This document shows, one piece after another, positions 1 through 64,000 of a stretch of DNA of 64,000 nucleotides. Origin of the DNA: Frondihabitans sp. 762G35 (GTDB taxonomy: Bacteria; Actinomycetota; Actinomycetes; Actinomycetales; Microbacteriaceae); NCBI RefSeq assembly GCF_002074055.1, contig NZ_CP014619.1, positions 3,009,002 through 3,073,001 on the forward strand, in the 5' to 3' direction. Under the pieces are notes generated by a model, which worked only from the letters and a program-made list of their open reading frames with translations, made no database searches and had not been told where the DNA came from. Numbering within the stretch: the first letter of the stretch is position 1; the number at the start of each line of letters is the position of its first letter. Made by a program: the position numbers and the translations under genes.

Positions 1-290
1 CGGGCGGCGATGTCGTCCGGGAGGCTGACGAGCTCGTAGGTCGAGCCGAGCACGAACTCGCCGGGGTGCAGGATGAACGGCTCATCGGGCCTGGACTCGA
101 CGAGGTGCGTCAGCTCGGGCTGGTCTTCGGCGGGGTCGATGAACGGGTACTTGTGGTTGTCGAACAGGCGGAAGAACCGGTCGAGCCGGACGTCGATGCT
201 CGACGGCTGGATGAGGCTCGGGTCGTACGGGTCGAGCCCGATGCGGCCGAGCTCGAGTTCGGCCTTGATGTCGCGGTCGGAGAGCAGCAC
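1..290 (-). CDS. dcd: dCTP deaminase, N-terminal part (runs off window)
   Basis: The visible 96 residues start at a GTG and read [11 protein letters not shown], then [11 protein letters not shown], the N-terminal hallmark of dCTP deaminase, which deaminates dCTP to dUTP for thymidylate synthesis. In actinobacteria the enzyme is often the bifunctional Dcd/Dut form that releases dUMP; the segment that would tell the two apart lies outside the window. The gene is cut by the left edge, so only the first half is present. The start is chosen because LLSDRDI is the usual N-terminus of the family. Confidence 0.93.
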
Positions 291-352
291 GCCGCCAGCC
301 TAGTGACCTCGGGCGGGAGGTCGGCCGCGCGGGCGGGGTCAGCCGGTGGGGA

Positions 353-769
353 TCAGCCGACGGGCGCGAAGTCGTCGGGGTGGTCGCGGTAGCGCGTGGC
401 GACGAGCGCCGTGAGCGCCGACTCCGACGGGACGAGCTCGGCGTAGCGGTCGTCGAGGGCGTCCAGGCGTTCGTCGACCTCGTCGGCCGTGGGCGCGTCG
501 TCGTCTTCATCGTCGGGCACCACGTCCAGGTCGCTCGCCTCCAGGACGAGATCGCGGACGGCGAGCGCGCCGAAGAACTCGAAGCCCTCCGCGCCCTCCT
601 CGAGGTCGCTGCGCGTGAGGGTCTTGAGGGCGTCCTCGAAGCCGCTGCTGGACACCTCGGCGTGCACCCGCAGGAGCGCGGAGAGGGCCTGGTCGCCCGC
701 CTCCGGGGCGTCGCCGCCCGCTCGCAGCTCGGCGCGGTCCCAGATGGCTTCTTCGATGTCGGTGCTCAC
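353..769 (-). CDS. Acidic hypothetical protein, possibly DUF4375/DMP19-like
   Basis: A 138-residue acidic protein starting at GTG (VSTDIEEAIWD). A more distal ATG exists, but its extra N-terminus is low-complexity and unlike a protein, so the GTG is preferred. The segment ALSALLRVHAEVSSSGFEDA followed by a helical stretch resembles DMP19/DUF4375 proteins, which carry a helix then an xGGF-like turn; this is a weak match by eye. There is a long acidic run (DDEDDD) near the centre. No catalytic motif, signal peptide or membrane segment is visible. It follows dcd in orientation but with a gap of about 60 bases, so co-transcription is possible. Confidence 0.65.
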   Translation of the reverse strand: MSTDIEEAIWDRAELRAGGDAPEAGDQALSALLRVHAEVSSSGFEDALKTLTRSDLEEGAEGFEFFGALAVRDLVLEASDLDVVPDDEDDDAPTADEVDERLDALDDRYAELVPSESALTALVATRYRDHPDDFAPVG

Positions 770-871
770 CCGAGCATCCTGGCACCGACCGGCGCCCGCG
801 GCCAGCGCGCGGGGGCGGCCGGGCGCGCCGCACGCTGGGGCCGTCACCGGCGGCGGGTGCACTATCGAGGG

Positions 872-1939
872 ATGCGCGCAATCACCATCCCCCAGCCCGG
901 CGGCCCCGAGGCCCTCGTCCTCGCCGACATCGCGGAGCCCGTCGTGGGCCCGAACGACGTCCTCATCGAGATCGCGGCGGCGGGTGTGAACCGGGCCGAC
1001 ATCGGCCAGCGGCAGGGCAGCTACCCGTCGCCCCCCGGATCGCCGGCGGGGCCGGGCATGGAGGTGTCCGGCACGATCGTGGGCCTCGGTTCGGCGCTGG
1101 TGGCTGCCGCTGCTGCTGCCGCGCCCGCGGACGCAGCCGACAACTCAGGCCGGGCGGGCTCCTCCCCCGCTGACGCACCCGCGTCCGACAACTCAGGCTG
1201 GGCGATCGGCGACCGCGTCTGCGCGCTGCTCGGCGGCGGCGGCTACGCGGAACGCGTCGCGGTCGACGCCGGGCTGGTCCTCCCCCAACCTGCAATGACG
1301 ACACTGGTCGACGCCGCGGGCCTCCCCGAGGTCGCCGCGACCGTGTGGTCGAACGTCTTCGAGAACGGCGGCCTCCGCGAGGGGCAGACGCTGCTCGTCC
1401 ACGGCGGCACGAGCGGCATCGGCACGATGGCCATCCAGCTCGGCATCGCCGTCGGAGCCCGCGTCGTCGCGACGGCCGGCTCCGCCGAGAAGGTGGCCTT
1501 CTGCGAGAGCCTCGGCGCGATCGGCGTCAACTACCGCGAGGACGACTTCGTCGCCGCGGCGAAGGCGGCGACCGACGGTCGCGGCGTCGACGTGATCCTC
1601 GACCTCGTCGGCGGCGACTACCTGGCCCGCAACATCGACGCCCTCGCCACGGCGGGCACCATCGCGGTGATCGCGAACCAAAGCGGCTCGGCGAGCACGT
1701 TCCAGCTCGGCGCGCTGATGGGCAAGCGGGGTCGGATCTGGGCGACGACGCTCCGGGCCCGCCCCCTCGCCGAGAAGGTCGCGATCATCGCCGGCGTGCG
1801 CGAGCACGTCTGGCCGCTCATCGCCGCGGGATCGGTGAGGCCGATCATCGACCGCGTGTTCCCCCTGGCCGACGCCGCCGACGCCCACCGCCGGATGGAG
1901 GGCGGCGACCACATCGGCAAGCTGCTCCTCACTCCGTAG
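872..1939 (+). CDS. NADPH:quinone oxidoreductase (MDR family, PIG3/zeta-crystallin type) with an inserted linker
   Basis: A 355-residue medium-chain dehydrogenase/reductase without zinc ligands. It has an N-terminal GroES-like domain (MRAITIPQPGGPEAL), a nucleotide-binding motif HGGTSGIGTMAIQLG at about residues 177-191 and a C-terminal GGDHIGKLLL ending typical of PIG3-type quinone reductases, which reduce quinones with NADPH in the cytosol. Residues 75-109 form an Ala/Pro/Ser-rich insertion, absent from usual family members, between GTIVGLGS and WAIGDRV; it contains DNSG twice, encoded by two 14-base direct repeats. The reading frame stays open through the insertion. The ATG is chosen because family members begin with this MRAI motif. 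A strong hairpin follows the stop. Confidence 0.9.
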   Translation: MRAITIPQPGGPEALVLADIAEPVVGPNDVLIEIAAAGVNRADIGQRQGSYPSPPGSPAGPGMEVSGTIVGLGSALVAAAAAAAPADAADNSGRAGSSPADAPASDNSGWAIGDRVCALLGGGGYAERVAVDAGLVLPQPAMTTLVDAAGLPEVAATVWSNVFENGGLREGQTLLVHGGTSGIGTMAIQLGIAVGARVVATAGSAEKVAFCESLGAIGVNYREDDFVAAAKAATDGRGVDVILDLVGGDYLARNIDALATAGTIAVIANQSGSASTFQLGALMGKRGRIWATTLRARPLAEKVAIIAGVREHVWPLIAAGSVRPIIDRVFPLADAADAHRRMEGGDHIGKLLLTP

Positions 1940-1964
1940 AGCTCTGCGACGAGCAGCAGACGAC

Positions 1965-1995
1965 GAACGCCCCCGCGATCACAGCGGGGGCGTTC
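1965..1995 (+). terminator. Strong hairpin terminator after the quinone reductase
   Basis: A perfect 12-base-pair stem (GAACGCCCCCGC and its complement) with a 7-base loop lies 25 bases after the stop of the rightward gene and before the end of the leftward Asp23 cluster. It can serve both convergent transcripts. Confidence 0.8.
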
Positions 1996-2020
1996 ATCGA
2001 TCCGGTCGACGGAGAACCGG

Positions 2021-2629
2021 TCAGGAGACGCGGGAGTCCGCTCCGGGACGCACCGGCGACGCACCCACGACCTCGATCAAGACGGGCAGCGGCCGCTCCT
2101 CCCCAAGCAGCCGATCGAGACCGCGGACGACGCCCGAGGCGGCTTCGACGGCCGGCTGGGGCGAGGATCCTGCGGTGATGCGCAGCCGCACCTTGAGGGC
2201 GGGCGCGCGCTTGAACCGGTAGGCGGCGACGCTGACCGACGCGACGTCGCGGCGCGCGGAGAGCGCGTCGACGAGGGCGGTCTCGGCGAAGCGGGACGAC
2301 ACGACGATGCGGCCGGCGGGCTCGTCGGCCTCGAGGACGCGGTCGATCCGGCCGCGTCCGCGGGTGGCGGCGGCAGCGATCGCGACGATCACGACGACGA
2401 GGCAGAGGACGGCCAGCGCCCAGACGAGCCAGCTGGAGGTGACGCCGCCCACGGCGAGGGGCGTGTTCTTCAGAGCGGTCGCCTGCGCGTCGCGGGCGTT
2501 CTTCACGGCGTCGCGGACGACCGCCGTGCCGGGCAGTGCCGCGACGACCAGGCCGGCGCCGACGAGCAGCGTGATCAGCCCGGCGACGAGCAGGAAGAGG
2601 CGGTTGAGGAAGCGGTTCGAGGTGGTCAT
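2021..2629 (-). CDS. Asp23-cluster membrane protein, AmaP-like
   Basis: A 202-residue protein with two predicted membrane segments, about residues 7-32 and 65-88, separated by a roughly 32-residue loop and followed by a soluble C-terminal domain (GRIVVSSRFAETALVDAL). This layout resembles the alkaline-shock membrane-anchor protein AmaP, which tethers Asp23 to the membrane in firmicutes. It is the last gene of a tightly overlapping five-gene set; its ATG overlaps the preceding stop by four bases. Assignment rests on layout and context more than on sequence identity. Confidence 0.75.
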   Translation of the reverse strand: MTTSNRFLNRLFLLVAGLITLLVGAGLVVAALPGTAVVRDAVKNARDAQATALKNTPLAVGGVTSSWLVWALAVLCLVVVIVAIAAAATRGRGRIDRVLEADEPAGRIVVSSRFAETALVDALSARRDVASVSVAAYRFKRAPALKVRLRITAGSSPQPAVEAASGVVRGLDRLLGEERPLPVLIEVVGASPVRPGADSRVS

Positions 2630-3267
2630 GCGCCGAGCCTTCCGGAGTTGCTGACGCGCACCTGCGGCGTCACAGCGGGACGGTACCCGATCGTGTCGAG
2701 GTCGTCGCGCGCCGCTTCGAGCACGGCGCTCTCGTCGGTGGAGGCGCCGGATGCGGGGGTGATCGTGACCTGAGCGCTGCGGCGCGAGACCCAGGCGCTG
2801 ACCTGGCCGGAGGCGAGGCCTCCCGCGAGGCGGGCGCGCCGGCTGAGCGAGGCGGCGATCACCTGGTCGTCGACGACGACGGCGACCCGGGGGTCGTCGA
2901 TCGTGTGGCGTCCACGACGGCCGGGGGCCAGCGCGATCACGATGAGGACGATGCCGAGCAGTGCCGCGACGACGCCCGCTCCGATCACGATCCCGGCCTG
3001 CGAGGTCGACGCGGAGACGAGCGTCGCGAGGACGTCGGTCGGCGAGAAGAGCAGGGGCTTGAGCCCGAGCCCGGCGTAGACGGCTTCGACGCCGAGGTAG
3101 GCGGCGACGAGCGCGAGCAGGACGAGGACGACGATCGTCGCGCCCGAGCGCGACGAGTGCGTCTCGCGGCGCAGGATGCGGCGGTAGGCCGAGGCGGGGA
3201 CGGGCGAGGTCGCGGCGCCGGGCCGGGGATCCTGCCGGCTGTCACCCGCGGGGGCTGTGGTGGTCAT
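2626..3267 (-). CDS. DUF6286-type membrane protein of the Asp23 cluster
   Basis: A 213-residue protein with a charged, Pro/Arg-rich N-terminal tail, two membrane segments (about 41-66 and 90-115) and a C-terminal soluble domain rich in beta/alpha pattern (HTIDDPRVAVVVDDQVIAAS). DUF6286 proteins of actinobacteria have this arrangement and sit beside Asp23/Gls24 genes; their role is unknown but presumed to be in the cell-envelope stress complex. Start and stop overlap the neighbours by four bases, which indicates translational coupling within the operon. Confidence 0.78.
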   Translation of the reverse strand: MTTTAPAGDSRQDPRPGAATSPVPASAYRRILRRETHSSRSGATIVVLVLLALVAAYLGVEAVYAGLGLKPLLFSPTDVLATLVSASTSQAGIVIGAGVVAALLGIVLIVIALAPGRRGRHTIDDPRVAVVVDDQVIAASLSRRARLAGGLASGQVSAWVSRRSAQVTITPASGASTDESAVLEAARDDLDTIGYRPAVTPQVRVSNSGRLGA

Positions 3268-3620
3268 CGCACGGGGCCTGTCTTCTCGAGGCGGCTGCCG
3301 GTCACGGTCACGTCGACGCGCGAGACGGCGCGGCCGGTGATCTCGGTGACGCGGGTGGTCACGGTCTCCTGGAGGGAGCGGACGGTTCCGAGGACGCCGC
3401 CCGCGGGGACGACGACGTCGGCGGTCAACGCGGGGATGCTGAGCGGCGTCTCGACGCTGAGGGCGAGGCGGCCGTCGTCGTCACGGGCCTCGACGCGCAC
3501 GTCGCGGCGCTCGACGACGAGGGTCTCCGCCACGACCGCCCCGCCGACCTTCTGGAGGACCCGCGGGGCGATGCTGACGTGACCGGGGATGACGGGGCCG
3601 GTCGTGGCGGCGGTGGTCAC
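3264..3620 (-). CDS. Asp23/Gls24 family protein, short form
   Basis: A 118-residue Asp23/Gls24-like protein. The N-terminus VSIAPRVLQKVGGAVVAET matches the start of the Asp23 fold (a helix, then strands), and the second half LQETVTTRVTEITGRAVSRV resembles the conserved helix and last strand. It lacks the low-complexity N-terminal tail of the longer paralogue encoded upstream. Probably a partner subunit in the envelope-stress complex. Overlaps both neighbours by four bases. Confidence 0.82.
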   Translation of the reverse strand: MTTAATTGPVIPGHVSIAPRVLQKVGGAVVAETLVVERRDVRVEARDDDGRLALSVETPLSIPALTADVVVPAGGVLGTVRSLQETVTTRVTEITGRAVSRVDVTVTGSRLEKTGPVR

Positions 3621-3808
3621 GAGGAGGAGCGCCGTCCGCGGAGGACGTCGGTCAGGCTGGCGACGTCGAGCTTGCCGGAGGCGATGCGCCCCACGAGGGC
3701 GCCGAGGGCGATGAAGACGGCGACGAGGATGAAGGCCCAGAAGCCGAAGGCCACCGCGACGACGCCGAGGACGGCGCCGACGGCGATGCCGGTCGTGGTG
3801 GCGGTCAC
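3617..3808 (-). CDS. DUF2273-like small membrane protein
   Basis: A 63-residue protein starting at GTG (VTATTTGIAVGAVLG). Most of it is a hydrophobic hairpin: about residues 7-20 and 22-42, joined by FGFW. The family is found between Asp23-type genes in Gram-positives and probably anchors or organises the soluble Asp23 protein at the membrane. The GTG overlaps the stop of the preceding Asp23 gene by four bases, which fixes the start. Confidence 0.8.
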   Translation of the reverse strand: MTATTTGIAVGAVLGVVAVAFGFWAFILVAVFIALGALVGRIASGKLDVASLTDVLRGRRSSS

Positions 3809-4287
3809 TGGACGCGGCTCTCGGTGACGGCCTCGTCGCTGTCGTCCTCGCCGGGGATGTGGACGTCGTTGATGGCGACGTTGACCTCGGCGACCTCCAT
3901 GCCCACGAGCTGCGTGATGGCCTGCGAGACGGCCGTGCGGACCTGCTCGGCGACGGCGTGCATCGGGGTCGGGTACTCGACGACGATGGTGACGTCGGCG
4001 GCGACCTGGGTCTCGCCCACCTCGACGCGGACGCCCTGGGTGAGGTCGGTGTTGCCGATCACGTCGCGGATCGCGCCGAACGCGCGAGCGGCTCCGCCAC
4101 CGAGGGCGTAGACGCCGGGGACCTCGCGGGCAGCAATGCCGGCGACCTTGGAGACGACGCTGTCGGCGATGACGGTCTTGCCGGGAGCGGCGGCGGTCGT
4201 GGGCGTCGTCACGGTGGTGACGGGTGTCACGACCTTGTCGACGCGGCCGGCCGAGGCCGGCTTCGGGGTGCTCTTGCTGTCGGCCAT
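3805..4287 (-). CDS. Asp23/Gls24 family envelope stress response protein
   Basis: A 160-residue protein, first gene of the leftward cluster. Residues 1-35 are a Thr/Pro-rich tail; the Asp23 domain follows (TVIADSVVSKVAGIAAREVPG), with the classic VAADVTIVVEYPTPMHAVAEQVR strand/helix segment split across residues 98-120, and ends in an acidic tail. Asp23 is an abundant cytosolic or membrane-attached protein of alkaline and envelope stress. The gene faces away from the sigma factor gene across a 150-base gap that should hold both promoters. Confidence 0.92.
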   Translation of the reverse strand: MADSKSTPKPASAGRVDKVVTPVTTVTTPTTAAAPGKTVIADSVVSKVAGIAAREVPGVYALGGGAARAFGAIRDVIGNTDLTQGVRVEVGETQVAADVTIVVEYPTPMHAVAEQVRTAVSQAITQLVGMEVAEVNVAINDVHIPGEDDSDEAVTESRVQ

Positions 4288-4438
4288 GGGCTGCTCCTTC
4301 TCGTGCTGCGGGGTCGAGACGCCGGATGCTCGGCGCGCTCTGGGGATGGGACGGATCGAGTCGCCGAAACGTCACGCGGTTCGGGAAACTATTTTGGGGG
4401 GCACGCGAAATCCTGCGGAACAGGGTTCAATCGGAGTC

Positions 4439-5050
4439 GTGAACGTCACGGAACGACCCCTCGAAGACGAAGCGGCCCCCGGCCCCGCTCCTTCGCGGCT
4501 CGACACGGCGTCCGACGGCCTGCTCGCGAGACGGGCGGCGGACGGCGACGAGTACGCGTTCGAGGTCCTGCTGCGCCGGCACCTGTCGCTCATGACGGCG
4601 TACGCGACGCGCCTGACGTCGTCGCGGGCCGACGCCTACGACGCCGTGCAGGAGGCGTCGATCGCCATCTGGCGCGAGCTGCCGACCCTCACCACGCCGG
4701 ATGCGGTGCGCGGCTGGATGATGCGCATCGTCTCCCGGAAGGCGTTCGACCTGATCCGCTCGCGCAAGCCGTCGTCCGACATCGACGACGAGGCGGTCGC
4801 CGCGGTGCTCCCCGTCTCCGACGTCGACGACCCGGCGCGCCTCGCGGGCACCTCCGACGCGATGGTCGGGCTGCGGGCCGCGCTCGACCGGTTGCCGGTG
4901 ATGCAGCGGCAGGCCTGGATCCTGCGCGAGATCGGCGGGGAGTCGTACGCCCGCATCGCCGAGAACCTCGGCATCACGACCACCGCGGCCCGCGGGCAAC
5001 TCGCCCGGGCCCGAGAAACCCTGACCAGAGAGATGGAGGCCTGGCGATGA
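4439..5050 (+). CDS. ECF-type RNA polymerase sigma factor
   Basis: A 203-residue sigma-70 family protein. Region 2 covers about residues 35-100 (AFEVLLRRHLSLMTAYATRL, then DAYDAVQEASIAIWRELP) and region 4 about 140-200 (LPVMQRQAWILREIGGESYARI). It starts at GTG; an upstream in-frame ATG lies inside the divergent promoter region and would add about 100 residues of non-sigma sequence, so it was rejected. The element GGGAAACT about 55 bases before the GTG resembles an ECF -35 box and may indicate autoregulation. The next gene overlaps it (ATGA) and may encode its regulator. Confidence 0.9.
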   Translation: MNVTERPLEDEAAPGPAPSRLDTASDGLLARRAADGDEYAFEVLLRRHLSLMTAYATRLTSSRADAYDAVQEASIAIWRELPTLTTPDAVRGWMMRIVSRKAFDLIRSRKPSSDIDDEAVAAVLPVSDVDDPARLAGTSDAMVGLRAALDRLPVMQRQAWILREIGGESYARIAENLGITTTAARGQLARARETLTREMEAWR

Positions 5051-5616
5051 GCGACCAGAGCGTGACGCTCGAGCGCCTCTCCGACTACCTCGACCGAGGC
5101 CGCTCCCCCTACGATCCGCGGATCGAGGACGACCCCGAGGTGTCCAGCCAGCTCGCGACCCTGGAGCGCCTGCGGGTGCTGTCGGGGCAGCTCGTGTCCG
5201 ACGAAGCTGCCGCGATTCCCGCTCCCGACCCGGGCTGGCTGAGCGGTGTGATGGACAGGGTCCGGCAGGAGGCCCGGTCCGGCCGGGACATCCCCCTGGG
5301 GTCCGGCGACCTGCGCTACCGGCTGCACATGACCGAGGGTGCCGTGCGCGGGCTGATCCGCGAGGCCGGCGACTCGGTGCCCGGCTCCGTCGTCATCTCG
5401 TGCGCGCTGACCGGCGACGTGGAGCAGCCCGGCTCGACCGTGCGCGTCGAGGTGACGATCAGCGCCCTCCGCGGCGAGTTCGTGCCGGCGATGGCCGACG
5501 AGGTGCGCGAGGCGGTGACGCGGCGGCTCCTCGAGCAGACGGAGCTCGTCGTCGAGGCCGTCGACATCGTCGTCGGCGACATCCACCTCTTCGAGACCGA
5601 GGGAGGGGCGTCATGA
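5047..5616 (+). CDS. Asp23-like protein with an anti-sigma-like N-terminus
   Basis: A 189-residue protein whose ATG overlaps the sigma gene stop. Residues 1-75 (LERLSDYLDRGRSPYDPRIE) look like the N-terminus of small anti-sigma or zinc-finger regulators but without cysteines. Residues 95-185 (LRYRLHMTEGAVRGLIREAG, then a REAVTRRL helix) resemble an Asp23/Gls24 domain. Its position suggests a role linking the envelope-stress proteins to sigma control; this is inference from coupling and context only. Confidence 0.75.
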   Translation: MSDQSVTLERLSDYLDRGRSPYDPRIEDDPEVSSQLATLERLRVLSGQLVSDEAAAIPAPDPGWLSGVMDRVRQEARSGRDIPLGSGDLRYRLHMTEGAVRGLIREAGDSVPGSVVISCALTGDVEQPGSTVRVEVTISALRGEFVPAMADEVREAVTRRLLEQTELVVEAVDIVVGDIHLFETEGGAS

Positions 5617-6008
5617 CCCTGCAGGATCCGGAAGAGCGCCTCGAGCGCATCGGCTCGCTCGACGCCGCGGGGCTCCGCCACCTCGCCGACGGTCTCGGCG
5701 ACCTGGCGGCGTCCGTGCCCGGCGTGCTGCGCGTGCAGCCGCGCCCCGGAGTCGCCAGACTCGCCCGCCGCGTCATGGGTGGCCTCGCGGTCGCCGTGAC
5801 CACCGGGGCCGGAATGCCGAGCCTCCCCGACGTCGACATCGTCGTCTCGAAGACGGAGACGCTCGTCGAGCTCGACGTCGTCGTGGACGGCGAGCACCCG
5901 GGGCCCGTCGTCGCCCGGACCGTCGCCGCGGCCCTCATCGACCGGCTGGCGCTGGAGGCGCTGCCCGCCGCCTCCGTCGACGTGCGCATCGTGTCGGTGG
6001 TGTCGTAG
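5613..6008 (+). CDS. Small protein of the Asp23/sigma operon
   Basis: A 131-residue protein, ATG overlapping the previous stop by four bases. The middle (RVQPRPGVARLARRVMGGLA) is basic; the C-terminal half (VDIVVSKTETLVELDVVVDG and the following helix) has the strand/helix alternation of an Asp23-like domain. No membrane segment or catalytic motif is evident. It closes the rightward sigma operon and ends 42 bases before tRNA-Gly. Confidence 0.75.
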   Translation: MTLQDPEERLERIGSLDAAGLRHLADGLGDLAASVPGVLRVQPRPGVARLARRVMGGLAVAVTTGAGMPSLPDVDIVVSKTETLVELDVVVDGEHPGPVVARTVAAALIDRLALEALPAASVDVRIVSVVS

Positions 6009-6050
6009 CGGTTCGGTATGCTGGTCTGACTGCGCCCTCGGGCGCGGTTC

Positions 6051-6124
6051 GCGAGTGTAGTTCAATGGTAGAACTCCAGCTTCCCAAGCTGGTAGCGCGG
6101 GTTCGATTCCCGTCACTCGCTCCA
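6051..6124 (+). tRNA. tRNA-Gly (anticodon CCC)
   Basis: All arms can be folded by eye: a 7-bp acceptor stem GCGAGTG/CACTCGC, D arm GTTCAATGGTAGAAC, a 5-bp anticodon stem CCAGC/GCTGG closing the loop TTCCCAA (anticodon CCC), and T arm CGGGTTCGATTCCCG. The 3' CCA is encoded. An accessory island begins immediately downstream, so the 3' half is a plausible attachment site. Confidence 0.96.
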
Positions 6125-6536
6125 CTCTTCGTCGGGGCTGGCTGTCGTTTCTCAAGGTAAGTGAGACTCGTCTCGCCGTACTTGAAACTTTTGACTGGAT
6201 GGCGCGGCATTTGCCGCTATTCGGGAGCATATGGCGAAGGCCCTTGGGATGATCGCCGCTCACAATGTCGATCTCCCAAAGATGCGGCAGCCGTGCTGTA
6301 GGCCTGGGCTCGTCCGATCAATCGGGACTGTCGGATTTCTTGTCTTCGATGTCTTCCACACGCTGATCTAAAGGATCGGCAAGGCGTCCCCACTTCAGTG
6401 ACGCCCCTCTGTTCCAAGCGGGAGAACGTTCGTGATTTGGGCCCACGAAAATCGAGCTGACACCGGACCTGTAACTTTCTCGCCTGAAAGGCTCATCGAT
6501 CGTTGGCGGCCGTTAGAGCCACCGGCCGAAAAGCCA

Positions 6537-6562
6537 TAAAGCCCCTACGCATAGGGGCTTTA
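6537..6562. terminator. Bidirectional hairpin terminator
   Basis: A perfect 11-bp stem TAAAGCCCCTA with its complement around a CGCA tetraloop. Runs of A before and T after make it usable in both directions, although no confident gene lies directly on its left side inside the island. Confidence 0.7.
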
Positions 6563-6748
6563 CGTGCTTCAAGCGCACCGAATGTCTCTGCAAAACCCTT
6601 CGATGCACACCAACGGAGGCGCTTTTCACGATAGACGACCCTCGGCCTCAAATCCATAGGCGCTGGCGGTGACGCCCGCCGCGGCCGAATGTACGTTTGC
6701 GGACCCACGATGCACAGACCGGTCTGAAATTTCGGAACGCAGACAGGG

Positions 6749-6822
6749 TGTGCATAACTCACGCTTCCACCCGGCAACACGCCCTGGGGCTGTTCATAAC
6801 CTGTGTAAGGGTATGTGGATAA
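6749..6822. other. Two DnaA-box-like sequences
   Basis: TGTGCATAA (6749-6757) and TGTGGATAA (6814-6822) both fit the complement of the DnaA-box consensus TTWTNCACA; the second is the complement of the perfect box TTATCCACA. They share orientation, lie 65 bases apart and sit in an AT-richer patch. Two boxes alone do not make an origin, and no replication initiator gene is visible nearby. Confidence 0.35.
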
Positions 6823-6983
6823 CTACACCGGTGTAACACCACATCTAGTTATGCCTTCCGATGTCGGCCCCTAAATGTAGTATCGGGCTGCAATAGGTGA
6901 CTACCTGTCGCTTCCATCCGAGAGCTGGCTGTCTCTGCAAAAGACCCACCCGCCACCTCCACCAATAGGCAAGGAAATACAGA

Positions 6984-7031
6984 ATGAATGCACGCATGCG
7001 TCCTCTTCACCAGCTGAGGATCTACTCATGA
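6984..7031 (+). CDS. 15-residue leader peptide coupled to the TIR gene
   Basis: A short frame encoding MNARMRPLHQLRIYS, preceded by a good ribosome-binding site AAGGAA seven bases before its ATG. Its TGA overlaps the ATG of the TIR gene (ATGA), and the TIR gene's own GAGGA site lies inside it. The arrangement suggests translational coupling or leader-peptide control of a potentially toxic TIR protein. Expression is inferred, not shown. Confidence 0.45.
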   Translation: MNARMRPLHQLRIYS

Positions 7032-7741
7032 GCGGGTGCACGGCTCCCCGTCGAGGGCATCACACGGCAAGCGGGCGCGCGAACTGCCCCGTTCATGGTG
7101 GAGGCGGCTACGGGTACCCCTCTCGCTCCTTCTACCAGCAGCCTGCCTACCGGAGTTCCTCGTCGGGCTCGAGTAGGCCTGCCGCCAGCGGTGGCGCAGG
7201 CGCCCGCGCCGCGAGGCCGTCGTGGTCGCCTTCCACGTCGACCCTGAGTTATACGCCCGACCAGGTAAAAGCACTCACGCCCTACCGCCGCCAGATCGAG
7301 ATGCGCGCTGGTCAGGATTCCGTCATCCGAGACGTCTTCCTCTGCCACGCTTGGGACGACCGCCGGGGCGCCGCTACCGAGCTCAATGACCTTCTTGAAA
7401 ACAAAGATGTGTCCGTCTGGTTCAGCGAGCGAGACATCATTCTGGGTCAGCCATTCATGCGGGAAATCGACAAGGGGCTGGCCAAGTCTCGGACGGGCCT
7501 CGTTCTCGTGACGCCTGCGTTCTTAAAGCGCATCGAGAACGGTGGCGTCTCCGACAAGGAGCTGTCGGCCTTGCTCGCGCGCGATCTTCTCATCCCCGTC
7601 GTCCACGGCACGACCTACGAGGAGTTGAGGGCCGTTAGCCCTCTCCTGGGATCCCGCCATGGATTCGACACGTCAGAAGATTCCTTCGAGGTGATCGCCG
7701 GAAAGGTGGCAGAAATGGTTTCCGTCGAGCTGCTGGTTTAG
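7028..7741 (+). CDS. TIR-domain protein with an N-terminal Cys/His module
   Basis: A 237-residue protein. Residues 1-25 carry C4, H11/H12, C20 and H23 (GHHTASGRANCPVH), a possible small zinc-binding knuckle; residues 26-70 are a Gly/Ser-rich linker; residues 99-200 form a TIR domain beginning RDVFLCHAWDD, then VSVWFSERDIILGQPF with E134 in the position of the catalytic Glu of NAD-cleaving TIRs, and TGLVLVTPAFLKR. Bacterial TIR domains commonly degrade NAD+ or signal in antiphage defence; no partner sensor gene is adjacent. The ATG has GAGGA seven bases upstream and overlaps a leader-peptide stop. Followed by a strong terminator at 7993. Confidence 0.85.
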   Translation: MSGCTAPRRGHHTASGRANCPVHGGGGYGYPSRSFYQQPAYRSSSSGSSRPAASGGAGARAARPSWSPSTSTLSYTPDQVKALTPYRRQIEMRAGQDSVIRDVFLCHAWDDRRGAATELNDLLENKDVSVWFSERDIILGQPFMREIDKGLAKSRTGLVLVTPAFLKRIENGGVSDKELSALLARDLLIPVVHGTTYEELRAVSPLLGSRHGFDTSEDSFEVIAGKVAEMVSVELLV

Positions 7742-7992
7742 AGAGCCAATCTGCCAGGCAGTGGGTGCGCTGCCGGCTCTTCCAGAGTCGGCGGCACGCC
7801 CGCGGCGGTCAACGCGACAACCCGCCCGCTCCAGCTGGAGATCTCCTTCCGTACGCGCCGCCGCCAGCCCTGTACCTGGACGTCCGCAACGTCCCCGACT
7901 CAGAAGACCCACTCCTCGCCGGACCGGGACAGCGGAGCAACAGCACGCCGGAGGTGTGCCAGGATCGGCTCTCCCGGCGTCGCCGAGGCACC

Positions 7993-8030
7993 ACGCAACA
8001 ACGCCGCCCTTTGGGGCGGCGTTGTTGCGT
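7993..8030. terminator. Strong hairpin terminator, convergent genes
   Basis: A 17-bp stem (ACGCAACAACGCCGCCC and its complement) with a TTTG loop, lying between the TIR gene and the leftward gene that ends at 8039. Symmetric, so it can end both transcripts. Confidence 0.85.
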
Positions 8031-8038
8031 TCGTCTAG

Positions 8039-8395
8039 CTATGCGGTCGCAGACAGCCGTTGAGCCACCAGGGCGAAAGATCCTTCAATCTCTTGGCGGA
8101 TACGACTCTTTTGAGACTTCGTCTGTGACGACGCAGCACTCTGCCCGTTGGGGTTCACTCGCCATAGGCCGGAGTCGGCCCCATAGGGCCAGACGACTGC
8201 GACATGCTTCCGTGAGACCTGCACCACGACGTTGAAGGTCTCATATGGGTCATCAGACTCATGCCGGTAACTGACCGGCACGACCCACACGATTCGGCGC
8301 TTAAAAAAAGACCACTTATGATTCGCCTTGCGCACAAGGTCCTCGGCCAGAGCCGCGAGTATCAGGTCCCAATCTCCTTCGTAGTCGGTGCTCAA
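8039..8395 (-). CDS. Hypothetical protein, 118 residues
   Basis: A small basic-to-neutral protein starting at TTG (LSTDYEGDWDLILAALAEDL) with GGAAAG about eight bases upstream. The centre (RRIVWVVPVSYRHESDDPYE, then VAVVWPYGADSGLW) alternates hydrophobic strands and reads like a compact beta-rich domain. No known family is recognised. The stop lies directly at the terminator shared with the TIR gene, which supports a real transcript. Codon use is less GC3-biased than in flanking core genes, as elsewhere in the island. Confidence 0.55.
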   Translation of the reverse strand: MSTDYEGDWDLILAALAEDLVRKANHKWSFFKRRIVWVVPVSYRHESDDPYETFNVVVQVSRKHVAVVWPYGADSGLWRVNPNGQSAASSQTKSQKSRIRQEIEGSFALVAQRLSATA

Positions 8396-8801
8396 CGGCC
8401 GCGCTTTCCACGCTCCCGCTGCGCGCCGACGGATTGCGTCGACGCCTTCCGGGCTTTTGCTGGTGCCCGTCCTGGCGTGACGGCTCGTCGTGGGTGCTTG
8501 GCGTTGGACACGTCCGCACCGTACTGAGCCTGAACGGCGTCGGGCTCGATGCCCTGAGCTGCCATCTGCTCCGCGTGCGCGTCGCGGCGCTCTGCGCTGT
8601 CCCAGGCTGACTCTCCGGCCGAAGGGTCCTCGTCCGGCTTACGTGCTCCAACGGACTCCTCAGAACGACTTTTGTCGGTTGGAAGCTACCGGTAGGCATC
8701 GCAGTTGGTTACGGTATCGATGCGGCGCCAGCCGCGTCACCTCACGCCGGACCCTGCACGCCGGTTGGACAGCGCACCCAACGCTCGTCAAGTGCAAACC
8801 G
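8396..8801. other. 406-base stretch without a convincing gene
   Basis: Between the leftward small protein and the next rightward gene. An open frame in phase with the downstream gene extends back to 8490 but reads as Arg/Pro-rich low-quality sequence and is taken as non-coding. No hairpin or repeat of note was seen; promoters for both divergent genes should lie here. Confidence 0.45.
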
Positions 8802-10016
8802 ATGACCAACGACATGGCGGACACTGACTCGCCCTCGAATTCCCTACTCATCGTTTTTCGTATTTCTGGCCAGGGGTGGTTCACGGCTGACCTTCGCCTT
8901 CACGATCTCACCGCGAGCATCACCGCTTCTTACTTGATGGACACGTTGCCCGCCCTGCTGGCTGCCGTCCGGTCACTTTTGCGCGGCGCTTCTTCTGCAA
9001 CGGCGGAATGGGCCGATGAGCCCGGCGAATTCATCTGGGCCTTCGAGCGGCAGGCCGAGCAAGTCCAGATGACCCTCCTGCACGAGAAGGAGAACGGTCA
9101 GGAACCTGATGCATTACTCAAGGTTGAGGTGACCCTGATGGAGATCGTCAGTTCGGTCACCTCGGCATGCGAAAGACTTCTGCGAGGCCTAGGTGAGGTT
9201 CAGTACTTCCGGCAATGGGGGTACCGGTTCCCGTTGGGAGATCTACGCGACACTCAACAAGTCGCAGGACTGCCAGTTCTGGAGCAGCTGCCTTCAGATC
9301 CTGAGACAACGCCCCTCGACCCGCTCCGAGCGCTCATCGCGCAGCACTGGCAAGCACTTCTCGAACGAACCGAACCGCCGGAGCAGGTGACCGCCTGGGT
9401 TGAATCTCAGGGCAGGATCGCCGAGCGAGGTAAGTCGATTCAAACGGGCCTGGGCATGCTGAACGACGTCTCCCGAACCGGCCTCGAGACAGCCGAAGCT
9501 TTCTACACGGCGTGGCAGTCGTTCTCAACCTGGGCGAAATACAAAGCCCTACGCCACGACGACGACCCACAGCTCTGGGGCTTGTTTGTTGACCGCATGT
9601 GGCTCACCTGGTTGACCCGCGAAGTGGATGAGTTCACTGCGCGCAGGGTTATCGAGTCACGTCGCCCCGGACTTTCGAAGGCTGACCTCGCCCGCATATT
9701 GCATGATCGTTCCCTGCCGGACTACGCCTTCGAATCGAGAGAGATGAAAGTGCTGAGGCCAGAAGTTGAGCGGAGGCTTTTGCCGAATACGCCATTCCCT
9801 GAGGCCCACGACTTGGGTGGGCCCCTTTTCAACTTCGGCTCGATACGGACGGAAAGGGTTGGTTACCGTGCGCGGACTCCGACACTCAGCGATCAAAGAC
9901 CACCGCCATCAAGCGATCAACTCCACACAGGGCTCTCCGCGAGGCCGTCAGGACACGGCAGAAACGATCGTTTTGGAACAGCACCGGACGAAGTGCGAGC
10001 CATGACCGACAGATGA
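8802..10016 (+). CDS. Two-part hypothetical protein with an actinobacterial immunity-like N-terminal domain
   Basis: A 404-residue protein. Residues 12-95 (LIVFRISGQGWFTADLRLHD, then SYLMDTLPALLAAVRSLL and EPGEFIWAFER) resemble a common family of about 130-residue actinobacterial proteins with the pattern SYLtDaL ... EPGEyrW, thought to be immunity-like but unproven. Residues 200-350 are helical (RTGLETAEAFYTAWQSFSTW, VDRMWLTWLTREVDEF) and match nothing I recognise. No clear ribosome-binding site precedes the ATG, so the start could be the Met four codons later. The C-terminal about 55 residues are low-complexity. Confidence 0.65.
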   Translation: MTNDMADTDSPSNSLLIVFRISGQGWFTADLRLHDLTASITASYLMDTLPALLAAVRSLLRGASSATAEWADEPGEFIWAFERQAEQVQMTLLHEKENGQEPDALLKVEVTLMEIVSSVTSACERLLRGLGEVQYFRQWGYRFPLGDLRDTQQVAGLPVLEQLPSDPETTPLDPLRALIAQHWQALLERTEPPEQVTAWVESQGRIAERGKSIQTGLGMLNDVSRTGLETAEAFYTAWQSFSTWAKYKALRHDDDPQLWGLFVDRMWLTWLTREVDEFTARRVIESRRPGLSKADLARILHDRSLPDYAFESREMKVLRPEVERRLLPNTPFPEAHDLGGPLFNFGSIRTERVGYRARTPTLSDQRPPPSSDQLHTGLSARPSGHGRNDRFGTAPDEVRAMTDR

Positions 10017-10060
10017 TCCAACCTGCCCCTAGCCTGAGATGACCAACAAGGGGGTACCCG

Positions 10061-11425
10061 GTGGGGAACGAAGAAGTGGAGTCCGTCGAGATTCGAGCCG
10101 TGTCCGAGCAGCGGTTCAGAGCTCATGTGGTTTGGGCGCGCGGACCAGGATGGTTACCGCCGATCAAAGAGGTTGAGTGGCTGGAGATCGAGCCCGCACG
10201 GGTCTTCGGGACGATCTTCCTGGACCTCACCGACAAGGACCTACACAGCGCCGTCTTGGCCCCGGACCTCGCTGGGCGGTATCGCGGCGTGGACATCATC
10301 CAAGACCACGCGAGCATTCGCGAGGCCGTAGAGCGGACTGCGGTGAGCATGGCTCGTGTTCACAACGACTACGACAACGAGCGAGCACAGGGCGACCAGA
10401 AGCCTTTGGTGGACTTCTTCGCGAAGGTGGCGAAGGAGAACAAGCTGCACGAACGTTTCAAGTACCTTCGTGACAGCCTGAGTGCCATCGCAGCAAAGCG
10501 GCTGATCGAGGTCGCTATGCGCTGGTACGAGAACCAGGATGGCTCCTACATCGAGCAGTTTCAGACGACCGGCTTCGATGCGCGGGTCTGGGAACTCTAT
10601 TTATGGGCCGTGCTGAGAGAGGCGGGCCACCGGGTAGAGCAGCCCAAGCCTGCGCCTGACTTCTTGGCACGAGGCATCGTTGGCGACTTCTATGTGGAAG
10701 CAACCACCTCGAACCCTCCGCCTGCCAATCAGGTGGTGCCGCTCCCCACGACCGAGGAAGACATCTTCGAGTACGTGCACAACTACCTGCCGACTCGGTT
10801 CTCGGGTCGGCTGTGGGAGAAGCTGAACAAGAAGGGGTACTGGACCCGCGAAGGCTTGGATCTGACTATCCCGTTCGTCATCGCGATCCAGGACTTCCAC
10901 TATCCCCTCTCTATGACTTGGAGCCAATCGGCCCTCTACGAGTACCTCTACGGTGTGCGCATCGAAGACGTGGAGATCGAGGGCAAGATGCAACGGGTCG
11001 AAGTGCCGGTTGCTCAGATCAAGTGGGGTACGAAGGAGTTCCCTTCGGGCTTCTTCAAGCTGCCCGAATCGGAGCACGTCAGCGCTGTCGCATTCAACGC
11101 GGCTGGAACGCTGACCAAGTTCAACCGCATGGGAGTCGCGGCCGGCATGGGTGATCCGCGTGTGGCCGTGAAGCACGAGGGACGACGCTTCTCGGAAGAG
11201 AACACGGGTGTTGAGGAAGCCTTCTCGCAGATGGTTACTCTCGGCTACGAGGAGGACTGGATCGACGGCTTTACCGTCTTCCACAATCCCAATGCGCTCA
11301 ATCCGCTTCCCTTCGAAGCGTTCCCAGGAGCCGCACACGTCTTTGAAGAGGACGGGCTACGAAAGCAGGTCTTCCCCGCCGGTCACCTCGTGTCGAGCAC
11401 GACGGAGATCGTGTCGCACCACTAA
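10061..11425 (+). CDS. PD-(D/E)xK-like protein of unknown role
   Basis: A 454-residue protein starting at GTG with AAGGGGG upstream. Residues 170-220 carry a nuclease-fold-like core: a helix with E178 (ARVWELYLWAVLREAGH), then P199-D200 and E213-A-T215 (APDFLARG, GDFYVEATTSN). The order E...PD-x12-ExT fits restriction-endonuclease-like folds, with Thr where Lys is usual, so activity is uncertain. Database entries of this kind are often mislabelled as a glycosaminoglycan attachment protein. Residues 1-150 and 250-454 have no recognised domain. It stands alone, convergent with an ICE-type gene pair, consistent with an island defence or housekeeping nuclease. Confidence 0.75.
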   Translation: MGNEEVESVEIRAVSEQRFRAHVVWARGPGWLPPIKEVEWLEIEPARVFGTIFLDLTDKDLHSAVLAPDLAGRYRGVDIIQDHASIREAVERTAVSMARVHNDYDNERAQGDQKPLVDFFAKVAKENKLHERFKYLRDSLSAIAAKRLIEVAMRWYENQDGSYIEQFQTTGFDARVWELYLWAVLREAGHRVEQPKPAPDFLARGIVGDFYVEATTSNPPPANQVVPLPTTEEDIFEYVHNYLPTRFSGRLWEKLNKKGYWTREGLDLTIPFVIAIQDFHYPLSMTWSQSALYEYLYGVRIEDVEIEGKMQRVEVPVAQIKWGTKEFPSGFFKLPESEHVSAVAFNAAGTLTKFNRMGVAAGMGDPRVAVKHEGRRFSEENTGVEEAFSQMVTLGYEEDWIDGFTVFHNPNALNPLPFEAFPGAAHVFEEDGLRKQVFPAGHLVSSTTEIVSHH

Positions 11426-11493
11426 CGGCATCCGCAAACCATCGTTTTCGCCGACCCCCGTTCGTCCCGGGGTGCGCGAGGGGCTGGCCCCTC

Positions 11494-11515
11494 GCCCCGG
11501 CCGGGCGGCCGGGGC
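11494..11515. terminator. Hairpin between convergent genes
   Basis: A 9-bp perfect stem GCCCCGGCC around a GGGC loop, 70 bases after the nuclease-like gene and 8 bases before the end of the leftward gene. GC-rich and without a long T run. Confidence 0.65.
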
Positions 11516-11522
11516 GGTCCTG

Positions 11523-12113
11523 TCAGCTCTGGGGAATGTGGCGGGTCACCTCGGCGGTGAGCTGCTGTACGGCGTGCCAGCGGGTGCGGGCCGCGTCGAC
11601 GTCGGCCGCCGTGTAGTCGCCGTATCCGGCTTGGTGCTTGAAGTCCTCTTGTCCACGCTGGGCAAGGTCAACTAGCTCGGCCACCGCTTCGCGGGTGTGG
11701 GCGGTGGAGGCGACGAGCTGCACGTCGTCGGCGTCACCTTCCCAGAACAGGTCAAGGACCGCGCACCGGATCTTCTCGAGGTCAACGCCGCCCGCCCGGT
11801 CGGGGAATGACACCGTGACGGTGATGCTGTGCACGGGGGCGGCTTCGTCGAGGTCTCCCCCGGTGTCCTTGCCGAGGCTGTATTGGTACTCCCATTCGAG
11901 CCCGACGACGGGCGCGTCCTGGCAGGGGAGGGCGCGTGCGCCCTGGTGCCGGTCGTCGCCGGGGTGCGGGGCGCGGGTGCAGCTCCACGAGAACCCGTCG
12001 ACGTCGTACGTCGACCCGCTGCACGTGGTTCCGGTGCTGCTGAGGTCGAGGGTGAGCGCTTCGGGGTCGAGGTCCTGGCCGAGGGTGTCGGGGCGGCTGT
12101 AGGTGAGGATCAT
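11523..12113 (-). CDS. Hypothetical island protein downstream of ardC
   Basis: A 196-residue acidic protein with AGAAGGGA eight bases before the ATG. The first 80 residues contain three cysteines (TTCSGST, WSCTRAP, LPCQDAP); the rest (ITVTVSFPDRAGGVDLEKIR, then a helical EAVAELVDLAQRG) is soluble. No family is recognised. It lies 60 bases after ardC in the same direction and is presumably co-transcribed; similar pairs occur on actinobacterial plasmids and integrative elements. Confidence 0.7.
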   Translation of the reverse strand: MILTYSRPDTLGQDLDPEALTLDLSSTGTTCSGSTYDVDGFSWSCTRAPHPGDDRHQGARALPCQDAPVVGLEWEYQYSLGKDTGGDLDEAAPVHSITVTVSFPDRAGGVDLEKIRCAVLDLFWEGDADDVQLVASTAHTREAVAELVDLAQRGQEDFKHQAGYGDYTAADVDAARTRWHAVQQLTAEVTRHIPQS

Positions 12114-12172
12114 GGTTCGTTCCCTTCTCGGGGTGGGAGGGGCGGTACGGCCGCCCTCCCTGTGCTGGTGGC

Positions 12173-13090
12173 TTAGGCGACGTCTTCGGCGTCGTCGGTG
12201 GCCTCGTCCTTGGGCGTAAGATTCCGGCGACCCGGTGCGCGGTGCGCAGCACCTGCGCGGCCGTGGATTTGATCAGGTCGGTATACCCGTCTGCCCACCC
12301 GGCGATGTAGCCGACGCTGTACGCGCTGGTGTCGAAACCGACGAGCCCGGCGACGACGTAGGCGACGCTCTCTGCCTCGGTCTTCATGAGCCCGCGGTGT
12401 TCGGCGTATTCAGCCATGTCCTCGGTGTGCTCCAAGAGCACGTGCGCGAGCTCGTGAATGGTCGTTTTCGCGGCCTGCTCGGGCGAGAGGTCCTTGTCAA
12501 TGACGACGGTCATCGTCTCGGGGCGCGTCACGCCGTTCATGGTGCCGGGGAGACTGGAACGCTCGACGGTCCAGCCTCCCTCGGTGAGGTAGGCGCTGAG
12601 GGCGTCCGCGATGCCGTGGTCGTCGGCGCCGGTGGGCTGGGCGGTGATGGTACCGGGGTCGCCCTGCTCGGGGTCCATCAGTTCCGTCTGGCCGATATCG
12701 AACACCGACAGGATCGGGAACCGCGCGATCTTCTTTTCGACCTCGTCGCCGTTTTCGTTTTCCTCGGTCACCTTCTTGGTCGAGTACCCGAAAAATGCGG
12801 ATGCCCTTCTCCCCCTTACGAACCTGACGATTAAGGCCCTGCCAGGTGCGGAACCCGGCGACGCGGGAGGCGTCTTCTCGCTGGCTGAGGATCAACAAAA
12901 GGTTGTTGATCGAGTACGCGTGGAACGCCTGCGCGAAGTCGAGAAACGCGGTCCACCGCTCGGAATCACGCAGCTGCTCGACCTGGTGTGTGATCGACTC
13001 GTGGAGGGCTTCTGCGTGCGCTTTCTTCTCCTCGATCGACTTGGCGGGCTTGCGGGCGGTGGTCTTCTTGGTGCGGGTGGTGGTGGTCAT
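12173..13090 (-). pseudogene. ardC: ArdC-type ssDNA-binding/metallopeptidase gene, frameshifted twice
   Basis: The first 100 residues (IEEKKAHAEALHESITHQVE, then INNLLLILSQR and WQGLNRQVRKGEKGIRIF) form the ArdC N-terminal ssDNA-binding domain. The frame then breaks at a run of five T on the coding strand (12791-12795); four T would restore GIRIFGYSTKKVTEE. The continuing frame has the zinc-protease motif TTIHELAHVLLEH. A second one-base shift near 12216-12224 separates the body from a natural-looking end KDEATDDAEDVA and stop at 12173. ArdC protects incoming plasmid DNA from restriction. Either the gene is inactivated or both shifts are assembly errors. GAGGAAGAG precedes the ATG. Confidence 0.85.
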
Positions 13091-13612
13091 GTGCTCTTCC
13101 TCTCCCTTTCGTTTTTATGCCTGAAGGCACGAAGTGTCGAGAAGGACGGCAGGGTGGAGTGCAACCACGGAAGGGGCGGGGAGGAGAGAAGTTCGGCATG
13201 AAACAAGGGAGCGCAGCTGCCGCGGGCCGAAGTTGTCGGAGGACCGGCCGCGAAGCGGCTTGCGCGCAGCCCGGACGGACGTACGCTGCCGCAGGCTTCC
13301 GGCAAAACAACGACGGCCCGCAGGGCCAGACAGGGCAGCACCACTTCGCCACTGGGCAGCGCAGCGACCTGCCGGCGGGCCGGCCTGCTCTGAATGTCCG
13401 TCCCGAGGACGCGCAAGGCGCCGCCGATGGGCGGGCATGGAGAAGCCCCCGGGTGGGTCAAAATCCGAATCTGGGACGGTCCCGACGCCCGAGGGCTGGT
13501 GCGACCGATTGGAGGAACCAGCCGCTATCGAAACCGTACGCGGACCACGGTCGAGCGGCATCGTGCCGAGCCAATTCACCGGCCGACTTCTCCCCAACGA
13601 GTTCGGCCGCGT
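13091..13612. other. 522-base stretch upstream of ardC
   Basis: GC-rich sequence open in several frames on both strands (up to about 180 codons), none with a recognisable domain, sensible amino-acid composition or ribosome-binding site. It should contain the ardC promoter and probably a long leader. Several short inverted GC repeats are present but none is strong. Confidence 0.4.
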
Positions 13613-13948
13613 TTAGGCCGGCCACTCCTCCGGCTCGTCATCGTGCCGGTCGTTGAACTCTCGGATCTTCCCCTCGTGCTGGATCATCCAGGCGACGGCG
13701 GAGTTGAGGGTGTCGAAGGTGCGTAACCAGGGGCGACCACCGTTGTCGTCGCGGCAGTGTGCGTAGGCATCGAAAACGTGTCGGCCCTCGAGAGAACGCA
13801 TGTTCACGTAGCCGACCGGGGTGGCCCGGTCACGGCGCACTTGCCAGGTGCCCCATGTTCCTGGAATCGGCGGGACCGCGAGCGGATGCATAGGTATCGG
13901 GCGGCGCAAGATTCTCGCGATCGCTTCACCCGACCCCTGGACACCCAT
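13613..13948 (-). CDS. Hypothetical protein, about 110 residues
   Basis: The C-terminal 90 residues read like a real compact protein (WGTWQVRRDRATPVGYVNMR, then FDTLNSAVAWMIQHEGKIRE) with an acidic tail. The start is uncertain: ATGs at 14020, 13948 and 13891 are possible and none has a good ribosome-binding site; 13948 is a compromise. No known family. Lies upstream of ardC in the same direction. Confidence 0.5.
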   Translation of the reverse strand: MGVQGSGEAIARILRRPIPMHPLAVPPIPGTWGTWQVRRDRATPVGYVNMRSLEGRHVFDAYAHCRDDNGGRPWLRTFDTLNSAVAWMIQHEGKIREFNDRHDDEPEEWPA

Positions 13949-14046
13949 GACCCGCACCGTACGGGCGACCACGGACACCCTCCGATGCCTCAAGGTCAGG
14001 TTCGACCTTGTATTGGGCACTCAGACAGGTACAAGACCCGGAAGCT

Positions 14047-14184
14047 ATGACCATCGCCGCATCTGAGCAGGTGTCCACATTTGAGGAGCACCAAGGAGAC
14101 TCAATGCTTTTCACGACGACCGACGCCGTCGATTTTGCCTGGCGGGACGTCGTAGACCGCACGAGGCAGGTTCGCCGCATCTGA
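14047..14184 (+). CDS. Small open frame, 45 residues
   Basis: Encodes MTIAASEQVSTFEEHQG and continues to VVDRTRQVRRI; an internal ATG at 14104 has a good AAGGAG site and would give a 26-residue product. The 5' end and 3' end of the frame share a near-identical 17-base segment (CGCCGCATCTGARCAGGTG with one difference, around 14053 and 14173). It may be the remnant of a larger gene. Low certainty. Confidence 0.3.
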   Translation: MTIAASEQVSTFEEHQGDSMLFTTTDAVDFAWRDVVDRTRQVRRI

Positions 14185-14608
14185 ACAGGTGACCGGCGAG
14201 GCCGCGTTGGCATATCACCCAGAGCCCAACGAGAGCAGCTTCGAGGATATGTCGGATGCATGGTGTATCCTATTTTGCGAAGCGGCACCGCTCAGAATGA
14301 GTAGCTGCCCGGGTAAAAGGCCAATTCGGTCAGATAACCGGGAGTCCTCCTCTCTAGCGAGTGACAGCTTTGGCAAAGGGTCGACGCCCAACGTCGACAC
14401 CTCGTCGCCCGTGGATAGCTTCACGGGCAAAAGAAAAAAACGTTGATTCCGGCGCCGGCACCATCGGCTCTGGTCCAACACGGCAGTTCCGCTCCCGCTC
14501 ACCGATTGCCCGGCCTCCCCACAGGCCGGATTCGACATTCGGTGAAGGGACGGAACAGCAGAGCCATCTGTGCCGATACCTGGTCGACCCGTCATCTAAG
14601 GACCGGCG
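14185..14608. other. 424-base stretch without a convincing gene
   Basis: A rightward frame starting at GTG 14189 (85 codons) begins plausibly (MTGEAALAYHPEPNESSFED) but degrades into low-complexity sequence; no motif supports it. Probably degenerate island DNA and the promoter region for the small membrane protein that follows. Confidence 0.4.
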
Positions 14609-14848
14609 TTGAACGGTGGGGAGCTCGCGCCAGTTGTTGGAGACACCTTGTCTGACCTTGCTTTCTACCTGGCGATCCTTGCACCCGTCGCGAACATGGC
14701 TACGGTGCTCGGCTTCGCGTACTTCGCCCTCGTCGCCACGGTCGCCATGGTGGCTTCGTTTTCGCGCGGCGAGCGGAGCGACAATGCATATCGCGTTTTG
14801 AAACTTCTCACCAAACGCAAACCCGAGCCGCCTGGGCCTCGTACCTAG
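14609..14848 (+). CDS. Small membrane protein, 79 residues
   Basis: Starts at TTG (or a later codon). One long or two short membrane segments cover residues 14-50 (LAFYLAILAPVANMATVLGF, then AYFALVATVAMVASF), followed by a basic cytoplasmic tail SDNAYRVLKLLTKRKPEPPG of a type often seen in small actinobacterial proteins of unknown function. Its TAG shares the bases CTAG with the stop of the convergent HEPN-like gene. Confidence 0.55.
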   Translation: MNGGELAPVVGDTLSDLAFYLAILAPVANMATVLGFAYFALVATVAMVASFSRGERSDNAYRVLKLLTKRKPEPPGPRT

Positions 14849-15360
14849 TGTCGGTCGAAGTCCGAGATCTCCGCGATGGCGGCGCAGATGTGGCTCAGGA
14901 AGCCGACGGCCGACACCATCGAGTAGGTGACCGCGCCTCGCGGGTGCCCGACCCAGCTGTTTCGCAGATGCAGCACGTCGCGAAGGAGTTCGTCGAGCTC
15001 GGGCCGGAGGGCGTAGTCCTTCCGAAGTGTCCCGATGAGACGACTCATGCCGGCCTTGGCCGACTGGTCGACTTTAAGGCGGATCGTGAGCTCGAGAGCC
15101 TGGAGGGCTTTGTCGACCGCCAGCGCAGCGAACTCGTAGTGGATGACGGAGACCTCCATCAAGTCGGCGCTCACGTCAAGGAGGGCGACGACGTCGCTCT
15201 GGGTCGAAGACGAACGCGCGAAGTTGGAAAGCGCGTTGCGGATTGCGGGTGGAGTTGCGGGTACCGGTGGCTGCGTAGGGCTCGTTGAGACGAGCGACAT
15301 GTGAGTGGTCCGCTCGTCCAGGTTGAACGTCCACGTCGTCGGATAGCGGGCCTCGTGCAT
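14845..15360 (-). CDS. HEPN-like helical protein
   Basis: A 171-residue protein with AAAGGGA before its ATG. After an N-terminal proline-rich tail, residues 50-165 are helical: VALLDVSADLMEVSVIHYEF, LAVDKALQALELTIRLK, then LRDVLHLRNSWVGHPRGA. The R133-N-x4-H139 segment fits the R-x4-6-H motif of HEPN RNases and is placed, as usual, near the end of the third long helix. HEPN proteins act as toxins or defence effectors; no antitoxin-like partner is adjacent. The match is by motif and helix pattern only, and the family could also be a non-catalytic relative. Confidence 0.6.
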   Translation of the reverse strand: MHEARYPTTWTFNLDERTTHMSLVSTSPTQPPVPATPPAIRNALSNFARSSSTQSDVVALLDVSADLMEVSVIHYEFAALAVDKALQALELTIRLKVDQSAKAGMSRLIGTLRKDYALRPELDELLRDVLHLRNSWVGHPRGAVTYSMVSAVGFLSHICAAIAEISDFDRH

Positions 15361-15898
15361 CTGTTCCCTTTCGCGGTCTGTGTTTAAAGAATTTATGCCG
15401 CGACGGCGACGCAGGTCGGGCAACGTTTGACATTGCTAGTGCAGCGTCCGGCGACTGCCCAGGATTGAGATATGTTCTGGAAAACTAAAAGTTTTTCAGA
15501 CGCCGCGGGCGTCTCTTCGGAGGCGACCGGCGTAGACCGCCAATGAGCGGAGGCCCTTCTTTTTTCAAATCGATCATGGCGCCGGCACCAACCCGGTCGA
15601 GGTGACTCGCAGAATCGTGCCCTACCTCAACGGGCCTGACGTGCGACACCCTGCAAACGTCTGACCCGTCGCCCTGAAACACGGCGACTTCCCTGTTGTC
15701 GTTGCCGAGCAGCGAGGAACCTGTCGCGTCAAGCCCGCGGCTAAAGCCGCTCATAATGCACAACAACGCTTCGTATGGCGCCATGAGGATGCCTCGCTAA
15801 ATGCTCGCTTCAGCGTCACAGGAGTTATCCAACGTGTAGCCTGACGTGATCGCACCAGTCCATCTCCGCAGCGGCAGCAGGTGAACGTAAAGGGGCCC
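15361..15898. other. 538-base intergenic region
   Basis: Holds a leftward 99-codon frame (15485-15784) with a basic C-terminus but no motif and a weak ribosome-binding site; it is not called. The interval should contain divergent promoters for the HEPN-like gene and the two-anchor membrane protein. No strong repeat or hairpin seen. Confidence 0.4.
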
Positions 15899-17032
15899 GT
15901 GAACCATCGGCAGCGCCAGCAACGAGCGGCACCGACAATTTCCGCTCGTCACGCAGAGCCGCTTCCGACGCGGACCAAAATACATCGCACCATCGCTGGC
16001 TTTCTTTTCCTTGCAGTCGTAGCGGTCATCGTGGCGTCAGGCATGGTGAGCTTGCGCTCATGGGCGGAAAAGCCGCCTTCGGACACGCCTTCGTTTGCTG
16101 TTTTGGCGAATGACCATGCGCCATTATTCAATAAAGAGTCAGCCCCCTCGACTCCGTTCATGCCGGCGGACGATCCCTCTATTGACTTGTATCCCAACTT
16201 TGATTCCCCAGGGCACCCGTCCCTGTCAGGACTGTTCCGCGTAAACCCGATCTATTTGCCCGACAACGATGGAAAAGCAGAAGTTGGCCTACTCCTACCC
16301 GTCAAGTCGATTCTTTCAGTCGGTAGCCCCGGACCCAACCACTCCAACTCCGCGCAGGTCACGCTACGACGCGGCGTGACTTCTGGCCTTTCGCGCGGAT
16401 TGACGTGTGACAAGAGTTTGCTGAAGTTGCCGGGAGGCGTGCTCGACGTCCGCGAGACCACGAGCATCAAGTCAAGTGACTACACCTGGGACATCGATTG
16501 CAAGTCATTCGGCACTCTCATTTGGGTTCATCTGCCTAGTTCAACCCCCGGAACGCGCGGCAACATCGAGAGTGGTAACCAGCACGTCGAATCAGGCACT
16601 GCCGCTCAGGTCGGTTTTGAGCTGCCGGACTTTCCGGGGCTCACGAGGTCGCGCTTCGATTCGTGGATGTTCCAGGTGGCCGTCGCATCCGGAGCAGCGA
16701 TTCCTGGAGAGCGAACAACAACCATCGAGCATCTTTTCGGCTCCTCGGCCAGCCCCGTTGTCGCGCTTCATACGAGCTCGGTCGGTACCGTTTCATCCGC
16801 GTTCCCATCTACCTACGACGTTCGCAATGTCACCTTCCTCGGGCAGCTCGCAAACATCTGGCCGGTAAAGCTTTCCGGCGAGGTCGATGATTTCACGGCG
16901 ACCATCACAGTCAGTCGCTACGAGCGCTGGGGTGAAATCCTCGGTTTTTTAGGACCACTTCTTGTCGGTGCCGGCGTGACCGCTGTTCTTTCTTGGGCCT
17001 ACCGTCGTCTCAGAAATCAAAGCAACTCCTAG
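15899..17032 (+). CDS. Membrane protein with large extracellular domain, unknown
   Basis: A 377-residue protein. The GTG at 15899 is preferred over one six codons earlier because AAAGGGG lies four bases before it. A membrane segment at about residues 32-55 (IAGFLFLAVVAVIVASGMVS) is followed by a large Ser/Pro-rich ectodomain of beta character and a second membrane segment near the C-terminus (ILGFLGPLLVGAGVTAVLSW) with a short basic tail. No family recognised. The Ser/Thr-rich composition and lower GC content mark it as island DNA. Confidence 0.65.
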   Translation: MNHRQRQQRAAPTISARHAEPLPTRTKIHRTIAGFLFLAVVAVIVASGMVSLRSWAEKPPSDTPSFAVLANDHAPLFNKESAPSTPFMPADDPSIDLYPNFDSPGHPSLSGLFRVNPIYLPDNDGKAEVGLLLPVKSILSVGSPGPNHSNSAQVTLRRGVTSGLSRGLTCDKSLLKLPGGVLDVRETTSIKSSDYTWDIDCKSFGTLIWVHLPSSTPGTRGNIESGNQHVESGTAAQVGFELPDFPGLTRSRFDSWMFQVAVASGAAIPGERTTTIEHLFGSSASPVVALHTSSVGTVSSAFPSTYDVRNVTFLGQLANIWPVKLSGEVDDFTATITVSRYERWGEILGFLGPLLVGAGVTAVLSWAYRRLRNQSNS

Positions 17033-17441
17033 GGGACCGGGGTCAATTGATCGACCGTGTCTAGCGCCGAAAATGGGACGGTGACCACTCGTTGAGGGCG
17101 TAAACAGCGCTTACAGCATGGAGACGCGAGCCTGCACGCCGTACTGTCGCGGTGCTTGCCGAGCGGAGGTACCGCCGGCGCCATTCTCTGTTCCACGTGC
17201 CGAAAGAGAGCCAGGTGACATTGACTGACGGCTGGGTCGAAATGCTCTCGCGTAAGACCGCGTCTCGAAAAACTAAGGATTTACGAGACGTCTCACGCGC
17301 CCACCAATGGTCAGTGACGATCGAGGCCACTCCCCCACATCTGATGCAAATCGTCGAACGGCATTGATGTCTCGGAATGTTGTCTCACAAGTTTTCGTCG
17401 TGTCGGCCTGTTTCTAGGGGTTTCTGAGACGTGACGATTGG
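17033..17441. other. 409-base region upstream of the recombinase remnant
   Basis: No gene. It contains at least six copies of a GTCTC/GAGAC hexamer core spread over about 170 bases, two of which form a 28-base inverted repeat (17262-17289), followed by a GTCTCA ... TGAGAC pair flanking 17382-17430 just before the recombinase start. The layout is reminiscent of a serine resolvase res site. Confidence 0.45.
17262..17289. repeat. res-like inverted repeat
   Basis: GTCTCG, 16 bases, CGAGAC: a 28-base inverted repeat, the length of subsite I in classical Tn3-family res sites. More GTCTC/GAGAC cores follow at about 17290, 17369, 17382 and 17425, all upstream of the broken recombinase gene. Function is inferred from position and length. 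Confidence 0.4.
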
Positions 17442-17770
17442 ATGAGGCTTCTCGGCTTCACCCACATCAGCGCCACCAACCAAGACCCCCAAGTTCAGAT
17501 CGATTCACTCTTCTCTCAGGGGTCCAAAAACGCGACATTTTCTCCGACGTCACCTCGGGCAGGAAAAACGCCGCCGACCGGCCCGGGATGCGGCACCTGC
17601 TCGAGCACGCCACCGACGGAGACACCCTCGTCGTGAGGCGCATCGACCGACTGGCCGCTCCCTCCTCGACGTCCTGAACACGGTGTCGGGACTTTGTGAC
17701 CGAGGCATCCAGGTGCGCCCCATTTCTGACGGCATCGACCCGGCCACCGCGACCTGGCGACTGATGTTGT
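17442..17770 (+). pseudogene. Serine recombinase (resolvase N-terminal domain), frameshifted and truncated
   Basis: Translating across frames gives RLLGFTHISATNQDPQVQID, then (after a shift near 17510-17521) VQKRDIFSDVTSGRKNAADR and GMRHLLEHATDGDTLVVRRI, then (after loss of one G near 17655) LLDVLNTVSGLCDRGIQVR and DGIDPATATWRLML followed by a stop. This is the catalytic domain of a Tn3-type resolvase or invertase; the usual active-site serine in the VST segment reads ISA here. The C-terminal DNA-binding part is missing and the frame runs into a different gene remnant. Confidence 0.85.
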
Positions 17771-18059
17771 AGAGCTCTACGAGGAGGCACGACGTGTCGT
17801 GGAGGTGTCGCGACGAGCTGGGGCAGGGCTTGCTCGTGCCACGCTTGAATTGCTCGTCAAGGACGTCGATCCCGATGCATCCAAGAACCTTCGCTTGGAC
17901 CAATGGATGGGGAGACTCATCCCGAGTGTCTCCACGTAGTTGGGCGGCATGCTTTCGGTCATCCGCCACGTCGGGAATCAGTCGCTGCACGTGGGCGCAG
18001 AGGCTGACCCAGCGACGCTTCCGATGACACGCGACCCAGATACCGCTCCTTCCAGGTAG
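17763..18059 (+). pseudogene. DUF4145-like gene remnant with an in-frame stop
   Basis: A frame directly abutting the recombinase remnant reads VVELYEEARRVVEVSRRAGA, then LVKDVDPDASKNLRLDQWMG and RLIPSVST, a TAG (17937-17939), and continues in the same frame with MLSVIRHVGNQSLHVGAE to a stop at 18057. The pattern (helices, then RHxGNxxLH) matches DUF4145 proteins found in phage-defence and restriction contexts. The natural start is missing, and the internal stop shows the gene is dead unless read through. Confidence 0.65.
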
Positions 18060-18237
18060 TGGTTGTGCAGCATCAGAGTCTTCAGCAAGATGGCGGATCG
18101 CTGCGACGATGGACATGCCCTCGGCGCGGCGAGATGCGACGACTCGCCGCCGTAAGTCAGCCTTGCGGCGGAGGCCAGCGGCTGCCCGCTGCGTCAGACT
18201 GACGCCAAGCCCTTACACGGCGCTGAGGGGAGTCCAA

Positions 18238-18603
18238 GTGACCGAGGTTGACAATGTCACCGATGGGAACGCGACGGAAAAACCTCGGTGGACGTGGAGG
18301 CGGGTCGCTGGGGTAGCTGCCGTCGTACTGGGCGTGCTCGCTGTGCTGGAGTCGGTCGTGCTTGCGTGGTCGTTGCAGGGCATTTCCGAGCCAATGGATC
18401 GCCCGCTACATTTCTTGACGGAGGCGGGAGGAGTGACCATCGTTGCTCTTCCACTGACCATCGTGATCGTCGTCGGAGTTGCGCTCGTCGCTGGCACGGA
18501 GCCTGGTCGCGCCAGACGGCTCGGGATCATCGCAGGCCTTGTGGCGGTAGCTACGTTCCCCGTGTTCTACGTCGCCGCCGCGCTATTCCCCGTCCGAAAC
18601 TGA
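18238..18603 (+). CDS. Small membrane protein, 121 residues
   Basis: Starts at GTG with GAGGGGA seven bases upstream; the longer frame from 18109 adds an Arg-rich, unlikely N-terminus. Three membrane segments are visible: about residues 26-48 (VAGVAAVVLGVLAVLESVVL), 65-87 (VTIVALPLTIVIVVGVALVA) and 97-117 (LGIIAGLVAVATFPVFYVAA). No known family. It lies between recombinase remnants and may be island cargo. Confidence 0.6.
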   Translation: MTEVDNVTDGNATEKPRWTWRRVAGVAAVVLGVLAVLESVVLAWSLQGISEPMDRPLHFLTEAGGVTIVALPLTIVIVVGVALVAGTEPGRARRLGIIAGLVAVATFPVFYVAAALFPVRN

Positions 18604-18640
18604 CAGCGCGGGAAGACCACCAGCGCGTCGCCTGCGGCCC

Positions 18641-18860
18641 TCATCGCCGACAAGACGCCGCGAGGTACCTGTAGAGGGTGGGTACGGGAGAGGCCGAGCG
18701 TCTTGGCAATGTCTACGGCCTTTTCGCCCTCGTCGCTGAGCTTGACTGCTAAGGCGGCCTTCTCGCTATCCATAGCCCGTGGGCGGCCCCCTAAGTACCC
18801 CTGAGTCTTCGCCTCGGCCAGACCGGAGCGCGTGCGGCGCTGAATAAAACGGCGCTCCAT
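18641..18860 (-). pseudogene. Serine recombinase C-terminal fragment
   Basis: Reads MERRFIQRRTRSGLAEAKTQ, GYLGGRPRAMDSEKAALAVK and AVDIAKTLGLSRT: the helix-linker and helix-turn-helix of a resolvase. One base shift after SRT moves the expected ending LYRYLAAS into another frame, ending at 18641. The catalytic domain is absent; upstream sequence passes straight into flanking core DNA, so this fragment marks the right edge of the island. Confidence 0.8.
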
Positions 18861-18885
18861 CTGGGCGGCGCGGCACGCGAGCCGA

Positions 18886-19113
18886 TCAGGCCGGCGTCCC
18901 CGGCGGCAGCTCCTCCACCGTGATCTCGCTGAAATCCTCGTGGCCATTGATGCGCCACCAGAGCGGCTCGTTCTTGTACGTGCCCTTCGCGCCGAGCTCG
19001 ACCCAGGCGCCCTCTCTGAGCCTGTACTGCGTGGCGCCGGTCACGCGGTAGTACTCCGGCTCGTAGCCGGGCACACCCTCGTGACGGTTCATCAGGTAGT
19101 ACTCGGTGGTCAT
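18886..19113 (-). CDS. Small conserved-looking hypothetical protein, 75 residues
   Basis: MTTEYYLMNRHEGVPGYEPE begins a compact, aromatic-rich protein with strand-like segments (YYRVTGATQYRLREGAWVEL, EPLWWRINGHEDFSEIT). No family recognised. GC content and codon use are those of the core genome, so it lies outside the island. It is 38 bases downstream of rbsD and could be read through from the ribose operon. Confidence 0.65.
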   Translation of the reverse strand: MTTEYYLMNRHEGVPGYEPEYYRVTGATQYRLREGAWVELGAKGTYKNEPLWWRINGHEDFSEITVEELPPGTPA

Positions 19114-19151
19114 CGCTCCAGGCTAGCCACCGTCGCACTTCCAGCCACGGG

Positions 19152-19535
19152 TCAGAACGGGACGCCGCAGTACAGCAGCGCGTTCGCGAACGGGGTCGCC
19201 TCGCCGGTCCGGATGAACAGCCGCGCGTCCGACGAACGCTCCTTGAGGGCCTCGTGGCCGATGTGGTCGACGCGGTCGAAGCGCGCCGTGAGCCACTCGT
19301 CCGCGACGGTGCCCTGCGCCTCCGTCGCAGCGACGCAGGTCTCGAACACAGCGTCCCCGAGCAGGGCGTCGAGGACGTCCTCGAAGCGCGGCACCCCGTG
19401 CACGAGAGCGAGATCGACGAACGGCACCCCCGGAGGGACGGGCAGCCCGCAGTCGGCGACGACGACCAGGTCGCCGTGCCCGAGCCGGCTCAGCCCGGCG
19501 TTCAGCGACGCGTTGAGGATCCCCGCGCGCTTCAC
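19152..19535 (-). CDS. rbsD: D-ribose pyranase
   Basis: A 127-residue RbsD/FucU family protein (VKRAGILNASLNAGLSRLGH, then VVVADCGLPVPPGV and TGEATPFANALLYCGVPF), converting beta-D-ribopyranose to the furanose form used by ribokinase. The characteristic GH near residue 20 and the C-terminal TGE/N motif are present. GTG start overlaps the rbsK stop by four bases. Last gene of the ribose operon. Confidence 0.95.
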   Translation of the reverse strand: MKRAGILNASLNAGLSRLGHGDLVVVADCGLPVPPGVPFVDLALVHGVPRFEDVLDALLGDAVFETCVAATEAQGTVADEWLTARFDRVDHIGHEALKERSSDARLFIRTGEATPFANALLYCGVPF

Positions 19536-20527
19536 GTCGGCACCGCCATCGAGTCGGTCCCTGCGCCGCGCGAGGCATCCGGAGAACCCGCCCCGGAGTC
19601 CTCGCCCTCGGACACACTCGGCAGCTCGTCCGCGAGCGTCGGATACGACGCCTGCGTCCCCGCCCGCTGCACGGTGAACGCACCTACGCGCACCGCCTGC
19701 CGGGCAGCCTCGAGCAGAGTCGACCCCGCTGCCAGCGCTGCGCCGAGCGCACCGACGAAGGCGTCGCCCGCTCCCGACGAATCCACGGCGACGACCCGGG
19801 GCGACGGCACGGCGTGCACGTCGTCGCCATCGGCGACGAGCGCGCCGCGGGCCCCGAGCGTGATGACCACGCTGGGGACACCCGCATCCTGCAGGCCCGC
19901 CACCAGTTCGGCTTCGGTCTCGGGCACGGTCTGCCCGGGCCGCAGGTGCCCGAGCACGAGGGCCGCTTCGTGCTCGTTGACGACGAGCGGGTCGGCACGG
20001 CGGACGACGTCCGGGCCCAGCTCGATCACGGGTGCCAGGTTCAGCAGCAGCCGACCGGTCGCGAGCTGTGCGGCCCGTGCGATGCCGTCGGCCGGGATCT
20101 CGCCCTGCAGGATCACGACCGCCGCACCCCCGATGACGGAGGCGGACCGCTCGACCACGTCCGCCGTCATCCTGCCGTTCGCGCCGGGAACGACGACGAT
20201 CGTGTTCTCCCCCGCCGCGTCGACGGTGACCGTCGCGAGACCGGTCGGCCCCTCCACGGTGCCGACGCCGGCGATGTCCACGCCGCTCTCCGCGAGGAGG
20301 CTGGTCGCGATCTCGGCGTCCCCGTCGTCGCCGACGAGGCCGATCATGGTGGTCGCGGCACCGCGACGCGCGGCGGCGACGGCCTGGTTGGCGCCCTTGC
20401 CGCCGGGAAGGAACGTCAGCGATCTCGCGATGACGGTCTCGCCCGGCAGCGGGTGCCGTTCGACGGTGACCACGTGATCGACGTTGAGCGAACCCACGAC
20501 GACGACGGATCCTGCTTCTTCTCTCAC
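19532..20527 (-). CDS. rbsK: Ribokinase
   Basis: A 331-residue PfkB-family kinase that phosphorylates D-ribose at O5. Seen: N-terminal GSLNVDHVVTVERHPLPGE, the substrate motif PGGKGANQAVAAARRG, and the catalytic DSSGAGDAFVGALGAAL with the Asp base. It is about 20-25 residues longer than usual at the C-terminus, ending in a Ser/Gly-rich tail. GTG start overlaps the rbsB stop (GTGA). Confidence 0.96.
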   Translation of the reverse strand: MREEAGSVVVVGSLNVDHVVTVERHPLPGETVIARSLTFLPGGKGANQAVAAARRGAATTMIGLVGDDGDAEIATSLLAESGVDIAGVGTVEGPTGLATVTVDAAGENTIVVVPGANGRMTADVVERSASVIGGAAVVILQGEIPADGIARAAQLATGRLLLNLAPVIELGPDVVRRADPLVVNEHEAALVLGHLRPGQTVPETEAELVAGLQDAGVPSVVITLGARGALVADGDDVHAVPSPRVVAVDSSGAGDAFVGALGAALAAGSTLLEAARQAVRVGAFTVQRAGTQASYPTLADELPSVSEGEDSGAGSPDASRGAGTDSMAVPT

Positions 20528-21468
20528 TTGCTGAAGTCACCCACGTTGGTCTTCGTGACCGACACGACGGGAACGGAGACCGTCTTCGTGGCCTTGCCGT
20601 CGATCGCCAGGAGAGCCTGGTCGACGGCGAGGGCGCCGAGCTTGGCAGGCTGCTGCGCGATGGTGCTGCTCAGCGTGCCGTCCTTGATCGCGGAGAGGCC
20701 GTCGTCCTCGCCGTCGAAGCTGGCGACCTTGACGCTCGTGCCCGCCTTGGAACCGAGGGCCTTGATCGCCCCGAGGGCCATCTCGTCGTTCTCGGCGAAG
20801 ATGCCGACGATGCCGGGGTGGGCCTGGAGGAGGTTGGTGGTGACGTCGAGGGCGGTGGCGCGGTCGAAGTTCGCGGTCTGCTCCCCGACGACCTTGATGT
20901 TCGGGTACTTCTTGATGCCCTCGGCGAAGCCCTTGCCGCGGTCGCGGCTGGCCGAGGTGCCGGCCTGTCCCTGGAGGACGAGGATGTCGCCCTTCTCGCC
21001 GATCGCCTTCGCGAGGTCCTCGGCAGCCTGCTCGCCGCCGGCGACGTTGTCGCTGGCGATGAAGGAGGCGGTGGTCGCGCCGTTGACGGTCCGGTCGACC
21101 GCGACGACGGGGATGTCGCCCTTGTTGAGAGCGGAGACCGAGGAACCCACGGCATCCGAGTCCACCGGGTTCACGATGACGGCCTTGGCGCTGCCGGATG
21201 CGGCCGTCTGGAGCTGGTTCGACTGCTGGGCGGAGTCGTTCTGCGCGTCGACGATCTCGAGGTCGACGCCCTTCTTCGCGGCTTCCGCCTTGGCGCCGTC
21301 GCGGACCTCGATGAAGAACGGGTTGTTGAGGGTGGAGAGGGAGAGCACGACCTTGGGGTTCGCACCGGCTCCCGAGCTCGCGCGATTGCAGCCGGCGGTG
21401 CCGACGAGGACGAGTGCGGCGACGGCGCCGATGGTCGCGGCCTTGCGGGTGGTGGAGGAGAACTTCAT
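20524..21468 (-). CDS. rbsB: Ribose ABC transporter substrate-binding lipoprotein
   Basis: A 314-residue type I periplasmic-binding-fold protein. The signal peptide ends in a lipobox (LVGTAGC, Cys at residue 27), so it is a membrane-anchored lipoprotein. The body LSTLNNPFFIEVRDGAKAEA and VNPVDSDAV, then FAENDEMALGAIKAL, is typical of RbsB. Presents ribose to RbsC/RbsA. Confidence 0.95.
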   Translation of the reverse strand: MKFSSTTRKAATIGAVAALVLVGTAGCNRASSGAGANPKVVLSLSTLNNPFFIEVRDGAKAEAAKKGVDLEIVDAQNDSAQQSNQLQTAASGSAKAVIVNPVDSDAVGSSVSALNKGDIPVVAVDRTVNGATTASFIASDNVAGGEQAAEDLAKAIGEKGDILVLQGQAGTSASRDRGKGFAEGIKKYPNIKVVGEQTANFDRATALDVTTNLLQAHPGIVGIFAENDEMALGAIKALGSKAGTSVKVASFDGEDDGLSAIKDGTLSSTIAQQPAKLGALAVDQALLAIDGKATKTVSVPVVSVTKTNVGDFSK

Positions 21469-21527
21469 CGTCGGATCCTTGCTGCGTGGTGGGTGATGGT
21501 GGTGATGGAGGGAGAAAGGGAGGAGGG

Positions 21528-22499
21528 TCAGCTGCTGCGGGTCTTGCGACGGAGCACGTCGAACCCGACGGCGATCGCGATGACGAGGCCGATGACGACC
21601 TGCTGCCAGAACGAGCTGACGTTCAGCAGGTTGAGTCCGTTGCGGATCACGACGAGCACGAGCGCGCCGATGAAGGTGCCCGAGATCCGGCCGACGCCGC
21701 CCGCCAGGGAGGCGCCGCCGATGACGACCGAGGCGATGGCGTCGAGCTCGTAGCCGCTGGCGGCCTGCGGCTGGGCCGAGTCGAGGCGGCCCGCGAGGAG
21801 CAGACCGGCGAGGGCGGCGAACAGCCCGGAGAGGGCGAACACGACGACCACGATGCGCTTGACGGGCAGGCCGGAGAGCCGGGCGGCCTCGGCGTTGCCG
21901 CCGACCGCGAACATCGACCGGCCGAGGACGGTGCGGTTCAGCAGGAAGGAGGCCACGACGGCCGCGATGACGAGCACGATGATCGGCACGGGGACGGGCC
22001 CGATGTCGCTGCCGAGGAACGACACCTGGGGTGAGGTCGGCAGCGGTCGGCCGTCCGAGATGACGAGGGTCAGGCCGCGCGCGACGCTCAGCATGGCGAG
22101 CGTGGCGATGAAGGAGGGCAGCTTGCCGTAGGCGCTCGCCAGGCCGTTGACGGCTCCGGCGATGATGCCGACGGCGAGGCCCGCGATCAGGGCGAGCCAC
22201 CCGGGCAGCCCGGACGTGCTGAAGAAGTAGCCGGAGCTCATGGACGCGAGCGCGGCGACCGACCCGACCGACAGGTCGATGCCTCCGGCGACGATGACGA
22301 ACGTCACTCCGAAGGCGAGCACCGCGACGGTGGACACCTGGATGCCGATGTTGAGGATGTTGCGGCCCGTGAGGAAGTCGGGCGTCGCGATGAACAGCGC
22401 GATGCAGAGCACGACGAGCCCGACGAGGGCGCCGTTGTTCGCGAGGAATTTCGTGAAGGAGAAGGACCGGGTGGGGGCCTTCGCAGCGATCGATGACAT
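21528..22499 (-). CDS. rbsC: Ribose ABC transporter permease
   Basis: A 323-residue multi-spanning BPD_transp_2 permease, with hydrophobic segments throughout and the family signature segments GGIDLSVGSVAALASM and SGYELDAIASVVIGGASLAG. Forms the membrane channel of the ribose importer. Lies 59 bases before rbsB and 65 bases after rbsA in the operon. Confidence 0.95.
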   Translation of the reverse strand: MSSIAAKAPTRSFSFTKFLANNGALVGLVVLCIALFIATPDFLTGRNILNIGIQVSTVAVLAFGVTFVIVAGGIDLSVGSVAALASMSSGYFFSTSGLPGWLALIAGLAVGIIAGAVNGLASAYGKLPSFIATLAMLSVARGLTLVISDGRPLPTSPQVSFLGSDIGPVPVPIIVLVIAAVVASFLLNRTVLGRSMFAVGGNAEAARLSGLPVKRIVVVVFALSGLFAALAGLLLAGRLDSAQPQAASGYELDAIASVVIGGASLAGGVGRISGTFIGALVLVVIRNGLNLLNVSSFWQQVVIGLVIAIAVGFDVLRRKTRSS

Positions 22500-22564
22500 G
22501 CGGGTGCTTTCTGTGGGTACTGCGCTGTACGCGGAAGAGGGGGAAGCGGGTGGGGTGACGGCGC

Positions 22565-24076
22565 TCAGGCGACGTCGACGTCGGCGACGTCTCGGGCGGC
22601 GAGGGTCATGACGGCGTCCTCGGTGGCGTCGGCGCCGGAGAGCTCGCCGGCGATACGGCCGTCCCGCATCACCAGGATCCGGTCGCTCATGCCGAGGACC
22701 TCGGGCAGTTCGCTCGAGACCATGACGACGGCTCCGCCGGCCTCGGTGATGCGGTTGATGAGCTCGTAGATCTCGACCTTGGCGCCGACGTCGACGCCGC
22801 GGGTGGGCTCGTCGAGCAGCAGGACGGTGGACCGGGCCAGGATCCAGCGGCCGAAGACCGCCTTCTGCTGGTTGCCGCCGGAGAGCGAGCCGATGGGCTG
22901 ATCGATGTCGTTCATCCGGATGCGGAGCGTCGTCGCGACCTCCTCCGCCCGTCGCTTCTGCCCGGCGAAGTCGACGAGGCCGCCTCGCGCGGTGGAGGCG
23001 AGGGTGGCGAAGCCGAGGTTGTCGTTGACGGAGGCGCCGAGCACGAGGCCCTGGCCCTTGCGGTCCTCGGGCACGTGCCCGATGCCCGCCTGGATCGCCG
23101 CCTTGACGCTCCCGGCCGCGAGGCGCTTTCCGCGCACGGTGACGGTCCCCGAGTCGTACCCGTCGGCTCCTGCGATCGCGCGGACGAGTTCCGTCCGGCC
23201 CGCGCCGACGAGGCCGGAGATACCGAGGATCTCCCCCGCGTGGACCGTGAGCGACACGTCCTGGAAGCGACCGGCGGAGGTGAGGTGTTCGACGCGCAGC
23301 ACCTCGTTCGACGAGTCGACGACGGCGTCGCCTGTCGGGTACTGCTCCTCGATGCTGCGGCCGACCATGAGACGGACGAGCTCGTCCTCGGGCGTCGACG
23401 CGGGGACCTCGGCGACGAAGTGTCCGTCCCGGAGGACGGCCACCGTGTCGCCGATCTCGGCGATCTCGTCGAGGTGGTGACTGATGAAGAGCATGCCGAC
23501 GCCGCGAGCGCGGAGGTCGCCGACGACGCGGAAGAGGTTCTCGGTCTCGTGACGGGTGAGGGCGGCCGTCGGCTCGTCGAGGATCAGGATCCTGGCGTCC
23601 ACGCTGAGCGCCTTGGCGATCTCGACGAGCTGCTGCCGGGCGATCCCGAGCTCCCCGACGGGGGTGTCGACGTCGACGTCGAGCCCGATCGTGGCGAGCG
23701 CCTCCTCGGCCCGACGGCGCAGCGTCTTGCGGTCGAGCAGGCCGAAGCGCTTGGGCAGGCGGCCCATCATGACGTTCTCCGCGACGCTCAGGGAGTCGAC
23801 GAGGTTGAGTTCCTGGTGGATGGTGGCGATGCCGAGGCGCTCGGCGGCGCTGACGTTCGGGAGGGACACGGGCTCGCCGTCGACGAGGATCCGGCCGCCG
23901 TCGGGCTGGTAGATGCCGGACATCATCTTGATGAGCGTCGACTTGCCCGCCCCGTTCTCGCCGAGGAGCACCTGCACCTGCCCGGCATGGACGTCGACGG
24001 TGACGTCCGAGATGACCTGGACGGGGCCGAACGATTTGCTCACCTTGTCCAGGGTGAGGAGGGGTCGTGTCGTCAT
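22565..24076 (-). CDS. rbsA: Ribose ABC transporter ATPase (double domain)
   Basis: A 503-residue protein with two ABC domains. Domain 1: Walker A GENGAGKSTLIK, Walker B ILILDEPTAAL. Domain 2 has the degenerate Walker A GLVGAGRTELV typical of carbohydrate-uptake-2 ATPases, signature LSGGNQQKAVFGRW and Walker B LLLDEPTRGVD. ATG overlaps the regulator's stop by four bases. An upstream in-frame start would overlap the regulator and is rejected. Confidence 0.96.
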   Translation of the reverse strand: MTTRPLLTLDKVSKSFGPVQVISDVTVDVHAGQVQVLLGENGAGKSTLIKMMSGIYQPDGGRILVDGEPVSLPNVSAAERLGIATIHQELNLVDSLSVAENVMMGRLPKRFGLLDRKTLRRRAEEALATIGLDVDVDTPVGELGIARQQLVEIAKALSVDARILILDEPTAALTRHETENLFRVVGDLRARGVGMLFISHHLDEIAEIGDTVAVLRDGHFVAEVPASTPEDELVRLMVGRSIEEQYPTGDAVVDSSNEVLRVEHLTSAGRFQDVSLTVHAGEILGISGLVGAGRTELVRAIAGADGYDSGTVTVRGKRLAAGSVKAAIQAGIGHVPEDRKGQGLVLGASVNDNLGFATLASTARGGLVDFAGQKRRAEEVATTLRIRMNDIDQPIGSLSGGNQQKAVFGRWILARSTVLLLDEPTRGVDVGAKVEIYELINRITEAGGAVVMVSSELPEVLGMSDRILVMRDGRIAGELSGADATEDAVMTLAARDVADVDVA

Positions 24077-25143
24077 GCGGATTCCTTGGGGTGGAGAGGA
24101 GAGGTGTCGGAGGAGCGCGACCGTGCGCTCGCGCGACGTCCGTCGAAGGGGGTGGAGGAGGACGCGCGGACGATCAGCTCGCTCGGCAGTCGGACCGACG
24201 CGGGGGTCCTGCCCGCGATGACCTCGAGCAGGAGTTCCATCGCGACCCGCCCCATGTCCTCGACGCTGTGGGCGACGACGCTGAGGGCGGGCTCCAGCAG
24301 CGAGAACCACTCGATGTCGTCGAACGCCACGAGCGCGATGTCCGAGCCGATGCGGAAGCCGAGGCGGTGGAGGATCGCGATCGCGCCGACGGCCATCAGG
24401 CTGTCGGCGGCGAAGATCGCGGTCGGGGGTTCGTCGAGGGCCAGGAGGCTGCTGACGCCGGCCGATCCGCTCGCGGCCTGGAAGTCGCCGAAGACGATGA
24501 GCGCAGGATCCTGGCTGAGACCCGCTTCCGCGATCGCCTCCTGGTAGGCGGTGAACCGCTCGCGCCCCGTCGACACGCTCTGCGGACCGGCGATGTAGCC
24601 GATCCTCGTGTGCCCGTTGGCCTTCAGATGGGCGACGGTCTGACGGATGCCCGTGGAGCTGTCGGTCGTCACCGTGGGCACGTCGATGCCCGGGATCACG
24701 CGGTCGACGAAGACGGTCGGGATGTCGCGGGCGACGAGCTGCTGCACGGTGCCGGTGTCGTCGCCCTGGGGGGCCACGATGACCCCGTCGACGCGCCGGG
24801 CGATGAGCGTGTCGAGGTAGCGGTTCTGCTGGTCGGCCCGCTCGTTGGCGTTGCCGAGGAGCGTCACGTAGCCGACCTCGAGCGCGGCCTGCTCGATGGT
24901 GTGGGCGAGGTCGGCGAAGAAGGGGTTGCGGACGTCCGAGACGAGGAGGCCGATGGTGTCGGTGCGCGTCACCCGCAGCGCGCGTGCCTGGAGGTTCGGG
25001 CGGAAGTCGAGCTCCCGAGCGGCCTGCTCGACGAGCCGTCGCGAATCCACGGAGGTGGCCGAGCTGCCGGAGAGCACCCGCGACGCGGTCGCCACGGAGA
25101 CGCCGGCGCGCGCGGCGACGTCCTTGATCGTGACGTTGTTCAT
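24073..25143 (-). CDS. rbsR: LacI-family ribose operon repressor
   Basis: A 356-residue LacI/GalR regulator: N-terminal helix-turn-helix TIKDVAARAGVSVATASRVL and hinge LQARALRVTRTDTIGLLVSD, then a periplasmic-binding-type sensor domain (VDGVIVAPQGDDT, AIFAADSLMAVGAI). It is the first gene of the operon and coupled to rbsA, so it represses its own operon from the operators at 25182-25209. The C-terminal Arg/Ser-rich tail of about 20 residues is not part of the fold. Ligand assumed to be ribose from context. Confidence 0.93.
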   Translation of the reverse strand: MNNVTIKDVAARAGVSVATASRVLSGSSATSVDSRRLVEQAARELDFRPNLQARALRVTRTDTIGLLVSDVRNPFFADLAHTIEQAALEVGYVTLLGNANERADQQNRYLDTLIARRVDGVIVAPQGDDTGTVQQLVARDIPTVFVDRVIPGIDVPTVTTDSSTGIRQTVAHLKANGHTRIGYIAGPQSVSTGRERFTAYQEAIAEAGLSQDPALIVFGDFQAASGSAGVSSLLALDEPPTAIFAADSLMAVGAIAILHRLGFRIGSDIALVAFDDIEWFSLLEPALSVVAHSVEDMGRVAMELLLEVIAGRTPASVRLPSELIVRASSSTPFDGRRASARSRSSDTSPLHPKESA

Positions 25144-25181
25144 CGAGGCACTCCGTTGTGGGTCGCTGTCAGCCGAGGCTG

Positions 25182-25209
25182 TGGAATCGTTTCCATGGGA
25201 ACGATTCCA
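25182..25209. promoter_or_regulatory. Two abutting LacI-type operators
   Basis: TGGAATCGTTTCCA (25182-25195) is directly followed by TGGGAACGATTCCA (25196-25209), each an imperfect palindrome with the central CG step typical of LacI-family sites. Together they also form one larger inverted repeat with 10-base perfect outer arms. They lie just downstream of the -10 element of the ribose operon promoter, a repressing position. Confidence 0.85.
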
Positions 25210-25211
25210 TG

Positions 25212-25241
25212 ACTATAGACAGCGCTCGTCGACGCTGTCAA
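25212..25241 (-). promoter_or_regulatory. Ribose operon promoter
   Basis: Reading leftward: TTGACA, 18 bases, TATAGT, a near-consensus housekeeping promoter, with the tandem LacI operators covering the start-site region directly after it. The rbsR ATG follows about 70 bases downstream. Confidence 0.8.
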
Positions 25242-25297
25242 CACGGTCGAGCCCGAAGCCGAAGGGGCCTGTCAGCGAACCAGGGCAGCATGCGGGG

Positions 25298-26371
25298 GTG
25301 ACACCACCTCCGCCGCGTCTCGCTCCGAACGGTGCGGTGCCGGGCCCCGAGCATCCTGCCGGGACCGTCGTCGCCTCGCACAACCCGGTGACGTCCAAGA
25401 CGGAGCAGGACCTCCGGCAGCGCCTGATCCATGCCGGCCTGCCGCTGCACCCCGGACGGAGCGCCCTGCAGTGCGGGTTCGACGAAGTGAGCGGCACCTG
25501 GCCCGTCCTCACCCCCGACTTCCTCGTCACGGGCAGCAGGGTCTGCGTCGAGTTCGACTCCGGGTACACCCACGCGGGCGAGGAGAACACCGACCGCCGC
25601 CGGAACCACCTCCTCGCCGGCATCGGATGGACGGTGGTGCGCCTCCGCACCGGCGGCCTGCCCGCGCTGGGCCCGTACGACGTCACGACCGAGACGACGT
25701 CCTTCACCGTCGCCGCCGTGGCGGCACTGGTCGAGTCCGTCCGCGACGCGGTCGAAGGCCGACCGGGACGCGTGCGGCACGTCCCGAAGGCGGCGCCCAC
25801 GAAGCGGAAGACGAGCCGGCTCGGGTCGATCGCGCGGCACAAACGCCTCGAGAACGCTTTCTACGCCTCCTGGGCTCTCGACTCGGGAGAGACGGCGCGG
25901 CTGGTGATCATGGCCGACGGTCACTTCCTGGGCGGCACCGGTGCCGGATGGGGGACTCCTGCGTTCATCGTCCGCCTGGGTCTCGACCGGCTCGACCGGA
26001 CCAAGTGGCGGGGCAACCTCGAGGAGCTCCTCTCCGACCTGCCCGACGAGGCCCTGCGGCCGACGAGCTGGTTCCCGTGGGGGGACGAGCTCTTCACCGG
26101 GGTCCACGCCGACGACGTGCACGTGGATCGGACCTTCAACGTCGGCGCGCAGGCGCACATCGGCACCCTGAACCTGCCCTCCGTCACGACCTGGACGGCG
26201 GAGTCCGTCGCGTGCGCCGACGGCGGGACGCTCGAGCTGCACCCGGAGGCGGTCGATGCGGGCTGGCGGTTCGCCGATCTCCGGCAGCACACCGGCCGCG
26301 ACGGCGTCTTCCAGAAGTACCTGCTGATGCGGGACGGCCCCCGGCGGGGCCTCCAGGCAGCCGGGTCCTAG
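25298..26371 (+). CDS. Hypothetical protein with a DUF559/VSR-like endonuclease-fold segment
   Basis: A 357-residue protein starting at GTG after GCGGGG. Residues 30-130 resemble very-short-patch/DUF559-type nuclease folds: KTEQDLRQRLIHAGLPLHPG, LTPDFLVTGSRVCVEFDSGY and RRNHLLAGIGWTVVRLRTGG, with D and E in a D-x(n)-E order but Asp instead of Lys after the Glu. Residues 185-350 (FYASWALDSGETARLVIMAD, then FPWGDELFTG) form a second domain seen in related Microbacteriaceae proteins, role unknown. Divergent from the ribose operon and unrelated to it in function. Confidence 0.75.
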   Translation: MTPPPPRLAPNGAVPGPEHPAGTVVASHNPVTSKTEQDLRQRLIHAGLPLHPGRSALQCGFDEVSGTWPVLTPDFLVTGSRVCVEFDSGYTHAGEENTDRRRNHLLAGIGWTVVRLRTGGLPALGPYDVTTETTSFTVAAVAALVESVRDAVEGRPGRVRHVPKAAPTKRKTSRLGSIARHKRLENAFYASWALDSGETARLVIMADGHFLGGTGAGWGTPAFIVRLGLDRLDRTKWRGNLEELLSDLPDEALRPTSWFPWGDELFTGVHADDVHVDRTFNVGAQAHIGTLNLPSVTTWTAESVACADGGTLELHPEAVDAGWRFADLRQHTGRDGVFQKYLLMRDGPRRGLQAAGS

Positions 26372-26493
26372 CCTCCCGCTCTGTCGGCGTGCCGCCCGAT
26401 GGCGGTTCGTGCGTCCCAGAGATCGCGAGAACGTGCTTTTCTGTCGGTGCCCATGATTTCGCCTCCCACCACCTGGATCTGCCGAGACCGCTG

Positions 26494-27138
26494 ATGAACA
26501 GACCCGAACTCCCAGAGATCCGACTCGTCGACGGGGTTCCGGTCGTCGAGAGCTGGTCGCCGTCCCTCCTGGCCGATCTCCTCGTGACCTACGAGGTGGA
26601 GATGATCTCGGCCGGCTTCGACGCCCGGCAGTACTTGGGCCCGGGCCTGTCAGAGGAGGCGGTGCGCTCTCAATTGGCGGCGTTGCAGATGACCCCGACG
26701 AGCGAATTGATCTCCTGGTTCGCCTGGGCGAATGGCGCCAGTGTTCCCTTGCCGGGGATTCACCCAGCCAGCCTCGAGAAAGCCATCGAGATGTACGTCC
26801 TGGTCCACCTCCCGATGTACGAAGAGCCTGAGCCCGGACTAGAGGACATCACCTGGGGTGTAGGAAAAGGATGGCTTCGCCTCGAACTCGACAACTACAG
26901 CAAAGCCGTCGACTGCAATCCAGGACCGAGGAATCCGCCAGAAGTTCACCAGACGACGCCCGAATTCGGTCAATTCAACGACACGTGGGGGCGCTGCCGA
27001 TCGCTTTGCACACTCGTCACCTGGTGGATCGAGGGGCTGCGAGGCGGAGCCTACGAGTGGAATGCCTCTCTTCGGACCTGGTTCGTCGGGGACTTCTCGG
27101 CGATCCCCGAGCTGCAGAAACGGTACGGGCTCGCTTAG
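26494..27138 (+). CDS. Hypothetical protein, possibly SMI1/KNR4 (SUKH)-like
   Basis: A 214-residue acidic protein: MNRPELPEIRLVDGVPVVES, then ADLLVTYEVEMISAGFDARQ, PTSELISWFAWANGASVPLP, and a Trp-rich C-terminal half (VTWWIEGLRGGAYEWNASLR). The ELxxWFxWxNG segment recalls SMI1/KNR4-type proteins, which often serve as toxin immunity proteins; the match is weak. No membrane segment. Stands alone, with AT content somewhat above its neighbours. Confidence 0.6.
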   Translation: MNRPELPEIRLVDGVPVVESWSPSLLADLLVTYEVEMISAGFDARQYLGPGLSEEAVRSQLAALQMTPTSELISWFAWANGASVPLPGIHPASLEKAIEMYVLVHLPMYEEPEPGLEDITWGVGKGWLRLELDNYSKAVDCNPGPRNPPEVHQTTPEFGQFNDTWGRCRSLCTLVTWWIEGLRGGAYEWNASLRTWFVGDFSAIPELQKRYGLA

Positions 27139-27191
27139 CGAAGGACACCTTCAGGACGGTCTCGCCTCGACGGCGGTCGTACAATCCCGGC

Positions 27192-27614
27192 GTGACCGCA
27201 TCCCAGGGAACGGGGCCGTTCTATCACGGCACCACCGCCGAGCTCCGCGCCGGAGACCACCTCTCGCCCGGCTTCCCGTCGAACTACCGGCCCGACGTGA
27301 TCATGAACCACGTCTACTTCACAGCCCTCCGCGACGGCGCCGGCCTCGCGGCGGAGATCGCCGCCGAGCTCGCCTCCGAGCAGCGCACTCCGCGGGTCTA
27401 CCTCGTCGAACCCACCGGCGCGTTCGAGGACGACCCCAACGTCACGGACAAGAAGTTCCCCGGCAACCCGACCCGGTCGTACCGGAGCGCGGAGCCGCTT
27501 CGCGTCCTCGCCGAGATCACCGACTGGATCCGGCTCACGCCCGAAGCCCTCCAGCAGTGGCGCGAGCGCATCGTCGACGTACCGCCCGAGCGGCGAGGCG
27601 AGATCCTCAACTGA
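27192..27614 (+). CDS. arr: Rifampin ADP-ribosyltransferase
   Basis: A 140-residue Arr protein that transfers ADP-ribose from NAD+ to rifamycins and inactivates them. Key segments are all present: FYHGTTAELRAGDHL with the conserved His, NHVYFTALRDGAGLAAEIA with the conserved Tyr, and VEPTGAFEDDPNVTDKKFPG with the conserved Asp. GTG start; the leader is short. Full length for the family. Chromosomal arr genes are common in actinobacteria and confer intrinsic rifamycin tolerance. Confidence 0.95.
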   Translation: MTASQGTGPFYHGTTAELRAGDHLSPGFPSNYRPDVIMNHVYFTALRDGAGLAAEIAAELASEQRTPRVYLVEPTGAFEDDPNVTDKKFPGNPTRSYRSAEPLRVLAEITDWIRLTPEALQQWRERIVDVPPERRGEILN

Positions 27615-27700
27615 CGAACGGCGCCGGATGCCGGCCCAGCAGCACCCGACCCCGTTCGGGAGGCTTGTCCTCCGAACGGAGGACCCGTAGCTTCAGGCGG

Positions 27701-28917
27701 GTGACCTCACCCGCGGCCCGAACCGCTGACACCGAGGGCCCGGCCTCGCCCGCGCCCGCCGAAGCCACGGCTCCCGCCGCACCCACGACTCCTGCCGCCC
27801 CGCGCCGCTTCGAGAACCTCGACGGACTCCGCGGAGTCGCCGCCGCCACCGTGCTGCTCTACCACGCCGTCATGGTCGTGCCGCAGTTCTCCGACCCGGA
27901 GTTCACGGGCCGCGGCGCCGGCTCCTGGGCCTGGTTCGACTACTCGCCGCTACGCATCGTCCTCTCGGGGACGGAGGGCGTGCTGGTCTTCTTCATCCTG
28001 AGCGGCTTCGTGCTGACGCTGCCGGTGCTGAGGGCGGCGAGGTTCCCGTGGCGGGCCTACTACCCGTCCCGGATCCTGCGGCTCTACCTGCCCGTCCTCG
28101 CGGCGATCGCCTGGTGCCTGCTCATCATCGCCGTGTTGCCGCGCGAGTCGCTGGCCCAGGCCCCGGGGGCGTACCTGCAGGATCACGCGGAACCCGTCAC
28201 GCTCCTCAAGATCGCCCGCGACGCCGTGCTCCTCGACGGTGCCAACACCCTGAACGGGCCGCTGTGGTCGCTGCAGTGGGAGGTCTGTTCTCGCTCCTGC
28301 TGCCGCTCTTCGTGTTCCTCGCCGTGAAGCTCGAACGGGTCTGGCTGCAGCTGGTGTTCGTGCTCGCCGCCGTCAGCGCGGTCGGCACCGTCGCGCTCAG
28401 CACGCACCCGAGCCTCGAGTACCTGCCGGCTTTCGGCATCGGCGCCCTGTTCGCCGCGGCACTCCCCCGGCTCACCGCGCTCCTCGAGCGCGTCAACCGC
28501 TCGGCGCGTCCCGGCAACGCCTGGGTGGCGCTCACGGTGGTCGCGTCGCTCCTGCTCACGGCGCGGTGGACGCTCGCCCCCGTGCTGCCTCCGCGGCTCC
28601 TGGGCGTCACCGCCTTTCCGGTCCTGCTCGGCGCGGCCCTCTTCGTCGTCATCGCGATGGGGAGCGAGGGAGCCCGCCGCTTCCTCACGACGAGGGTCGT
28701 CCGCTGGCTCGGCATGATCTCGTTCAGCCTCTACCTGACGCACGAACCCGTCGTCGTGGGAGTCGCCCAGCTCCTGCCGCAGCCCCTGCAGAACTGGAGC
28801 GGACTCGTGTCGGTGCCCCTGTCGCTCCTGGTCGGCTGGCTGTTCTACAAGGCCGTCGAGAGGCCGGCGCACCGGCTCTCGCAGGTCGTCAAGAAACGAC
28901 TGACGCCCGCGGCCTGA
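27701..28917 (+). pseudogene. Acyltransferase family 3 gene with one frameshift
   Basis: The 5' frame from a GTG at 27701 gives FENLDGLRGVAAATVLLYHA, the family-3 acyltransferase start with its conserved His, then several membrane segments up to NTLNGPLWSLQWEV. A one-base deletion around 28281-28287 then shifts the frame; the other frame continues LFSLLLPLFVFLAVKLERVW to SFSLYLTHEPVVVGVAQLL and stops at 28917. Restoring one base gives a normal-length protein of about 405 residues that would acylate a surface glycan or lipid. Either a recent mutation or a sequence error. Confidence 0.88.
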
Positions 28918-28939
28918 CTCGAGGTCGGCCACGGGCGTC
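28902..28939. terminator. Hairpin between convergent genes
   Basis: A 13-bp stem with one mismatch (GACGCCCGCGGCC against GGCCACGGGCGTC) and a 12-base loop, spanning the acyltransferase stop codon and lying 18 bases before the end of the MFS gene. Confidence 0.6.
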
Positions 28940-28957
28940 GCGTCCGGCATCCGAGGC

Positions 28958-30280
28958 TCAGGCGGTCGTGCTCGTCGCCGTCGTGGCCTTCGCAGCCGTG
29001 CCCTTCGCGTCGGCGTCCTTCGAGCGGGGCATCCGCGTGATCACCGTCAGGACGATGGAGACCAGGGCGATGATGCCCATGACCGTGTAGCCGATCGTGT
29101 AGGCCTTGTCGGCACCGACGAGCGACGCGATGATGGGCGGGCCGATGACACCGCCGAGGCTCCAGCCGATGATCATGAGGCCGTAGATCGCTCCCGCGTG
29201 CTTGACGCCGAAGAAGTCGCCGGCCGTGGCGGGCATCGTCCCGAAGCCGCCGCCGTAGCAGAGGTAGACGATCGCGGCGAGGGCGACGAAGAACGCGGGG
29301 TTGCCCGCGTGCGGGATCAGCAGGAGGCAGACGCCCTGGAGGCCGAGCATCAGGCCGAAGGCGGGCATTCTGCCGGTCCGGTTGGAGATCCAGGCCCAGA
29401 AGATGCGACCGCCGCCGTTGAAGAGCGCCAGGACGCCGACGACTCCCGCGGCTCCGGTCAGGGTGTACCCGGCGATGTCGACGGCGCTGGAGTTGGCCTG
29501 GGAGATGAGCGAGATGCCGACCGTGGTGTTCAGGGTCAGGATCGCCGTCAGCAGGTACCACTGCGGTGCGCGGAGGGCCTCGCGGCCGGTGTACTCGCGG
29601 AGGCTGTCACGGACGCGGCCGCTGGTGGACGGCACCCAGCCCGGGACCTCGTAGCCCTCCGGCGGGTTCCGGAAGAACGCGGCCCCGACGACGGAGAGCA
29701 CGAGGTAGGCGAGACCGAGCGGCAGGAACGCCCACGTCGGGTTGTCCGGGTGCACGGCGATCAGCGACTGGGCCACCGGGGCCGTGAGCACGGCGCCGAA
29801 GCCGAACCCGGCGACGGCCAGACCGGTGATGAGTCCGCGCTTGTCGGGGAACCACTTCTGCAGCATGGCGATCGGGACGATGTAGGCGAGTCCGAGGCCG
29901 AAGCCGCCGATGACGCCGTAGCCGAGGATCAGCAGCCAGAACTGGCTGTGGTCGTGGGCGAGCGACGCGAGGAGCGAGCCCAGGGCGTAGATGATGCCAC
30001 CGGTGATGGCGACGGGTCGCGGGCCGCGCTTGTCCTGGATCCGGCCGCCGATGTAGGTGCCGATGAAGATCATGCCGATCGTCACCTCGAACGGCAGCGA
30101 CGCCTCGGGGTTCGAGAGGCCCATCGCCTTCGGGCTCTTCAGCGCCGTGCTGAAGACGCTCCAGGCGTAGACGGCGCCGATCGAGAACTGCAGCAGGAGG
30201 GCCGCGACGACGATCCACCATCGTCCCCTCGTCGGTGAGGCAGGAGCGGCGGGGCGGGTGGACTTGGCGGTATCAGTCAT
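28958..30280 (-). CDS. MFS transporter, OFA (oxalate/formate antiporter) family
   Basis: A 440-residue twelve-helix carrier. WWIVVAALLLQFSIGAVYAW begins helix 1 in the way typical of OFA proteins; also seen are GGRIQDKRGPRPVAI between helices 2 and 3 and GAIYGLMIIGWSLGGVIGPP in the second half. OFA members move small mono- or dicarboxylates. The gene is divergent from the isomerase gene of the tetrose-type locus and shares its control region, so the substrate may be a short hydroxy acid or sugar acid; that is inference. GGAAG precedes the ATG, which is preferred over a start 17 codons upstream. Confidence 0.85.
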   Translation of the reverse strand: MTDTAKSTRPAAPASPTRGRWWIVVAALLLQFSIGAVYAWSVFSTALKSPKAMGLSNPEASLPFEVTIGMIFIGTYIGGRIQDKRGPRPVAITGGIIYALGSLLASLAHDHSQFWLLILGYGVIGGFGLGLAYIVPIAMLQKWFPDKRGLITGLAVAGFGFGAVLTAPVAQSLIAVHPDNPTWAFLPLGLAYLVLSVVGAAFFRNPPEGYEVPGWVPSTSGRVRDSLREYTGREALRAPQWYLLTAILTLNTTVGISLISQANSSAVDIAGYTLTGAAGVVGVLALFNGGGRIFWAWISNRTGRMPAFGLMLGLQGVCLLLIPHAGNPAFFVALAAIVYLCYGGGFGTMPATAGDFFGVKHAGAIYGLMIIGWSLGGVIGPPIIASLVGADKAYTIGYTVMGIIALVSIVLTVITRMPRSKDADAKGTAAKATTATSTTA

Positions 30281-30398
30281 GCTTCTTCCGGTTCTCGCGG
30301 ACGCAGCGGTCGACTGGTCGCCGAGCTGCACTGGTGGTGACGCGAGAGTGAACCTACGCCGATCCAGACAGGTTCGTCCGCGGGCGTTCCGCCATTTT

Positions 30399-30410
30399 TC
30401 CTATAGGATC
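30399..30410. promoter_or_regulatory. Candidate GntR operator, copy 1
   Basis: TCCTATAGGATC, with the perfect core palindrome TCCTATAGGA, in the 163-base gap between the divergent MFS and isomerase genes. It differs by one base from the element at 36130-36141 in front of the kinase operon. The cluster encodes a FadR-type GntR regulator, whose sites are usually short palindromes of this kind. Confidence 0.6.
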
Positions 30411-30443
30411 TATGTTCAGAGCACCCCGAGCCGATGGAGGATC

Positions 30444-31403
30444 GTGAGCCCGACGCCGAACGACCAGAACTGGGACCCCGCGACCTGGACGGCCGAGACC
30501 TGGCCGATCGCGACGTGCCTCCACGCCTTCCCGCCCGTCGACAGGCACGGCGTCGCCCTCCACGACGCCCCCGCGGAGGTCTGGGACGACATGTTCGCCC
30601 AGATCGAGTCGGTCGGATTCCGGCTGGCCGAGCTCGCGGACAGCCACGTGCGCCCGGCCGACCTCGAGCCGGGTCGACGCGACGAATTCCTCGACATCGC
30701 CCGGTCGCACGGGGTGGGCATCCCCTCCGTGCACCTCCAGAGGCGCAGCGTCATCATGCCGGGCAGAGAGGCGGAGAACCTCGAGTACGCCCACCGGACG
30801 ATCGACGGAGCCGCCGAGTGGGGGATGAAGGTCTTCTCGACGGGGCTGCATCAGCCCTTCAGCGACGCCCAGCGGCGCGCGCTCTGGTTCTGGACGGCGG
30901 AGGGCCCGAAGGACCCCGACGATCCCGACGTCTGGCAGCGGGCCGTCCGCTCCATGCGCGAGCTCGGGAAGCACGCGGCCGACGTGGGGCTGCCTCTGGC
31001 GCTGGAGATGTACGAGGACACCTACCTCGGCACGGCGGAGAGCGCCGTCCGGTTCGTCGAGGACGTGGGCCTCGACAACGTCGGCCTGAATCCGGACGTG
31101 GCGAACCTGATCCGGCTGCACCGACCGGTCGAGGACTGGCGCGACGTCTTCACCGCCACCCTGCCGTACGCGAACTACCTGCACGTGAAGAACTACTCGC
31201 GCGACGAGGCCGGCGACGGATCGTGGGCGACGTCCGCGCCGTCGACGATGGAGGCCGGCCTCATCAACTACCGGCAGGTCTTCCGGGAGGCCGTCGACGT
31301 CGGATTCCGCGGGATCATCCTCGCCGAGCAGTACGGCGGCGACAGCCTGGGCGTCTGCGCGACGAATCAGGCGTACATCCGAACGCTCTTGCCCCAGAAG
31401 TGA
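30444..31403 (+). CDS. Sugar isomerase/epimerase (AP endonuclease 2-like TIM barrel)
   Basis: A 319-residue xylose-isomerase-like TIM-barrel protein, GTG start with GGAGG four bases upstream. Metal-binding type segments: LPLALEMYEDTYLGTAESA (Glu), VGLNPDVANLIRLH (Asp), YLHVKNYSRDE (His) and IILAEQYGGDS (Glu). Such enzymes isomerise or epimerise keto and aldo sugars or sugar acids. Substrate unknown; the locus also carries a ketotetrose-type kinase and two isomerases, so a C4 substrate is plausible. Confidence 0.8.
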   Translation: MSPTPNDQNWDPATWTAETWPIATCLHAFPPVDRHGVALHDAPAEVWDDMFAQIESVGFRLAELADSHVRPADLEPGRRDEFLDIARSHGVGIPSVHLQRRSVIMPGREAENLEYAHRTIDGAAEWGMKVFSTGLHQPFSDAQRRALWFWTAEGPKDPDDPDVWQRAVRSMRELGKHAADVGLPLALEMYEDTYLGTAESAVRFVEDVGLDNVGLNPDVANLIRLHRPVEDWRDVFTATLPYANYLHVKNYSRDEAGDGSWATSAPSTMEAGLINYRQVFREAVDVGFRGIILAEQYGGDSLGVCATNQAYIRTLLPQK

Positions 31404-31425
31404 TCACGAGAAGGAGAACCCGACG

Positions 31426-32379
31426 ATGAGTTCCATGACAGCAGCCGTAGTCGGTTCCGGCTACATGGGGGGCGGGATCGCCCAGATGCTCGCCCTTTCG
31501 GGAGTGCCGGTGTCCCTCGCCGACGTGACGGCCGAGATCGCCGCCGCCAACCACGAACGCCTCCTCGAGGAGGCCCGCCAGTTCGTGGCCGACGGCCTCT
31601 TCCCGGCCGACGCGGTGGAGCGGATCCGGGCGCTCGTCACGCCGGCGGCGTCCGTGGAGGACGCCGTCGCCGGGGCCGACTTCATCGAGGAGGCCGTCCC
31701 GGAGAAGATCGAGATCAAGCACGCGACCCTCCGCAGGATCAGCGAGGCCGCTCGGCCGGACGCGGTCATCGGCTCGAACACGTCCACCATCCAGATCGGC
31801 GCACTGGCGACAGCGGTCGTCGGCCCCGAGCGCTTCCTCGGAGTTCACTTCTCCAACCCGGCGCCGTTCATCCCGGGTGTGGAGCTCATCCCCCACGCGA
31901 CCACCACGGCGGAGGCCGTCGATCTCGCCGAGAGCGTCGTGCGCGCGACGGGCAAGCAGACCGCCCGCATCTCGGACAGCGTCGGCTTCGTCCTCAACCG
32001 CCTGCAGTACGCCCTGTTCACCGAGGCGAGCGAGATCGTCGAGGAGGGGATCGCGACGGCGGAGGACGTCGACACCATCGTCCGCACCACCTTCGGCTTC
32101 CGCCTCCCGTTCTTCGGCCCGTTCGCGATCGCGGACATGGCCGGGCTCGACGTCTACGCGTTCTGCTACGAGTCGCTCCAGACCCGGTGGCCCGAGCGGT
32201 TCGCAACTCCCCGGTCGCTGGCCGACCACGTGGCGGCCGGACACCTCGGGACCAAGTCGGGTGCGGGCTATCTCGACGTCCCGGCCGAGCGCACCGCCGA
32301 GCTCGTCGCGTACCGCAACCGCGCCTACGTCGCCATGTCGAAGCTCCTCGACGAGCTCGGTCCCCCGCCTCTCGGCTGA
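31426..32379 (+). CDS. 3-hydroxyacyl-CoA dehydrogenase-family NAD(P)-dependent dehydrogenase
   Basis: A 317-residue protein: Rossmann motif AAVVGSGYMGGGIAQMLALS, then FIEEAVPEKIEIKHATLRRI and GSNTSTIQIGALA, FLGVHFSNPAPFIPGVELIP with the catalytic His, and the C-terminal helical domain GFVLNRLQYALFTEASEIVE. Relatives include L-gulonate 3-dehydrogenase and carnitine dehydrogenase as well as fatty-acid enzymes. In this setting it probably oxidises a C4 hydroxy acid or polyol rather than an acyl-CoA. Lies 22 bases after the isomerase with AGAAGGAGAA as ribosome-binding site. Confidence 0.85.
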   Translation: MSSMTAAVVGSGYMGGGIAQMLALSGVPVSLADVTAEIAAANHERLLEEARQFVADGLFPADAVERIRALVTPAASVEDAVAGADFIEEAVPEKIEIKHATLRRISEAARPDAVIGSNTSTIQIGALATAVVGPERFLGVHFSNPAPFIPGVELIPHATTTAEAVDLAESVVRATGKQTARISDSVGFVLNRLQYALFTEASEIVEEGIATAEDVDTIVRTTFGFRLPFFGPFAIADMAGLDVYAFCYESLQTRWPERFATPRSLADHVAAGHLGTKSGAGYLDVPAERTAELVAYRNRAYVAMSKLLDELGPPPLG

Positions 32380-32396
32380 GGGCAGGAGCCGCGGGC

Positions 32397-33110
32397 TCAG
32401 ACCTCCGAGTCGTGACGGGAGCGCTCCCGCACCCGTTCGATGTGATCGCGCATGGCCTGCCCGGCCGTCTGAGGTCCGACCGCGAACGCGCGCATGATGG
32501 CGCGATGCTCGGTGACGGCGTCGCCGGCGTCGGTGGCCCCGGTGTGGACCGTCTGCCGCATCCGGTGGACCCGGGTCGAGATCGAGTCGGACATGTCGAG
32601 GAGGAACGGGTTGCCCGTGCTCTCGAAGATGACGTGGTGGAAGTTCCAGTCGTCGGCGAAGTACTCGCGGATGAGCTCGAGGGGGAGCTCCCCCGTGCGT
32701 GCCGCCTCCTTGACCCGCTCGGCCGTCCGGGTGTGGCGTTCGAGGGCCTCCTCCAGGAGGGGGAGCAGCGAGTCGGCGTGACGGGCCGCGAGCTCCGCGG
32801 CTCCCCCCTCGAGCACCGCGCGGGCGTCGAAAAGGGCGTCCAGGTGCTCGGCGACGAGGGGCGGCGCCACCCGGTAGCCCTTGTTCGCGACGCGAGTGAC
32901 GAGGCCCGTCCGCTCCAGCTGGACGAGCGCTTCGCGGACCGGGGTCGGCGAGACTCCGAGTTCTCGCGCGACGGCGTCGATGGACAGCCGAGTGCCCGGC
33001 TCGACCGACGGGCCGAGCAGGACGTCGAGCACCCGGTCGTAGACGTGGTCGCGGAGGCCGCGCCGCTCGAGCGACTGGACGGCCGCGACGGGGAAGAGGG
33101 GGTCGGTCAT
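32397..33110 (-). CDS. GntR/FadR-type transcriptional regulator
   Basis: A 237-residue regulator: winged helix with AVARELGVSPTPVREALVQL and LVTRVANKGYRVAPP, then an all-helical FCD domain (FDARAVLEGGAAELAA, WNFHHVIFESTGNPFLLDM, VTEHRAIMRAF) carrying metal- or acid-binding His residues. FCD regulators commonly bind small organic acids. Last gene of the leftward kinase operon; its ATG overlaps the stop of the TPI-like gene. Probable target: the near-identical palindromes at 30399 and 36130. Confidence 0.9.
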   Translation of the reverse strand: MTDPLFPVAAVQSLERRGLRDHVYDRVLDVLLGPSVEPGTRLSIDAVARELGVSPTPVREALVQLERTGLVTRVANKGYRVAPPLVAEHLDALFDARAVLEGGAAELAARHADSLLPLLEEALERHTRTAERVKEAARTGELPLELIREYFADDWNFHHVIFESTGNPFLLDMSDSISTRVHRMRQTVHTGATDAGDAVTEHRAIMRAFAVGPQTAGQAMRDHIERVRERSRHDSEV

Positions 33111-33868
33111 GACAGCGACAGTTTAGGGACTTCGTCGAGGATGCTCCGGACGGCCTCCGGATCGTGAGCGAATCGCCCGAGGAAGAGCCCGTCGACGGCG
33201 TCGCCGACCTCCGTGAGGAGGCCCGGGCCCGCGCTGCCGCCGTAGAGGACGCGCGAGCCCTGGCGCCCGGGGAGGCCGCGGAGGTGGGCGCCGAGGGCGA
33301 GGCCGACGTCCCGGACGTGAGCCACGGGGGCCGCCGTCGGCTGCCCGATCGCCCACACCGGCTCGTAGGCGACGACGAGCGGCCCCGTCAGGCTGAGCCG
33401 ATCGGACCCCGCGAGCGCGGCGCCGAGTTGCTGCAAGCACTCGGCGACCGCCGCCTCGGCACCCCCCTGCTCGACCTCTCCGAGGCAGACGAGCGGGGTG
33501 AGGCCGTTGCGGAAGGCGGCCGCGACCTTCCGGCCGATCTGCTCGTCGGTCTCGGCGAAGAGTCTCCGGCGCTCCGCGTGCCCGATCTCCGCGAGGGTGC
33601 AGCCGAGCTCGGCCAGGACGCTGCCGCTGACCTCGCCGGTGAACGCACCGGCGTCGTCCGTGGCGATGTCTTGCGCTCCGACCCCGACCACGGGGGCGAG
33701 AATCTCCCGGGTGGCGGGGATGGACGGGAACGTGGGCAGGACGAAGAGTTCGGCCGCCCCGCTGGCGATCGCCTCGTGGTCGTCCGCGATCGCCCGGACC
33801 GCACGGCACCACTCGATCGTCTGCGCGTGGCCGAAGTACATCTTGAGGCTCACGCCGATGAGCGTCAT
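33107..33868 (-). CDS. Triose-phosphate-isomerase-like enzyme (ketotetrose phosphate isomerase candidate)
   Basis: A 253-residue TIM-family protein with all catalytic residues: Lys in GVSLKMYFGH, His in LAEIGHAERRR, and Glu in VVAYEPVWAIGQPT; the phosphate loop VLYGGSAGPG is present. Sequence differs from housekeeping TPI (SLKMYFG instead of NWKMN). In tetritol pathways of mycobacteria and Brucella, TPI-like enzymes (LerI/EryH) convert L-erythrulose 1-phosphate to D-erythrulose 4-phosphate, the role proposed here from context with RpiB and a DhaK-type kinase. Confidence 0.85.
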   Translation of the reverse strand: MTLIGVSLKMYFGHAQTIEWCRAVRAIADDHEAIASGAAELFVLPTFPSIPATREILAPVVGVGAQDIATDDAGAFTGEVSGSVLAELGCTLAEIGHAERRRLFAETDEQIGRKVAAAFRNGLTPLVCLGEVEQGGAEAAVAECLQQLGAALAGSDRLSLTGPLVVAYEPVWAIGQPTAAPVAHVRDVGLALGAHLRGLPGRQGSRVLYGGSAGPGLLTEVGDAVDGLFLGRFAHDPEAVRSILDEVPKLSLS

Positions 33869-33878
33869 GCCGGCCGAG

Positions 33879-34337
33879 TCATCGCGCCTCGTAGGCGTCG
33901 ATCTCCCGCACCTTGTCGTTCGAGGCGCTGGAGGCGTCGAACTCGTAGGTGAGCCACTCGCGCACGTTCCTCCGAGCGAGCTCCAGGCCGACGACGCGCT
34001 GCCCCTGGCAGAGGACCTGGGCGTCGTTCGACAGGACGCTGCGTTCGACGCTGTAGCTGTCGTGCGCGGTGACGGCCCGGACGCCGCGGACCTTGTTGGC
34101 GGCGATGGCGACACCGAGACCGGTCCCGCAGAACAGGATCGCGCGGTCGACCTCCCCGCTCGCGACGAGCTCCGCCGCCGCCGTCGCGACCGTCGGATAG
34201 TTGGTCCCGCCCGACGCGTCCACGCCCACGTCGACGACCGACACCACCCGCTCGCTGGTCTCGAGATCCCGCTTGACGGCCTCCTTGTAGTCGAAGCCCG
34301 CGTCATCGGAACCGATGGCCACTCTCCACGTCTTCAT
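33879..34337 (-). CDS. RpiB/LacA-family sugar-phosphate isomerase (D-erythrulose 4-phosphate isomerase candidate)
   Basis: A 152-residue RpiB-like protein: [20 protein letters not shown] (catalytic Asp region), [20 protein letters not shown] with the catalytic Cys, then [19 protein letters not shown]. In the erythritol and threitol pathways an RpiB homologue (DerI/EryI) makes D-erythrose 4-phosphate. Its ATG overlaps the kinase stop and it sits 10 bases before the TPI-like gene, so the three catabolic steps are translationally linked. Confidence 0.88.
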
Positions 34338-36091
34338 CGTTCTCCTGCCGCTTCGTCTTCCGGTCGGTGGTCGAGGTGCTCGGAGACGGCCCGGGCGATG
34401 GCCGCGAACGACACCGCGCCGGGATCCTGCGAGCCGACGGCCTTGTCGCCGTGCGTCCGCGCGCGCCCCAGCCGGGGAGTGAGGGCCGCCGTCGACTCCG
34501 CGCCGCGTGTAGCCGCTTCCGCCGCGATCCGCCACGCGGCGGCGACGTCGGAGCCCGAGTCGACCTCCGCGGCCAGAGCGTCGGCGAAGGGGACCAGGGC
34601 GTCGACCATGGTCTTGTCGCCCACGGCCGCCTTCCCGACGGTCATGACGGCCTCCCGCCCCCGCGAGACGCCCTCCGCGATCTGCGAGGCGAGCGGCGAG
34701 GCCGCGTCGGACAGCTCGCCGGCGAGGCTCCGGAGGAGGACTCCCCACAGCGCCCCCGACGTCCCGCCGGCGCGGTCGGCCCAGGCCTCGGCCGCGGCGG
34801 TGAGGACCGTGCGGGCCCCTGCTCCTGCGGTCGTGGCCGTCTCCGCCGCGGCGAGTGCCGCCCGGGCGCCGCGCTGCATACCGATCCCGTGGTCGCCGTC
34901 GCCGGCGATCGAGTCGAGGTGGCCCCATTCCACGGTGTCGCGATCGGCGGTGGCGACGATCGTCTCGAGGATCGAGGTGATTTGACGGGCCGCGTCGCGC
35001 GACTCGGGGGACGACTCCGGCACGACCTCCGGACCGGACGCCGTCGAATCGGGCGAGTCCACGAGGGCGGAGTCGTCGGCGACGGAGCCGCGGGTCAGGG
35101 CGGGGGTGTCGGCGGGCGCGGTCCAGAGGCGTTCGAGTTCGTCGTCGAGCCAGAGAAGGGTCAGGGAGGCACCCGCCATGTCGAAGCTGGTGCAGAACTC
35201 GCCCACCTGAGGGTCGACGATGGTGAGCCCCCGCTCCTCGAGGAGGGCCGCGACGCGGCGGTAGACGATGAAGAGCTCTTCGGTCTTGACGGACCCGAGA
35301 CCATTCAGGAGAGGCACGACTCGAGCACCGTCCAGATCGACACCGTCGGGGATCTCGGCCTCCGCGAGGAGCGTGTCGACGAACAGCGCCGCGAGGCCGT
35401 CGGCCGTGGGGATGTCCGTCTCGTCGATCCCCGGTTCGCCGTGGATCCCGAGCCCGACGGCCATGCGACCCTCCGGGACGGAGAAGAGCGGCTCGTCGGC
35501 GCCCGGCAGCGTGCAGCCGGTGAAGGCGACACCCATCGACCGGGTCCGGTCGTTGGCCGAGATCGCGACGCGCTCGACGTCGTCGAGGTCCAGCCCCTCG
35601 GCAGCGGCGGCGCCGGCCACCTTGAACACCGTCAGGTCGCCCGCGATGCCCCGGCGGCTGGAGCGCTCCTCGGGGCGAGCGCTGAAGACGTCGTCGGTGA
35701 CGAGGACGGTGCGGCACTCGATCCCGTCCGCGGCCACGGCCTCCTGCGCCGCGGTGAAGTTGAGGACGTCGCCCGCGTAGTTGCCGTAGCTGAGGAGGAC
35801 TCCTCCCCCGCGCTCGCTGGCGCGGATGACGGATTCGACCTGCACCGACGACGGCGACGAGAAGAGGTTGCCCATGGCCGCTCCGTGGGCGAGGCCCGGG
35901 CCGACGAGGCCTCCGAAGGCGGGGTAGTGGCCGGATCCGCCGCCGATCACCAGGGCGACGCCGGGCTCCGACGAGCGAGTCGCCCGCGTCACTCCCCCGC
36001 GGACCTGCTTGACGTAGGTGCGATTGGCGAGGACGAAACCCTCGATCATCTCGTCGACGAAATCGCCGGGTTCATTCCACAGTCGCGTCAC
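34334..36091 (-). CDS. Fused DhaK-DhaL kinase (erythrulose/dihydroxyacetone kinase)
   Basis: A 585-residue ATP-dependent kinase. DhaK domain, residues 1-330: [20 protein letters not shown] and [14 protein letters not shown], with the His that binds the keto substrate covalently. A linker of about 50 Ser/Asp-rich residues follows, then DhaL, about 385-575: [20 protein letters not shown] with the nucleotide-binding Asp residues and [15 protein letters not shown]. Single-chain forms phosphorylate dihydroxyacetone or, in tetritol loci, L-erythrulose. GTG start with GGAGGAG upstream is preferred over a TTG 12 codons earlier. First gene of the operon. Confidence 0.92.
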
Positions 36092-36129
36092 GTGTGCTCC
36101 TCCATTGGACCAGGTGTGAATGCGCAAGA

Positions 36130-36141
36130 TCCTACAGGATC
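36130..36141. promoter_or_regulatory. Candidate GntR operator, copy 2
   Basis: TCCTACAGGATC within the perfect-armed GATCCTACAGGATC, 38 bases before the kinase GTG. Differs at one base from the element at 30399-30410 between the other two transcription units of the locus. Confidence 0.6.
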
Positions 36142-36199
36142 GAGGAAAGAGGCGCGAGAGCGCAGTTGCGTCGCGACGACCCGGCTCCGGAAACAGGCA

Positions 36200-36229
36200 G
36201 GCCCTCCGGCTCCGAAGAGCCGAAGGGCC
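36200..36229 (-). terminator. Hairpin downstream of the sigma fragment
   Basis: A 13-bp stem with one mismatch (GGCCCTCCGGCTC against GAGCCGAAGGGCC) and a CGAA loop, 150 bases after the end of the leftward Nit1C arm and before the kinase operon promoter. It probably ends the nitrilase operon. Confidence 0.6.
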
Positions 36230-36378
36230 GCGGCCATCCCAGAAGAGGAAACCGGATCAGGAGAATCCCCTCGCGACGTGCCAGCCGGTTACCATCCGGC
36301 AGGGTCAGGTTAGAGCGTTTCCATCGGAAGCGTGCTGACAATTCTCGATGCCGAGTCGCCGTGCCGCCGCGCCGACGG

Positions 36379-36726
36379 TCAGAGCGCTTCGACGGCGCGG
36401 ATCCGCTCGACGGCACGGCGCTGCGCGATGGCGAGCATCCAGCTCAGGGCGTCGCCCCGACCGGCGTCGTAGCGAGGGGCGTGCCGCCAGAGCTCGAGGT
36501 ACGCCTCCTGGGCGACCTCCTCGGACTGCGCGGGGTCGCGGACGGAGCGCGTCACGAGGCCGAGCACGCGCGCGGCCGTCCGATCGTAGAGGGCGGCGAA
36601 GGCGCGGCGATCACCGCGTCCGGCCAGGGCGAGGAGATCGTCGACGGTGATGACCGTCGAGGATCCGGTGCCGCTGCCGGGTGAGGCGGAAGCGGTGCTG
36701 CCTGAAGAAGCTGCGCGAGAGGTCAT
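36379..36726 (-). CDS. Sigma-factor fragment containing only region 2
   Basis: A 115-residue protein: a Ser/Gly-rich N-terminus of about 30 residues, then sigma-70 region 2 (RRAFAALYDRTAARVLGLVT, SEEVAQEAYLELWRHAPRYD, ALSWMLAIAQRRAVERIR) as in SigK-type ECF factors. It stops where region 4 should begin, and no region 4 is seen in other frames downstream. So it is either a remnant or a product acting without region 4. It lies 84 bases after the second nitrilase-like gene, same strand, and may be the last gene of that operon. Confidence 0.75.
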   Translation of the reverse strand: MTSRAASSGSTASASPGSGTGSSTVITVDDLLALAGRGDRRAFAALYDRTAARVLGLVTRSVRDPAQSEEVAQEAYLELWRHAPRYDAGRGDALSWMLAIAQRRAVERIRAVEAL

Positions 36727-36810
36727 GCGTCCCTGGGTCGTCGACTGCACCGGAAGGGGCAGGGCCTCGAAATGGATCCGCGGGGGGAGAACCCCTCGCT
36801 TCCTCGGACC

Positions 36811-37692
36811 CTACGCACGCCCCGGGGATCGTGTCGCCCCCACAACGGGGGTGTCCGACCCGTATGCGGCCTCCACCCGGTCGCGGAGGTGGTTCATCGT
36901 GCGCCGGGCCCGTGCCACCCCCGCCTCCACGTCGACCGTCGCCTCGGCCAGGCCGCCCTTCGCCCAGGTCTTCGACACGATCTCGCCCGCCGGGTCGACG
37001 ATCTTCGCCTGACCCAGGAAGCGCAGCCCGCCCAGCACGCCGGTCTGGTTGGACGAGACGAGGTAGACCTGGTTCTCGGCCGCTCGGGCGCAGTCGTAGA
37101 GGTCGAACAGGTGGGCCTGGCGGTCGTTGCGGAGGCGGTCCGAGCGGTCGGTGATGCTCGCCGGCCACGCGCTCAGGCAGGCGAGGATGGTCGCGCCGTC
37201 CAGGGCCAGGGTGCGCGCCGACTCCGGGTAGGTCTTGTCGAAGTCGATCAGCATGCCCAGACGCCCAACGGGGGTGTCGAAGGCCGCGAAGGAGCGTCCG
37301 GCCCGGTAGACCTCCGACTCGCCGAGGGGCAGGTGCACCTTGCGGTGGGTGCCGAGGACGCCGCCGCCCTGCACGCACACGGCCGTGTTGTAGTGGACCT
37401 CGGCGCCGCCCTCGAGCGCGCGCTCGGCGACGCCGAAGCAGACCACCATGTCGCCGGCCAGCTCGGCGACCGCCTGGATCTCGGGGCCGTCCAGCTCGAC
37501 GGCCGGGGGGAGCTCGCCGGTACCCGGATGCACGAGGTCGGAGAGGTAGCCGCCGAGCGTCGCATCCGGCAGGACGAAGAGGTCGGTGCCGCGATCGCGC
37601 GCCTGCTCGATCATGCCGGAGAGCTTGACCAGGGTCCTGTCGATGTCGCGGCCGAAGTGCGCGGCCACGGCGCCCATCGTGATCGATCCCAT
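36811..37692 (-). CDS. Nitrilase-fold protein lacking catalytic Cys and Glu
   Basis: A 293-residue carbon-nitrogen hydrolase homologue, clearly related to the Nit6803-type nitrilase at 41822-42727 (shared DTPVGRxGM, YPE/FPE-AARxLALDGA, SNQxG, NHLRDR-like end). The catalytic Glu of LPEAAIGGYL is Asp here (FVLPDATLGGYL, D43), the Lys is kept (HRKVHLPLGE, K118), and the nucleophile Cys of QICYDK is Asp (LIDFDK, D150). Chemistry through a thiol is therefore impossible; a regulatory, structural or binding role is inferred. The ATG with AAGGTGA upstream is preferred over a GTG three codons earlier. Confidence 0.88.
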   Translation of the reverse strand: MGSITMGAVAAHFGRDIDRTLVKLSGMIEQARDRGTDLFVLPDATLGGYLSDLVHPGTGELPPAVELDGPEIQAVAELAGDMVVCFGVAERALEGGAEVHYNTAVCVQGGGVLGTHRKVHLPLGESEVYRAGRSFAAFDTPVGRLGMLIDFDKTYPESARTLALDGATILACLSAWPASITDRSDRLRNDRQAHLFDLYDCARAAENQVYLVSSNQTGVLGGLRFLGQAKIVDPAGEIVSKTWAKGGLAEATVDVEAGVARARRTMNHLRDRVEAAYGSDTPVVGATRSPGRA

Positions 37693-37702
37693 GGCGGTCA
37701 CC

Positions 37703-39160
37703 TTAGCCGGAGGCGCGGAAGCGCCCGGCCTCCACGAGGGCGCGGAACGTACGACGGCTCGTCTTGCCCGCGTCGCTGCGAACGGGCTCCCGCGTGAGGT
37801 GGACGGCGGCGGGTCGACGCTCCCGGTCGATCCGCTCCTGCACCCAGGCCAGGAGCTCCGCCGCCTCGACGTCCGACTCGGCCACGTCGGCGACCACCTC
37901 GATCCGCTGCCCGAGGTCGTCGTCGGCGATCCCGACCGCGACGGCGGACCGCACGGCCGGGTGCTCCTCCATCACGCGCTCGACCTCGACCGGGTGGACG
38001 GTCACGCCGCCGCGATTGATGGTGTCGTCGGCGCGATCCTCGACGTGGAGGTAGCCGTCGGCGTCGACGTGACCGAGGTCGCCCAGGGTGTCCCAGCCGT
38101 CGTCGGTGCGTCGCCCCGCGGCTCCGACGTAGCGGTAAGTGGGCCCGCCCTCGCGGTGCATCCAGATGGTCCCCGATTCCCCCGTGGCGACCGGCTGCCC
38201 CGACGGCGAGCGGATCGACAGCGTCGTGCCGCCGATCGGGCGGCCGACGCTCCCGGGGTGCGCCGCCCACTCGTCCCCGCGCATCATGACGAGCCCGTTC
38301 GACTCGCTCCCCGCGTAGACCTCGACGAGGGTCGACGCGCCGACCCAGTCGGCGAAGGCCCGCTTCACCGACGGCGCGCACGGGGCACCCAGGTGCAGCA
38401 CCGTCCCCAGCGACGACAGGTCGGCGCCGGCCCGTTCGGCCTCCGGCAGCCGGAGGAGACGACTCATCATCGTCGGCACGAGGAGCGCCCACGTCACCCG
38501 GTGCTCGGCGATCGCCCGGAGCACGCGCCTCTCCTCGAACCGCGGCAGGATCACGAGGGTCGCCCCGGTCATCAGCGCCCGGAACGAGTAGGTGAACGTC
38601 GCGGAGTGGACCAGCGGCCCGGAGACGAGGTGGACGCCGCCGACGGGGAGGAACTCGGCGACCGGGCGCGACGGATCCTGCAGCGCCGGGGCCGTCGCCA
38701 GGACGATCTTCGGCGGCCCCGTGCTGCCGGAGGAGGTGGGCGCCTTCCACGACGCGGCCCAGGCGTCCGCGAGCGGACCGTCCGACAGCGCAGGATCGGG
38801 CGCGAAGCCGGGCGGGATGCAAGGGCCCGCGACCTCGAAGCCGACGACCAGGGCAGGGCGGGCCAGCTCGACCAGCGCCTCCCGCTCGCGCGTGTCGAGG
38901 CCGGTCGAGACCGGCTGCGGCGTCGCCCCCAGCTTCCAGATCGCGCACACCGCGACGACGAGCTCGACGGAGTTGGGCAGGGAGACCGTCACGAGGTCGT
39001 CCCGACCGACGCCGAGGGCCGCGTAGGCGCGGGCGAGCCGGTTCGAGCGGAGGTCGAGGTCGCGGGCCGTCAACCGGGTGTCGTCGTCGATCGCGACGAC
39101 GCGGGCCGGATCCTGCTCAGCCAGCGAGGTGATGATCCGCGAGATCGAGAGCCTGGCCAT
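37703..39160 (-). CDS. AMP-forming acyl-CoA synthetase/ligase family protein
   Basis: A 485-residue adenylate-forming enzyme: P-loop TSSGSTGPPKIVLATA, then EVYAGSESNGLVMM, GWDTLGDLGHVDADGYLHVE and the C-terminal AGKTSRRTFRALV with the catalytic Lys. It would activate a carboxylic acid as acyl-AMP and pass it to CoA or an amine. Overlaps the glycosyltransferase gene by 44 bases and is followed 10 bases later by the inactive nitrilase paralogue, so it belongs to the Nit1C leftward operon. Substrate unknown; a nitrilase-derived acid is one option. Confidence 0.85.
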   Translation of the reverse strand: MARLSISRIITSLAEQDPARVVAIDDDTRLTARDLDLRSNRLARAYAALGVGRDDLVTVSLPNSVELVVAVCAIWKLGATPQPVSTGLDTREREALVELARPALVVGFEVAGPCIPPGFAPDPALSDGPLADAWAASWKAPTSSGSTGPPKIVLATAPALQDPSRPVAEFLPVGGVHLVSGPLVHSATFTYSFRALMTGATLVILPRFEERRVLRAIAEHRVTWALLVPTMMSRLLRLPEAERAGADLSSLGTVLHLGAPCAPSVKRAFADWVGASTLVEVYAGSESNGLVMMRGDEWAAHPGSVGRPIGGTTLSIRSPSGQPVATGESGTIWMHREGGPTYRYVGAAGRRTDDGWDTLGDLGHVDADGYLHVEDRADDTINRGGVTVHPVEVERVMEEHPAVRSAVAVGIADDDLGQRIEVVADVAESDVEAAELLAWVQERIDRERRPAAVHLTREPVRSDAGKTSRRTFRALVEAGRFRASG

Positions 39161-40220
39161 GGTCGCCTCCCCCGGCGAGCCGTCGGTAGAAGCTCTCGTG
39201 TCGGGACGCGACGTCGTCCCAGTCGTGCGAGCGGGCGAGCCGCATCCCGAGGGCGGGAGCAGGGGCGTCACCTGACAGGACCCGCTCCAGGGCGGCGGTG
39301 ATCGCCGGCACGTCGGCGGCGTAGGTCACCGCGTCGCCGAAGACCTCGCGGAGGACGGGGAGGTCCCGCGCCACGACCGGCACGCCGGCGGCGAGCGCCT
39401 CCATGGCGGCCAGCCCGAAGCCCTCCTTCGTCGACACGAACGCGAGCGCCGAGGCTCCGGCGACGAGCGGGGCGACGTCCGCCTCGTCGAGGACGCCGAG
39501 GATCTCGACGGGTAGGCCCAGCTCGGCGAGGCGCCGGTCGAACGCCTCGCGGTAGGGGCGGTAGTCGAAGAGGGTCTCGCCGCCGCCGAAGACCAGTCGC
39601 GCGCCGGAGACCCCGGCCATCGCCTCCAGCAGGTCGAGACTGCCCTTCCGCGGCTCGATGCCGCCCAGCGCAAGGACGTAGGGGCCGAACCGCTCCCGGA
39701 AGGGCGAGCCGTCGGCCTCCGCGAAGCGCGCGGCGTCGACCCCGTTCGGGATGACCGTCGGCACGAGGCCCCAGCCCGCCTCGACCTCGGCGGCGACCGC
39801 CGCGGAGACGCAGAGGCGGGCGATCGGCTCCCGGATCGCGCGGTCGTGGCAGGCCACGAGCTCGGGGGTCGTGAACTCGTCGAGGTGGTGGATGGTCCGG
39901 ATGCAGCGGCCGACCGCGTTCGCCGAGATGCAGTCCTGCGCGTGCACGACGTCGTGGTCGTCGGGCTCGAAGGCGTCCCGCATCGTCTCGATGGACCGCC
40001 GGATGCGCGCACCGACGTCCTCGCCCGTCCGCTCGGGGAACGGCACGACCCGGATCGACACCGCGGGGTCGACGTCGCGGAAGAACACGTCGTCGCCGCC
40101 GCGCCCGAGCGTCCACACGGTGACCTCGTGTCCGCGGCGAGCGAGCGCCTCGGCGAGGGCCAACGTGTGGACGACGCCGCCGCGGGGCTTCGTGGAGTAG
40201 GTCACCTGAGCGATGCGCAT
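39117..40220 (-). CDS. MSMEG_0565-family glycosyltransferase (GT4 type)
   Basis: A 367-residue GT-B fold protein. MRIAQVTYSTKPRGGVVHTL begins the N-terminal Rossmann domain; VIPNGVDAARF and GGIEPRKGSLDLLEAM open the C-terminal domain; STKEGFGLAAMEALAAG holds the E-x7-E motif of retaining GT4 enzymes. Family members of this type sit beside MSMEG_0569-0572 genes in mycobacteria. It would transfer an NDP-sugar to an unknown acceptor. Eight bases after the flavoprotein gene. Confidence 0.85.
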   Translation of the reverse strand: MRIAQVTYSTKPRGGVVHTLALAEALARRGHEVTVWTLGRGGDDVFFRDVDPAVSIRVVPFPERTGEDVGARIRRSIETMRDAFEPDDHDVVHAQDCISANAVGRCIRTIHHLDEFTTPELVACHDRAIREPIARLCVSAAVAAEVEAGWGLVPTVIPNGVDAARFAEADGSPFRERFGPYVLALGGIEPRKGSLDLLEAMAGVSGARLVFGGGETLFDYRPYREAFDRRLAELGLPVEILGVLDEADVAPLVAGASALAFVSTKEGFGLAAMEALAAGVPVVARDLPVLREVFGDAVTYAADVPAITAALERVLSGDAPAPALGMRLARSHDWDDVASRHESFYRRLAGGGDHGQALDLADHHLAG

Positions 40221-40228
40221 GCCCTCAG

Positions 40229-41542
40229 TCAACCCGAGACGGGCTCGCGCTCGAACAGGGCGGGCGCCTCGTGCGTCAGGATGCGCGACGCCAGGTGCTC
40301 GGCGTCGCGCGCGACGGCGGCGAACCGGCCCGAGCCCCAGGTGTGGAGCCACGGCAGTCCGAGGAAGTAGAGGCCCGGCGCCGACGTCACCCCGCGACGA
40401 TGGGTCGGGTGCCCGGCGCCGTCGAAGACGCCGACCTGGATCCACTCGTAGTCGGAGCGGAAGCCGACCGCCCAGACGATGCTCGCGATGCCTGCCGCGT
40501 CGAGGTCGAGCGCCTCGACCTCCCGCTCCGGCCGCCAGACCGGCGAGTAGCGGGCCTCGGTGGGCGCGTCGATCCCGGCCCGCTCGATGTACTCGTCGAT
40601 GTTGGTCTTGATCGACTCCATGACGGAGTCGGCGTGGTCGAGCGAGGCCTCCGCCGTCGGCGTGAAGCCGAGGGCGGTGCCCTCGACCGTCGTCATCCGG
40701 CCGTAGAGAGCCATGCCGTCCCTGGCGAACGCGCGGAGGTCGATGTCGCGGCCGCCGTCGCGCCCCGTCATGTAGTGGTTCGTCGACTCCCGCTTCGTGA
40801 GCCCGCCGACCTGCGCCTCGACGGGGATGTCGTAGACGCCCATCTCGTCGAGCCAGTCGATGCAGTCGCGCCCGCGGTAGAAACGGGCGCACCGGGGCGC
40901 GGAGCCGAGGGCGAGGTGGACCCGCTTGCCGGCGAGGAAGAGGTCCTCGGCGATCTGCGCGCCGGACTGCCCGGAGCCGACGACGAGCACGCCGCCCTCG
41001 GGGAGCGCCTCGGGCGAGCGGTAGTCGGCCGAGTGCACCTGCACGATGTGGGGGGCGACGCGGCCGGCCGCGGCGGGCAGGACCGGGCGGTGGTAGCCGC
41101 CGGTCGCGACGACCACCTGGTCGGCGGTCAGGGTGCCCTGGTCGGTGACCACCTCGTATCCTGCCCGCCCCTCGCGCAGCCGGGTCACGAGGACCCCCTC
41201 GACGACGGGCGCCGCGAAGCTCCGGGCGTAGCGCCGGATCCAGGCGTGCACCTCGTCGCGCTTCATGAAGCCCGTCGGATCGTCGCCGTCGTAGGGGTAG
41301 CCGGGCAGCCGGCACTGCCAGTTGGGGGTCACCAGGGTGAAGGCGTTCCAGCGCCGATCGATCCAGTCGTGGGCGATCGTGTCGCGCTCGAGCACGACGT
41401 GGTCGGTGCCCGCGCGGGTCAGGTGCCAGCTCAGCGAGAGGCCGGCCTGGCCGCCGCCGATGATCGCGACGTCGACGTGGGAGCCGTCGACCACGCGGCG
41501 GCGGGGTGCGCCTTCGGTGTCGGTGCGGGCGTCCGGGATCAT
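40229..41542 (-). CDS. MSMEG_0569-family flavin-dependent oxidoreductase
   Basis: A 437-residue flavoprotein monooxygenase-like enzyme: FAD motif DVAIIGGGQAGLSLSWHL, NADPH motif VVGSGQSGAQIAEDLFLA and the C-terminal FLGLPWLHTWGSGRFAAVAR. It corresponds to NitH of the Nit1C cluster. Predicted to oxidise or hydroxylate the pathway intermediate with NADPH and O2. Its ATG overlaps the MSMEG_0570 stop by four bases. Confidence 0.9.
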   Translation of the reverse strand: MIPDARTDTEGAPRRRVVDGSHVDVAIIGGGQAGLSLSWHLTRAGTDHVVLERDTIAHDWIDRRWNAFTLVTPNWQCRLPGYPYDGDDPTGFMKRDEVHAWIRRYARSFAAPVVEGVLVTRLREGRAGYEVVTDQGTLTADQVVVATGGYHRPVLPAAAGRVAPHIVQVHSADYRSPEALPEGGVLVVGSGQSGAQIAEDLFLAGKRVHLALGSAPRCARFYRGRDCIDWLDEMGVYDIPVEAQVGGLTKRESTNHYMTGRDGGRDIDLRAFARDGMALYGRMTTVEGTALGFTPTAEASLDHADSVMESIKTNIDEYIERAGIDAPTEARYSPVWRPEREVEALDLDAAGIASIVWAVGFRSDYEWIQVGVFDGAGHPTHRRGVTSAPGLYFLGLPWLHTWGSGRFAAVARDAEHLASRILTHEAPALFEREPVSG

Positions 41543-41829
41543 GCGGGGAGCCCTGGTTCCATCCGGAGGATCTCCACCGATCCGACCGCGAAGGCCGAGG
41601 CGGCGGAGCGGATCTCGTCGGCCTGCGCGAGAGCCGAGGTGCAGGCGAAGCCGTAGCGCTCGGCGACGCGGACGCTGGCGACCCCGAGCGCCTCCGTCGA
41701 GCGCGAGACGAACTCGTCGACCGGATAGACGCCGCCGGTCGTCAGGTAGTCGTGCATCACGAGGCTCGGCGAGTAGCACGACGCCTCAGTGCCGTCGGGC
41801 CAGCGCACCAGGAAGGTCATCTCAGGCAT
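41539..41829 (-). CDS. MSMEG_0570-family nitrogen starvation response protein
   Basis: A 96-residue protein (MTFLVRWPDGTEASCYSPSL, then YPVDEFVSRSTEALGVASVR and RYGFACTSALAQADEI). It corresponds to NitG, a small protein of unknown function always found beside this nitrilase. The ATG at 41829 has AGGAG eight bases upstream and overlaps the nitrilase stop by eight bases; a second ATG three codons later is possible. Confidence 0.9.
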   Translation of the reverse strand: MPEMTFLVRWPDGTEASCYSPSLVMHDYLTTGGVYPVDEFVSRSTEALGVASVRVAERYGFACTSALAQADEIRSAASAFAVGSVEILRMEPGLPA

Positions 41830-42727
41830 GAGCAAGCTCCTCCTCGACCTCGAGGCGGGTCGAGCGGGCCTCGAACTCGCCGGTGCGGTACGCATCCGGC
41901 CGTCGATCGCGCAGGTGGTACATCCCGCCCCGCATGGCCGCGAAGGTCCCTTCGACGTCGATCTCGGCGACGGCCATGCCGGAGTCGAGGAGCGTCGTCG
42001 CGAGGATGTTCCCGCCCGGGTCGACCACCTTGGCGTTGCCGACGTAGCGGAGCGAGCCGAAGGTGCCGGCCTGGTTCGACGCCAGCCAGAACACCTGGTT
42101 GTCGAGGGCTCGGGAGACGTCGAAGAGGTTGAAGCGGTAGGTCCAGCGGTCGTCCTGGAGGTTCTCCGCGGTCGCGGTCCGCGCGGCGGGCCACGCGGAC
42201 ATGCTGACGATGATCTCGGCCCCGTCGAGGGCGAGCGACCTGGCCGCCTCCGGGAACGCCTTGTCGTAGCAGATCTGCATCCCCACGCGGCCGACGGGGG
42301 TGTCGAACGCCTCGTAGACGTCCCCGGCCGAGTAGGACATGTTCTCGCCGAGGGGCTGGTGGACCTTCCGGTAGGAGCCGTAGATCCGCGAGCCGTCGAG
42401 ACACACCGCGGCGTTGTACCGGGTCGCGCCGTCGTCGGCCAGCTCGCAGAAGCCGATGCACACGACCAGGTCGCCCACCAGCTCCTGCAGCCGCCGGATC
42501 TCGGGACCGTCGAGCGAGATGGCCGGTGGGAGCGAGCGGGTCGTGTTCTTGATCGTGTCGCCGTGGTTGCCGAGCGACGAGAGGTAGCCGCCGATCGCGG
42601 CCTCGGGGAGGACGAGGAACTGCACGCCCCGGCCGCGCGCCTCGGCGACGAGCTCGGCGATCAGGTCGTAGTTCTGGTCGAGGTCTCGCGTGAAGTTCGC
42701 GGAGACGGCGGCGACGGTGATGGCCAT
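41822..42727 (-). CDS. nitC: Nit6803-family nitrilase (NitC of Nit1C)
   Basis: A 301-residue carbon-nitrogen hydrolase with an intact triad: E42 in FLVLPEAAIGGYLSSLG, K121 in GSYRKVHQPLGE and C153 in GMQICYDKAFPEAARSLA. Nit6803-type enzymes hydrolyse nitriles to acid and ammonia. The Nit1C cluster is linked to growth on cyanide as nitrogen source in pseudomonads and to nitrogen starvation in Synechocystis. First gene of the leftward operon, 72 bases from a GlnR-type box. Confidence 0.94.
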   Translation of the reverse strand: MAITVAAVSANFTRDLDQNYDLIAELVAEARGRGVQFLVLPEAAIGGYLSSLGNHGDTIKNTTRSLPPAISLDGPEIRRLQELVGDLVVCIGFCELADDGATRYNAAVCLDGSRIYGSYRKVHQPLGENMSYSAGDVYEAFDTPVGRVGMQICYDKAFPEAARSLALDGAEIIVSMSAWPAARTATAENLQDDRWTYRFNLFDVSRALDNQVFWLASNQAGTFGSLRYVGNAKVVDPGGNILATTLLDSGMAVAEIDVEGTFAAMRGGMYHLRDRRPDAYRTGEFEARSTRLEVEEELAHA

Positions 42728-42798
42728 CGGGGCTCCTTGCGGTCGGGGACGGACGGGCGCCGCAGGGCCTGCGGTGCCTCCAGTGAACGTCAGGACGT

Positions 42799-42814
42799 GT
42801 TTCCGATTGGTTAC
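42799..42814 (-). promoter_or_regulatory. GlnR-type box in the Nit1C divergent promoter region
   Basis: On the minus strand GTAAC, six bases, GAAAC: an exact match to the a-site/b-site pair (GTnAC-N6-GAAAC) of actinobacterial GlnR boxes. A further GAAAC lies upstream in 11-base register (42831-42835) with a poor element between. Sits 72 bases before the nitrilase ATG and 133 bases before the MSMEG_0572 gene, so it could control both arms under nitrogen limitation. Confidence 0.55.
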
Positions 42815-42947
42815 AGCGGGAATAAGAGATGGTTTCGGCGGGAAGCTGCAACGAGACCGAAACGAGACAGCAACAAACGCGACCAAGACTCGAATCACCA
42901 GCGAGACCTCAGAGCACCTCACGACCTTCCCTCCAAGGAGCACCCTC

Positions 42948-43478
42948 ATGAGCGACATCGACATCGACCAGCAGATCATCGACAACAGCGAGAAATCGCG
43001 CGCGGAGATCGCCCACCCCTCGATGCCCAAGGGCTCGAACATGTACGGCTCGACCAAGATCTTCCCCGACTACACGGCCACGAAGGACGAGTACTACTTC
43101 CAACTCGTGCACGGCATCGCCCACGAGTCGTCGGTCTCGTTCGTCGCCACGCTCCAGGCCATCCGCGCCCTCCGCAAGGGCTTCACCTCGGTGCTCTACT
43201 TCTACGGCCCCGGCTCGATGAACTGCATCGCCAACCGCGGCTTCCCGACGACGGGTGCCGACGGGTTCCCCGGCGAGAACAACATCAACAACGCGCTCGA
43301 GACCTTCATCAAGGAGGGCGGCACGGTGTTCTGCTGCCGCTTCGGCCTCGCTCTCCACGGCAACCGCGAGGAGGACCTCATCGAGGGCGTGATCCCCGCG
43401 CACCCGCTCGACGTGCAGGACGCCGTCATCCACTACGCGCGCAAGGGCGCGATCATCAACAGCACCTACATGGTCTGA
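42948..43478 (+). CDS. nitB: MSMEG_0572/Sll0783-family nitrogen starvation response protein
   Basis: A 176-residue protein starting at ATG with AAGGAG seven bases upstream. Diagnostic segments: GSNMYGSTKIFPDYTATKDE, FYGPGSMNCIANRGFPTTGA, GENNINNALETFIKEGGTVF and VIHYARKGAIINSTYMV. In Synechocystis, sll0783 is strongly induced by nitrogen starvation and affects polyhydroxybutyrate formation. Fold and reaction unknown. First gene of the rightward Nit1C arm. Confidence 0.95.
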   Translation: MSDIDIDQQIIDNSEKSRAEIAHPSMPKGSNMYGSTKIFPDYTATKDEYYFQLVHGIAHESSVSFVATLQAIRALRKGFTSVLYFYGPGSMNCIANRGFPTTGADGFPGENNINNALETFIKEGGTVFCCRFGLALHGNREEDLIEGVIPAHPLDVQDAVIHYARKGAIINSTYMV

Positions 43479-43491
43479 GACCGGGGCGCTG

Positions 43492-44565
43492 ATGACGATC
43501 ACGAACGGCGGGGCCCTCTCGACCCGGGTCGACATCGCGATCCGCGGGATCCGGGTGGCGGCTCCGGTGCACCGGGAGGGCGGGGCGGGGCCGAGCGACG
43601 ACGGCCACGTCCTGTTCCAGGGCATGCAGTCGGCGATCCCCGTCGACCAGAACAGTCCGTACCTCGTCGACGACGGGAAGCTCCTGCTCGACGGCGAGGA
43701 CACCGGCCTCGAGGTGTCGCCGGTCGACCGGCCCCGCTTCTACGACCTGGCCACTGCCGACGGCGTCTCCTACGAGAAGATCGCGCGGCTCCACGGCGCC
43801 AAGGTGCTGGCGACCACGGTCGTCCAGACCTGCATCCGGTACGACCCCGCTGAACGGTGCCGCTTCTGCTCGATCGAGGAGTCGCTGCGCTCGGGAGCCA
43901 CCGTCGCGGTCAAGACACCCACGATGATCGCCGAGGTCGCGGAGGCCGCCTGGCGCCTCGACGGCGTCGAGCAGATGGTCATGACCACGGGGACGTCCAA
44001 CGGACGGGATCGGGGCGCCACCCACCTCGCCCGGTGCGTCCGCGCCGTCAAGCGGGCGGTGCCGGACCTCATGATCCAGGTGCAGTGCGAACCGCCCGCC
44101 GACCTCCGCACCATCACGGACCTGTACGAGGCGGGCGCCCGCTCGATCGGCATCCACGTCGAGTCGATGGACGACCGCGTCCGGCGCCGCTGGATGCCGG
44201 GTAAGTCCCGGGTCCCGCTCGATGAGTACCGGGCCGCCTGGCGCGAGGCCGTGCGCGTCTTCGGACGCAACCAGGTGTCGACCTACCTGCTCGTCGGGCT
44301 GGGCGAGGACCCCGACGAGATGGTCGACTCCGCCCGCGAGCTGATCGAGATGGGCGTCTACCCGTTCGTCGTGCCGTTCCGCCCGCTCCAGGGGACGCTC
44401 GCGACCGACGTGGACGGCGCCACCGCCCCCGGGCGGTCCGTGCTGCACGACATCACGGTGCGCGTCTCGGAAGCGCTCGTCGCCGCCGGCATGCGCGGCT
44501 CCGACCAGAAGGCAGGATGCGCGGCCTGCGGCGCCTGCTCCGCTCTCCAGACGGCCGGGGGCTGA
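43492..44565 (+). CDS. nitD: MSMEG_0568-family radical SAM enzyme
   Basis: A 357-residue protein. The Fe-S motif is C114-x8-C123-x2-C126 (TCIRYDPAERCRFCS), not the canonical C-x3-C-x2-C; nearby segments (VEQMVMTTGTSNGRDRGATH, IQVQCEPPADLRTITDLYEA) fit a radical SAM barrel. The C-terminus has three more Cys (CAACGAC), possibly a second cluster. It corresponds to NitD. Expected to carry out a radical rearrangement or C-N/C-C chemistry on the pathway substrate. Lies 13 bases after the MSMEG_0572 gene and 1 base before the next gene. Confidence 0.93.
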   Translation: MTITNGGALSTRVDIAIRGIRVAAPVHREGGAGPSDDGHVLFQGMQSAIPVDQNSPYLVDDGKLLLDGEDTGLEVSPVDRPRFYDLATADGVSYEKIARLHGAKVLATTVVQTCIRYDPAERCRFCSIEESLRSGATVAVKTPTMIAEVAEAAWRLDGVEQMVMTTGTSNGRDRGATHLARCVRAVKRAVPDLMIQVQCEPPADLRTITDLYEAGARSIGIHVESMDDRVRRRWMPGKSRVPLDEYRAAWREAVRVFGRNQVSTYLLVGLGEDPDEMVDSARELIEMGVYPFVVPFRPLQGTLATDVDGATAPGRSVLHDITVRVSEALVAAGMRGSDQKAGCAACGACSALQTAGG

Positions 44566-44566
44566 C

Positions 44567-46000
44567 GTGACCCTGATCGACGTGCCGGCGCTCATGGGGC
44601 AGGCACCCGCCCGCCCGGCCCCCGCCCTCGAGTTCCTGGTCGTGCGGGCCGACGCCGCCGACGTCGCGGCCTATCGCCGCCTCCGGCACGACGCCTTCGT
44701 CGACGAGCAGGGCCTCTTCGCGGGCACCGACCGCGATGGGCTGGACGACGATCCGCGCACCGTGGTGCTCGTCGCCCGGGCATCCGGCGGGACCGTCGTC
44801 GGGGGCGTGCGGATCGCTCCCGCGACCCCGCGGGACATCGGCTGGTGGACCGGCAGCCGACTCGTCGTCGCCCCCTCCGCCCGGAGCGCGGCCGGCATCG
44901 GGTCGGCCCTGGTCAGCGCCGCCAGCGCCCTCGCGGAGCAGCTCGGCGTGATCCGGTTCGACGCGACGGTGCAGACGCGGTCGTCGGTCCTGTTCCGGCG
45001 CCTCGGCTGGCAGGAGACGGGGTCCACCGTCGTCGGAGGCGTCGACCACCTCACCATGCGCTGGCCGATCGACCGCTACCAGCGCCTCGTCGACGCAACC
45101 AAGGCGCACCTCGCGGTGCTCCTCGAACCGCACTCGGCCTGTGGCGACGCGGCCGACGCGTCGCTCGGCGGCCCCGGCTGGGTCGGCGACGACGGGGCTC
45201 CCGTACCCGGGACGGACGTCATCGCCGCGTGCGACGCGATCCTGCCCTCCATGGTCGAGCGCGACCCGGAGTGGGCCGGCTGGTGCGGCGTGCTCGTCAA
45301 CGTCAACGACCTCACCGCCATGGGCGCCACGGCCACCGGACTCCTCGACGCCGTCGCGGGTCGCGACGCGGCGTTCGTGCGCCGCGTGATGTCGGGTCTC
45401 CGGAAGGCGTCCGCCGCCTGGGGCATCCCGATCCTCGGCGGCCACACGCAGGTCGGAGTCCCCGCGTCGCTCACGGTCACCGCCCTCGGGCGCACGTCGC
45501 ACCCCGTCCCCGGCGGCGGCGGACGCTTCGGCGATCGGCTCTCGCTCACCGCGGACCTCGCGGGCGACTGGCGCGTCGGACACCACGGCTCCCAGTGGAA
45601 CTCCACCGAGATCCGCCGATCCTCCGAGCTGCAGGAGCTCGCGGCCACCGTCGCGAGAGCCCGCCCCGCCGCCGCCAAGGACGTCAGCATGGCCGGCCTC
45701 GTCGGTACGGCCGGGATGCTCGCCGAGGCCAGCGGCTACGGCGCGGTGATCGACGTCGACGCGGTCCCGGCTCCGGCGTCGGCGGCCCTGGGCGACTGGC
45801 TCTCCTGCTTCCCCGGCTTCGCGATGCTCACCGCGGACCGTCCCGGGCGGTCGCGCATGGCGTCGGAGCTGGCGGCCACGGCCGAGATGGGGTCTCTGAC
45901 CCTGGAGCGGGGCGTCCGCCTGCGGTGGCCCGACGGCGTCGAGACGGCGGCCGTCGAGGGGACCGTGACCGGGCTCGGGGTGGCGGGGGTCGCGCGCTAG
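44567..46000 (+). CDS. MSMEG_0567/Sll0786-family fused GNAT acetyltransferase and AIR synthase-like protein
   Basis: A 477-residue two-domain protein starting at GTG. Residues 20-165 form a GNAT N-acyltransferase (YRRLRHDAFVDEQGLFAGTD, then SARSAAGIGSALVSAASALA with the acetyl-CoA loop). Residues 170-470 resemble AIR synthase/PurM-type ATP-binding proteins (AILPSMVERDPEWAGWCGVL, GILGGHTQ-like segment WGIPILGGHTQVG, KDVSMAGLVGTAGMLAEASG). In other hosts these are separate genes nitE and nitF; here one chain. Suggests acyl transfer coupled to ATP-driven activation of the same intermediate. Confidence 0.92.
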   Translation: MTLIDVPALMGQAPARPAPALEFLVVRADAADVAAYRRLRHDAFVDEQGLFAGTDRDGLDDDPRTVVLVARASGGTVVGGVRIAPATPRDIGWWTGSRLVVAPSARSAAGIGSALVSAASALAEQLGVIRFDATVQTRSSVLFRRLGWQETGSTVVGGVDHLTMRWPIDRYQRLVDATKAHLAVLLEPHSACGDAADASLGGPGWVGDDGAPVPGTDVIAACDAILPSMVERDPEWAGWCGVLVNVNDLTAMGATATGLLDAVAGRDAAFVRRVMSGLRKASAAWGIPILGGHTQVGVPASLTVTALGRTSHPVPGGGGRFGDRLSLTADLAGDWRVGHHGSQWNSTEIRRSSELQELAATVARARPAAAKDVSMAGLVGTAGMLAEASGYGAVIDVDAVPAPASAALGDWLSCFPGFAMLTADRPGRSRMASELAATAEMGSLTLERGVRLRWPDGVETAAVEGTVTGLGVAGVAR

Positions 46001-46093
46001 ACGGAGCTGGCGGGCACCGGGCCCTTGGCGGGCGGTCGTAGGATTCGTCCGCACCGTTCGTCGGACGGGACGCCCCCAAGAGAGAGGTCGAGA

Positions 46094-46951
46094 GTGCTGG
46101 CTGCCGCAGGAATCCCTTCTCCACCCATCAGCTTCGTCCAGGTCGGCCCGCTGACGGTCCACTTCTACGCTCTCTGCCTCCTCGTCGGGATGATCATCGC
46201 CGTCGCGGTCACCAACCGGCGGCTCGTCCGGCGAGGCGTCGAATCCGGCAAGGTCATCGACATCGCCCTCTGGACGATCCCGATCGGCCTCGTGGGCGGC
46301 CGGCTCTACCACGTCGTCACGCACCCGACCGATTACTTCGCCGCCGGCGACAACCTCTGGAACATCTTCGCGATCTGGGAGGGCGGACTCGCCATCTTCG
46401 GGTCGATCCTCTTCGGGACCATCGGCACCTACATCGGCTGCCGCCGGGCCGGGGTCCGCTTCCTGACCTTCGCCGACGCCCTGGCCCCCGGGCTGCTCCT
46501 CGCGCAGGCCTTCGGCCGGCTCGGCAACTACTTCAACCAGGAGCTCTACGGCAGCCCGACGACGCTGCCGTGGGGGCTCCAGATCAGTTCGAGCAGCCCC
46601 GCCTACCCGCCGAACACCCCGCCCGGGACCCTGTTCCAGCCGCTGTTCCTCTACGAGATGATCTGGAACATCGGCGGCGCGCTCCTGCTGATCTTCCTCC
46701 TCGAGCGCCGTTTCGCGTTCCACCGCGGACAGGCGATCGGCTTCTACTTCCTCTGGTACGGAGCCGCCCGGGCCGTCCTCGAGTCGATGCGCGACGACCC
46801 CACGGAGTTCTACTTCGCCGGCCTCAAGATCAACGAGGACGTCGCCATCCTGGCCGCCGTGGTCGGCCTCGTCCTGATCCTCGTCTGCCGTCGACGGCAG
46901 CCCGTCGCGCTTCCGGAGCCCGTGACGGCAGCGCGCGCGGGGGTGTCGTGA
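46094..46951 (+). CDS. lgt: Prolipoprotein diacylglyceryl transferase
   Basis: A 285-residue membrane enzyme that adds diacylglycerol to the lipobox Cys of prolipoproteins. Seven membrane segments; signature AQAFGRLGNYFNQELYG with the essential Arg and Asn, and GGRLYHVVTHP. GTG start after GAGAGGTCGAGA. Whether this is the only lgt in the genome cannot be seen; its place beside the Nit1C cluster is not the usual trp-operon neighbourhood, so it may be a second copy. Confidence 0.94.
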   Translation: MLAAAGIPSPPISFVQVGPLTVHFYALCLLVGMIIAVAVTNRRLVRRGVESGKVIDIALWTIPIGLVGGRLYHVVTHPTDYFAAGDNLWNIFAIWEGGLAIFGSILFGTIGTYIGCRRAGVRFLTFADALAPGLLLAQAFGRLGNYFNQELYGSPTTLPWGLQISSSSPAYPPNTPPGTLFQPLFLYEMIWNIGGALLLIFLLERRFAFHRGQAIGFYFLWYGAARAVLESMRDDPTEFYFAGLKINEDVAILAAVVGLVLILVCRRRQPVALPEPVTAARAGVS

Positions 46952-47853
46952 CCGAAGCCGTCCCCGATCTCGTCACGCTGCGCATCCTGGCGGCCATCGG
47001 AGCGACGGGCACATTCGGACGCGCCGCGGAGAGCGTCGGCCTGTCGCAGCAGGCCGCGTCGTCGCGGATCCGGGCTGCCGAGAGCCTGCTCGGCTTCACC
47101 CTCGTCGACCGGACACCGCAGGGGTCGGCGCTCACTCCTCGGGGCCGGCTCGTGGCGGAGTGGGCCGCGCCCGTCCTCGAGGCCGCCGACCACCTGGCCC
47201 TCTCGCTCCGGTCCCTGCGACCGTCGGCGAGCGCCGTGCTCACCGTCGCGGCGAGCCAGACGATCGCGGAGCACTTCCTGCCGCGCTGGATGGCCGCTTT
47301 CCAGGAGCGTGCCGGAGCCGGTGCCACGCTCCGACTCGCCTCCGGCAACTCCGCGTTCGTCATCGACCAGGTGCGTCGGGGCGAGGCCGCCATCGGCCTC
47401 ATCGAGACGCCGGAGATCCCGAACGACCTGGCCTCGGCGACGATCCGCGAGGACTCCCTGGTCGTGGTGGTCTCGCCGCAGCACCCCTGGGCCGCCCGCG
47501 CGGAGCCCCTCGCCGCCGCGGAGCTCGCCGCCACTCCGCTGATCGTGAGGGAGGCCGGATCGGGAACGAGGCGGACCCTCGAACTCGCGCTGAACGCCCT
47601 GGGGCAGGAGCAGCCGATGCCCGAGCCCCGCGCCGTCCTCTCGACGACCAGCGCGATCCGGGCCGCCGTCGCAGCCGGTGTCGCCCCGGCGGTCGTGAGT
47701 CTCGCCACCGTCGAGGACGACCTTGCCCGGGGCATCCTGCGCCGTGTCCCCGTCACCGGTCTCGCGCTCACCCGACCGCTGACGGCCCTCTGGCGACGCT
47801 CGCTACCGCTGCCTCCCCTCGCCGAGGATCTCTTCGCGACCCTCCGGGCCTGA
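46948..47853 (+). CDS. LysR-family transcriptional regulator
   Basis: A 301-residue LysR regulator: helix-turn-helix ATGTFGRAAESVGLSQQAAS and recognition helix ESLLGFTLVDRTPQGSALTP, then a two-lobe effector domain (LTVAASQTIAEHFLPRWMAA, LIVREAGSGTRRTLELAL). Such regulators next to yeiH are YeiE/CmbR-like and sense sulfur or other small ligands. GTG overlaps the lgt stop. Immediately precedes the transporter gene it probably controls. Confidence 0.92.
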   Translation: MTEAVPDLVTLRILAAIGATGTFGRAAESVGLSQQAASSRIRAAESLLGFTLVDRTPQGSALTPRGRLVAEWAAPVLEAADHLALSLRSLRPSASAVLTVAASQTIAEHFLPRWMAAFQERAGAGATLRLASGNSAFVIDQVRRGEAAIGLIETPEIPNDLASATIREDSLVVVVSPQHPWAARAEPLAAAELAATPLIVREAGSGTRRTLELALNALGQEQPMPEPRAVLSTTSAIRAAVAAGVAPAVVSLATVEDDLARGILRRVPVTGLALTRPLTALWRRSLPLPPLAEDLFATLRA

Positions 47854-47866
47854 CCGAGGGTCGGCG

Positions 47867-47887
47867 GTCACAACGGCCCGTTGTGAC
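47867..47887. promoter_or_regulatory. Perfect palindrome between lysR and yeiH
   Basis: GTCACAACG-GCC-CGTTGTGAC: 9-base perfect arms around three bases, located between the regulator stop and the transporter start. A LysR dimer site (T-N11-A type) is the likely reading; as a hairpin its 3-base loop and lack of T run make a terminator less likely. Confidence 0.5.
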
Positions 47888-47940
47888 GCCACAGCGGGGT
47901 GACCGTTCCGCCCGCGGACGCGCGCGACGACCATGGGGGC

Positions 47941-49017
47941 ATGACCGAGCGCACCTCCTCCACCGCGACCGCGAGCCCCGCCCCGGGCACCGGTTTCTCC
48001 GCCAGACTCCCCGGCCTGGGCCTCGCCCTCGGGATCGCGATCGTCGCGACCGTCGTCGGCCGCTTCGTCCCGCTCGTCGGCGCCCCGGTGACGGCGATCG
48101 TCCTCGGCGTGGCACTGGCGACGATCCGACGCCCCGGCGCCCGGTTCGCGCCCGGGATCACGACGGCGAGCAAGTTCATCCTGCAGCTCTCCGTCGTGGT
48201 GCTCGGCTCTCAACTCTCCCTCGCGGAGATCGGCCGCGTCGGCCTGGAATCGCTTCCGGTGATGCTCGGCACGCTGCTCGTCTGCGGGATAGCCGCCTAC
48301 CTCCTGGGGCGGGCCCTGGGCATCATCGGAGACCTCCGGACCCTGATCGGCGTCGGCACGGGGATCTGCGGCGCTTCGGCGATCGCGGCCGTGACGCCGG
48401 TGATCGGCGCGGTCAGCATCGACGTCGCCTACGCGATCTCGACGATCTTCCTCTTCAACGTCGCGGCGGTCCTGCTCTTCCCCGTCCTCGGCCACGCCCT
48501 GGGACTCAGCCAGCACGCCTTCGGTCTCTTCGCGGGCACCGCGGTCAACGACATGTCCTCCGTCGTCGCCACCGCCACCACCTACGGGCCGGCCGCGACG
48601 CAGTTCGCCGTCGTCGTCAAGCTCGTCCGGACCCTCATGATCATCCCGATCGCCCTGCTTCTCTCGGCGTGGGCGGGACGCCGGATCAGCGGTCGCGAGG
48701 GCGGTGACCAGGTCGCCCTCGGAGGCGCCCCTCAGCGACGGAGGCCCAACGTCTTCCGCCTCGTCCCCTGGTTCCTGATCGGATTCGTCGTCGTGGCCGC
48801 AGCCAACTCCATTGGGCTCATCCCGCAGTCGACGCACGCCCCTCTCAGCGCGGTGTCGATCTTCCTCATCACCGTCGCCCTCGCCGCGATCGGGCTGTCG
48901 ACCGATCTCGCGGGGTTCCGGCGGGCAGGAGCACGACCCCTGCTCCTCGGCGGGCTGCTCTGGGTCGTCGTCTCGGTCACGAGCCTCGGCCTGCAGCTCG
49001 GCTTCGGTCTGACCTGA
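47941..49017 (+). CDS. YeiH/PSE-family transporter (putative sulfate exporter family)
   Basis: A 358-residue protein with about ten membrane segments; conserved GVGTGICGASAIAAVTPVIG and GLFAGTAVNDMSSVVATATT segments mark the UPF0324/YeiH family. Substrate is unsettled; family members have been linked to sulfate or sulfonate export. The ATG at 47941 is preferred, another lies three... codons upstream in a different context and adds little. Regulated presumably by the upstream LysR. Confidence 0.9.
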   Translation: MTERTSSTATASPAPGTGFSARLPGLGLALGIAIVATVVGRFVPLVGAPVTAIVLGVALATIRRPGARFAPGITTASKFILQLSVVVLGSQLSLAEIGRVGLESLPVMLGTLLVCGIAAYLLGRALGIIGDLRTLIGVGTGICGASAIAAVTPVIGAVSIDVAYAISTIFLFNVAAVLLFPVLGHALGLSQHAFGLFAGTAVNDMSSVVATATTYGPAATQFAVVVKLVRTLMIIPIALLLSAWAGRRISGREGGDQVALGGAPQRRRPNVFRLVPWFLIGFVVVAAANSIGLIPQSTHAPLSAVSIFLITVALAAIGLSTDLAGFRRAGARPLLLGGLLWVVVSVTSLGLQLGFGLT

Positions 49018-49093
49018 TCGCTCTCGCGCGGGGGACACACCCGATGGACAATGGACGGACACGACGACGACGAGTGGGAAGGGCGGGCACCGC

Positions 49094-50323
49094 ATGACCC
49101 GCGCACGACTGACCACGCCCCCGCGCGGCTGGAACAGCTGGGACGCCTTCGGCACGACCGTGACCGAGGAGGAGGTCCTCGACAACGCCCGCTGGATGCA
49201 CGACCACCTGCTCCCCGCCGACTGGGACACGATCGTGGTCGACATCCAGTGGGCCGAAGCGGTCACCGGGAGCCACGGCTACCGCCCCGTGTCCGAGCCG
49301 ACCCTCGACCATCACGGACGCCCGCAGCCCGCCGTGAACCGCTTCCCGTCGGCGGCCGACGGACGAGGATTCGGCCCGCTCGCCGGAGCCGTGCACGACC
49401 TGGGCCTCCGCTTCGGCGTGCACATGATGCGGGGCATCCCGCGGTCCGCCGTCGACGCGGGGCTCCCCGTCGCGGGCACCGACGTGACCGCCGATCGGAT
49501 TGCCGACCGCGACGCCTTCTGCACCTGGAACCCCGACAACTACGGGGTGGACCTCGATCATCCGGCCGGTCAGGCCTGGTACGACGGCCTCGTGGCGATG
49601 CTGGCCGGCTGGGGCGTCGACCTCATCAAGCTCGACGACGTCCTCTTCCCCTACCGCGAGCGCGACATCGAGGCGTACGCGCTGGCCATCGAGCGGTCGG
49701 GACGCGACATCGCCCTGAGCCTGTCGCCGGGGCGGCAGCTGTCGCTGGAGCGCGCGGAACACCTCGGTGCCCACGCCGACCTCTGGCGCGTGAGCGACGA
49801 CCTCTGGGACACCTGGGACGACCTCCGCGAGCAGTTCCAGCGCGCGGCACGCTGGGCCCCCTTCGCCGGCGACGGGCGCTGGCCCGACCTCGACATGCTG
49901 CCGCTCGGGCGCATCGGCATCCGGGCCGAGCGCGGCGACGACCGCCAGTCGCGGCTGACGCCGGACGAGCAGCGGAGCATGCTGACCCTCTGGGCGATCG
50001 CCCGGTCGCCGCTCTTCCTCGGCGGGCATCTGCCGGACACCCGACCGGAGCTGCTCGCCCTCCTGGCCGACCCGCTCCTGCAGCGCCTCAGCCAGGAGGG
50101 GTCAGGTCAGCGGGAGATCGTGCGCGACAGCGACTTCGTCGTCTGGCGAAGCAGGATCGGGTCGGAGACGGCCGTCGCTGTCTTCTCCCTCGCGGGGCCG
50201 CAGCGACTGACCTTCTCCCGCGGCGACCTCGGCCTCCCGACGTCCGACGGGACGGCACCGGTGACCGTCGACGTCGCGGAGCACGGCGTCGAGCTGCTGC
50301 TCTTCGGGCCGGGCGCGGAGTAG
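49094..50323 (+). CDS. Alpha-galactosidase-like glycoside hydrolase (GH27/clan D)
   Basis: A 409-residue cytosolic protein without signal peptide: GWNSWDAFGTTVTEEEVLDN, the clan-D start; VDIQWAEAVTG; LIKLDDVLFPY with the likely nucleophile Asp; and WRVSDDLWDTWDDL with the likely acid/base Asp; SPLFLGGHLPDTRPELLALL. Removes terminal alpha-linked galactose or a related sugar from oligosaccharides or inositol glycosides such as galactinol; the last idea is inference from the nearby inositol operon. Confidence 0.88.
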   Translation: MTRARLTTPPRGWNSWDAFGTTVTEEEVLDNARWMHDHLLPADWDTIVVDIQWAEAVTGSHGYRPVSEPTLDHHGRPQPAVNRFPSAADGRGFGPLAGAVHDLGLRFGVHMMRGIPRSAVDAGLPVAGTDVTADRIADRDAFCTWNPDNYGVDLDHPAGQAWYDGLVAMLAGWGVDLIKLDDVLFPYRERDIEAYALAIERSGRDIALSLSPGRQLSLERAEHLGAHADLWRVSDDLWDTWDDLREQFQRAARWAPFAGDGRWPDLDMLPLGRIGIRAERGDDRQSRLTPDEQRSMLTLWAIARSPLFLGGHLPDTRPELLALLADPLLQRLSQEGSGQREIVRDSDFVVWRSRIGSETAVAVFSLAGPQRLTFSRGDLGLPTSDGTAPVTVDVAEHGVELLLFGPGAE

Positions 50324-50781
50324 AGGCGCAGGAGCGCGCGCGGCGACCCGTGGCCGGGCGACGCGTCGCCGTGACGTCGGCGTGCGTCCCCGACGACGAT
50401 GTGCAGGGTCGTGAGGACGGCGACGACGTAGACGTGCGGAAGCAGCGCCCATGAACCCCCGGTGTCCCGGAGGCACTCGAACGCCGACGGCGGCAGCGCA
50501 GCGGTCAACCGGTCGACGAAGAACCGCAGCGACGGGGACGGCTGTTCGACGAACGCGAGGACGACACTGTTGCCGCTCGCGAGCGCGGCGCCGACGTGGT
50601 CCGCGACGAGCGCCGTGCTGCAGCCGTCACCGCAGACGAGCAGGATGCGTCCGAGCGGCGGTCGCCGCGACTCCTCCGCCTCCGCCTGGAACCGCCCGAG
50701 GCGCTCGGCGACACGGGACATGAGTCGGCCGCTGCTCGGTGCGAGCAGGGAGCCGATGGCCGGCGCGAGGGTGATGGTCAT
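50107..50781 (-). CDS. Uncertain protein, 224 codons, partly antisense to the galactosidase
   Basis: The N-terminal 140 residues look protein-like (LAPAIGSLLAPSSGRLMSRV, then GRILLVCGDGCSTALVADHV and LTTLHIVVGDARRRHGD) with nucleotide-binding-like glycine segments. The last 72 codons overlap the 3' end of the galactosidase on the other strand and read as low-complexity, so the true end may be near 50330 after an undetected frameshift. No clear ribosome-binding site. No family recognised. Confidence 0.4.
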   Translation of the reverse strand: MTITLAPAIGSLLAPSSGRLMSRVAERLGRFQAEAEESRRPPLGRILLVCGDGCSTALVADHVGAALASGNSVVLAFVEQPSPSLRFFVDRLTAALPPSAFECLRDTGGSWALLPHVYVVAVLTTLHIVVGDARRRHGDASPGHGSPRALLRLYSAPGPKSSSSTPCSATSTVTGAVPSDVGRPRSPREKVSRCGPAREKTATAVSDPILLRQTTKSLSRTISR

Positions 50782-50918
50782 GGGGAGAGCGTCGCGGGTG
50801 ACCCGCCGTCGTCCCAGTGCCCAAAGTCCCGCGCCGTGGCTCCTGCGCGGCCGAGTCGGGAAGAATGGCACTCGACGACAGCACCCTCGTGCCGACAGCT
50901 CGAGGTGACGTAGTCGTA

Positions 50919-50956
50919 TTGACAGGACATAGTCACAAAGTTAGTCTCGTCCTGTC
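50919..50956 (+). promoter_or_regulatory. Inositol operon promoter with overlapping inverted repeat
   Basis: TTGACA (50919-50924), 17 bases, TAGTCT (50942-50947) gives a good promoter. GACAGGAC (50921-50928) and GTCCTGTC (50949-50956) form a perfect inverted repeat that covers the -35 box and the start-site region, as expected for a repressor site. The iolT GTG follows 63 bases later. Confidence 0.7.
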
Positions 50957-51018
50957 GTCGAAATCGGGCGGGGTCTCGCAGCGACGCGGGGCCAGGAGCC
51001 ACAACCAACGGAGGAATC

Positions 51019-52491
51019 GTGGTCACCCACACGTCAGGAGGCGCCCAGCGGGTCGCCCTCCCCGCACTCGTCTCGGGGCCGCACACGAAGCGACTCGGCA
51101 CGGTCGCGGTCATCGCCACCTTCGGCGGCCTCCTCTTCGGCTACGACACCGGCGTGATCAACGGCGCGCTCACGTCGATGGAGAAGAGCCTCGGCCTGAC
51201 GCCGACCAGCGAGGGCATCATGGTCGCCGCCATCCTCGTCGGCGCGGCCGTCGGTGCCTTCTTCATCGGCCGCATCTCCGACGCGTTCGGCCGCAAGCCG
51301 ACGATCAACACGCTCGCGGTCCTCTTCTTCTTCGCGGCGCTCGCCTGCGTCCTCGCGCCGACCTGGGAGTTCCTGACCGGGGCGCGCTTCTTCCTCGGCA
51401 TCGCGGTCGGCGGTGCGTCGGTCACGGTGCCCGTCTTCCTCGCCGAGCTCGCCCCCACCGAGCAGCGCGGCGGCCTCGTGAGCCGCAACGAGCTGATGAT
51501 CGTCTCGGGGCAGCTCGCCGCCTTCGCCATCAACGCCGTCATCGGCAGCGTCTGGGGTGAACACGACAACGTCTGGCGCTCCATGCTGTCGGTCGCGGTC
51601 CTCCCGGCCATCGCCCTGTTCATCGGCATGATGCGGGTGCCCGAGAGCCCGCGCTGGCTCATCGCCAAGGGCCGCGACGACGACGCCCTGAACGTCCTCG
51701 AGCAGATCCGCAGCCACGACCGCGCCGTCGCCGAGATGGCCGAGGTGCGCGAGCTGGCCGAGGAGGAGAAGGAGGCGAAGAGCGCCCGCATCGCCGACCT
51801 CCTCGCCGAGCCGTGGCTCCGGAAGATCCTCTTCATCGGCATCGGCCTCGCCATCGCCCAGCAGCTCACCGGGATCAACTCGATCATGTACTACGGCACG
51901 AAGGTGCTGGAGGAGTCCGGCTTCTCGCAGCAGGGCGCCCTGATCGCGAACGTCGGGGCCGGAGTCATCGCCGTCGTCGCGATGCTGGTCGCGCTCCGCA
52001 TCATCAATCGGGTCGGCCGCCGCACGATGCTCATCTTCGGGTTCGCCGGCGTCGCCCTCTTCCACCTCCTGATCGGTCTCTCGTCGCTCCTGCTGCCGCA
52101 GGGCACGGTCCGAGCGGTCGTCGTGCTCGTCTTCGTCATCTGCTTCGTCGGCACGATGCAGGGCACGATCGGTCCGCTGGTCTGGCTGATGCTCTCCGAG
52201 ATCTTCCCGCTGAGACTCCGCGGCGTCGGCATGGGGCTCACGGTGCTGATCCTCTGGCTGACCAACTTCCTCGTGAGCCTCCTCTTCCCGATCCTGGTCG
52301 CCGGAATCGGCATCTCGACCACCTTCTTCGTCTTCGCCGTGCTCAACGCCGCCTCGCTCGTGTTCGCCGTGACGCGGGTTCCCGAGACGAACGGCCGCTC
52401 GCTCGAGCAGCTCGAGGAGGACTTCAGCACCGGCGCCATCTACACGGTGAAGTCCGGCACGCCCGCCCCGAAGGGAACGACGACCGCATGA
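51019..52491 (+). CDS. iolT: Sugar porter MFS transporter, myo-inositol uptake
   Basis: A 490-residue twelve-helix sugar porter: ATFGGLLFGYDTGVINGALT in helix 1, GRISDAFGRKPTINTLAVLF, RVPESPRWLIAKGR, AQQLTGINSIMYYGTKVLEE and the C-terminal VPETNGRSLEQLEE. These are the IolT-type signatures. GTG start with GGAGGA five bases upstream. First gene of the inositol operon and coupled to iolC by a four-base overlap. Confidence 0.94.
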   Translation: MVTHTSGGAQRVALPALVSGPHTKRLGTVAVIATFGGLLFGYDTGVINGALTSMEKSLGLTPTSEGIMVAAILVGAAVGAFFIGRISDAFGRKPTINTLAVLFFFAALACVLAPTWEFLTGARFFLGIAVGGASVTVPVFLAELAPTEQRGGLVSRNELMIVSGQLAAFAINAVIGSVWGEHDNVWRSMLSVAVLPAIALFIGMMRVPESPRWLIAKGRDDDALNVLEQIRSHDRAVAEMAEVRELAEEEKEAKSARIADLLAEPWLRKILFIGIGLAIAQQLTGINSIMYYGTKVLEESGFSQQGALIANVGAGVIAVVAMLVALRIINRVGRRTMLIFGFAGVALFHLLIGLSSLLLPQGTVRAVVVLVFVICFVGTMQGTIGPLVWLMLSEIFPLRLRGVGMGLTVLILWLTNFLVSLLFPILVAGIGISTTFFVFAVLNAASLVFAVTRVPETNGRSLEQLEEDFSTGAIYTVKSGTPAPKGTTTA

Positions 52492-53456
52492 CGACGACCA
52501 CCGACACGACGCCCGACGACGTCCTCACCATCGGTCGCATCGGCGTCGACCTCTACCCGCAGCAGTCCGGCGTGCCGCTGGAGCGGGTCGAGACGTTCAG
52601 CAAGTCCGTGGGCGGAAGCGCCACCAACGTCGCGATCGCGGCCGCCCGGCACGGTCGGCGGTCGGGAGTCATCACGCGGACGGGCGCCGACCCGTTCGGC
52701 CGCTACATCGTCGAGGAGCTCGGCCGTCTGGGCGTCTCCACGCGCTTCATCTCGACCGTCGCCGGGCTCAACACCCCGGTCACCTTCTGCGAGATCTTCC
52801 CGCCCGACGACTTCCCCCTCTACTTCTACCGTCAGCCGACGGCTCCCGATCTCGTGATCGACCCCTCCGAGCTCGACCTCGGCGCCGTCGAGCGGGCCGG
52901 CGTCTACTGGGCCACCGTCACGGGCCTCAGCGCCGAGCCGAGCCGCGAGGCTCATCACGTCGCCTGGCGGGCCCGCGCCCGTCGGCCTCTCACCGTCCTC
53001 GACCTCGACTACCGGCCGATGTTCTGGAGCTCCCCCGAGGCCGCGACGACCGAGGTCGCCCGGGCCCTGGAGCACGTGACCGTCGCCGTCGGCAACCGCG
53101 AGGAGTGCGAGATCGCCGTCGGCGAGACCGACCCGGAGCGGGCCGCCGACGCGCTGCTCGAGCGGGGTGTCGAGCTCGCGATCGTCAAGCAGGGGCCGAA
53201 GGGGGTCCTCGCCAAGACGCGCGAGGAGCGCGTCGAGGTCCCCGCCCACCTGGTCGAGGTCATCAACGGGCTCGGCTCGGGCGACGGCTTCGGCGGCGCC
53301 CTCTGCCACGGGCTCCTCGAGGGCTGGTCGCTCGACCGCACCCTCCGCTTCGCCAACGCAGCCGGTGGGATCGTCGCCACGCGCTTCGAATGCTCGACCG
53401 CGATGCCCACGACCGCCGAGGTCGAGGCCGTGCTGAAGGAGTCCCTCCATGTCTGA
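52488..53456 (+). CDS. iolC: 5-dehydro-2-deoxygluconokinase
   Basis: A 322-residue PfkB-family kinase phosphorylating 5-keto-2-deoxygluconate (DKG). Seen: LTIGRIGVDLYPQQSGVPLE, GGSATNVAIAAARHGRRSGV, VAVGNREECEIAVGE and the catalytic NGLGSGDGFGGALCHGLLEG (GSGD variant of GAGD). Overlaps iolT (ATGA) and the next gene by eight bases. Confidence 0.95.
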   Translation: MTTTTDTTPDDVLTIGRIGVDLYPQQSGVPLERVETFSKSVGGSATNVAIAAARHGRRSGVITRTGADPFGRYIVEELGRLGVSTRFISTVAGLNTPVTFCEIFPPDDFPLYFYRQPTAPDLVIDPSELDLGAVERAGVYWATVTGLSAEPSREAHHVAWRARARRPLTVLDLDYRPMFWSSPEAATTEVARALEHVTVAVGNREECEIAVGETDPERAADALLERGVELAIVKQGPKGVLAKTREERVEVPAHLVEVINGLGSGDGFGGALCHGLLEGWSLDRTLRFANAAGGIVATRFECSTAMPTTAEVEAVLKESLHV

Positions 53457-54360
53457 CCGGGTCGTCTCCGACGCCGACTTCGAGCGGCTCCGCTCCGTGC
53501 GCGCCTCCGCGCCGCACCGCATCGCCGAGATCCTGGCCGGCAGGAACCGCCCCGCCCCCCTCGGCGAGAACGGTCGCCTCCTCATCGTCGCGGCCGACCA
53601 CCCGGCCCGCGGCGCGCTCGGAGTGCGCGGCGACTCCGGCGCCATGGCCGACCGCTACGACCTCCTCCGCCGCCTCGTCACGGCTCTCGGCCGCCCCGGT
53701 GTCGACGGCGTGCTGGGCACCCCCGACATCCTCGACGACCTGGCGCTCCTCGGAGCCCTCGACGGCAAGGTCGTCGTCGGCAGCATGAACCGTGGCGGCC
53801 TCCAGGGCGCCTCGTTCGAGATGGACGACCGCTTCACCGCCTACTCGGCCGAGAGCATCGCCGCCTCGCGGTTCGACTTCGCCAAGCTGCTCGTGCGCGT
53901 CAACCTGTCGGACGCGGGCACGGCGGCGACCCTCGAGGCGACCGCGCGCGCCGTCACCGAGTCGGCGGCCCTGCGGCTCCCGATCATGCTGGAGCCCTTC
54001 CTGAGCTCGTGGGTCGACGGCCGGATCGTGAACGATCTCACGACGGACGCCGTCATCCGGTCCGTGGCGATCGCCTCGGGGCTCGGCGAGTCGTCGGCCT
54101 ACAGCTGGCTCAAGCTCCCCGTCGTCGACGGGATGGAGAGGGTGATGGCCTCGACCACGCTCCCGACGCTCCTGCTCGGCGGCGACCCCGCGGGCGCTCC
54201 CGTCGAGACCTATGCCCGCTGGTCCGATGCCCTGGCCCTGCCCGGGGTCCGCGGCCTCGTCGTGGGTCGCACCCTGCTCTACCCGGAGGACGGCGACGTC
54301 GCCCGCGCCGTCGACATCGCGGCCGGCCTCGTCCACGCGCCCGTCGCCGCGGGCACCTGA
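53449..54360 (+). CDS. Cgl0159-family (beta/alpha)8 protein of inositol catabolism
   Basis: A 303-residue TIM-barrel protein (LLIVAADHPARGALGVRGDS, DGVLGTPDILDDLALLGALD, VVVGSMNRGGLQGASFEMDD). The family is found in inositol operons of Corynebacterium and relatives and probably performs the DKG-6-phosphate aldolase step (IolJ role) giving dihydroxyacetone phosphate and malonate semialdehyde; no other aldolase is in the operon. The role is inference from operon logic and fold. Confidence 0.9.
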   Translation: MSDRVVSDADFERLRSVRASAPHRIAEILAGRNRPAPLGENGRLLIVAADHPARGALGVRGDSGAMADRYDLLRRLVTALGRPGVDGVLGTPDILDDLALLGALDGKVVVGSMNRGGLQGASFEMDDRFTAYSAESIAASRFDFAKLLVRVNLSDAGTAATLEATARAVTESAALRLPIMLEPFLSSWVDGRIVNDLTTDAVIRSVAIASGLGESSAYSWLKLPVVDGMERVMASTTLPTLLLGGDPAGAPVETYARWSDALALPGVRGLVVGRTLLYPEDGDVARAVDIAAGLVHAPVAAGT

Positions 54361-54431
54361 CCGCGACTCCCCCACTCGTCGACAGGCGGCCCGCGAGGCC
54401 GCACCCCCACCCCGATCGGACAGAGAGAACG

Positions 54432-55961
54432 ATGACCACCGAAAGCCCCACCGAGCAGTCGAGCCAGGCCGACCTGCCCCTCGTCGCCCACTGGATCGAC
54501 GGAACGCAGCGACCGGGCCGGAGCGGCCGCACCGCTCCCGTCTACGACCCGGCGCTCGGCGTCGTCACGAAGACCGTGTCGCTCGCCGACCGCGCCGAGG
54601 TCGACGAGGCCGTCGCCTCGGCCGCGAAGGCGTTCCCGGCCTGGCGCGACATGTCGATCACGAAGCGCCAGCAGATCATGTTCCGTTTCCGCGAGCTCCT
54701 CAACGAGCGGAAGGGCGACCTCGCCGAGATCCTCACGAGCGAGCACGGCAAGGTCCTCTCCGACGCGCTGGGCGAGATCACGCGCGGCCTGGAGGTCGTC
54801 GAACTCGCCACCGGGTTCCCGCACCTCATCAAGGGCGAGTTCTCCCAGCAGGTGTCGACCGGGGTCGACGTCTACTCGACGAAGTCGCCGCTCGGCGTCG
54901 TCGGGATCATCAGCCCGTTCAACTTCCCGGCGATGGTCCCGATGTGGTTCTTCCCCATCGCCCTCGCCGTCGGCAACACCGTCGTGCTGAAGCCGTCCGA
55001 GAAAGATCCGTCGAGCGCCATGTTCCTCGCCGACCTGCTCCGCGAGGCGGGCCTCCCCGACGGCGTCTTCACCGTCCTCCACGGCGACAAGGAGGCCGTC
55101 GACGGCCTGCTCGAGCACCCCGACGTCAAGAGCATCTCGTTCGTCGGATCGACACCCATCGCGCAGTACATCTACGAGACGGCGGCCCGGCACGGCAAGC
55201 GCGTCCAGGCCCTCGGCGGGGCCAAGAACCACATGCTCGTCCTTCCCGACGCCGACCTCGACCTCGTCGCCGACAGCGCCATCAACGCGGGGTTCGGCTC
55301 GGCCGGCGAGCGCTGCATGGCGATCAGCGTGGTCGTCGCGGTCGAGCCCGTGGCCGACGAGCTGATCGACAAGATCCGGAGCCGCATGGCCGGCCTCACG
55401 ATCGGCGACGGCCGGCGCAGCTGCGACATGGGCCCCCTCGTCACGAGGCAGCACCGCGACAAGGTCGCCTCCTACATCGACGTCGCCCTCGAGGACGGCG
55501 CCGACGTCGTCGTCGACGGCCGCGGCATCGAGGTCGACGGGGACGCCTCCGGCTTCTGGCTCGGCCCGACCCTGATCGACCGGGTGCCGCTCACGAGCCG
55601 CGTCTACACCGAGGAGATCTTCGGCCCGGTCCTCTCCGTCGTGCGCGTCGCCTCCTACGAGGAGGGCGTGGCCCTCATCAACGCCGGCGCGTTCGGCAAC
55701 GGGACCGCCATCTTCACGAACGACGGCGGCGCCGCGCGCCGATTCCAGAATGAGATCGAGGTCGGCATGATCGGCATCAACGTGCCGATCCCGGTGCCCG
55801 TCGCCTACTACTCGTTCGGCGGCTTCAAAGACAGCATCTTCGGTTCGAGCAAGGCGTACGGGCTGCAGGGCTTCGACTTCTTCACGCGCGAGAAGGCGAT
55901 CACCTCCCGCTGGCTCGACCCGAGCCACGGCGGCATCAACCTGGGCTTCCCCCAGAACTGA
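54432..55961 (+). CDS. iolA: Methylmalonate-semialdehyde/malonate-semialdehyde dehydrogenase (CoA-acylating)
   Basis: A 509-residue aldehyde dehydrogenase: VVGIISPFNFPAMVPMWFFP, GGAKNHMLVLPDADLDLVAD and the catalytic Cys in FGSAGERCMAISVVVAVE. The NFP...KNH pattern and C-terminal SFGGFKDSIFGSSKAYG mark the MmsA/IolA class, converting malonate semialdehyde to acetyl-CoA. Lies 71 bases after the aldolase gene with AGAGAGAAC upstream. Confidence 0.96.
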   Translation: MTTESPTEQSSQADLPLVAHWIDGTQRPGRSGRTAPVYDPALGVVTKTVSLADRAEVDEAVASAAKAFPAWRDMSITKRQQIMFRFRELLNERKGDLAEILTSEHGKVLSDALGEITRGLEVVELATGFPHLIKGEFSQQVSTGVDVYSTKSPLGVVGIISPFNFPAMVPMWFFPIALAVGNTVVLKPSEKDPSSAMFLADLLREAGLPDGVFTVLHGDKEAVDGLLEHPDVKSISFVGSTPIAQYIYETAARHGKRVQALGGAKNHMLVLPDADLDLVADSAINAGFGSAGERCMAISVVVAVEPVADELIDKIRSRMAGLTIGDGRRSCDMGPLVTRQHRDKVASYIDVALEDGADVVVDGRGIEVDGDASGFWLGPTLIDRVPLTSRVYTEEIFGPVLSVVRVASYEEGVALINAGAFGNGTAIFTNDGGAARRFQNEIEVGMIGINVPIPVPVAYYSFGGFKDSIFGSSKAYGLQGFDFFTREKAITSRWLDPSHGGINLGFPQN

Positions 55962-55972
55962 GCCGGCCCGTC

Positions 55973-56899
55973 ATGAGCACCGATCCCTCCTGGTTCCACC
56001 CCCGCGGCTCGCTGGCGCGCGACGGGTGGGAGTCCGTCGTCGACACCCGGCTCGCCGGCTGGCAGCACACGGGCCTCCGCGTCGCCGACCTGCGCGCAGA
56101 AGCCCCGCTGACGCTGCCGTCAGGCGACGTCGAGCGGATGGTCGTGCCGCTCACGGGCGACGTCGTCGTCGAGTGGGCCGACGCCCGCGGCGGCTCCGGC
56201 ACGGAGCGCCTCGCGGGGCGCGCCTCCGTGTTCGACGGGCCCGCGGACCTCGTCTACCTCGGCGTCGGGACGAGCGCGACGGTGAGCGGCGCCGGGCGGG
56301 TCGCGGTGGCCGAGGCTCCTGCCGACCAGGTGCTCGACGTGCAGGTGCTCCGCGCGGCGGACATCCCCGTGGAGATCCGCGGGGCGGGCCGCTCGACCCG
56401 CCAGGTCCACAACTTCGGGACCCCGGCGGGCCTCCACGCGCAGAAGCTCCTCGTCTGCGAGGTGGTCACCCCCGCCGAGAACTGGTCGTCGTACCCGCCG
56501 CACAAGCACGACGAGCAGGTCGCCGGCGTCGAGTCGCGGCTGGAGGAGATCTACTACTTCGAGTCGGAGGTGACCCGCGGCGCCTCGGCCCCCGAGGCAT
56601 CCGACCCGTTCGGCCTCTTCTCGACCTACAGCTCGCCCGCCGGCCGGATCGACGTGAACCGCCTCGTCCGGACGGGCGACGTCGCACTCGTCCCGTTCGG
56701 CTACCACGGCCCCGCGGCCGCCGCCCCCGGGTACGACCTCTACTACCTGAACGTCATGGCCGGTCCCGACCCGGAACGGGTGTGGAACATCACCGACGAC
56801 CCGAACCACGCCTGGGTCCGCTCGCAGTGGACCGAGCAGGAGCCGGACCCCCGCCTCCCCTACCTCCCCACCGCAGCACCGAAAGGACGACGTCGATGA
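55973..56899 (+). CDS. iolB: 5-deoxy-glucuronate isomerase
   Basis: A 308-residue bicupin: EAPLTLPSGDVERMVVPLTG in the first cupin and NWSSYPPHKHDEQ with the metal-binding His residues plus YYFESEVTRG in the second; EVALVPFGYHGP-like segment ALVPFGYHGPAAAAPGYDLY. Converts 5-deoxy-D-glucuronate to DKG. Overlaps iolD by four bases. Confidence 0.94.
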   Translation: MSTDPSWFHPRGSLARDGWESVVDTRLAGWQHTGLRVADLRAEAPLTLPSGDVERMVVPLTGDVVVEWADARGGSGTERLAGRASVFDGPADLVYLGVGTSATVSGAGRVAVAEAPADQVLDVQVLRAADIPVEIRGAGRSTRQVHNFGTPAGLHAQKLLVCEVVTPAENWSSYPPHKHDEQVAGVESRLEEIYYFESEVTRGASAPEASDPFGLFSTYSSPAGRIDVNRLVRTGDVALVPFGYHGPAAAAPGYDLYYLNVMAGPDPERVWNITDDPNHAWVRSQWTEQEPDPRLPYLPTAAPKGRRR

Positions 56900-58794
56900 C
56901 GACGAAGCGCATGACCGTCGGCCAGGCCCTGGTCGAGTTCCTGGCCAACCAGTGGACCGTCGACGGCGACGTCCGGGAGCGCACGATCCCCGGCGTCTTC
57001 GGGATCTTCGGCCACGGCAACGTCGCCGGCGTCGGCCAGGCGCTCAAGCAGCTGCACGTGGAGCGTCCCGGGCTCCTGCCCTACCACCAGGCCCGGAACG
57101 AGCAGGCGATGGTCCACCAGGCCGTCGGCTTCGCCCGAATGCACCGCCGCCGCGCCACCTTCGCGAGCACCGCCTCGGTCGGGCCCGGAGCCGCGAACAT
57201 GCTCACGGCGGCCGCCCTCGCCACGACGAACCGGCTGCCGGCGCTGCTCCTGCCGAGCGACACCTTCGCGACGCGGGTGAGCGACCCCGTGCTGCAGCAG
57301 CTCGAGCTGCCGCACGACACTTCGATCCAGGTGACCGACGCGTTCCGGCCGCTGTCGCGCTTCTTCGACCGGGTCGACCTTCCCGAGCAGCTGTTCTCCA
57401 TCGCGCTGTCCGCCCTGAGGGTCCTCACCGATCCCGCCGAGACGGGCGCCGTCACGATCGCCCTCCCGGAGGACGTCCAGGCGGAGGCGCTCGACGTGCC
57501 CGAGGAGTTCCTGCGACCGCGCGAGTGGCACCTCCGGCGCCCTGTACCCGAACGCGGCCCCCTCGACCGCGCCGTCGCGGCGATCCGAGCGGCGAAGCGC
57601 CCCGTGATCGTCGCGGGTGGCGGGGTGCTCTACGCGGGCGCCGAGGGGCGGCTCGACGAGTTCGCCCGCCTCACGGGCATCCCCGTCGGCACGACGCAGG
57701 CCGGAGGCGGCTCGCTCGTCTGGGACCACCCGCAGTACCTGGGCGGGATCGGCGCCACCGGCACCGCCGCCGCCAACGCGATCGCGGCCGAGGCCGACGT
57801 GGTGATCGGCATCGGCACCCGCTACAGCGACTTCACGACGGCCTCGCGCACGGCGTTCCAAGATCCCCGCGTGACCTTCGTCAACGTGAACATCGCGTCG
57901 TTCGACGCCTACAAGCACGGGTCGCAGCTCCCCGTCGTGGCCGACGCCCGGGAGGCGCTCGAGGCGCTGACGGCGGCGCTCTCCGGCCACTCCGTCAAGT
58001 CCGCCTACGCCGAGCGCATCGCGACCGAGAAGGCGCGCTGGGACGCCCTCGTCGACGAGACGTTCGCCCCGTCCGGCCTCGCCCTGCCGGGCCAGCCGGA
58101 GATCATCGGAACGGTCCAGAGGGCCAGCGACCCCACCGACGTGGTCGTCCAGGCCGCGGGGTCGCTGCCGGGCGACCTCCACAAGCTCTGGCGGGTCCGC
58201 GACCCCCTCGGCTACCACGTCGAGTACGCGTTCTCGTGCATGGGCTACGAGATCGCGGGCGGCCTCGGCGTCAAGCGCGCCGCCCCCGACCGCGACGTGA
58301 TCGTGATGGTGGGCGACGGCTCCTACCTGATGCTCCACACGGAGCTGGTGACCGCCGTCGCCGAGGGCATCAAGATCATCGTCGTCCTCATCCAGAACCA
58401 CGGCTTCGCCTCCATCGGCCACCTGTCCGAGACGGTCGGGGCCGACCGCTTCGGCACGCTGTACCGCCGACTCGACCGCGACGCCCTCGACTTCCAGGGC
58501 GACGAGATCCTGCCGGTCGATCTGGCCATGAACGCGAGGAGCTACGGCATCGACGTCATCGAGATCGACCCGACCGCCGACGCGATCCCCGCTCTGGCCC
58601 GTGCCGTGGCGACCGCGAAGGCCTCGACGACGAGCACGTTCATCCACGTCAACAGCGACCCGCTGATCTACGGTCCCGAGGGCGACGGCTGGTGGGACGT
58701 CCCCGTGGCCCAGGTCTCGACCCTCGACAGCACCCGCGCCGCGCTCGATAGCTACCGCGAGCAGCGGGCCCGTCAGCGCCCGCTCCTCGGCTGA
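56896..58794 (+). CDS. iolD: 3D-(3,5/4)-trihydroxycyclohexane-1,2-dione hydrolase
   Basis: A 632-residue thiamine-diphosphate enzyme that opens the inositol ring. N-terminal PYR domain with IFGHGNVAGVGQALKQL and QARNEQAMVHQAVGFARMHR (catalytic Glu), central domain VIVAGGGVLYAGAEGRL, and C-terminal PP domain VMVGDGSYLMLHTELVTAVA ... LIQNHGFASIG with the GDG-N metal motif. Full length for IolD. Confidence 0.96.
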   Translation: MTTKRMTVGQALVEFLANQWTVDGDVRERTIPGVFGIFGHGNVAGVGQALKQLHVERPGLLPYHQARNEQAMVHQAVGFARMHRRRATFASTASVGPGAANMLTAAALATTNRLPALLLPSDTFATRVSDPVLQQLELPHDTSIQVTDAFRPLSRFFDRVDLPEQLFSIALSALRVLTDPAETGAVTIALPEDVQAEALDVPEEFLRPREWHLRRPVPERGPLDRAVAAIRAAKRPVIVAGGGVLYAGAEGRLDEFARLTGIPVGTTQAGGGSLVWDHPQYLGGIGATGTAAANAIAAEADVVIGIGTRYSDFTTASRTAFQDPRVTFVNVNIASFDAYKHGSQLPVVADAREALEALTAALSGHSVKSAYAERIATEKARWDALVDETFAPSGLALPGQPEIIGTVQRASDPTDVVVQAAGSLPGDLHKLWRVRDPLGYHVEYAFSCMGYEIAGGLGVKRAAPDRDVIVMVGDGSYLMLHTELVTAVAEGIKIIVVLIQNHGFASIGHLSETVGADRFGTLYRRLDRDALDFQGDEILPVDLAMNARSYGIDVIEIDPTADAIPALARAVATAKASTTSTFIHVNSDPLIYGPEGDGWWDVPVAQVSTLDSTRAALDSYREQRARQRPLLG

Positions 58795-58830
58795 CCGCAC
58801 CTCCCCTCCCGTTCGAAAGGCACCGCCGCC

Positions 58831-59766
58831 ATGACCGACTCCGTCACCGCCTCCGCCAACCCCGGCCTCCGCATCGGCACCGCGCCCGACTCGTGGGGCG
58901 TGTGGATCGCCGAGCACCCGAGCCAGATCCCGTGGCAGCGGTTCCTCGACGAGGTGCAGCAGGCCGGCTACCGCTACCTCGAGCTGGGCCCCTACGGCTA
59001 CCTGCCGACCGACCCCCACCAGCTCGAGGACGAGCTCGGCAGGCGTGACCTCCGCCTCTCGGCGGGCACCGTCTTCACGGGGTTCCACAAGGGCGACGAC
59101 CAGTGGCAGCGCGCGTGGGACCAAGCTCTCGCCGTCGCAGGGCTCGCCTCGAAGCTCGGCGCCGAGCACCTCGTGGTCATCCCGGACCTCTGGCGGAGCG
59201 ACGCCACGAGCGAGGTCCTCGAGGCCCGGACCCTCACGGACGACCAGTGGTCGAAGCTCGGCGCGGGCCACGACAAGCTCGGCAAGGCGCTGTTCGAGGA
59301 GTTCGGCGTGCATCAGCAGTTCCACACGCACGCCGACAGTCACGTGGGCACCTACCAGGAGACGGAGCGCTTCCTCCGCGAGACCGACGAGCGCTACACG
59401 AACCTCTGCCTCGACACGGGCCACTTCGCCTACTACGGCGGCGACGCCCTCCGACTCGTGGCCGAGCACCCGAGCAGGATCGGCTACCTCCACCTCAAGC
59501 AGGTCGACTCCGACCTCCGCTTCACCGTGCTCAAGAACGACGTCCCGTTCGGCGACGCCGTCGCCCAGGGCGTGATGGTGGAGCCGCCGAAGGGCGTCCC
59601 CGAGCTGGCCCCGATCATCGAGGCCGTCAGCGAGATCGACCCCGACATCTTCGCGATCGTCGAGCAGGACATGTTCCCGGTCGCCTCGATCGACCTCCCG
59701 CTCGGCATCGCCACGCGGACCCGCCAGCACCTCTTCAGCTGCTCGCCCCGCACCCGTCTCGTCTGA
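58831..59766 (+). CDS. iolE: Inosose dehydratase
   Basis: A 311-residue TIM-barrel enzyme: IGTAPDSWGVWIAEHPSQIP, LELGPYGYLPTDPHQLEDEL, HQQFHTHADSHVGTYQETER with metal ligands and CLDTGHFAYYGGDALRLVAE. Dehydrates scyllo-inosose to the dione that IolD hydrolyses. GAAAGG precedes the ATG. Confidence 0.95.
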   Translation: MTDSVTASANPGLRIGTAPDSWGVWIAEHPSQIPWQRFLDEVQQAGYRYLELGPYGYLPTDPHQLEDELGRRDLRLSAGTVFTGFHKGDDQWQRAWDQALAVAGLASKLGAEHLVVIPDLWRSDATSEVLEARTLTDDQWSKLGAGHDKLGKALFEEFGVHQQFHTHADSHVGTYQETERFLRETDERYTNLCLDTGHFAYYGGDALRLVAEHPSRIGYLHLKQVDSDLRFTVLKNDVPFGDAVAQGVMVEPPKGVPELAPIIEAVSEIDPDIFAIVEQDMFPVASIDLPLGIATRTRQHLFSCSPRTRLV

Positions 59767-59802
59767 CCCGATCGCCGCCCCGCCCTCCGAAGGAGAACCC
59801 CC

Positions 59803-60867
59803 ATGACCGCCTCCCCGTCCGAGAACCTCCGCGTCGCCGTCGTCGGCGCCGGCATGATGGGCGCCGACCACGTTGCGCGCATCACCTCGACCATCAGCGG
59901 GGCGGAGGTCGTCGCCGTCGTCGATCCCGACACCGCGCGGGCCACCGCTGCGGCCGCCACAGCACCCGGAGCGATCACCGCGGTCGACTTCGAGGAGGCG
60001 CTCGGCACCACCGAGATCGACGCCGTCATCGTCGCGACCCCGGGCTTCCTCCACGAGGCCGTGCTCCTGCCCGCCCTCGACCGCGGTCTCGCGATCCTCT
60101 GCGAGAAGCCCCTGACCACCGACGAGGCGGCCTCGCTCCGCGTCCTCGAGGCGGAGCAGCGACTCGGCCGGCCGCACATCCAGGTCGGCTTCATGCGCCG
60201 CTTCGACCGGGGCTACCAAGACCTCCGCGCCCTCGTCGCTTCCGGCGAGCACGGCGCGCTCCTCGCCCTCCACTGCGCGCACCGCAACGCGACGACGCCG
60301 CCGAGCTACTCGGAGGAGATGCTGATCCTCGACTCCGTGATCCACGAGATCGACGTCGTGCCCTTCGTCGTCGGCGAGCCGATCGTCGCCGTCGAGGTGA
60401 AGAAACCGCGCCGCAACTCCCTCGCCCCGGAGGGCCTCCCGGAGCCCCAGATCGTGATCCTCGAGACCGTGTCGGGCACGATGGCCATCGTCGAGATCAA
60501 CGTCAACGTCCAGTTCGGCTACCAGGTCACCACCGACGCCGTGTTCGAGAGCGGCGTCGCCTCCATCGGCCGCGAGTCCGGCATCGACGTCACCACCGGC
60601 GGCCGCACCGGCCGAGCGGTCCCACCGACGTTCAAGGAGCGCTTCGGGGCCGCCTACGACACGCAGGTGCAGCGCTGGGTCGACGCGGCCCGCCGCGGCA
60701 CGATCGACGGTCCCAGCGCCTGGGACGGCTACCTGGCCAGCGTCGTCGCGACGGCGGGCGTCGCGGCGCAGAAGACCGGACGCCGCGTGGAGGTGGAGTA
60801 CGCGCTCGCGAAGCCGGCCTTCTACGACCTGCCCGGCGCCGTGGCTCCTGCGCTCGAACGGGCCTGA
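59803..60867 (+). CDS. iolG: Inositol 2-dehydrogenase
   Basis: A 354-residue Gfo/Idh/MocA oxidoreductase: Rossmann motif VAVVGAGMMGADHVARI, ILCEKPLTTDEAASLRVLEA with the conserved EKP, and HIQVGFMRRFDRGYQDLRAL plus LDSVIHEIDVVPFVVGEPI with the catalytic Asp/His. Oxidises myo-inositol to scyllo-inosose with NAD+. GAAGGAGAA upstream of the ATG. Confidence 0.95.
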   Translation: MTASPSENLRVAVVGAGMMGADHVARITSTISGAEVVAVVDPDTARATAAAATAPGAITAVDFEEALGTTEIDAVIVATPGFLHEAVLLPALDRGLAILCEKPLTTDEAASLRVLEAEQRLGRPHIQVGFMRRFDRGYQDLRALVASGEHGALLALHCAHRNATTPPSYSEEMLILDSVIHEIDVVPFVVGEPIVAVEVKKPRRNSLAPEGLPEPQIVILETVSGTMAIVEINVNVQFGYQVTTDAVFESGVASIGRESGIDVTTGGRTGRAVPPTFKERFGAAYDTQVQRWVDAARRGTIDGPSAWDGYLASVVATAGVAAQKTGRRVEVEYALAKPAFYDLPGAVAPALERA

Positions 60868-60869
60868 CC

Positions 60870-61751
60870 GTGGTCAGGATCGCGCTGGACCCGACGCCGC
60901 TGCACCACAGCCACGCGCTTCTCGACCTGCCCGCCAAGGTGGCGGAGCTCGGCTACGACCACCTTCAGCTCACGCCGCACCGGGACTTCCTGCCGTTCTT
61001 CCGGCACCCGAGGGCCGACGACGACCTCGTCGACGCGTTCGCCGCCGCCTGCCGGGCCGCCTCGGTCGAGATCGCCTCGGTGCTGCCCGTGCTGCGCTGG
61101 TCCGGCCCCGACGAGGAGGCGCGTCGCGCAGCCGTGAAGCAGTGGAAGCGCGTGATCGAGATCACCGCGCGCCTCGGCGTCGGCGTCATCAACACCGAGT
61201 TCAGCGGCCGCCCCGAGCTCTCGGAGGAGTCCGAGCGGCAGTTCTACTGGTCGATGGAGGAGCTGCTCCCGCTGATCGAGCGCGAGGGGATCCAGGTCTA
61301 CATCGACCCGCACCCCGACGACTTCGTCGAGGACGGCCACGAAGCGCTCCGCATCATCCGCGGGCTGAACTCGTCCCACGTCGGCCTGGCCTACGTCGCC
61401 TGCCACACCTTCCACTACGGCGGCGACCTGGCGGGCATCATGGCCCGGGCCGGTCGGACACTCGGGCTCGTGCACGTCGCCGACACGTTCGACCACCGGC
61501 GGTCGCACGGCCTCCGCTACATCACCAACCCGCCCGGCACCGCCGCGCGCGTCCACCAGCACCTCAAGATCGGCGACGGCGACGTCGACTGGGACGCCTT
61601 CTTCGGAGGGCTCGCCGCGCTCGACTTCTTCGACCGGCCCGACACGGTCGTCGTCTCGAGCGTCTTCGCCGAGGACGAGGACGTCGACGCCGTCAGCCGC
61701 TACCAGCTCGAGCAGATCCGATCGCGGATCGCGGCGGCCACCGGCTCCTGA
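60870..61751 (+). CDS. iolH: IolH-like sugar phosphate isomerase/epimerase
   Basis: A 293-residue TIM-barrel protein of the AP endonuclease 2-like family: VRIALDPTPLHHSHALLDLP, VINTEFSGRPELSEESERQF, VYIDPHPDDFVEDGHEALRI, ACHTFHYGGDLAGIM and VHVADTFDHRRSHGLRYITN. IolH accompanies inositol operons; its reaction is not firmly known. GTG starts two bases after the iolG stop. Confidence 0.88.
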   Translation: MVRIALDPTPLHHSHALLDLPAKVAELGYDHLQLTPHRDFLPFFRHPRADDDLVDAFAAACRAASVEIASVLPVLRWSGPDEEARRAAVKQWKRVIEITARLGVGVINTEFSGRPELSEESERQFYWSMEELLPLIEREGIQVYIDPHPDDFVEDGHEALRIIRGLNSSHVGLAYVACHTFHYGGDLAGIMARAGRTLGLVHVADTFDHRRSHGLRYITNPPGTAARVHQHLKIGDGDVDWDAFFGGLAALDFFDRPDTVVVSSVFAEDEDVDAVSRYQLEQIRSRIAAATGS

Positions 61752-61766
61752 GGCGGGAGCCCGGCC

Positions 61767-62522
61767 CTACTTGTCGACGAGGGTGACCGAGAACGAGTAG
61801 AGGTCGGGCCGGTAGCAGTGCTGACCGACCTCGACCGCCCGGCCGGAGCCGTCGTAGGCGGTGCGCGTCATCGTGAGGAGGGCGCCGCCCGGCTCGATCT
61901 CGAGCAGTTCGGCCTCGTCGTCGTGTGCGGCCCGCGCCCCGATGCGCTGCTTCGCCACCCGCATGGTGATGCCGCGGAGGCGGAGCAGCTGGTAGAGGCC
62001 GTGGTCGGCGAGGTCGGCGGCGGTGAACTCGGCGACGTCGACGGGGAGGAAGTTCTCGAGGACGGCGACGGGCACGTCGTCGGCGAGGCGGAGCCGCCGG
62101 ATGCGGTTGACGGGCGCACCCCGATCGACGCCGAGCGCCGTGGCCGTCTTCTCGTCGGCCTCGGCGATCTCGTGCAGCAGGAGCCGCGTGGTCGGTTTCT
62201 GCCCGGTCGCCTCGAGATCCTCGTAGAGGCTGGTGAGCTCGACGTTGCGCGTGACCGGACCGTGGACGACCTGCGTGCCGATCCCCCGGCGCCGCACGAC
62301 GAGCCCCTTGTCGACGAGCTCCTGGATCGCCCGGCGGATGGTCGGCCGCGACAGGCCCAGCCGCTCGCCGAGCCCGACCTCGTTCTCGAGGCGCGCGCCG
62401 GCGGGAAGCCGACCGCTGAGGATCGAGGCCTCGAGCCGGCTGGAGATCTGGTACCAGAGCGGCACCGGCCCGGTGCGGTCGAGGTCGGCGAAGAGGTCGG
62501 AGGGGAGCCCGGTCTCGGTCAT
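61767..62522 (-). CDS. iolR: GntR/HutC-type repressor of the inositol operon
   Basis: A 251-residue regulator: winged helix with ARLENEVGLGERLGLSRPTI and LVDKGLVVRRRGIGTQVV, then a UTRA effector domain (VNRIRRLRLADDVPVAVLEN, EPGGALLTMTRTAYDGSGRA). Convergent with the operon. In corynebacteria and Salmonella inositol operons are controlled by regulators of this position, and an inositol breakdown intermediate is the usual inducer. A candidate site lies in front of its own gene. Confidence 0.9.
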   Translation of the reverse strand: MTETGLPSDLFADLDRTGPVPLWYQISSRLEASILSGRLPAGARLENEVGLGERLGLSRPTIRRAIQELVDKGLVVRRRGIGTQVVHGPVTRNVELTSLYEDLEATGQKPTTRLLLHEIAEADEKTATALGVDRGAPVNRIRRLRLADDVPVAVLENFLPVDVAEFTAADLADHGLYQLLRLRGITMRVAKQRIGARAAHDDEAELLEIEPGGALLTMTRTAYDGSGRAVEVGQHCYRPDLYSFSVTLVDK

Positions 62523-62548
62523 CGTGCTCCCGCCGTCGTGAGGGACCT

Positions 62549-62560
62549 TTGTGAGGACAA
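62549..62560. promoter_or_regulatory. Candidate IolR site upstream of iolR
   Basis: TTGTGAGGACAA, a short inverted repeat (TTGT/ACAA) in the 109-base gap between iolR and the divergent UPF0303 gene. It shares TTGnnAGGACA with the iolT promoter element TTGACAGGACAT at 50919-50930 (9 of 12 positions). Confidence 0.45.
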
Positions 62561-62631
62561 TCATACGTGTCGAGCCGCGACGCGACACCCTGACCGCGCG
62601 GTCCGGAGCCGTCCGGCGCCAGAATGAGGGC

Positions 62632-63096
62632 ATGACCCAGGACGACGACCTCCCGACCTTCACCGCCGAGCAGATCGAGCAGCAGCTGGCCGAGCTCACC
62701 TTCGACAGCTTCGACCAGGAGGCGGCCTACGCCCTCGGGACCCTCGCGGCGGAGATCGTCCGCGAGCGCGGCTTCGCCCTGGCGGTGCAGATCGTGATCG
62801 GCGACCACATCGTCTACAAGGCCGCGCTCGGCGACGTCGAGGAGGGCACGACGGAGTGGCTTCGCCGCAAATCGAACGTGGCCCGTCGCGACGGCGTCCC
62901 CTCGCTGCTCGTCCGCCGGCGCGCGGAGGCGCTGGGCGAGAAGGCGGCCGAGGACGCCGATCACGCCCCGCACGGCGGCGCGTTCCCGATCGTCGTCGAC
63001 GGCACGCTCGTCGGGACGATCACCGGCTCGGGCCAGCCCGACGTGGTCGACCACGACGTCGTCGTCTCGGCTCTCCGGAGCTACCTGGCGAACTGA
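62632..63096 (+). CDS. UPF0303/heme-degrading-domain (DUF336-like) protein
   Basis: A 154-residue protein: LAEIVRERGFALAVQIVIG-like N-terminal strand/helix, RRKSNVARRDGVPSLLVRRR and the C-terminal HGGAFPIVVDGTLVGTITGS, the glycine-rich HbpS/GlcG-fold ending. UPF0303 proteins are small, cytosolic and of unclear function; the HbpS relative binds haem. Shares the control region with iolR and may belong to the inositol regulon. Start ATG is preceded by AATGAGGG. Confidence 0.88.
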   Translation: MTQDDDLPTFTAEQIEQQLAELTFDSFDQEAAYALGTLAAEIVRERGFALAVQIVIGDHIVYKAALGDVEEGTTEWLRRKSNVARRDGVPSLLVRRRAEALGEKAAEDADHAPHGGAFPIVVDGTLVGTITGSGQPDVVDHDVVVSALRSYLAN

Positions 63097-63175
63097 CCCG
63101 TCGATGCGTCTCTCCGTCCCGCATACTTGTATCTCATACGGGATGGGGTTCTGCGGGCCCCGGGGAGGGAGACGC

Positions 63176-63496
63176 ATGAGAGCGAGCGAACTGCGGGTGT
63201 ACTTCGGCGTGGTCGCCGGCATCGCGATCGTCCAGGCCGTCACTGCGGCGCTGCGGCCCGACGGCGACCCGGTGATGGGCATCGTTATGACGTCGGGGCT
63301 GGTGACGCTACTGCTCCTGGGGCTTCGCCCCGAGCATCCTGCGGGCCGGGGCGATCGGGACGGACACGGTGTCGGGGCCGACGGCACGGCGTGGAAGCCG
63401 CCGACGACCCGACCGCTGGACGCGTCGGGGCCGCGGGAGAGGGCCGATCCGGCTCCAGGCCGACGATCGGCACCCACCCGCGACGAGCCTCGCTAG
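63176..63496 (+). CDS. Small protein with two membrane segments
   Basis: A 106-residue protein with GGGAGGGAG upstream of its ATG. Residues 7-26 (RVYFGVVAGIAIVQAVTAAL) and 33-50 (VMGIVMTSGLVTLLLLGL) are hydrophobic; the remaining half is a Pro/Arg/Asp-rich disordered tail. No family recognised. Its TAG shares CTAG with the convergent alcohol dehydrogenase gene. Confidence 0.65.
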   Translation: MRASELRVYFGVVAGIAIVQAVTAALRPDGDPVMGIVMTSGLVTLLLLGLRPEHPAGRGDRDGHGVGADGTAWKPPTTRPLDASGPRERADPAPGRRSAPTRDEPR

Positions 63497-64000
63497 GCGG
63501 TGGTCAGGACGACGCGGAAGCGCGCCTTGCCCGACATCATGCGGTCGAAGCCCTCGGCGGCGTCCTCGAGCGGGAACGTCTCGATCATCGGCCGGACGCC
63601 CGTGCGCGCGGCGAAGCGGAGGGTGTCCTCAGAGTCCTTGGCCGTGCCCGACGCGTGTCCCGCGACGACGCGGCTGCCGAGGACGAGGTCGACGGCCGAG
63701 ACGTTCAGGGCGTCCTCCGGGACCCCCAGCACGATCAGTCGACCGCGCGGCGACAGCCCCGGGACGACGGCCGACATCGCGGCCGCGTCGGTGACCGTGG
63801 CGATGACGAGATCGGCGCCGCCCAGGTCGTTCAGGGCCGCGGCCACGTCCGTGCTCGTGCTGTCGATGTAGTGGTCGGCCCCGAGCTGGTGGGCGAAGTC
63901 GGCCTTGTCGGTTCCGCGCGCGATCGCGATCGTCTCGAAGCCCAGCTTGGCGGCGAACTGCACGCCGAGGTGGCCGAGACCGCCGAGACCGAGCACGGCG
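63493..64000 (-). CDS. Zinc-type alcohol dehydrogenase, C-terminal half (runs off window)
   Basis: The visible 168 residues are the coenzyme-binding and final catalytic parts of a medium-chain alcohol dehydrogenase: LGLGGLGHLGVQFAAKLGF (GxGxxG), QLGADHYIDS, and GFDRMMSGKARFRVVL. The pattern is closest to the NADP-dependent cinnamyl-alcohol/YahK-type group with GGLGHL. The zinc-binding N-terminal half lies beyond the right edge. Confidence 0.92.
   Translation of the reverse strand, partial: AVLGLGGLGHLGVQFAAKLGFETIAIARGTDKADFAHQLGADHYIDSTSTDVAAALNDLGGADLVIATVTDAAAMSAVVPGLSPRGRLIVLGVPEDALNVSAVDLVLGSRVVAGHASGTAKDSEDTLRFAARTGVRPMIETFPLEDAAEGFDRMMSGKARFRVVLTTA

What the first reader, a model, noticed from the sequence alone, without database searches (positions are those of the whole stretch)
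36811..37692. A nitrilase paralogue with both catalytic Cys and Glu replaced by Asp
Aligned by eye with the intact nitrilase 4 kb away: E42 becomes D, C153 becomes D, K121 is kept, and the surrounding fold motifs are well preserved over the full length with no frameshift. An enzyme that lost only function would be expected to decay more widely; clean double substitution in an intact frame suggests a pseudoenzyme, for example a partner subunit in the nitrilase spiral filament or a binding or sensor protein.
Basis: partly seen in the sequence, partly recalled or inferred. Interest (0 to 1): 0.7.

Follow-up and report, generated by a model that had tools for sequence, protein, structure and literature searches.

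The report
Conserved dead nitrilase beside active one
Many actinobacteria carry, next to a working nitrile-type hydrolase, an old and carefully preserved twin whose cutting residue has been swapped for an aspartate, so a protein now annotated as an enzyme probably acts as a partner or binding protein instead.

Summary
The gene is on the minus strand (ATG 37692 to stop 36811, 293 aa): an intact nitrilase-fold protein (PF00795; AF2 pLDDT 91) with Asp at the Glu site (D43) and at the Cys site (D150); K118 and E125 are kept. The paralogue 4.1 kb away is E-K-E-C. It is not a strain mutant. Of 202 distinct sequences, 104 have Asp at the Cys site; all 104 keep the Lys and none has Glu at the Glu site (90 Asp, 7 Gly, 6 His, 1 Gln). 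The other 98 are E-K-E-C, with no intermediates. Representatives show one origin (99/93), and selection is as strong as on the active paralogue. The gene belongs to the actinobacterial Nit1C (MSMEG_0565-0572, 'gpr') cluster; 70 of 71 genomes with it also carry the active nitrilase. By synteny it is MSMEG_0566, annotated 'aliphatic amidase'. The strongest conservation has moved to helix 191-207. Best reading: an ancient pseudo-nitrilase acting as a non-catalytic partner of the active enzyme. The partner role is inferred; a ligand-binding role or new Asp chemistry is not excluded.

The parts
36811..37692 (-). pseudo-nitrilase, 293 aa, D43-K118-E125-D150 in place of E-K-E-C
37703..39160 (-). AMP-binding acyl-CoA ligase-like protein, directly upstream of the pseudo-nitrilase; start approximate
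   Evidence: its stop lies 10 nt before the pseudo-nitrilase ATG
39117..40217 (-). MSMEG_0565 family glycosyltransferase (TIGR04047, above cut-off); start approximate
40229..41539 (-). MSMEG_0569 family flavin-dependent oxidoreductase (TIGR04046, above cut-off); start approximate
41539..41829 (-). MSMEG_0570 family protein (TIGR04042, above cut-off), overlapping the end of the active nitrilase gene
41822..42727 (-). active-type nitrilase paralogue, E42-K121-E128-C153, 301 aa
42948..43478 (+). MSMEG_0572/Sll0783 family protein (TIGR04044, above cut-off); start approximate
43492..44565 (+). MSMEG_0568 family radical SAM protein (TIGR04043, above cut-off)
44567..46000 (+). MSMEG_0567 family GNAT-AIR synthase-like fusion (TIGR04045 and TIGR04050, above cut-offs)

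Best explanation
The gene encodes an ancient, selected pseudo-nitrilase that arose once by duplication of the actinobacterial Nit1C nitrilase and can no longer use the Glu-Lys-Cys mechanism. Shown: intact frame and predicted fold, replacement of the nucleophilic Cys by Asp and loss of the catalytic Glu in every group member read, a single origin of the representatives, purifying selection equal to that on the active paralogue, and near-obligate genomic association with that paralogue. Inferred: it works as a non-catalytic partner subunit. It would pair with the active nitrilase, probably across the face that carries helix 191-207, and tune or complete that enzyme's active site. Asp150 would be held by Lys118, and perhaps Arg183, as a fixed ion pair that keeps the emptied pocket folded.
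For: Cys site Asp and no Glu at its site in 104 of 104 group members; 98 of 98 other sequences are E-K-E-C, with no intermediates (Asp codons GAC 102 and GAT 2). One origin, 99/93, for 36 representatives (72 rows in all) with the four catalytic columns masked. NG86 median dN/dS 0.30 against 0.32 over 2025 pairs from 65 loci, mean pN 0.196 against 0.193. Column entropy 1.10 against 1.24 bits. Of positions 1-281, those at 90% or more in the active clade and under 15% here are only E42, C153, F223, D274 and one gap column. Class sample of 394 genomes: both genes 32, dead only 1, active only 16, neither 345. One genus: both 20, neither 128. Rhodococcoides trifolii keeps both although they lie on different contigs. 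Four Rhodococcus plasmids carry both, D-K-E-D and E-K-E-C. The two genes are directly adjacent in genomes of six family codes. The dead-active partial distance correlation, 0.60, is the highest of 15 gene pairs. The most conserved 17-residue windows in this group lie at helix 191-207 (0.28-0.29 bits, against 0.98 for 191-207 in the active clade); in the active clade they lie around the Cys. AF2 pLDDT 91.2, pTM 0.90; Z 35.0 to 6ypa. [quoted passage not shown]
Against: No experiment and no complex model was possible. 16 of 48 class-sample genomes with the active nitrilase lack the partner, so the active enzyme does not always need it (residues not read for 3 of the 16). One genome, G420, has the dead gene without the cluster nearby or an active gene, beside an aldose 1-epimerase. 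In genera g10 and g15 of family code f6 the active gene resembles the window's (75-83% identity) while the dead gene does so less (57-64%), so partners were probably exchanged. Asp150, Lys118 and almost always Glu125 are kept, which a mere scaffold would not need. The mirror-tree value uses non-independent distances of two homologous proteins. In the 21 closest pairs the dead gene's dN/dS is the higher one in 11. That helix 191-207 lies at the dimer face is recalled, not computed.
Confidence: 0.5

Rival explanations
1. It is a ligand-binding or sensor protein. The old pocket still binds the nitrile, amide or product made by the cluster, held by Asp150, Lys118 and Glu125, and reports it to other cluster proteins or a regulator without catalysis.
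For: Catalytic-site motifs stay as conserved as in the active clade (E site 0.51 against 0.51 bits, K site 0.65 against 0.84, C site 0.30 against 0.37). Lys118 is 104 of 104 and Asp150 104 of 104. A new Arg183 appears in 103 of 104. The gene lies next to the glycosyltransferase gene in most clusters read. One standalone copy exists (G420).
Against: Pfam finds only the CN_hydrolase domain, no DNA-binding or signalling domain; regulators near the cluster were not examined systematically. The strongest conservation is in helix 191-207 rather than at the catalytic motifs.
Confidence: 0.22
2. It is an enzyme with new chemistry. Asp150 takes over as nucleophile or general acid/base, with Lys118 and Glu125, on a different substrate.
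For: Asp at the nucleophile site is absolutely conserved although Cys to Asp needs two base changes; Lys118 is kept in 104 of 104 and Glu125 in 103 of 104. Other group-specific residues could serve a new site: T154, R183, Q228 and K245 are each 90% or more here and under 15% in the active clade.
Against: The general-base Glu site has no fixed substitute: Asp, Gly, His or Gln. Whether the group-specific residues lie near the site was not measured, as no coordinates were available.
Confidence: 0.18
3. It is a scaffold or chaperone for other Nit1C enzymes (glycosyltransferase, flavoprotein) rather than for the nitrilase.
For: The dead gene is next to the MSMEG_0565 glycosyltransferase gene in most clusters read, and the dead-GT partial distance correlation is 0.29.
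Against: Active-only clusters read still have the glycosyltransferase (for example L149-L153), and the dead-active partial correlation is twice as high.
Confidence: 0.08
4. It is a decaying or strain-specific inactive copy.
For: Loss of catalytic residues alone.
Against: Conserved across 104 distinct sequences of many families with purifying selection equal to that on the active copy.
Confidence: 0.01

Closest known systems
Actinobacterial Nit1C nitrilase (the E-K-E-C paralogue in the same cluster; by synteny MSMEG_0571)
   Same: 48% identity over 266 columns, same cluster, same kind of predicted fold
   Different: Keeps Glu and Cys; conservation peaks at the Cys rather than at helix 191-207
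Pyrococcus horikoshii amidase / PH0642 (6ypa, 1j31)
   Same: Best structural match, Z 35.0, rmsd 1.7 over 255 residues
   Different: Natural enzyme has Glu-Lys-Cys (recalled); the C146A entry is an engineered variant
Heteromeric plant NIT4A/NIT4B nitrilase complexes of grasses
   Same: Precedent for two paralogous nitrilase-fold subunits working as a complex (PMC6214922 and PMC5154151, passages)
   Different: Branch-1 plant nitrilases; no Cys-to-Asp subunit is described in the passages read
Nit6803/NitC nitrilase of Nit1C (TIGR04048; cyanide assimilation in Pseudomonas)
   Same: The same cluster type (PMC1199592 and PMC11049912, passages)
   Different: Scores 24.5 bits against a cut-off of 502.6; the window's active paralogue scores only 37.9
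Prozyme-type dead paralogue partners (trypanosome AdoMetDC prozyme)
   Same: Dead paralogue heterodimerising with the active enzyme (PMC6221367, abstract start in the listing)
   Different: Unrelated protein family; partnership reported there, inferred here

Membership tests
Nitrilase (carbon-nitrogen hydrolase) superfamily, by descent and fold | CN_hydrolase domain and nitrilase fold | tested here: met
   PF00795 at 122.7 bits, cut-off 23.2; Z 35.0 to 6ypa
Nitrilase superfamily enzyme, by mechanism | catalytic Glu-Lys-Cys (plus second Glu) | tested here: not met
   D-K-E-D here; Cys replaced by Asp and Glu absent in 104 of 104 of the group
Nit6803/NitC nitrilase (TIGR04048) | score above the curated cut-off of 502.6 | tested here: not met
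   24.5 bits
Aliphatic amidase (annotation of MSMEG_0566) | score above the curated cut-off of NF009802 (427) | tested here: not met
   window protein 24.1 bits; the MSMEG_0566 sequence itself was not seen here, it is equated by synteny only
Nit1C / MSMEG_0565-0572 cluster component | neighbours TIGR04042, 04043, 04044, 04045/04050, 04046, 04047 above cut-off | tested here: met
   conserved in related loci; RefSeq names on Rhodococcus plasmids agree
Nit1C as first defined | a subfamily-1 nitrilase in a conserved seven-gene cluster | tested here: not met
   two paralogues that do not reach the Nit6803 cut-off, one of them dead; definition from PMC1199592 passages
Pseudoenzyme | catalytic motif lost but gene conserved under selection | tested here: met
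Pseudoenzyme | no catalytic activity | not testable with these tools
   needs purified protein
Heteromeric nitrilase subunit | physical complex with the active paralogue | not testable with these tools

The most novel reading that the evidence does not exclude
The Cys-to-Asp change created a working site rather than destroying one: Asp150 with Lys118 and Glu125 performs a new, non-thiol reaction in the nitrilase fold on a metabolite of the Nit1C pathway, so this group would be a new catalytic class of the superfamily.
Probability: 0.17. Interest if true: 0.85.

Novelty: new variant of a known kind. Interest (0 to 1): 0.6.

Why it matters
A protein that the M. smegmatis literature lists as a putative aliphatic amidase that could contribute to nitrogen assimilation (MSMEG_0566, equated here by synteny) would not be a conventional hydrolase. 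The Nit1C cluster was described in 2005 without a function; I saw cyanide assimilation reported for Pseudomonas and nitrogen starvation and peroxide resistance for M. smegmatis, but no settled biochemical role in actinobacteria. A second, catalytically disarmed nitrilase that nearly always travels with the active one is a strong handle on it, and a natural test of how a nitrilase-fold enzyme is reused as a partner or receptor. I found no published description of a pseudo-nitrilase group in the searches made (open-licence PMC only, two listings capped at 20).

Tried and rejected
Strain-specific mutant or pseudogene: rejected. Convergent or repeated loss: rejected by the one-origin tree with catalytic columns masked. 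Nit6803 membership of either paralogue: rejected. Search bias: one of the six peptide patterns contained the Asp, so I repeated the search by profile over whole genomes, where E-K-E-C paralogues were also recovered; among the genes read, none that groups with this gene had Cys. Those searches scored at most six candidates per genome. An all-or-none role in the cluster: rejected, since 16 of 48 active-type genomes of the class sample lack it. In 6 of the 54 radical-SAM-positive class-sample genomes neither gene was matched, and only 2 of those 6 gave a TIGR04048 match, below its cut-off (of 14 control genomes only Synechococcus elongatus matched either family). Paper searches for nitrilase pseudoenzymes: searches returned 0 papers, one search returned 2; two searches found 30 and 92 but listed 20 each; one search listed 7. 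Nothing relevant was seen in those listings. dN/dS by NG86 is saturated for distant pairs; in the 21 pairs with dead-gene dS below 0.40 the ratios are 0.03-0.35 (dead) and 0.02-0.32 (active).

Full report
What is there. The reported interval holds a 293-aa frame on the minus strand (ATG 37692, stop 36811), starting 10 nt after the stop of the preceding ligase gene. It matches Pfam CN_hydrolase at 122.7 bits and no NCBIfam model above its cut-off. Its paralogue at 41822-42727 is 48% identical over 266 columns. The paralogue has E42-K121-E128-C153; the reported gene has D43-K118-E125-D150. HMMER alignment to the P. horikoshii amidase entry 6ypa (a C146A variant) puts D150 on the Ala and D43 on the Glu. 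AlphaFold2 gives an intact nitrilase fold (pLDDT 91.2, pTM 0.90), with Z 35.0 and 1.7 A over 255 residues to 6ypa.

Conservation. A scan of 84,980 species genomes gave 55 loci: 54 of 55 are D-K-E-D, and the remaining one (L059, Solirubrobacterales, 51% identity) is E-K-E-C. Profile searches of 396 (phylum), 394 (class) and 396 (order) genomes widened the sample. From 237 reading frames, 202 distinct proteins remained after dropping 35 that were short (under 240 aa), identical or contained. Of these, 104 carry Asp at the Cys site (89 D-K-E-D, 7 G-K-E-D, 6 H-K-E-D, 1 Q-K-E-D, 1 D-K-D-D) and 98 are E-K-E-C; nothing lies in between. Asp at the Cys site is thus the defining feature, with GAC in 102 and GAT in 2. 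The Glu is always lost, but its replacement is free to vary. Later loci agree: L166-L242 gave 52 D-K-E-D, 6 G-K-E-D, 6 H-K-E-D and 53 E-K-E-C, some of them second copies of genes already counted, and four Rhodococcus plasmids gave 4 D-K-E-D and 4 E-K-E-C.

Origin and selection. For the tree the 202 proteins were thinned at 80% identity to 72 rows, 36 of them with Asp. With the four catalytic columns masked, the 36 Asp rows lie on one side of a single branch (99/93; one change in 98% of 200 bootstrap trees). The group spans another class of the phylum (G375, D-K-D-D). Over 2025 pairs from 65 loci that hold both genes, NG86 median dN/dS is 0.30 for the dead and 0.32 for the active gene; the dead gene's ratio is the higher one in 983 of 2025; mean pN is 0.196 and 0.193. 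NG86 saturates in these genomes; in the 21 pairs with dead-gene dS below 0.40 the ratios are 0.03-0.35 (dead) and 0.02-0.32 (active), the dead one higher in 11 of 21. Mean column entropy is 1.10 bits for the dead and 1.24 for the active clade. Of positions 1-281, only the catalytic Glu, the catalytic Cys, F223, D274 and one gap column are at 90% or more in the active clade and under 15% here. The change is surgical, not general decay.

Where the constraint went. In the active clade the most conserved 17-residue windows surround the catalytic Cys; in the dead group they lie at helix 191-207 (0.28-0.29 bits; 0.98 for 191-207 in the active clade). Gln192, Leu195, Phe196, Asp197, Leu198, Tyr199, Asp200, Arg203, Ala204, Ala205, Glu206, Asn207 and Gln208 are each 104 of 104. 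AF2 makes 191-207 one helix, preceded by a lower-confidence block at 181-190 that carries the group-specific Arg183 (103 of 104). That this helix lies on the face used for dimerisation in the superfamily is recalled; PMC6214922 (passages) says only that most members share one dimer interface.

Cluster and co-occurrence. The gene belongs to the actinobacterial form of Nit1C: TIGR04042, 04043, 04044, 04045/04050, 04046 and 04047 all score above cut-off around it. Of the 54 D-K-E-D loci, 50 show the active gene in the same locus, 3 are cut by contig ends (L025, L046, L054), and L058 has it on another contig. In the class sample (394 genomes) the counts are: both 32, dead only 1 (G420), active only 16, neither 345 (Fisher p 6e-34, genomes not independent). 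All 33 dead genes of that sample were read; of the 16 active-only genomes, 13 were read and G502, G516 and G706 were judged by score only. 48 of 54 genomes with the cluster's radical SAM protein have the active nitrilase, and 32 have the dead one. In the order sample 17 of 396 genomes have both and 2 have the active one only. In the phylum sample 5 of 396 have both, and 4 more have E-K-E-C genes only. In genus g10, that of G075, 20 of 148 have both and 128 neither (20 of 20 dead genes read as D-K-E-D). In the window's own genus 4 of 7 have both and 3 neither. Together that is 71 distinct genomes with the dead gene, and 70 of them also have the active one; not every active copy was read, some were judged by score, and in G1121, G566 and G583 the active match is partial. 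Of 72,556 plasmid records, 4 (all Rhodococcus) carry the gene, each with an E-K-E-C copy in the same cluster; on the 3 annotated ones both are named 'carbon-nitrogen hydrolase family protein'.

MSMEG_0566. The loci L139, L232, L234 and L237 have the order 572-active-570-FMO-rSAM-GNAT-AIRS-dead-GT, which matches MSMEG_0572 down to 0565. L233 and L235 add a ligase gene, and in L138 and L236 no 570 match was seen. These come from genera g10 and g15 of family code f6, which I take to be mycobacteria from this order and their genome sizes; no call names them. [quoted passage not shown] The M. smegmatis sequence itself was not examined. The cluster is induced by nitrogen starvation there (PMC4222082 and PMC6039565, passages).

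Mechanism. The loss of both nucleophile and base makes the usual thiol chemistry impossible (inference from the established mechanism of the superfamily). The partner-subunit model rests on co-occurrence, on direct adjacency of the two genes in six family codes (f5, f90, f94, f95, f114, f123), on the highest partial distance correlation of all 15 pairs of six cluster genes (dead-active 0.60, next 0.34; 92 loci), on conservation concentrated in helix 191-207, and on the grass NIT4 heterocomplex precedent. Against it: in g10 and g15 the active genes are 75-83% identical to the window's while their dead partners are 57-64%, so partners have probably been exchanged; a third of active-type genomes in the class sample have no partner; and one genome, G420, keeps the dead gene alone beside an aldose 1-epimerase. 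The invariant Asp150-Lys118 pair keeps a ligand-binding or new-chemistry reading open.

Literature. Eight searches in the open-licence library gave no description of a nitrilase pseudoenzyme group; of most listed papers I saw only the listing. Nit1C papers were read in passages only.

Organism. The window's genus is probably Frondihabitans: contigs of two same-genus genomes have the same lengths (817,794 and 2,271,794) as contigs titled Frondihabitans sp. PhB188 and Leaf304.

Noticed in passing
L147 (G420), 7366-9334: The only group member found without an active paralogue or Nit1C genes nearby; an aldose 1-epimerase frame starts right after it.
   Followed up: partly
window 41815-41835: The active nitrilase stop (TGA) overlaps the start of the MSMEG_0570-type gene (ATG CCT GAG ATG). 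The same overlap is seen in 15 of 18 loci, 12 of 14 genomes, of genera g10 and g15. It gives an ordinary reason for the UGA that PMC6039565 proposed as a selenocysteine codon of MSMEG_0571.
   Followed up: partly
L243-L246: The whole cluster with both nitrilases lies on large Rhodococcus plasmids, 3 of 4 typed as mobilizable, with transposase genes within a few kb on the 3 annotated ones; this fits its patchy spread.
   Followed up: partly
window 37703-39160: An AMP-binding ligase gene is a frequent extra member of the cluster in Microbacteriaceae and relatives, absent from the MSMEG_0565-0572 set.
   Followed up: partly
L137 8701-10362, L149 7018-8616: Some clusters have a different FAD-binding protein where the MSMEG_0569-type flavoprotein usually sits.
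   Followed up: partly
window 36379-36750: ECF sigma factor frame of only 123 aa with region 2 alone (best NCBIfam match SigK, profile positions 13-103 of 194); it may be truncated or frameshifted.
   Followed up: no
window 30258-36127: Sugar catabolism genes (sugar-phosphate isomerase/epimerase, dehydrogenase, GntR regulator, triosephosphate isomerase, RpiB, dihydroxyacetone kinase), read by eye as a sugar-alcohol type pathway; names recalled, no search made.
   Followed up: no
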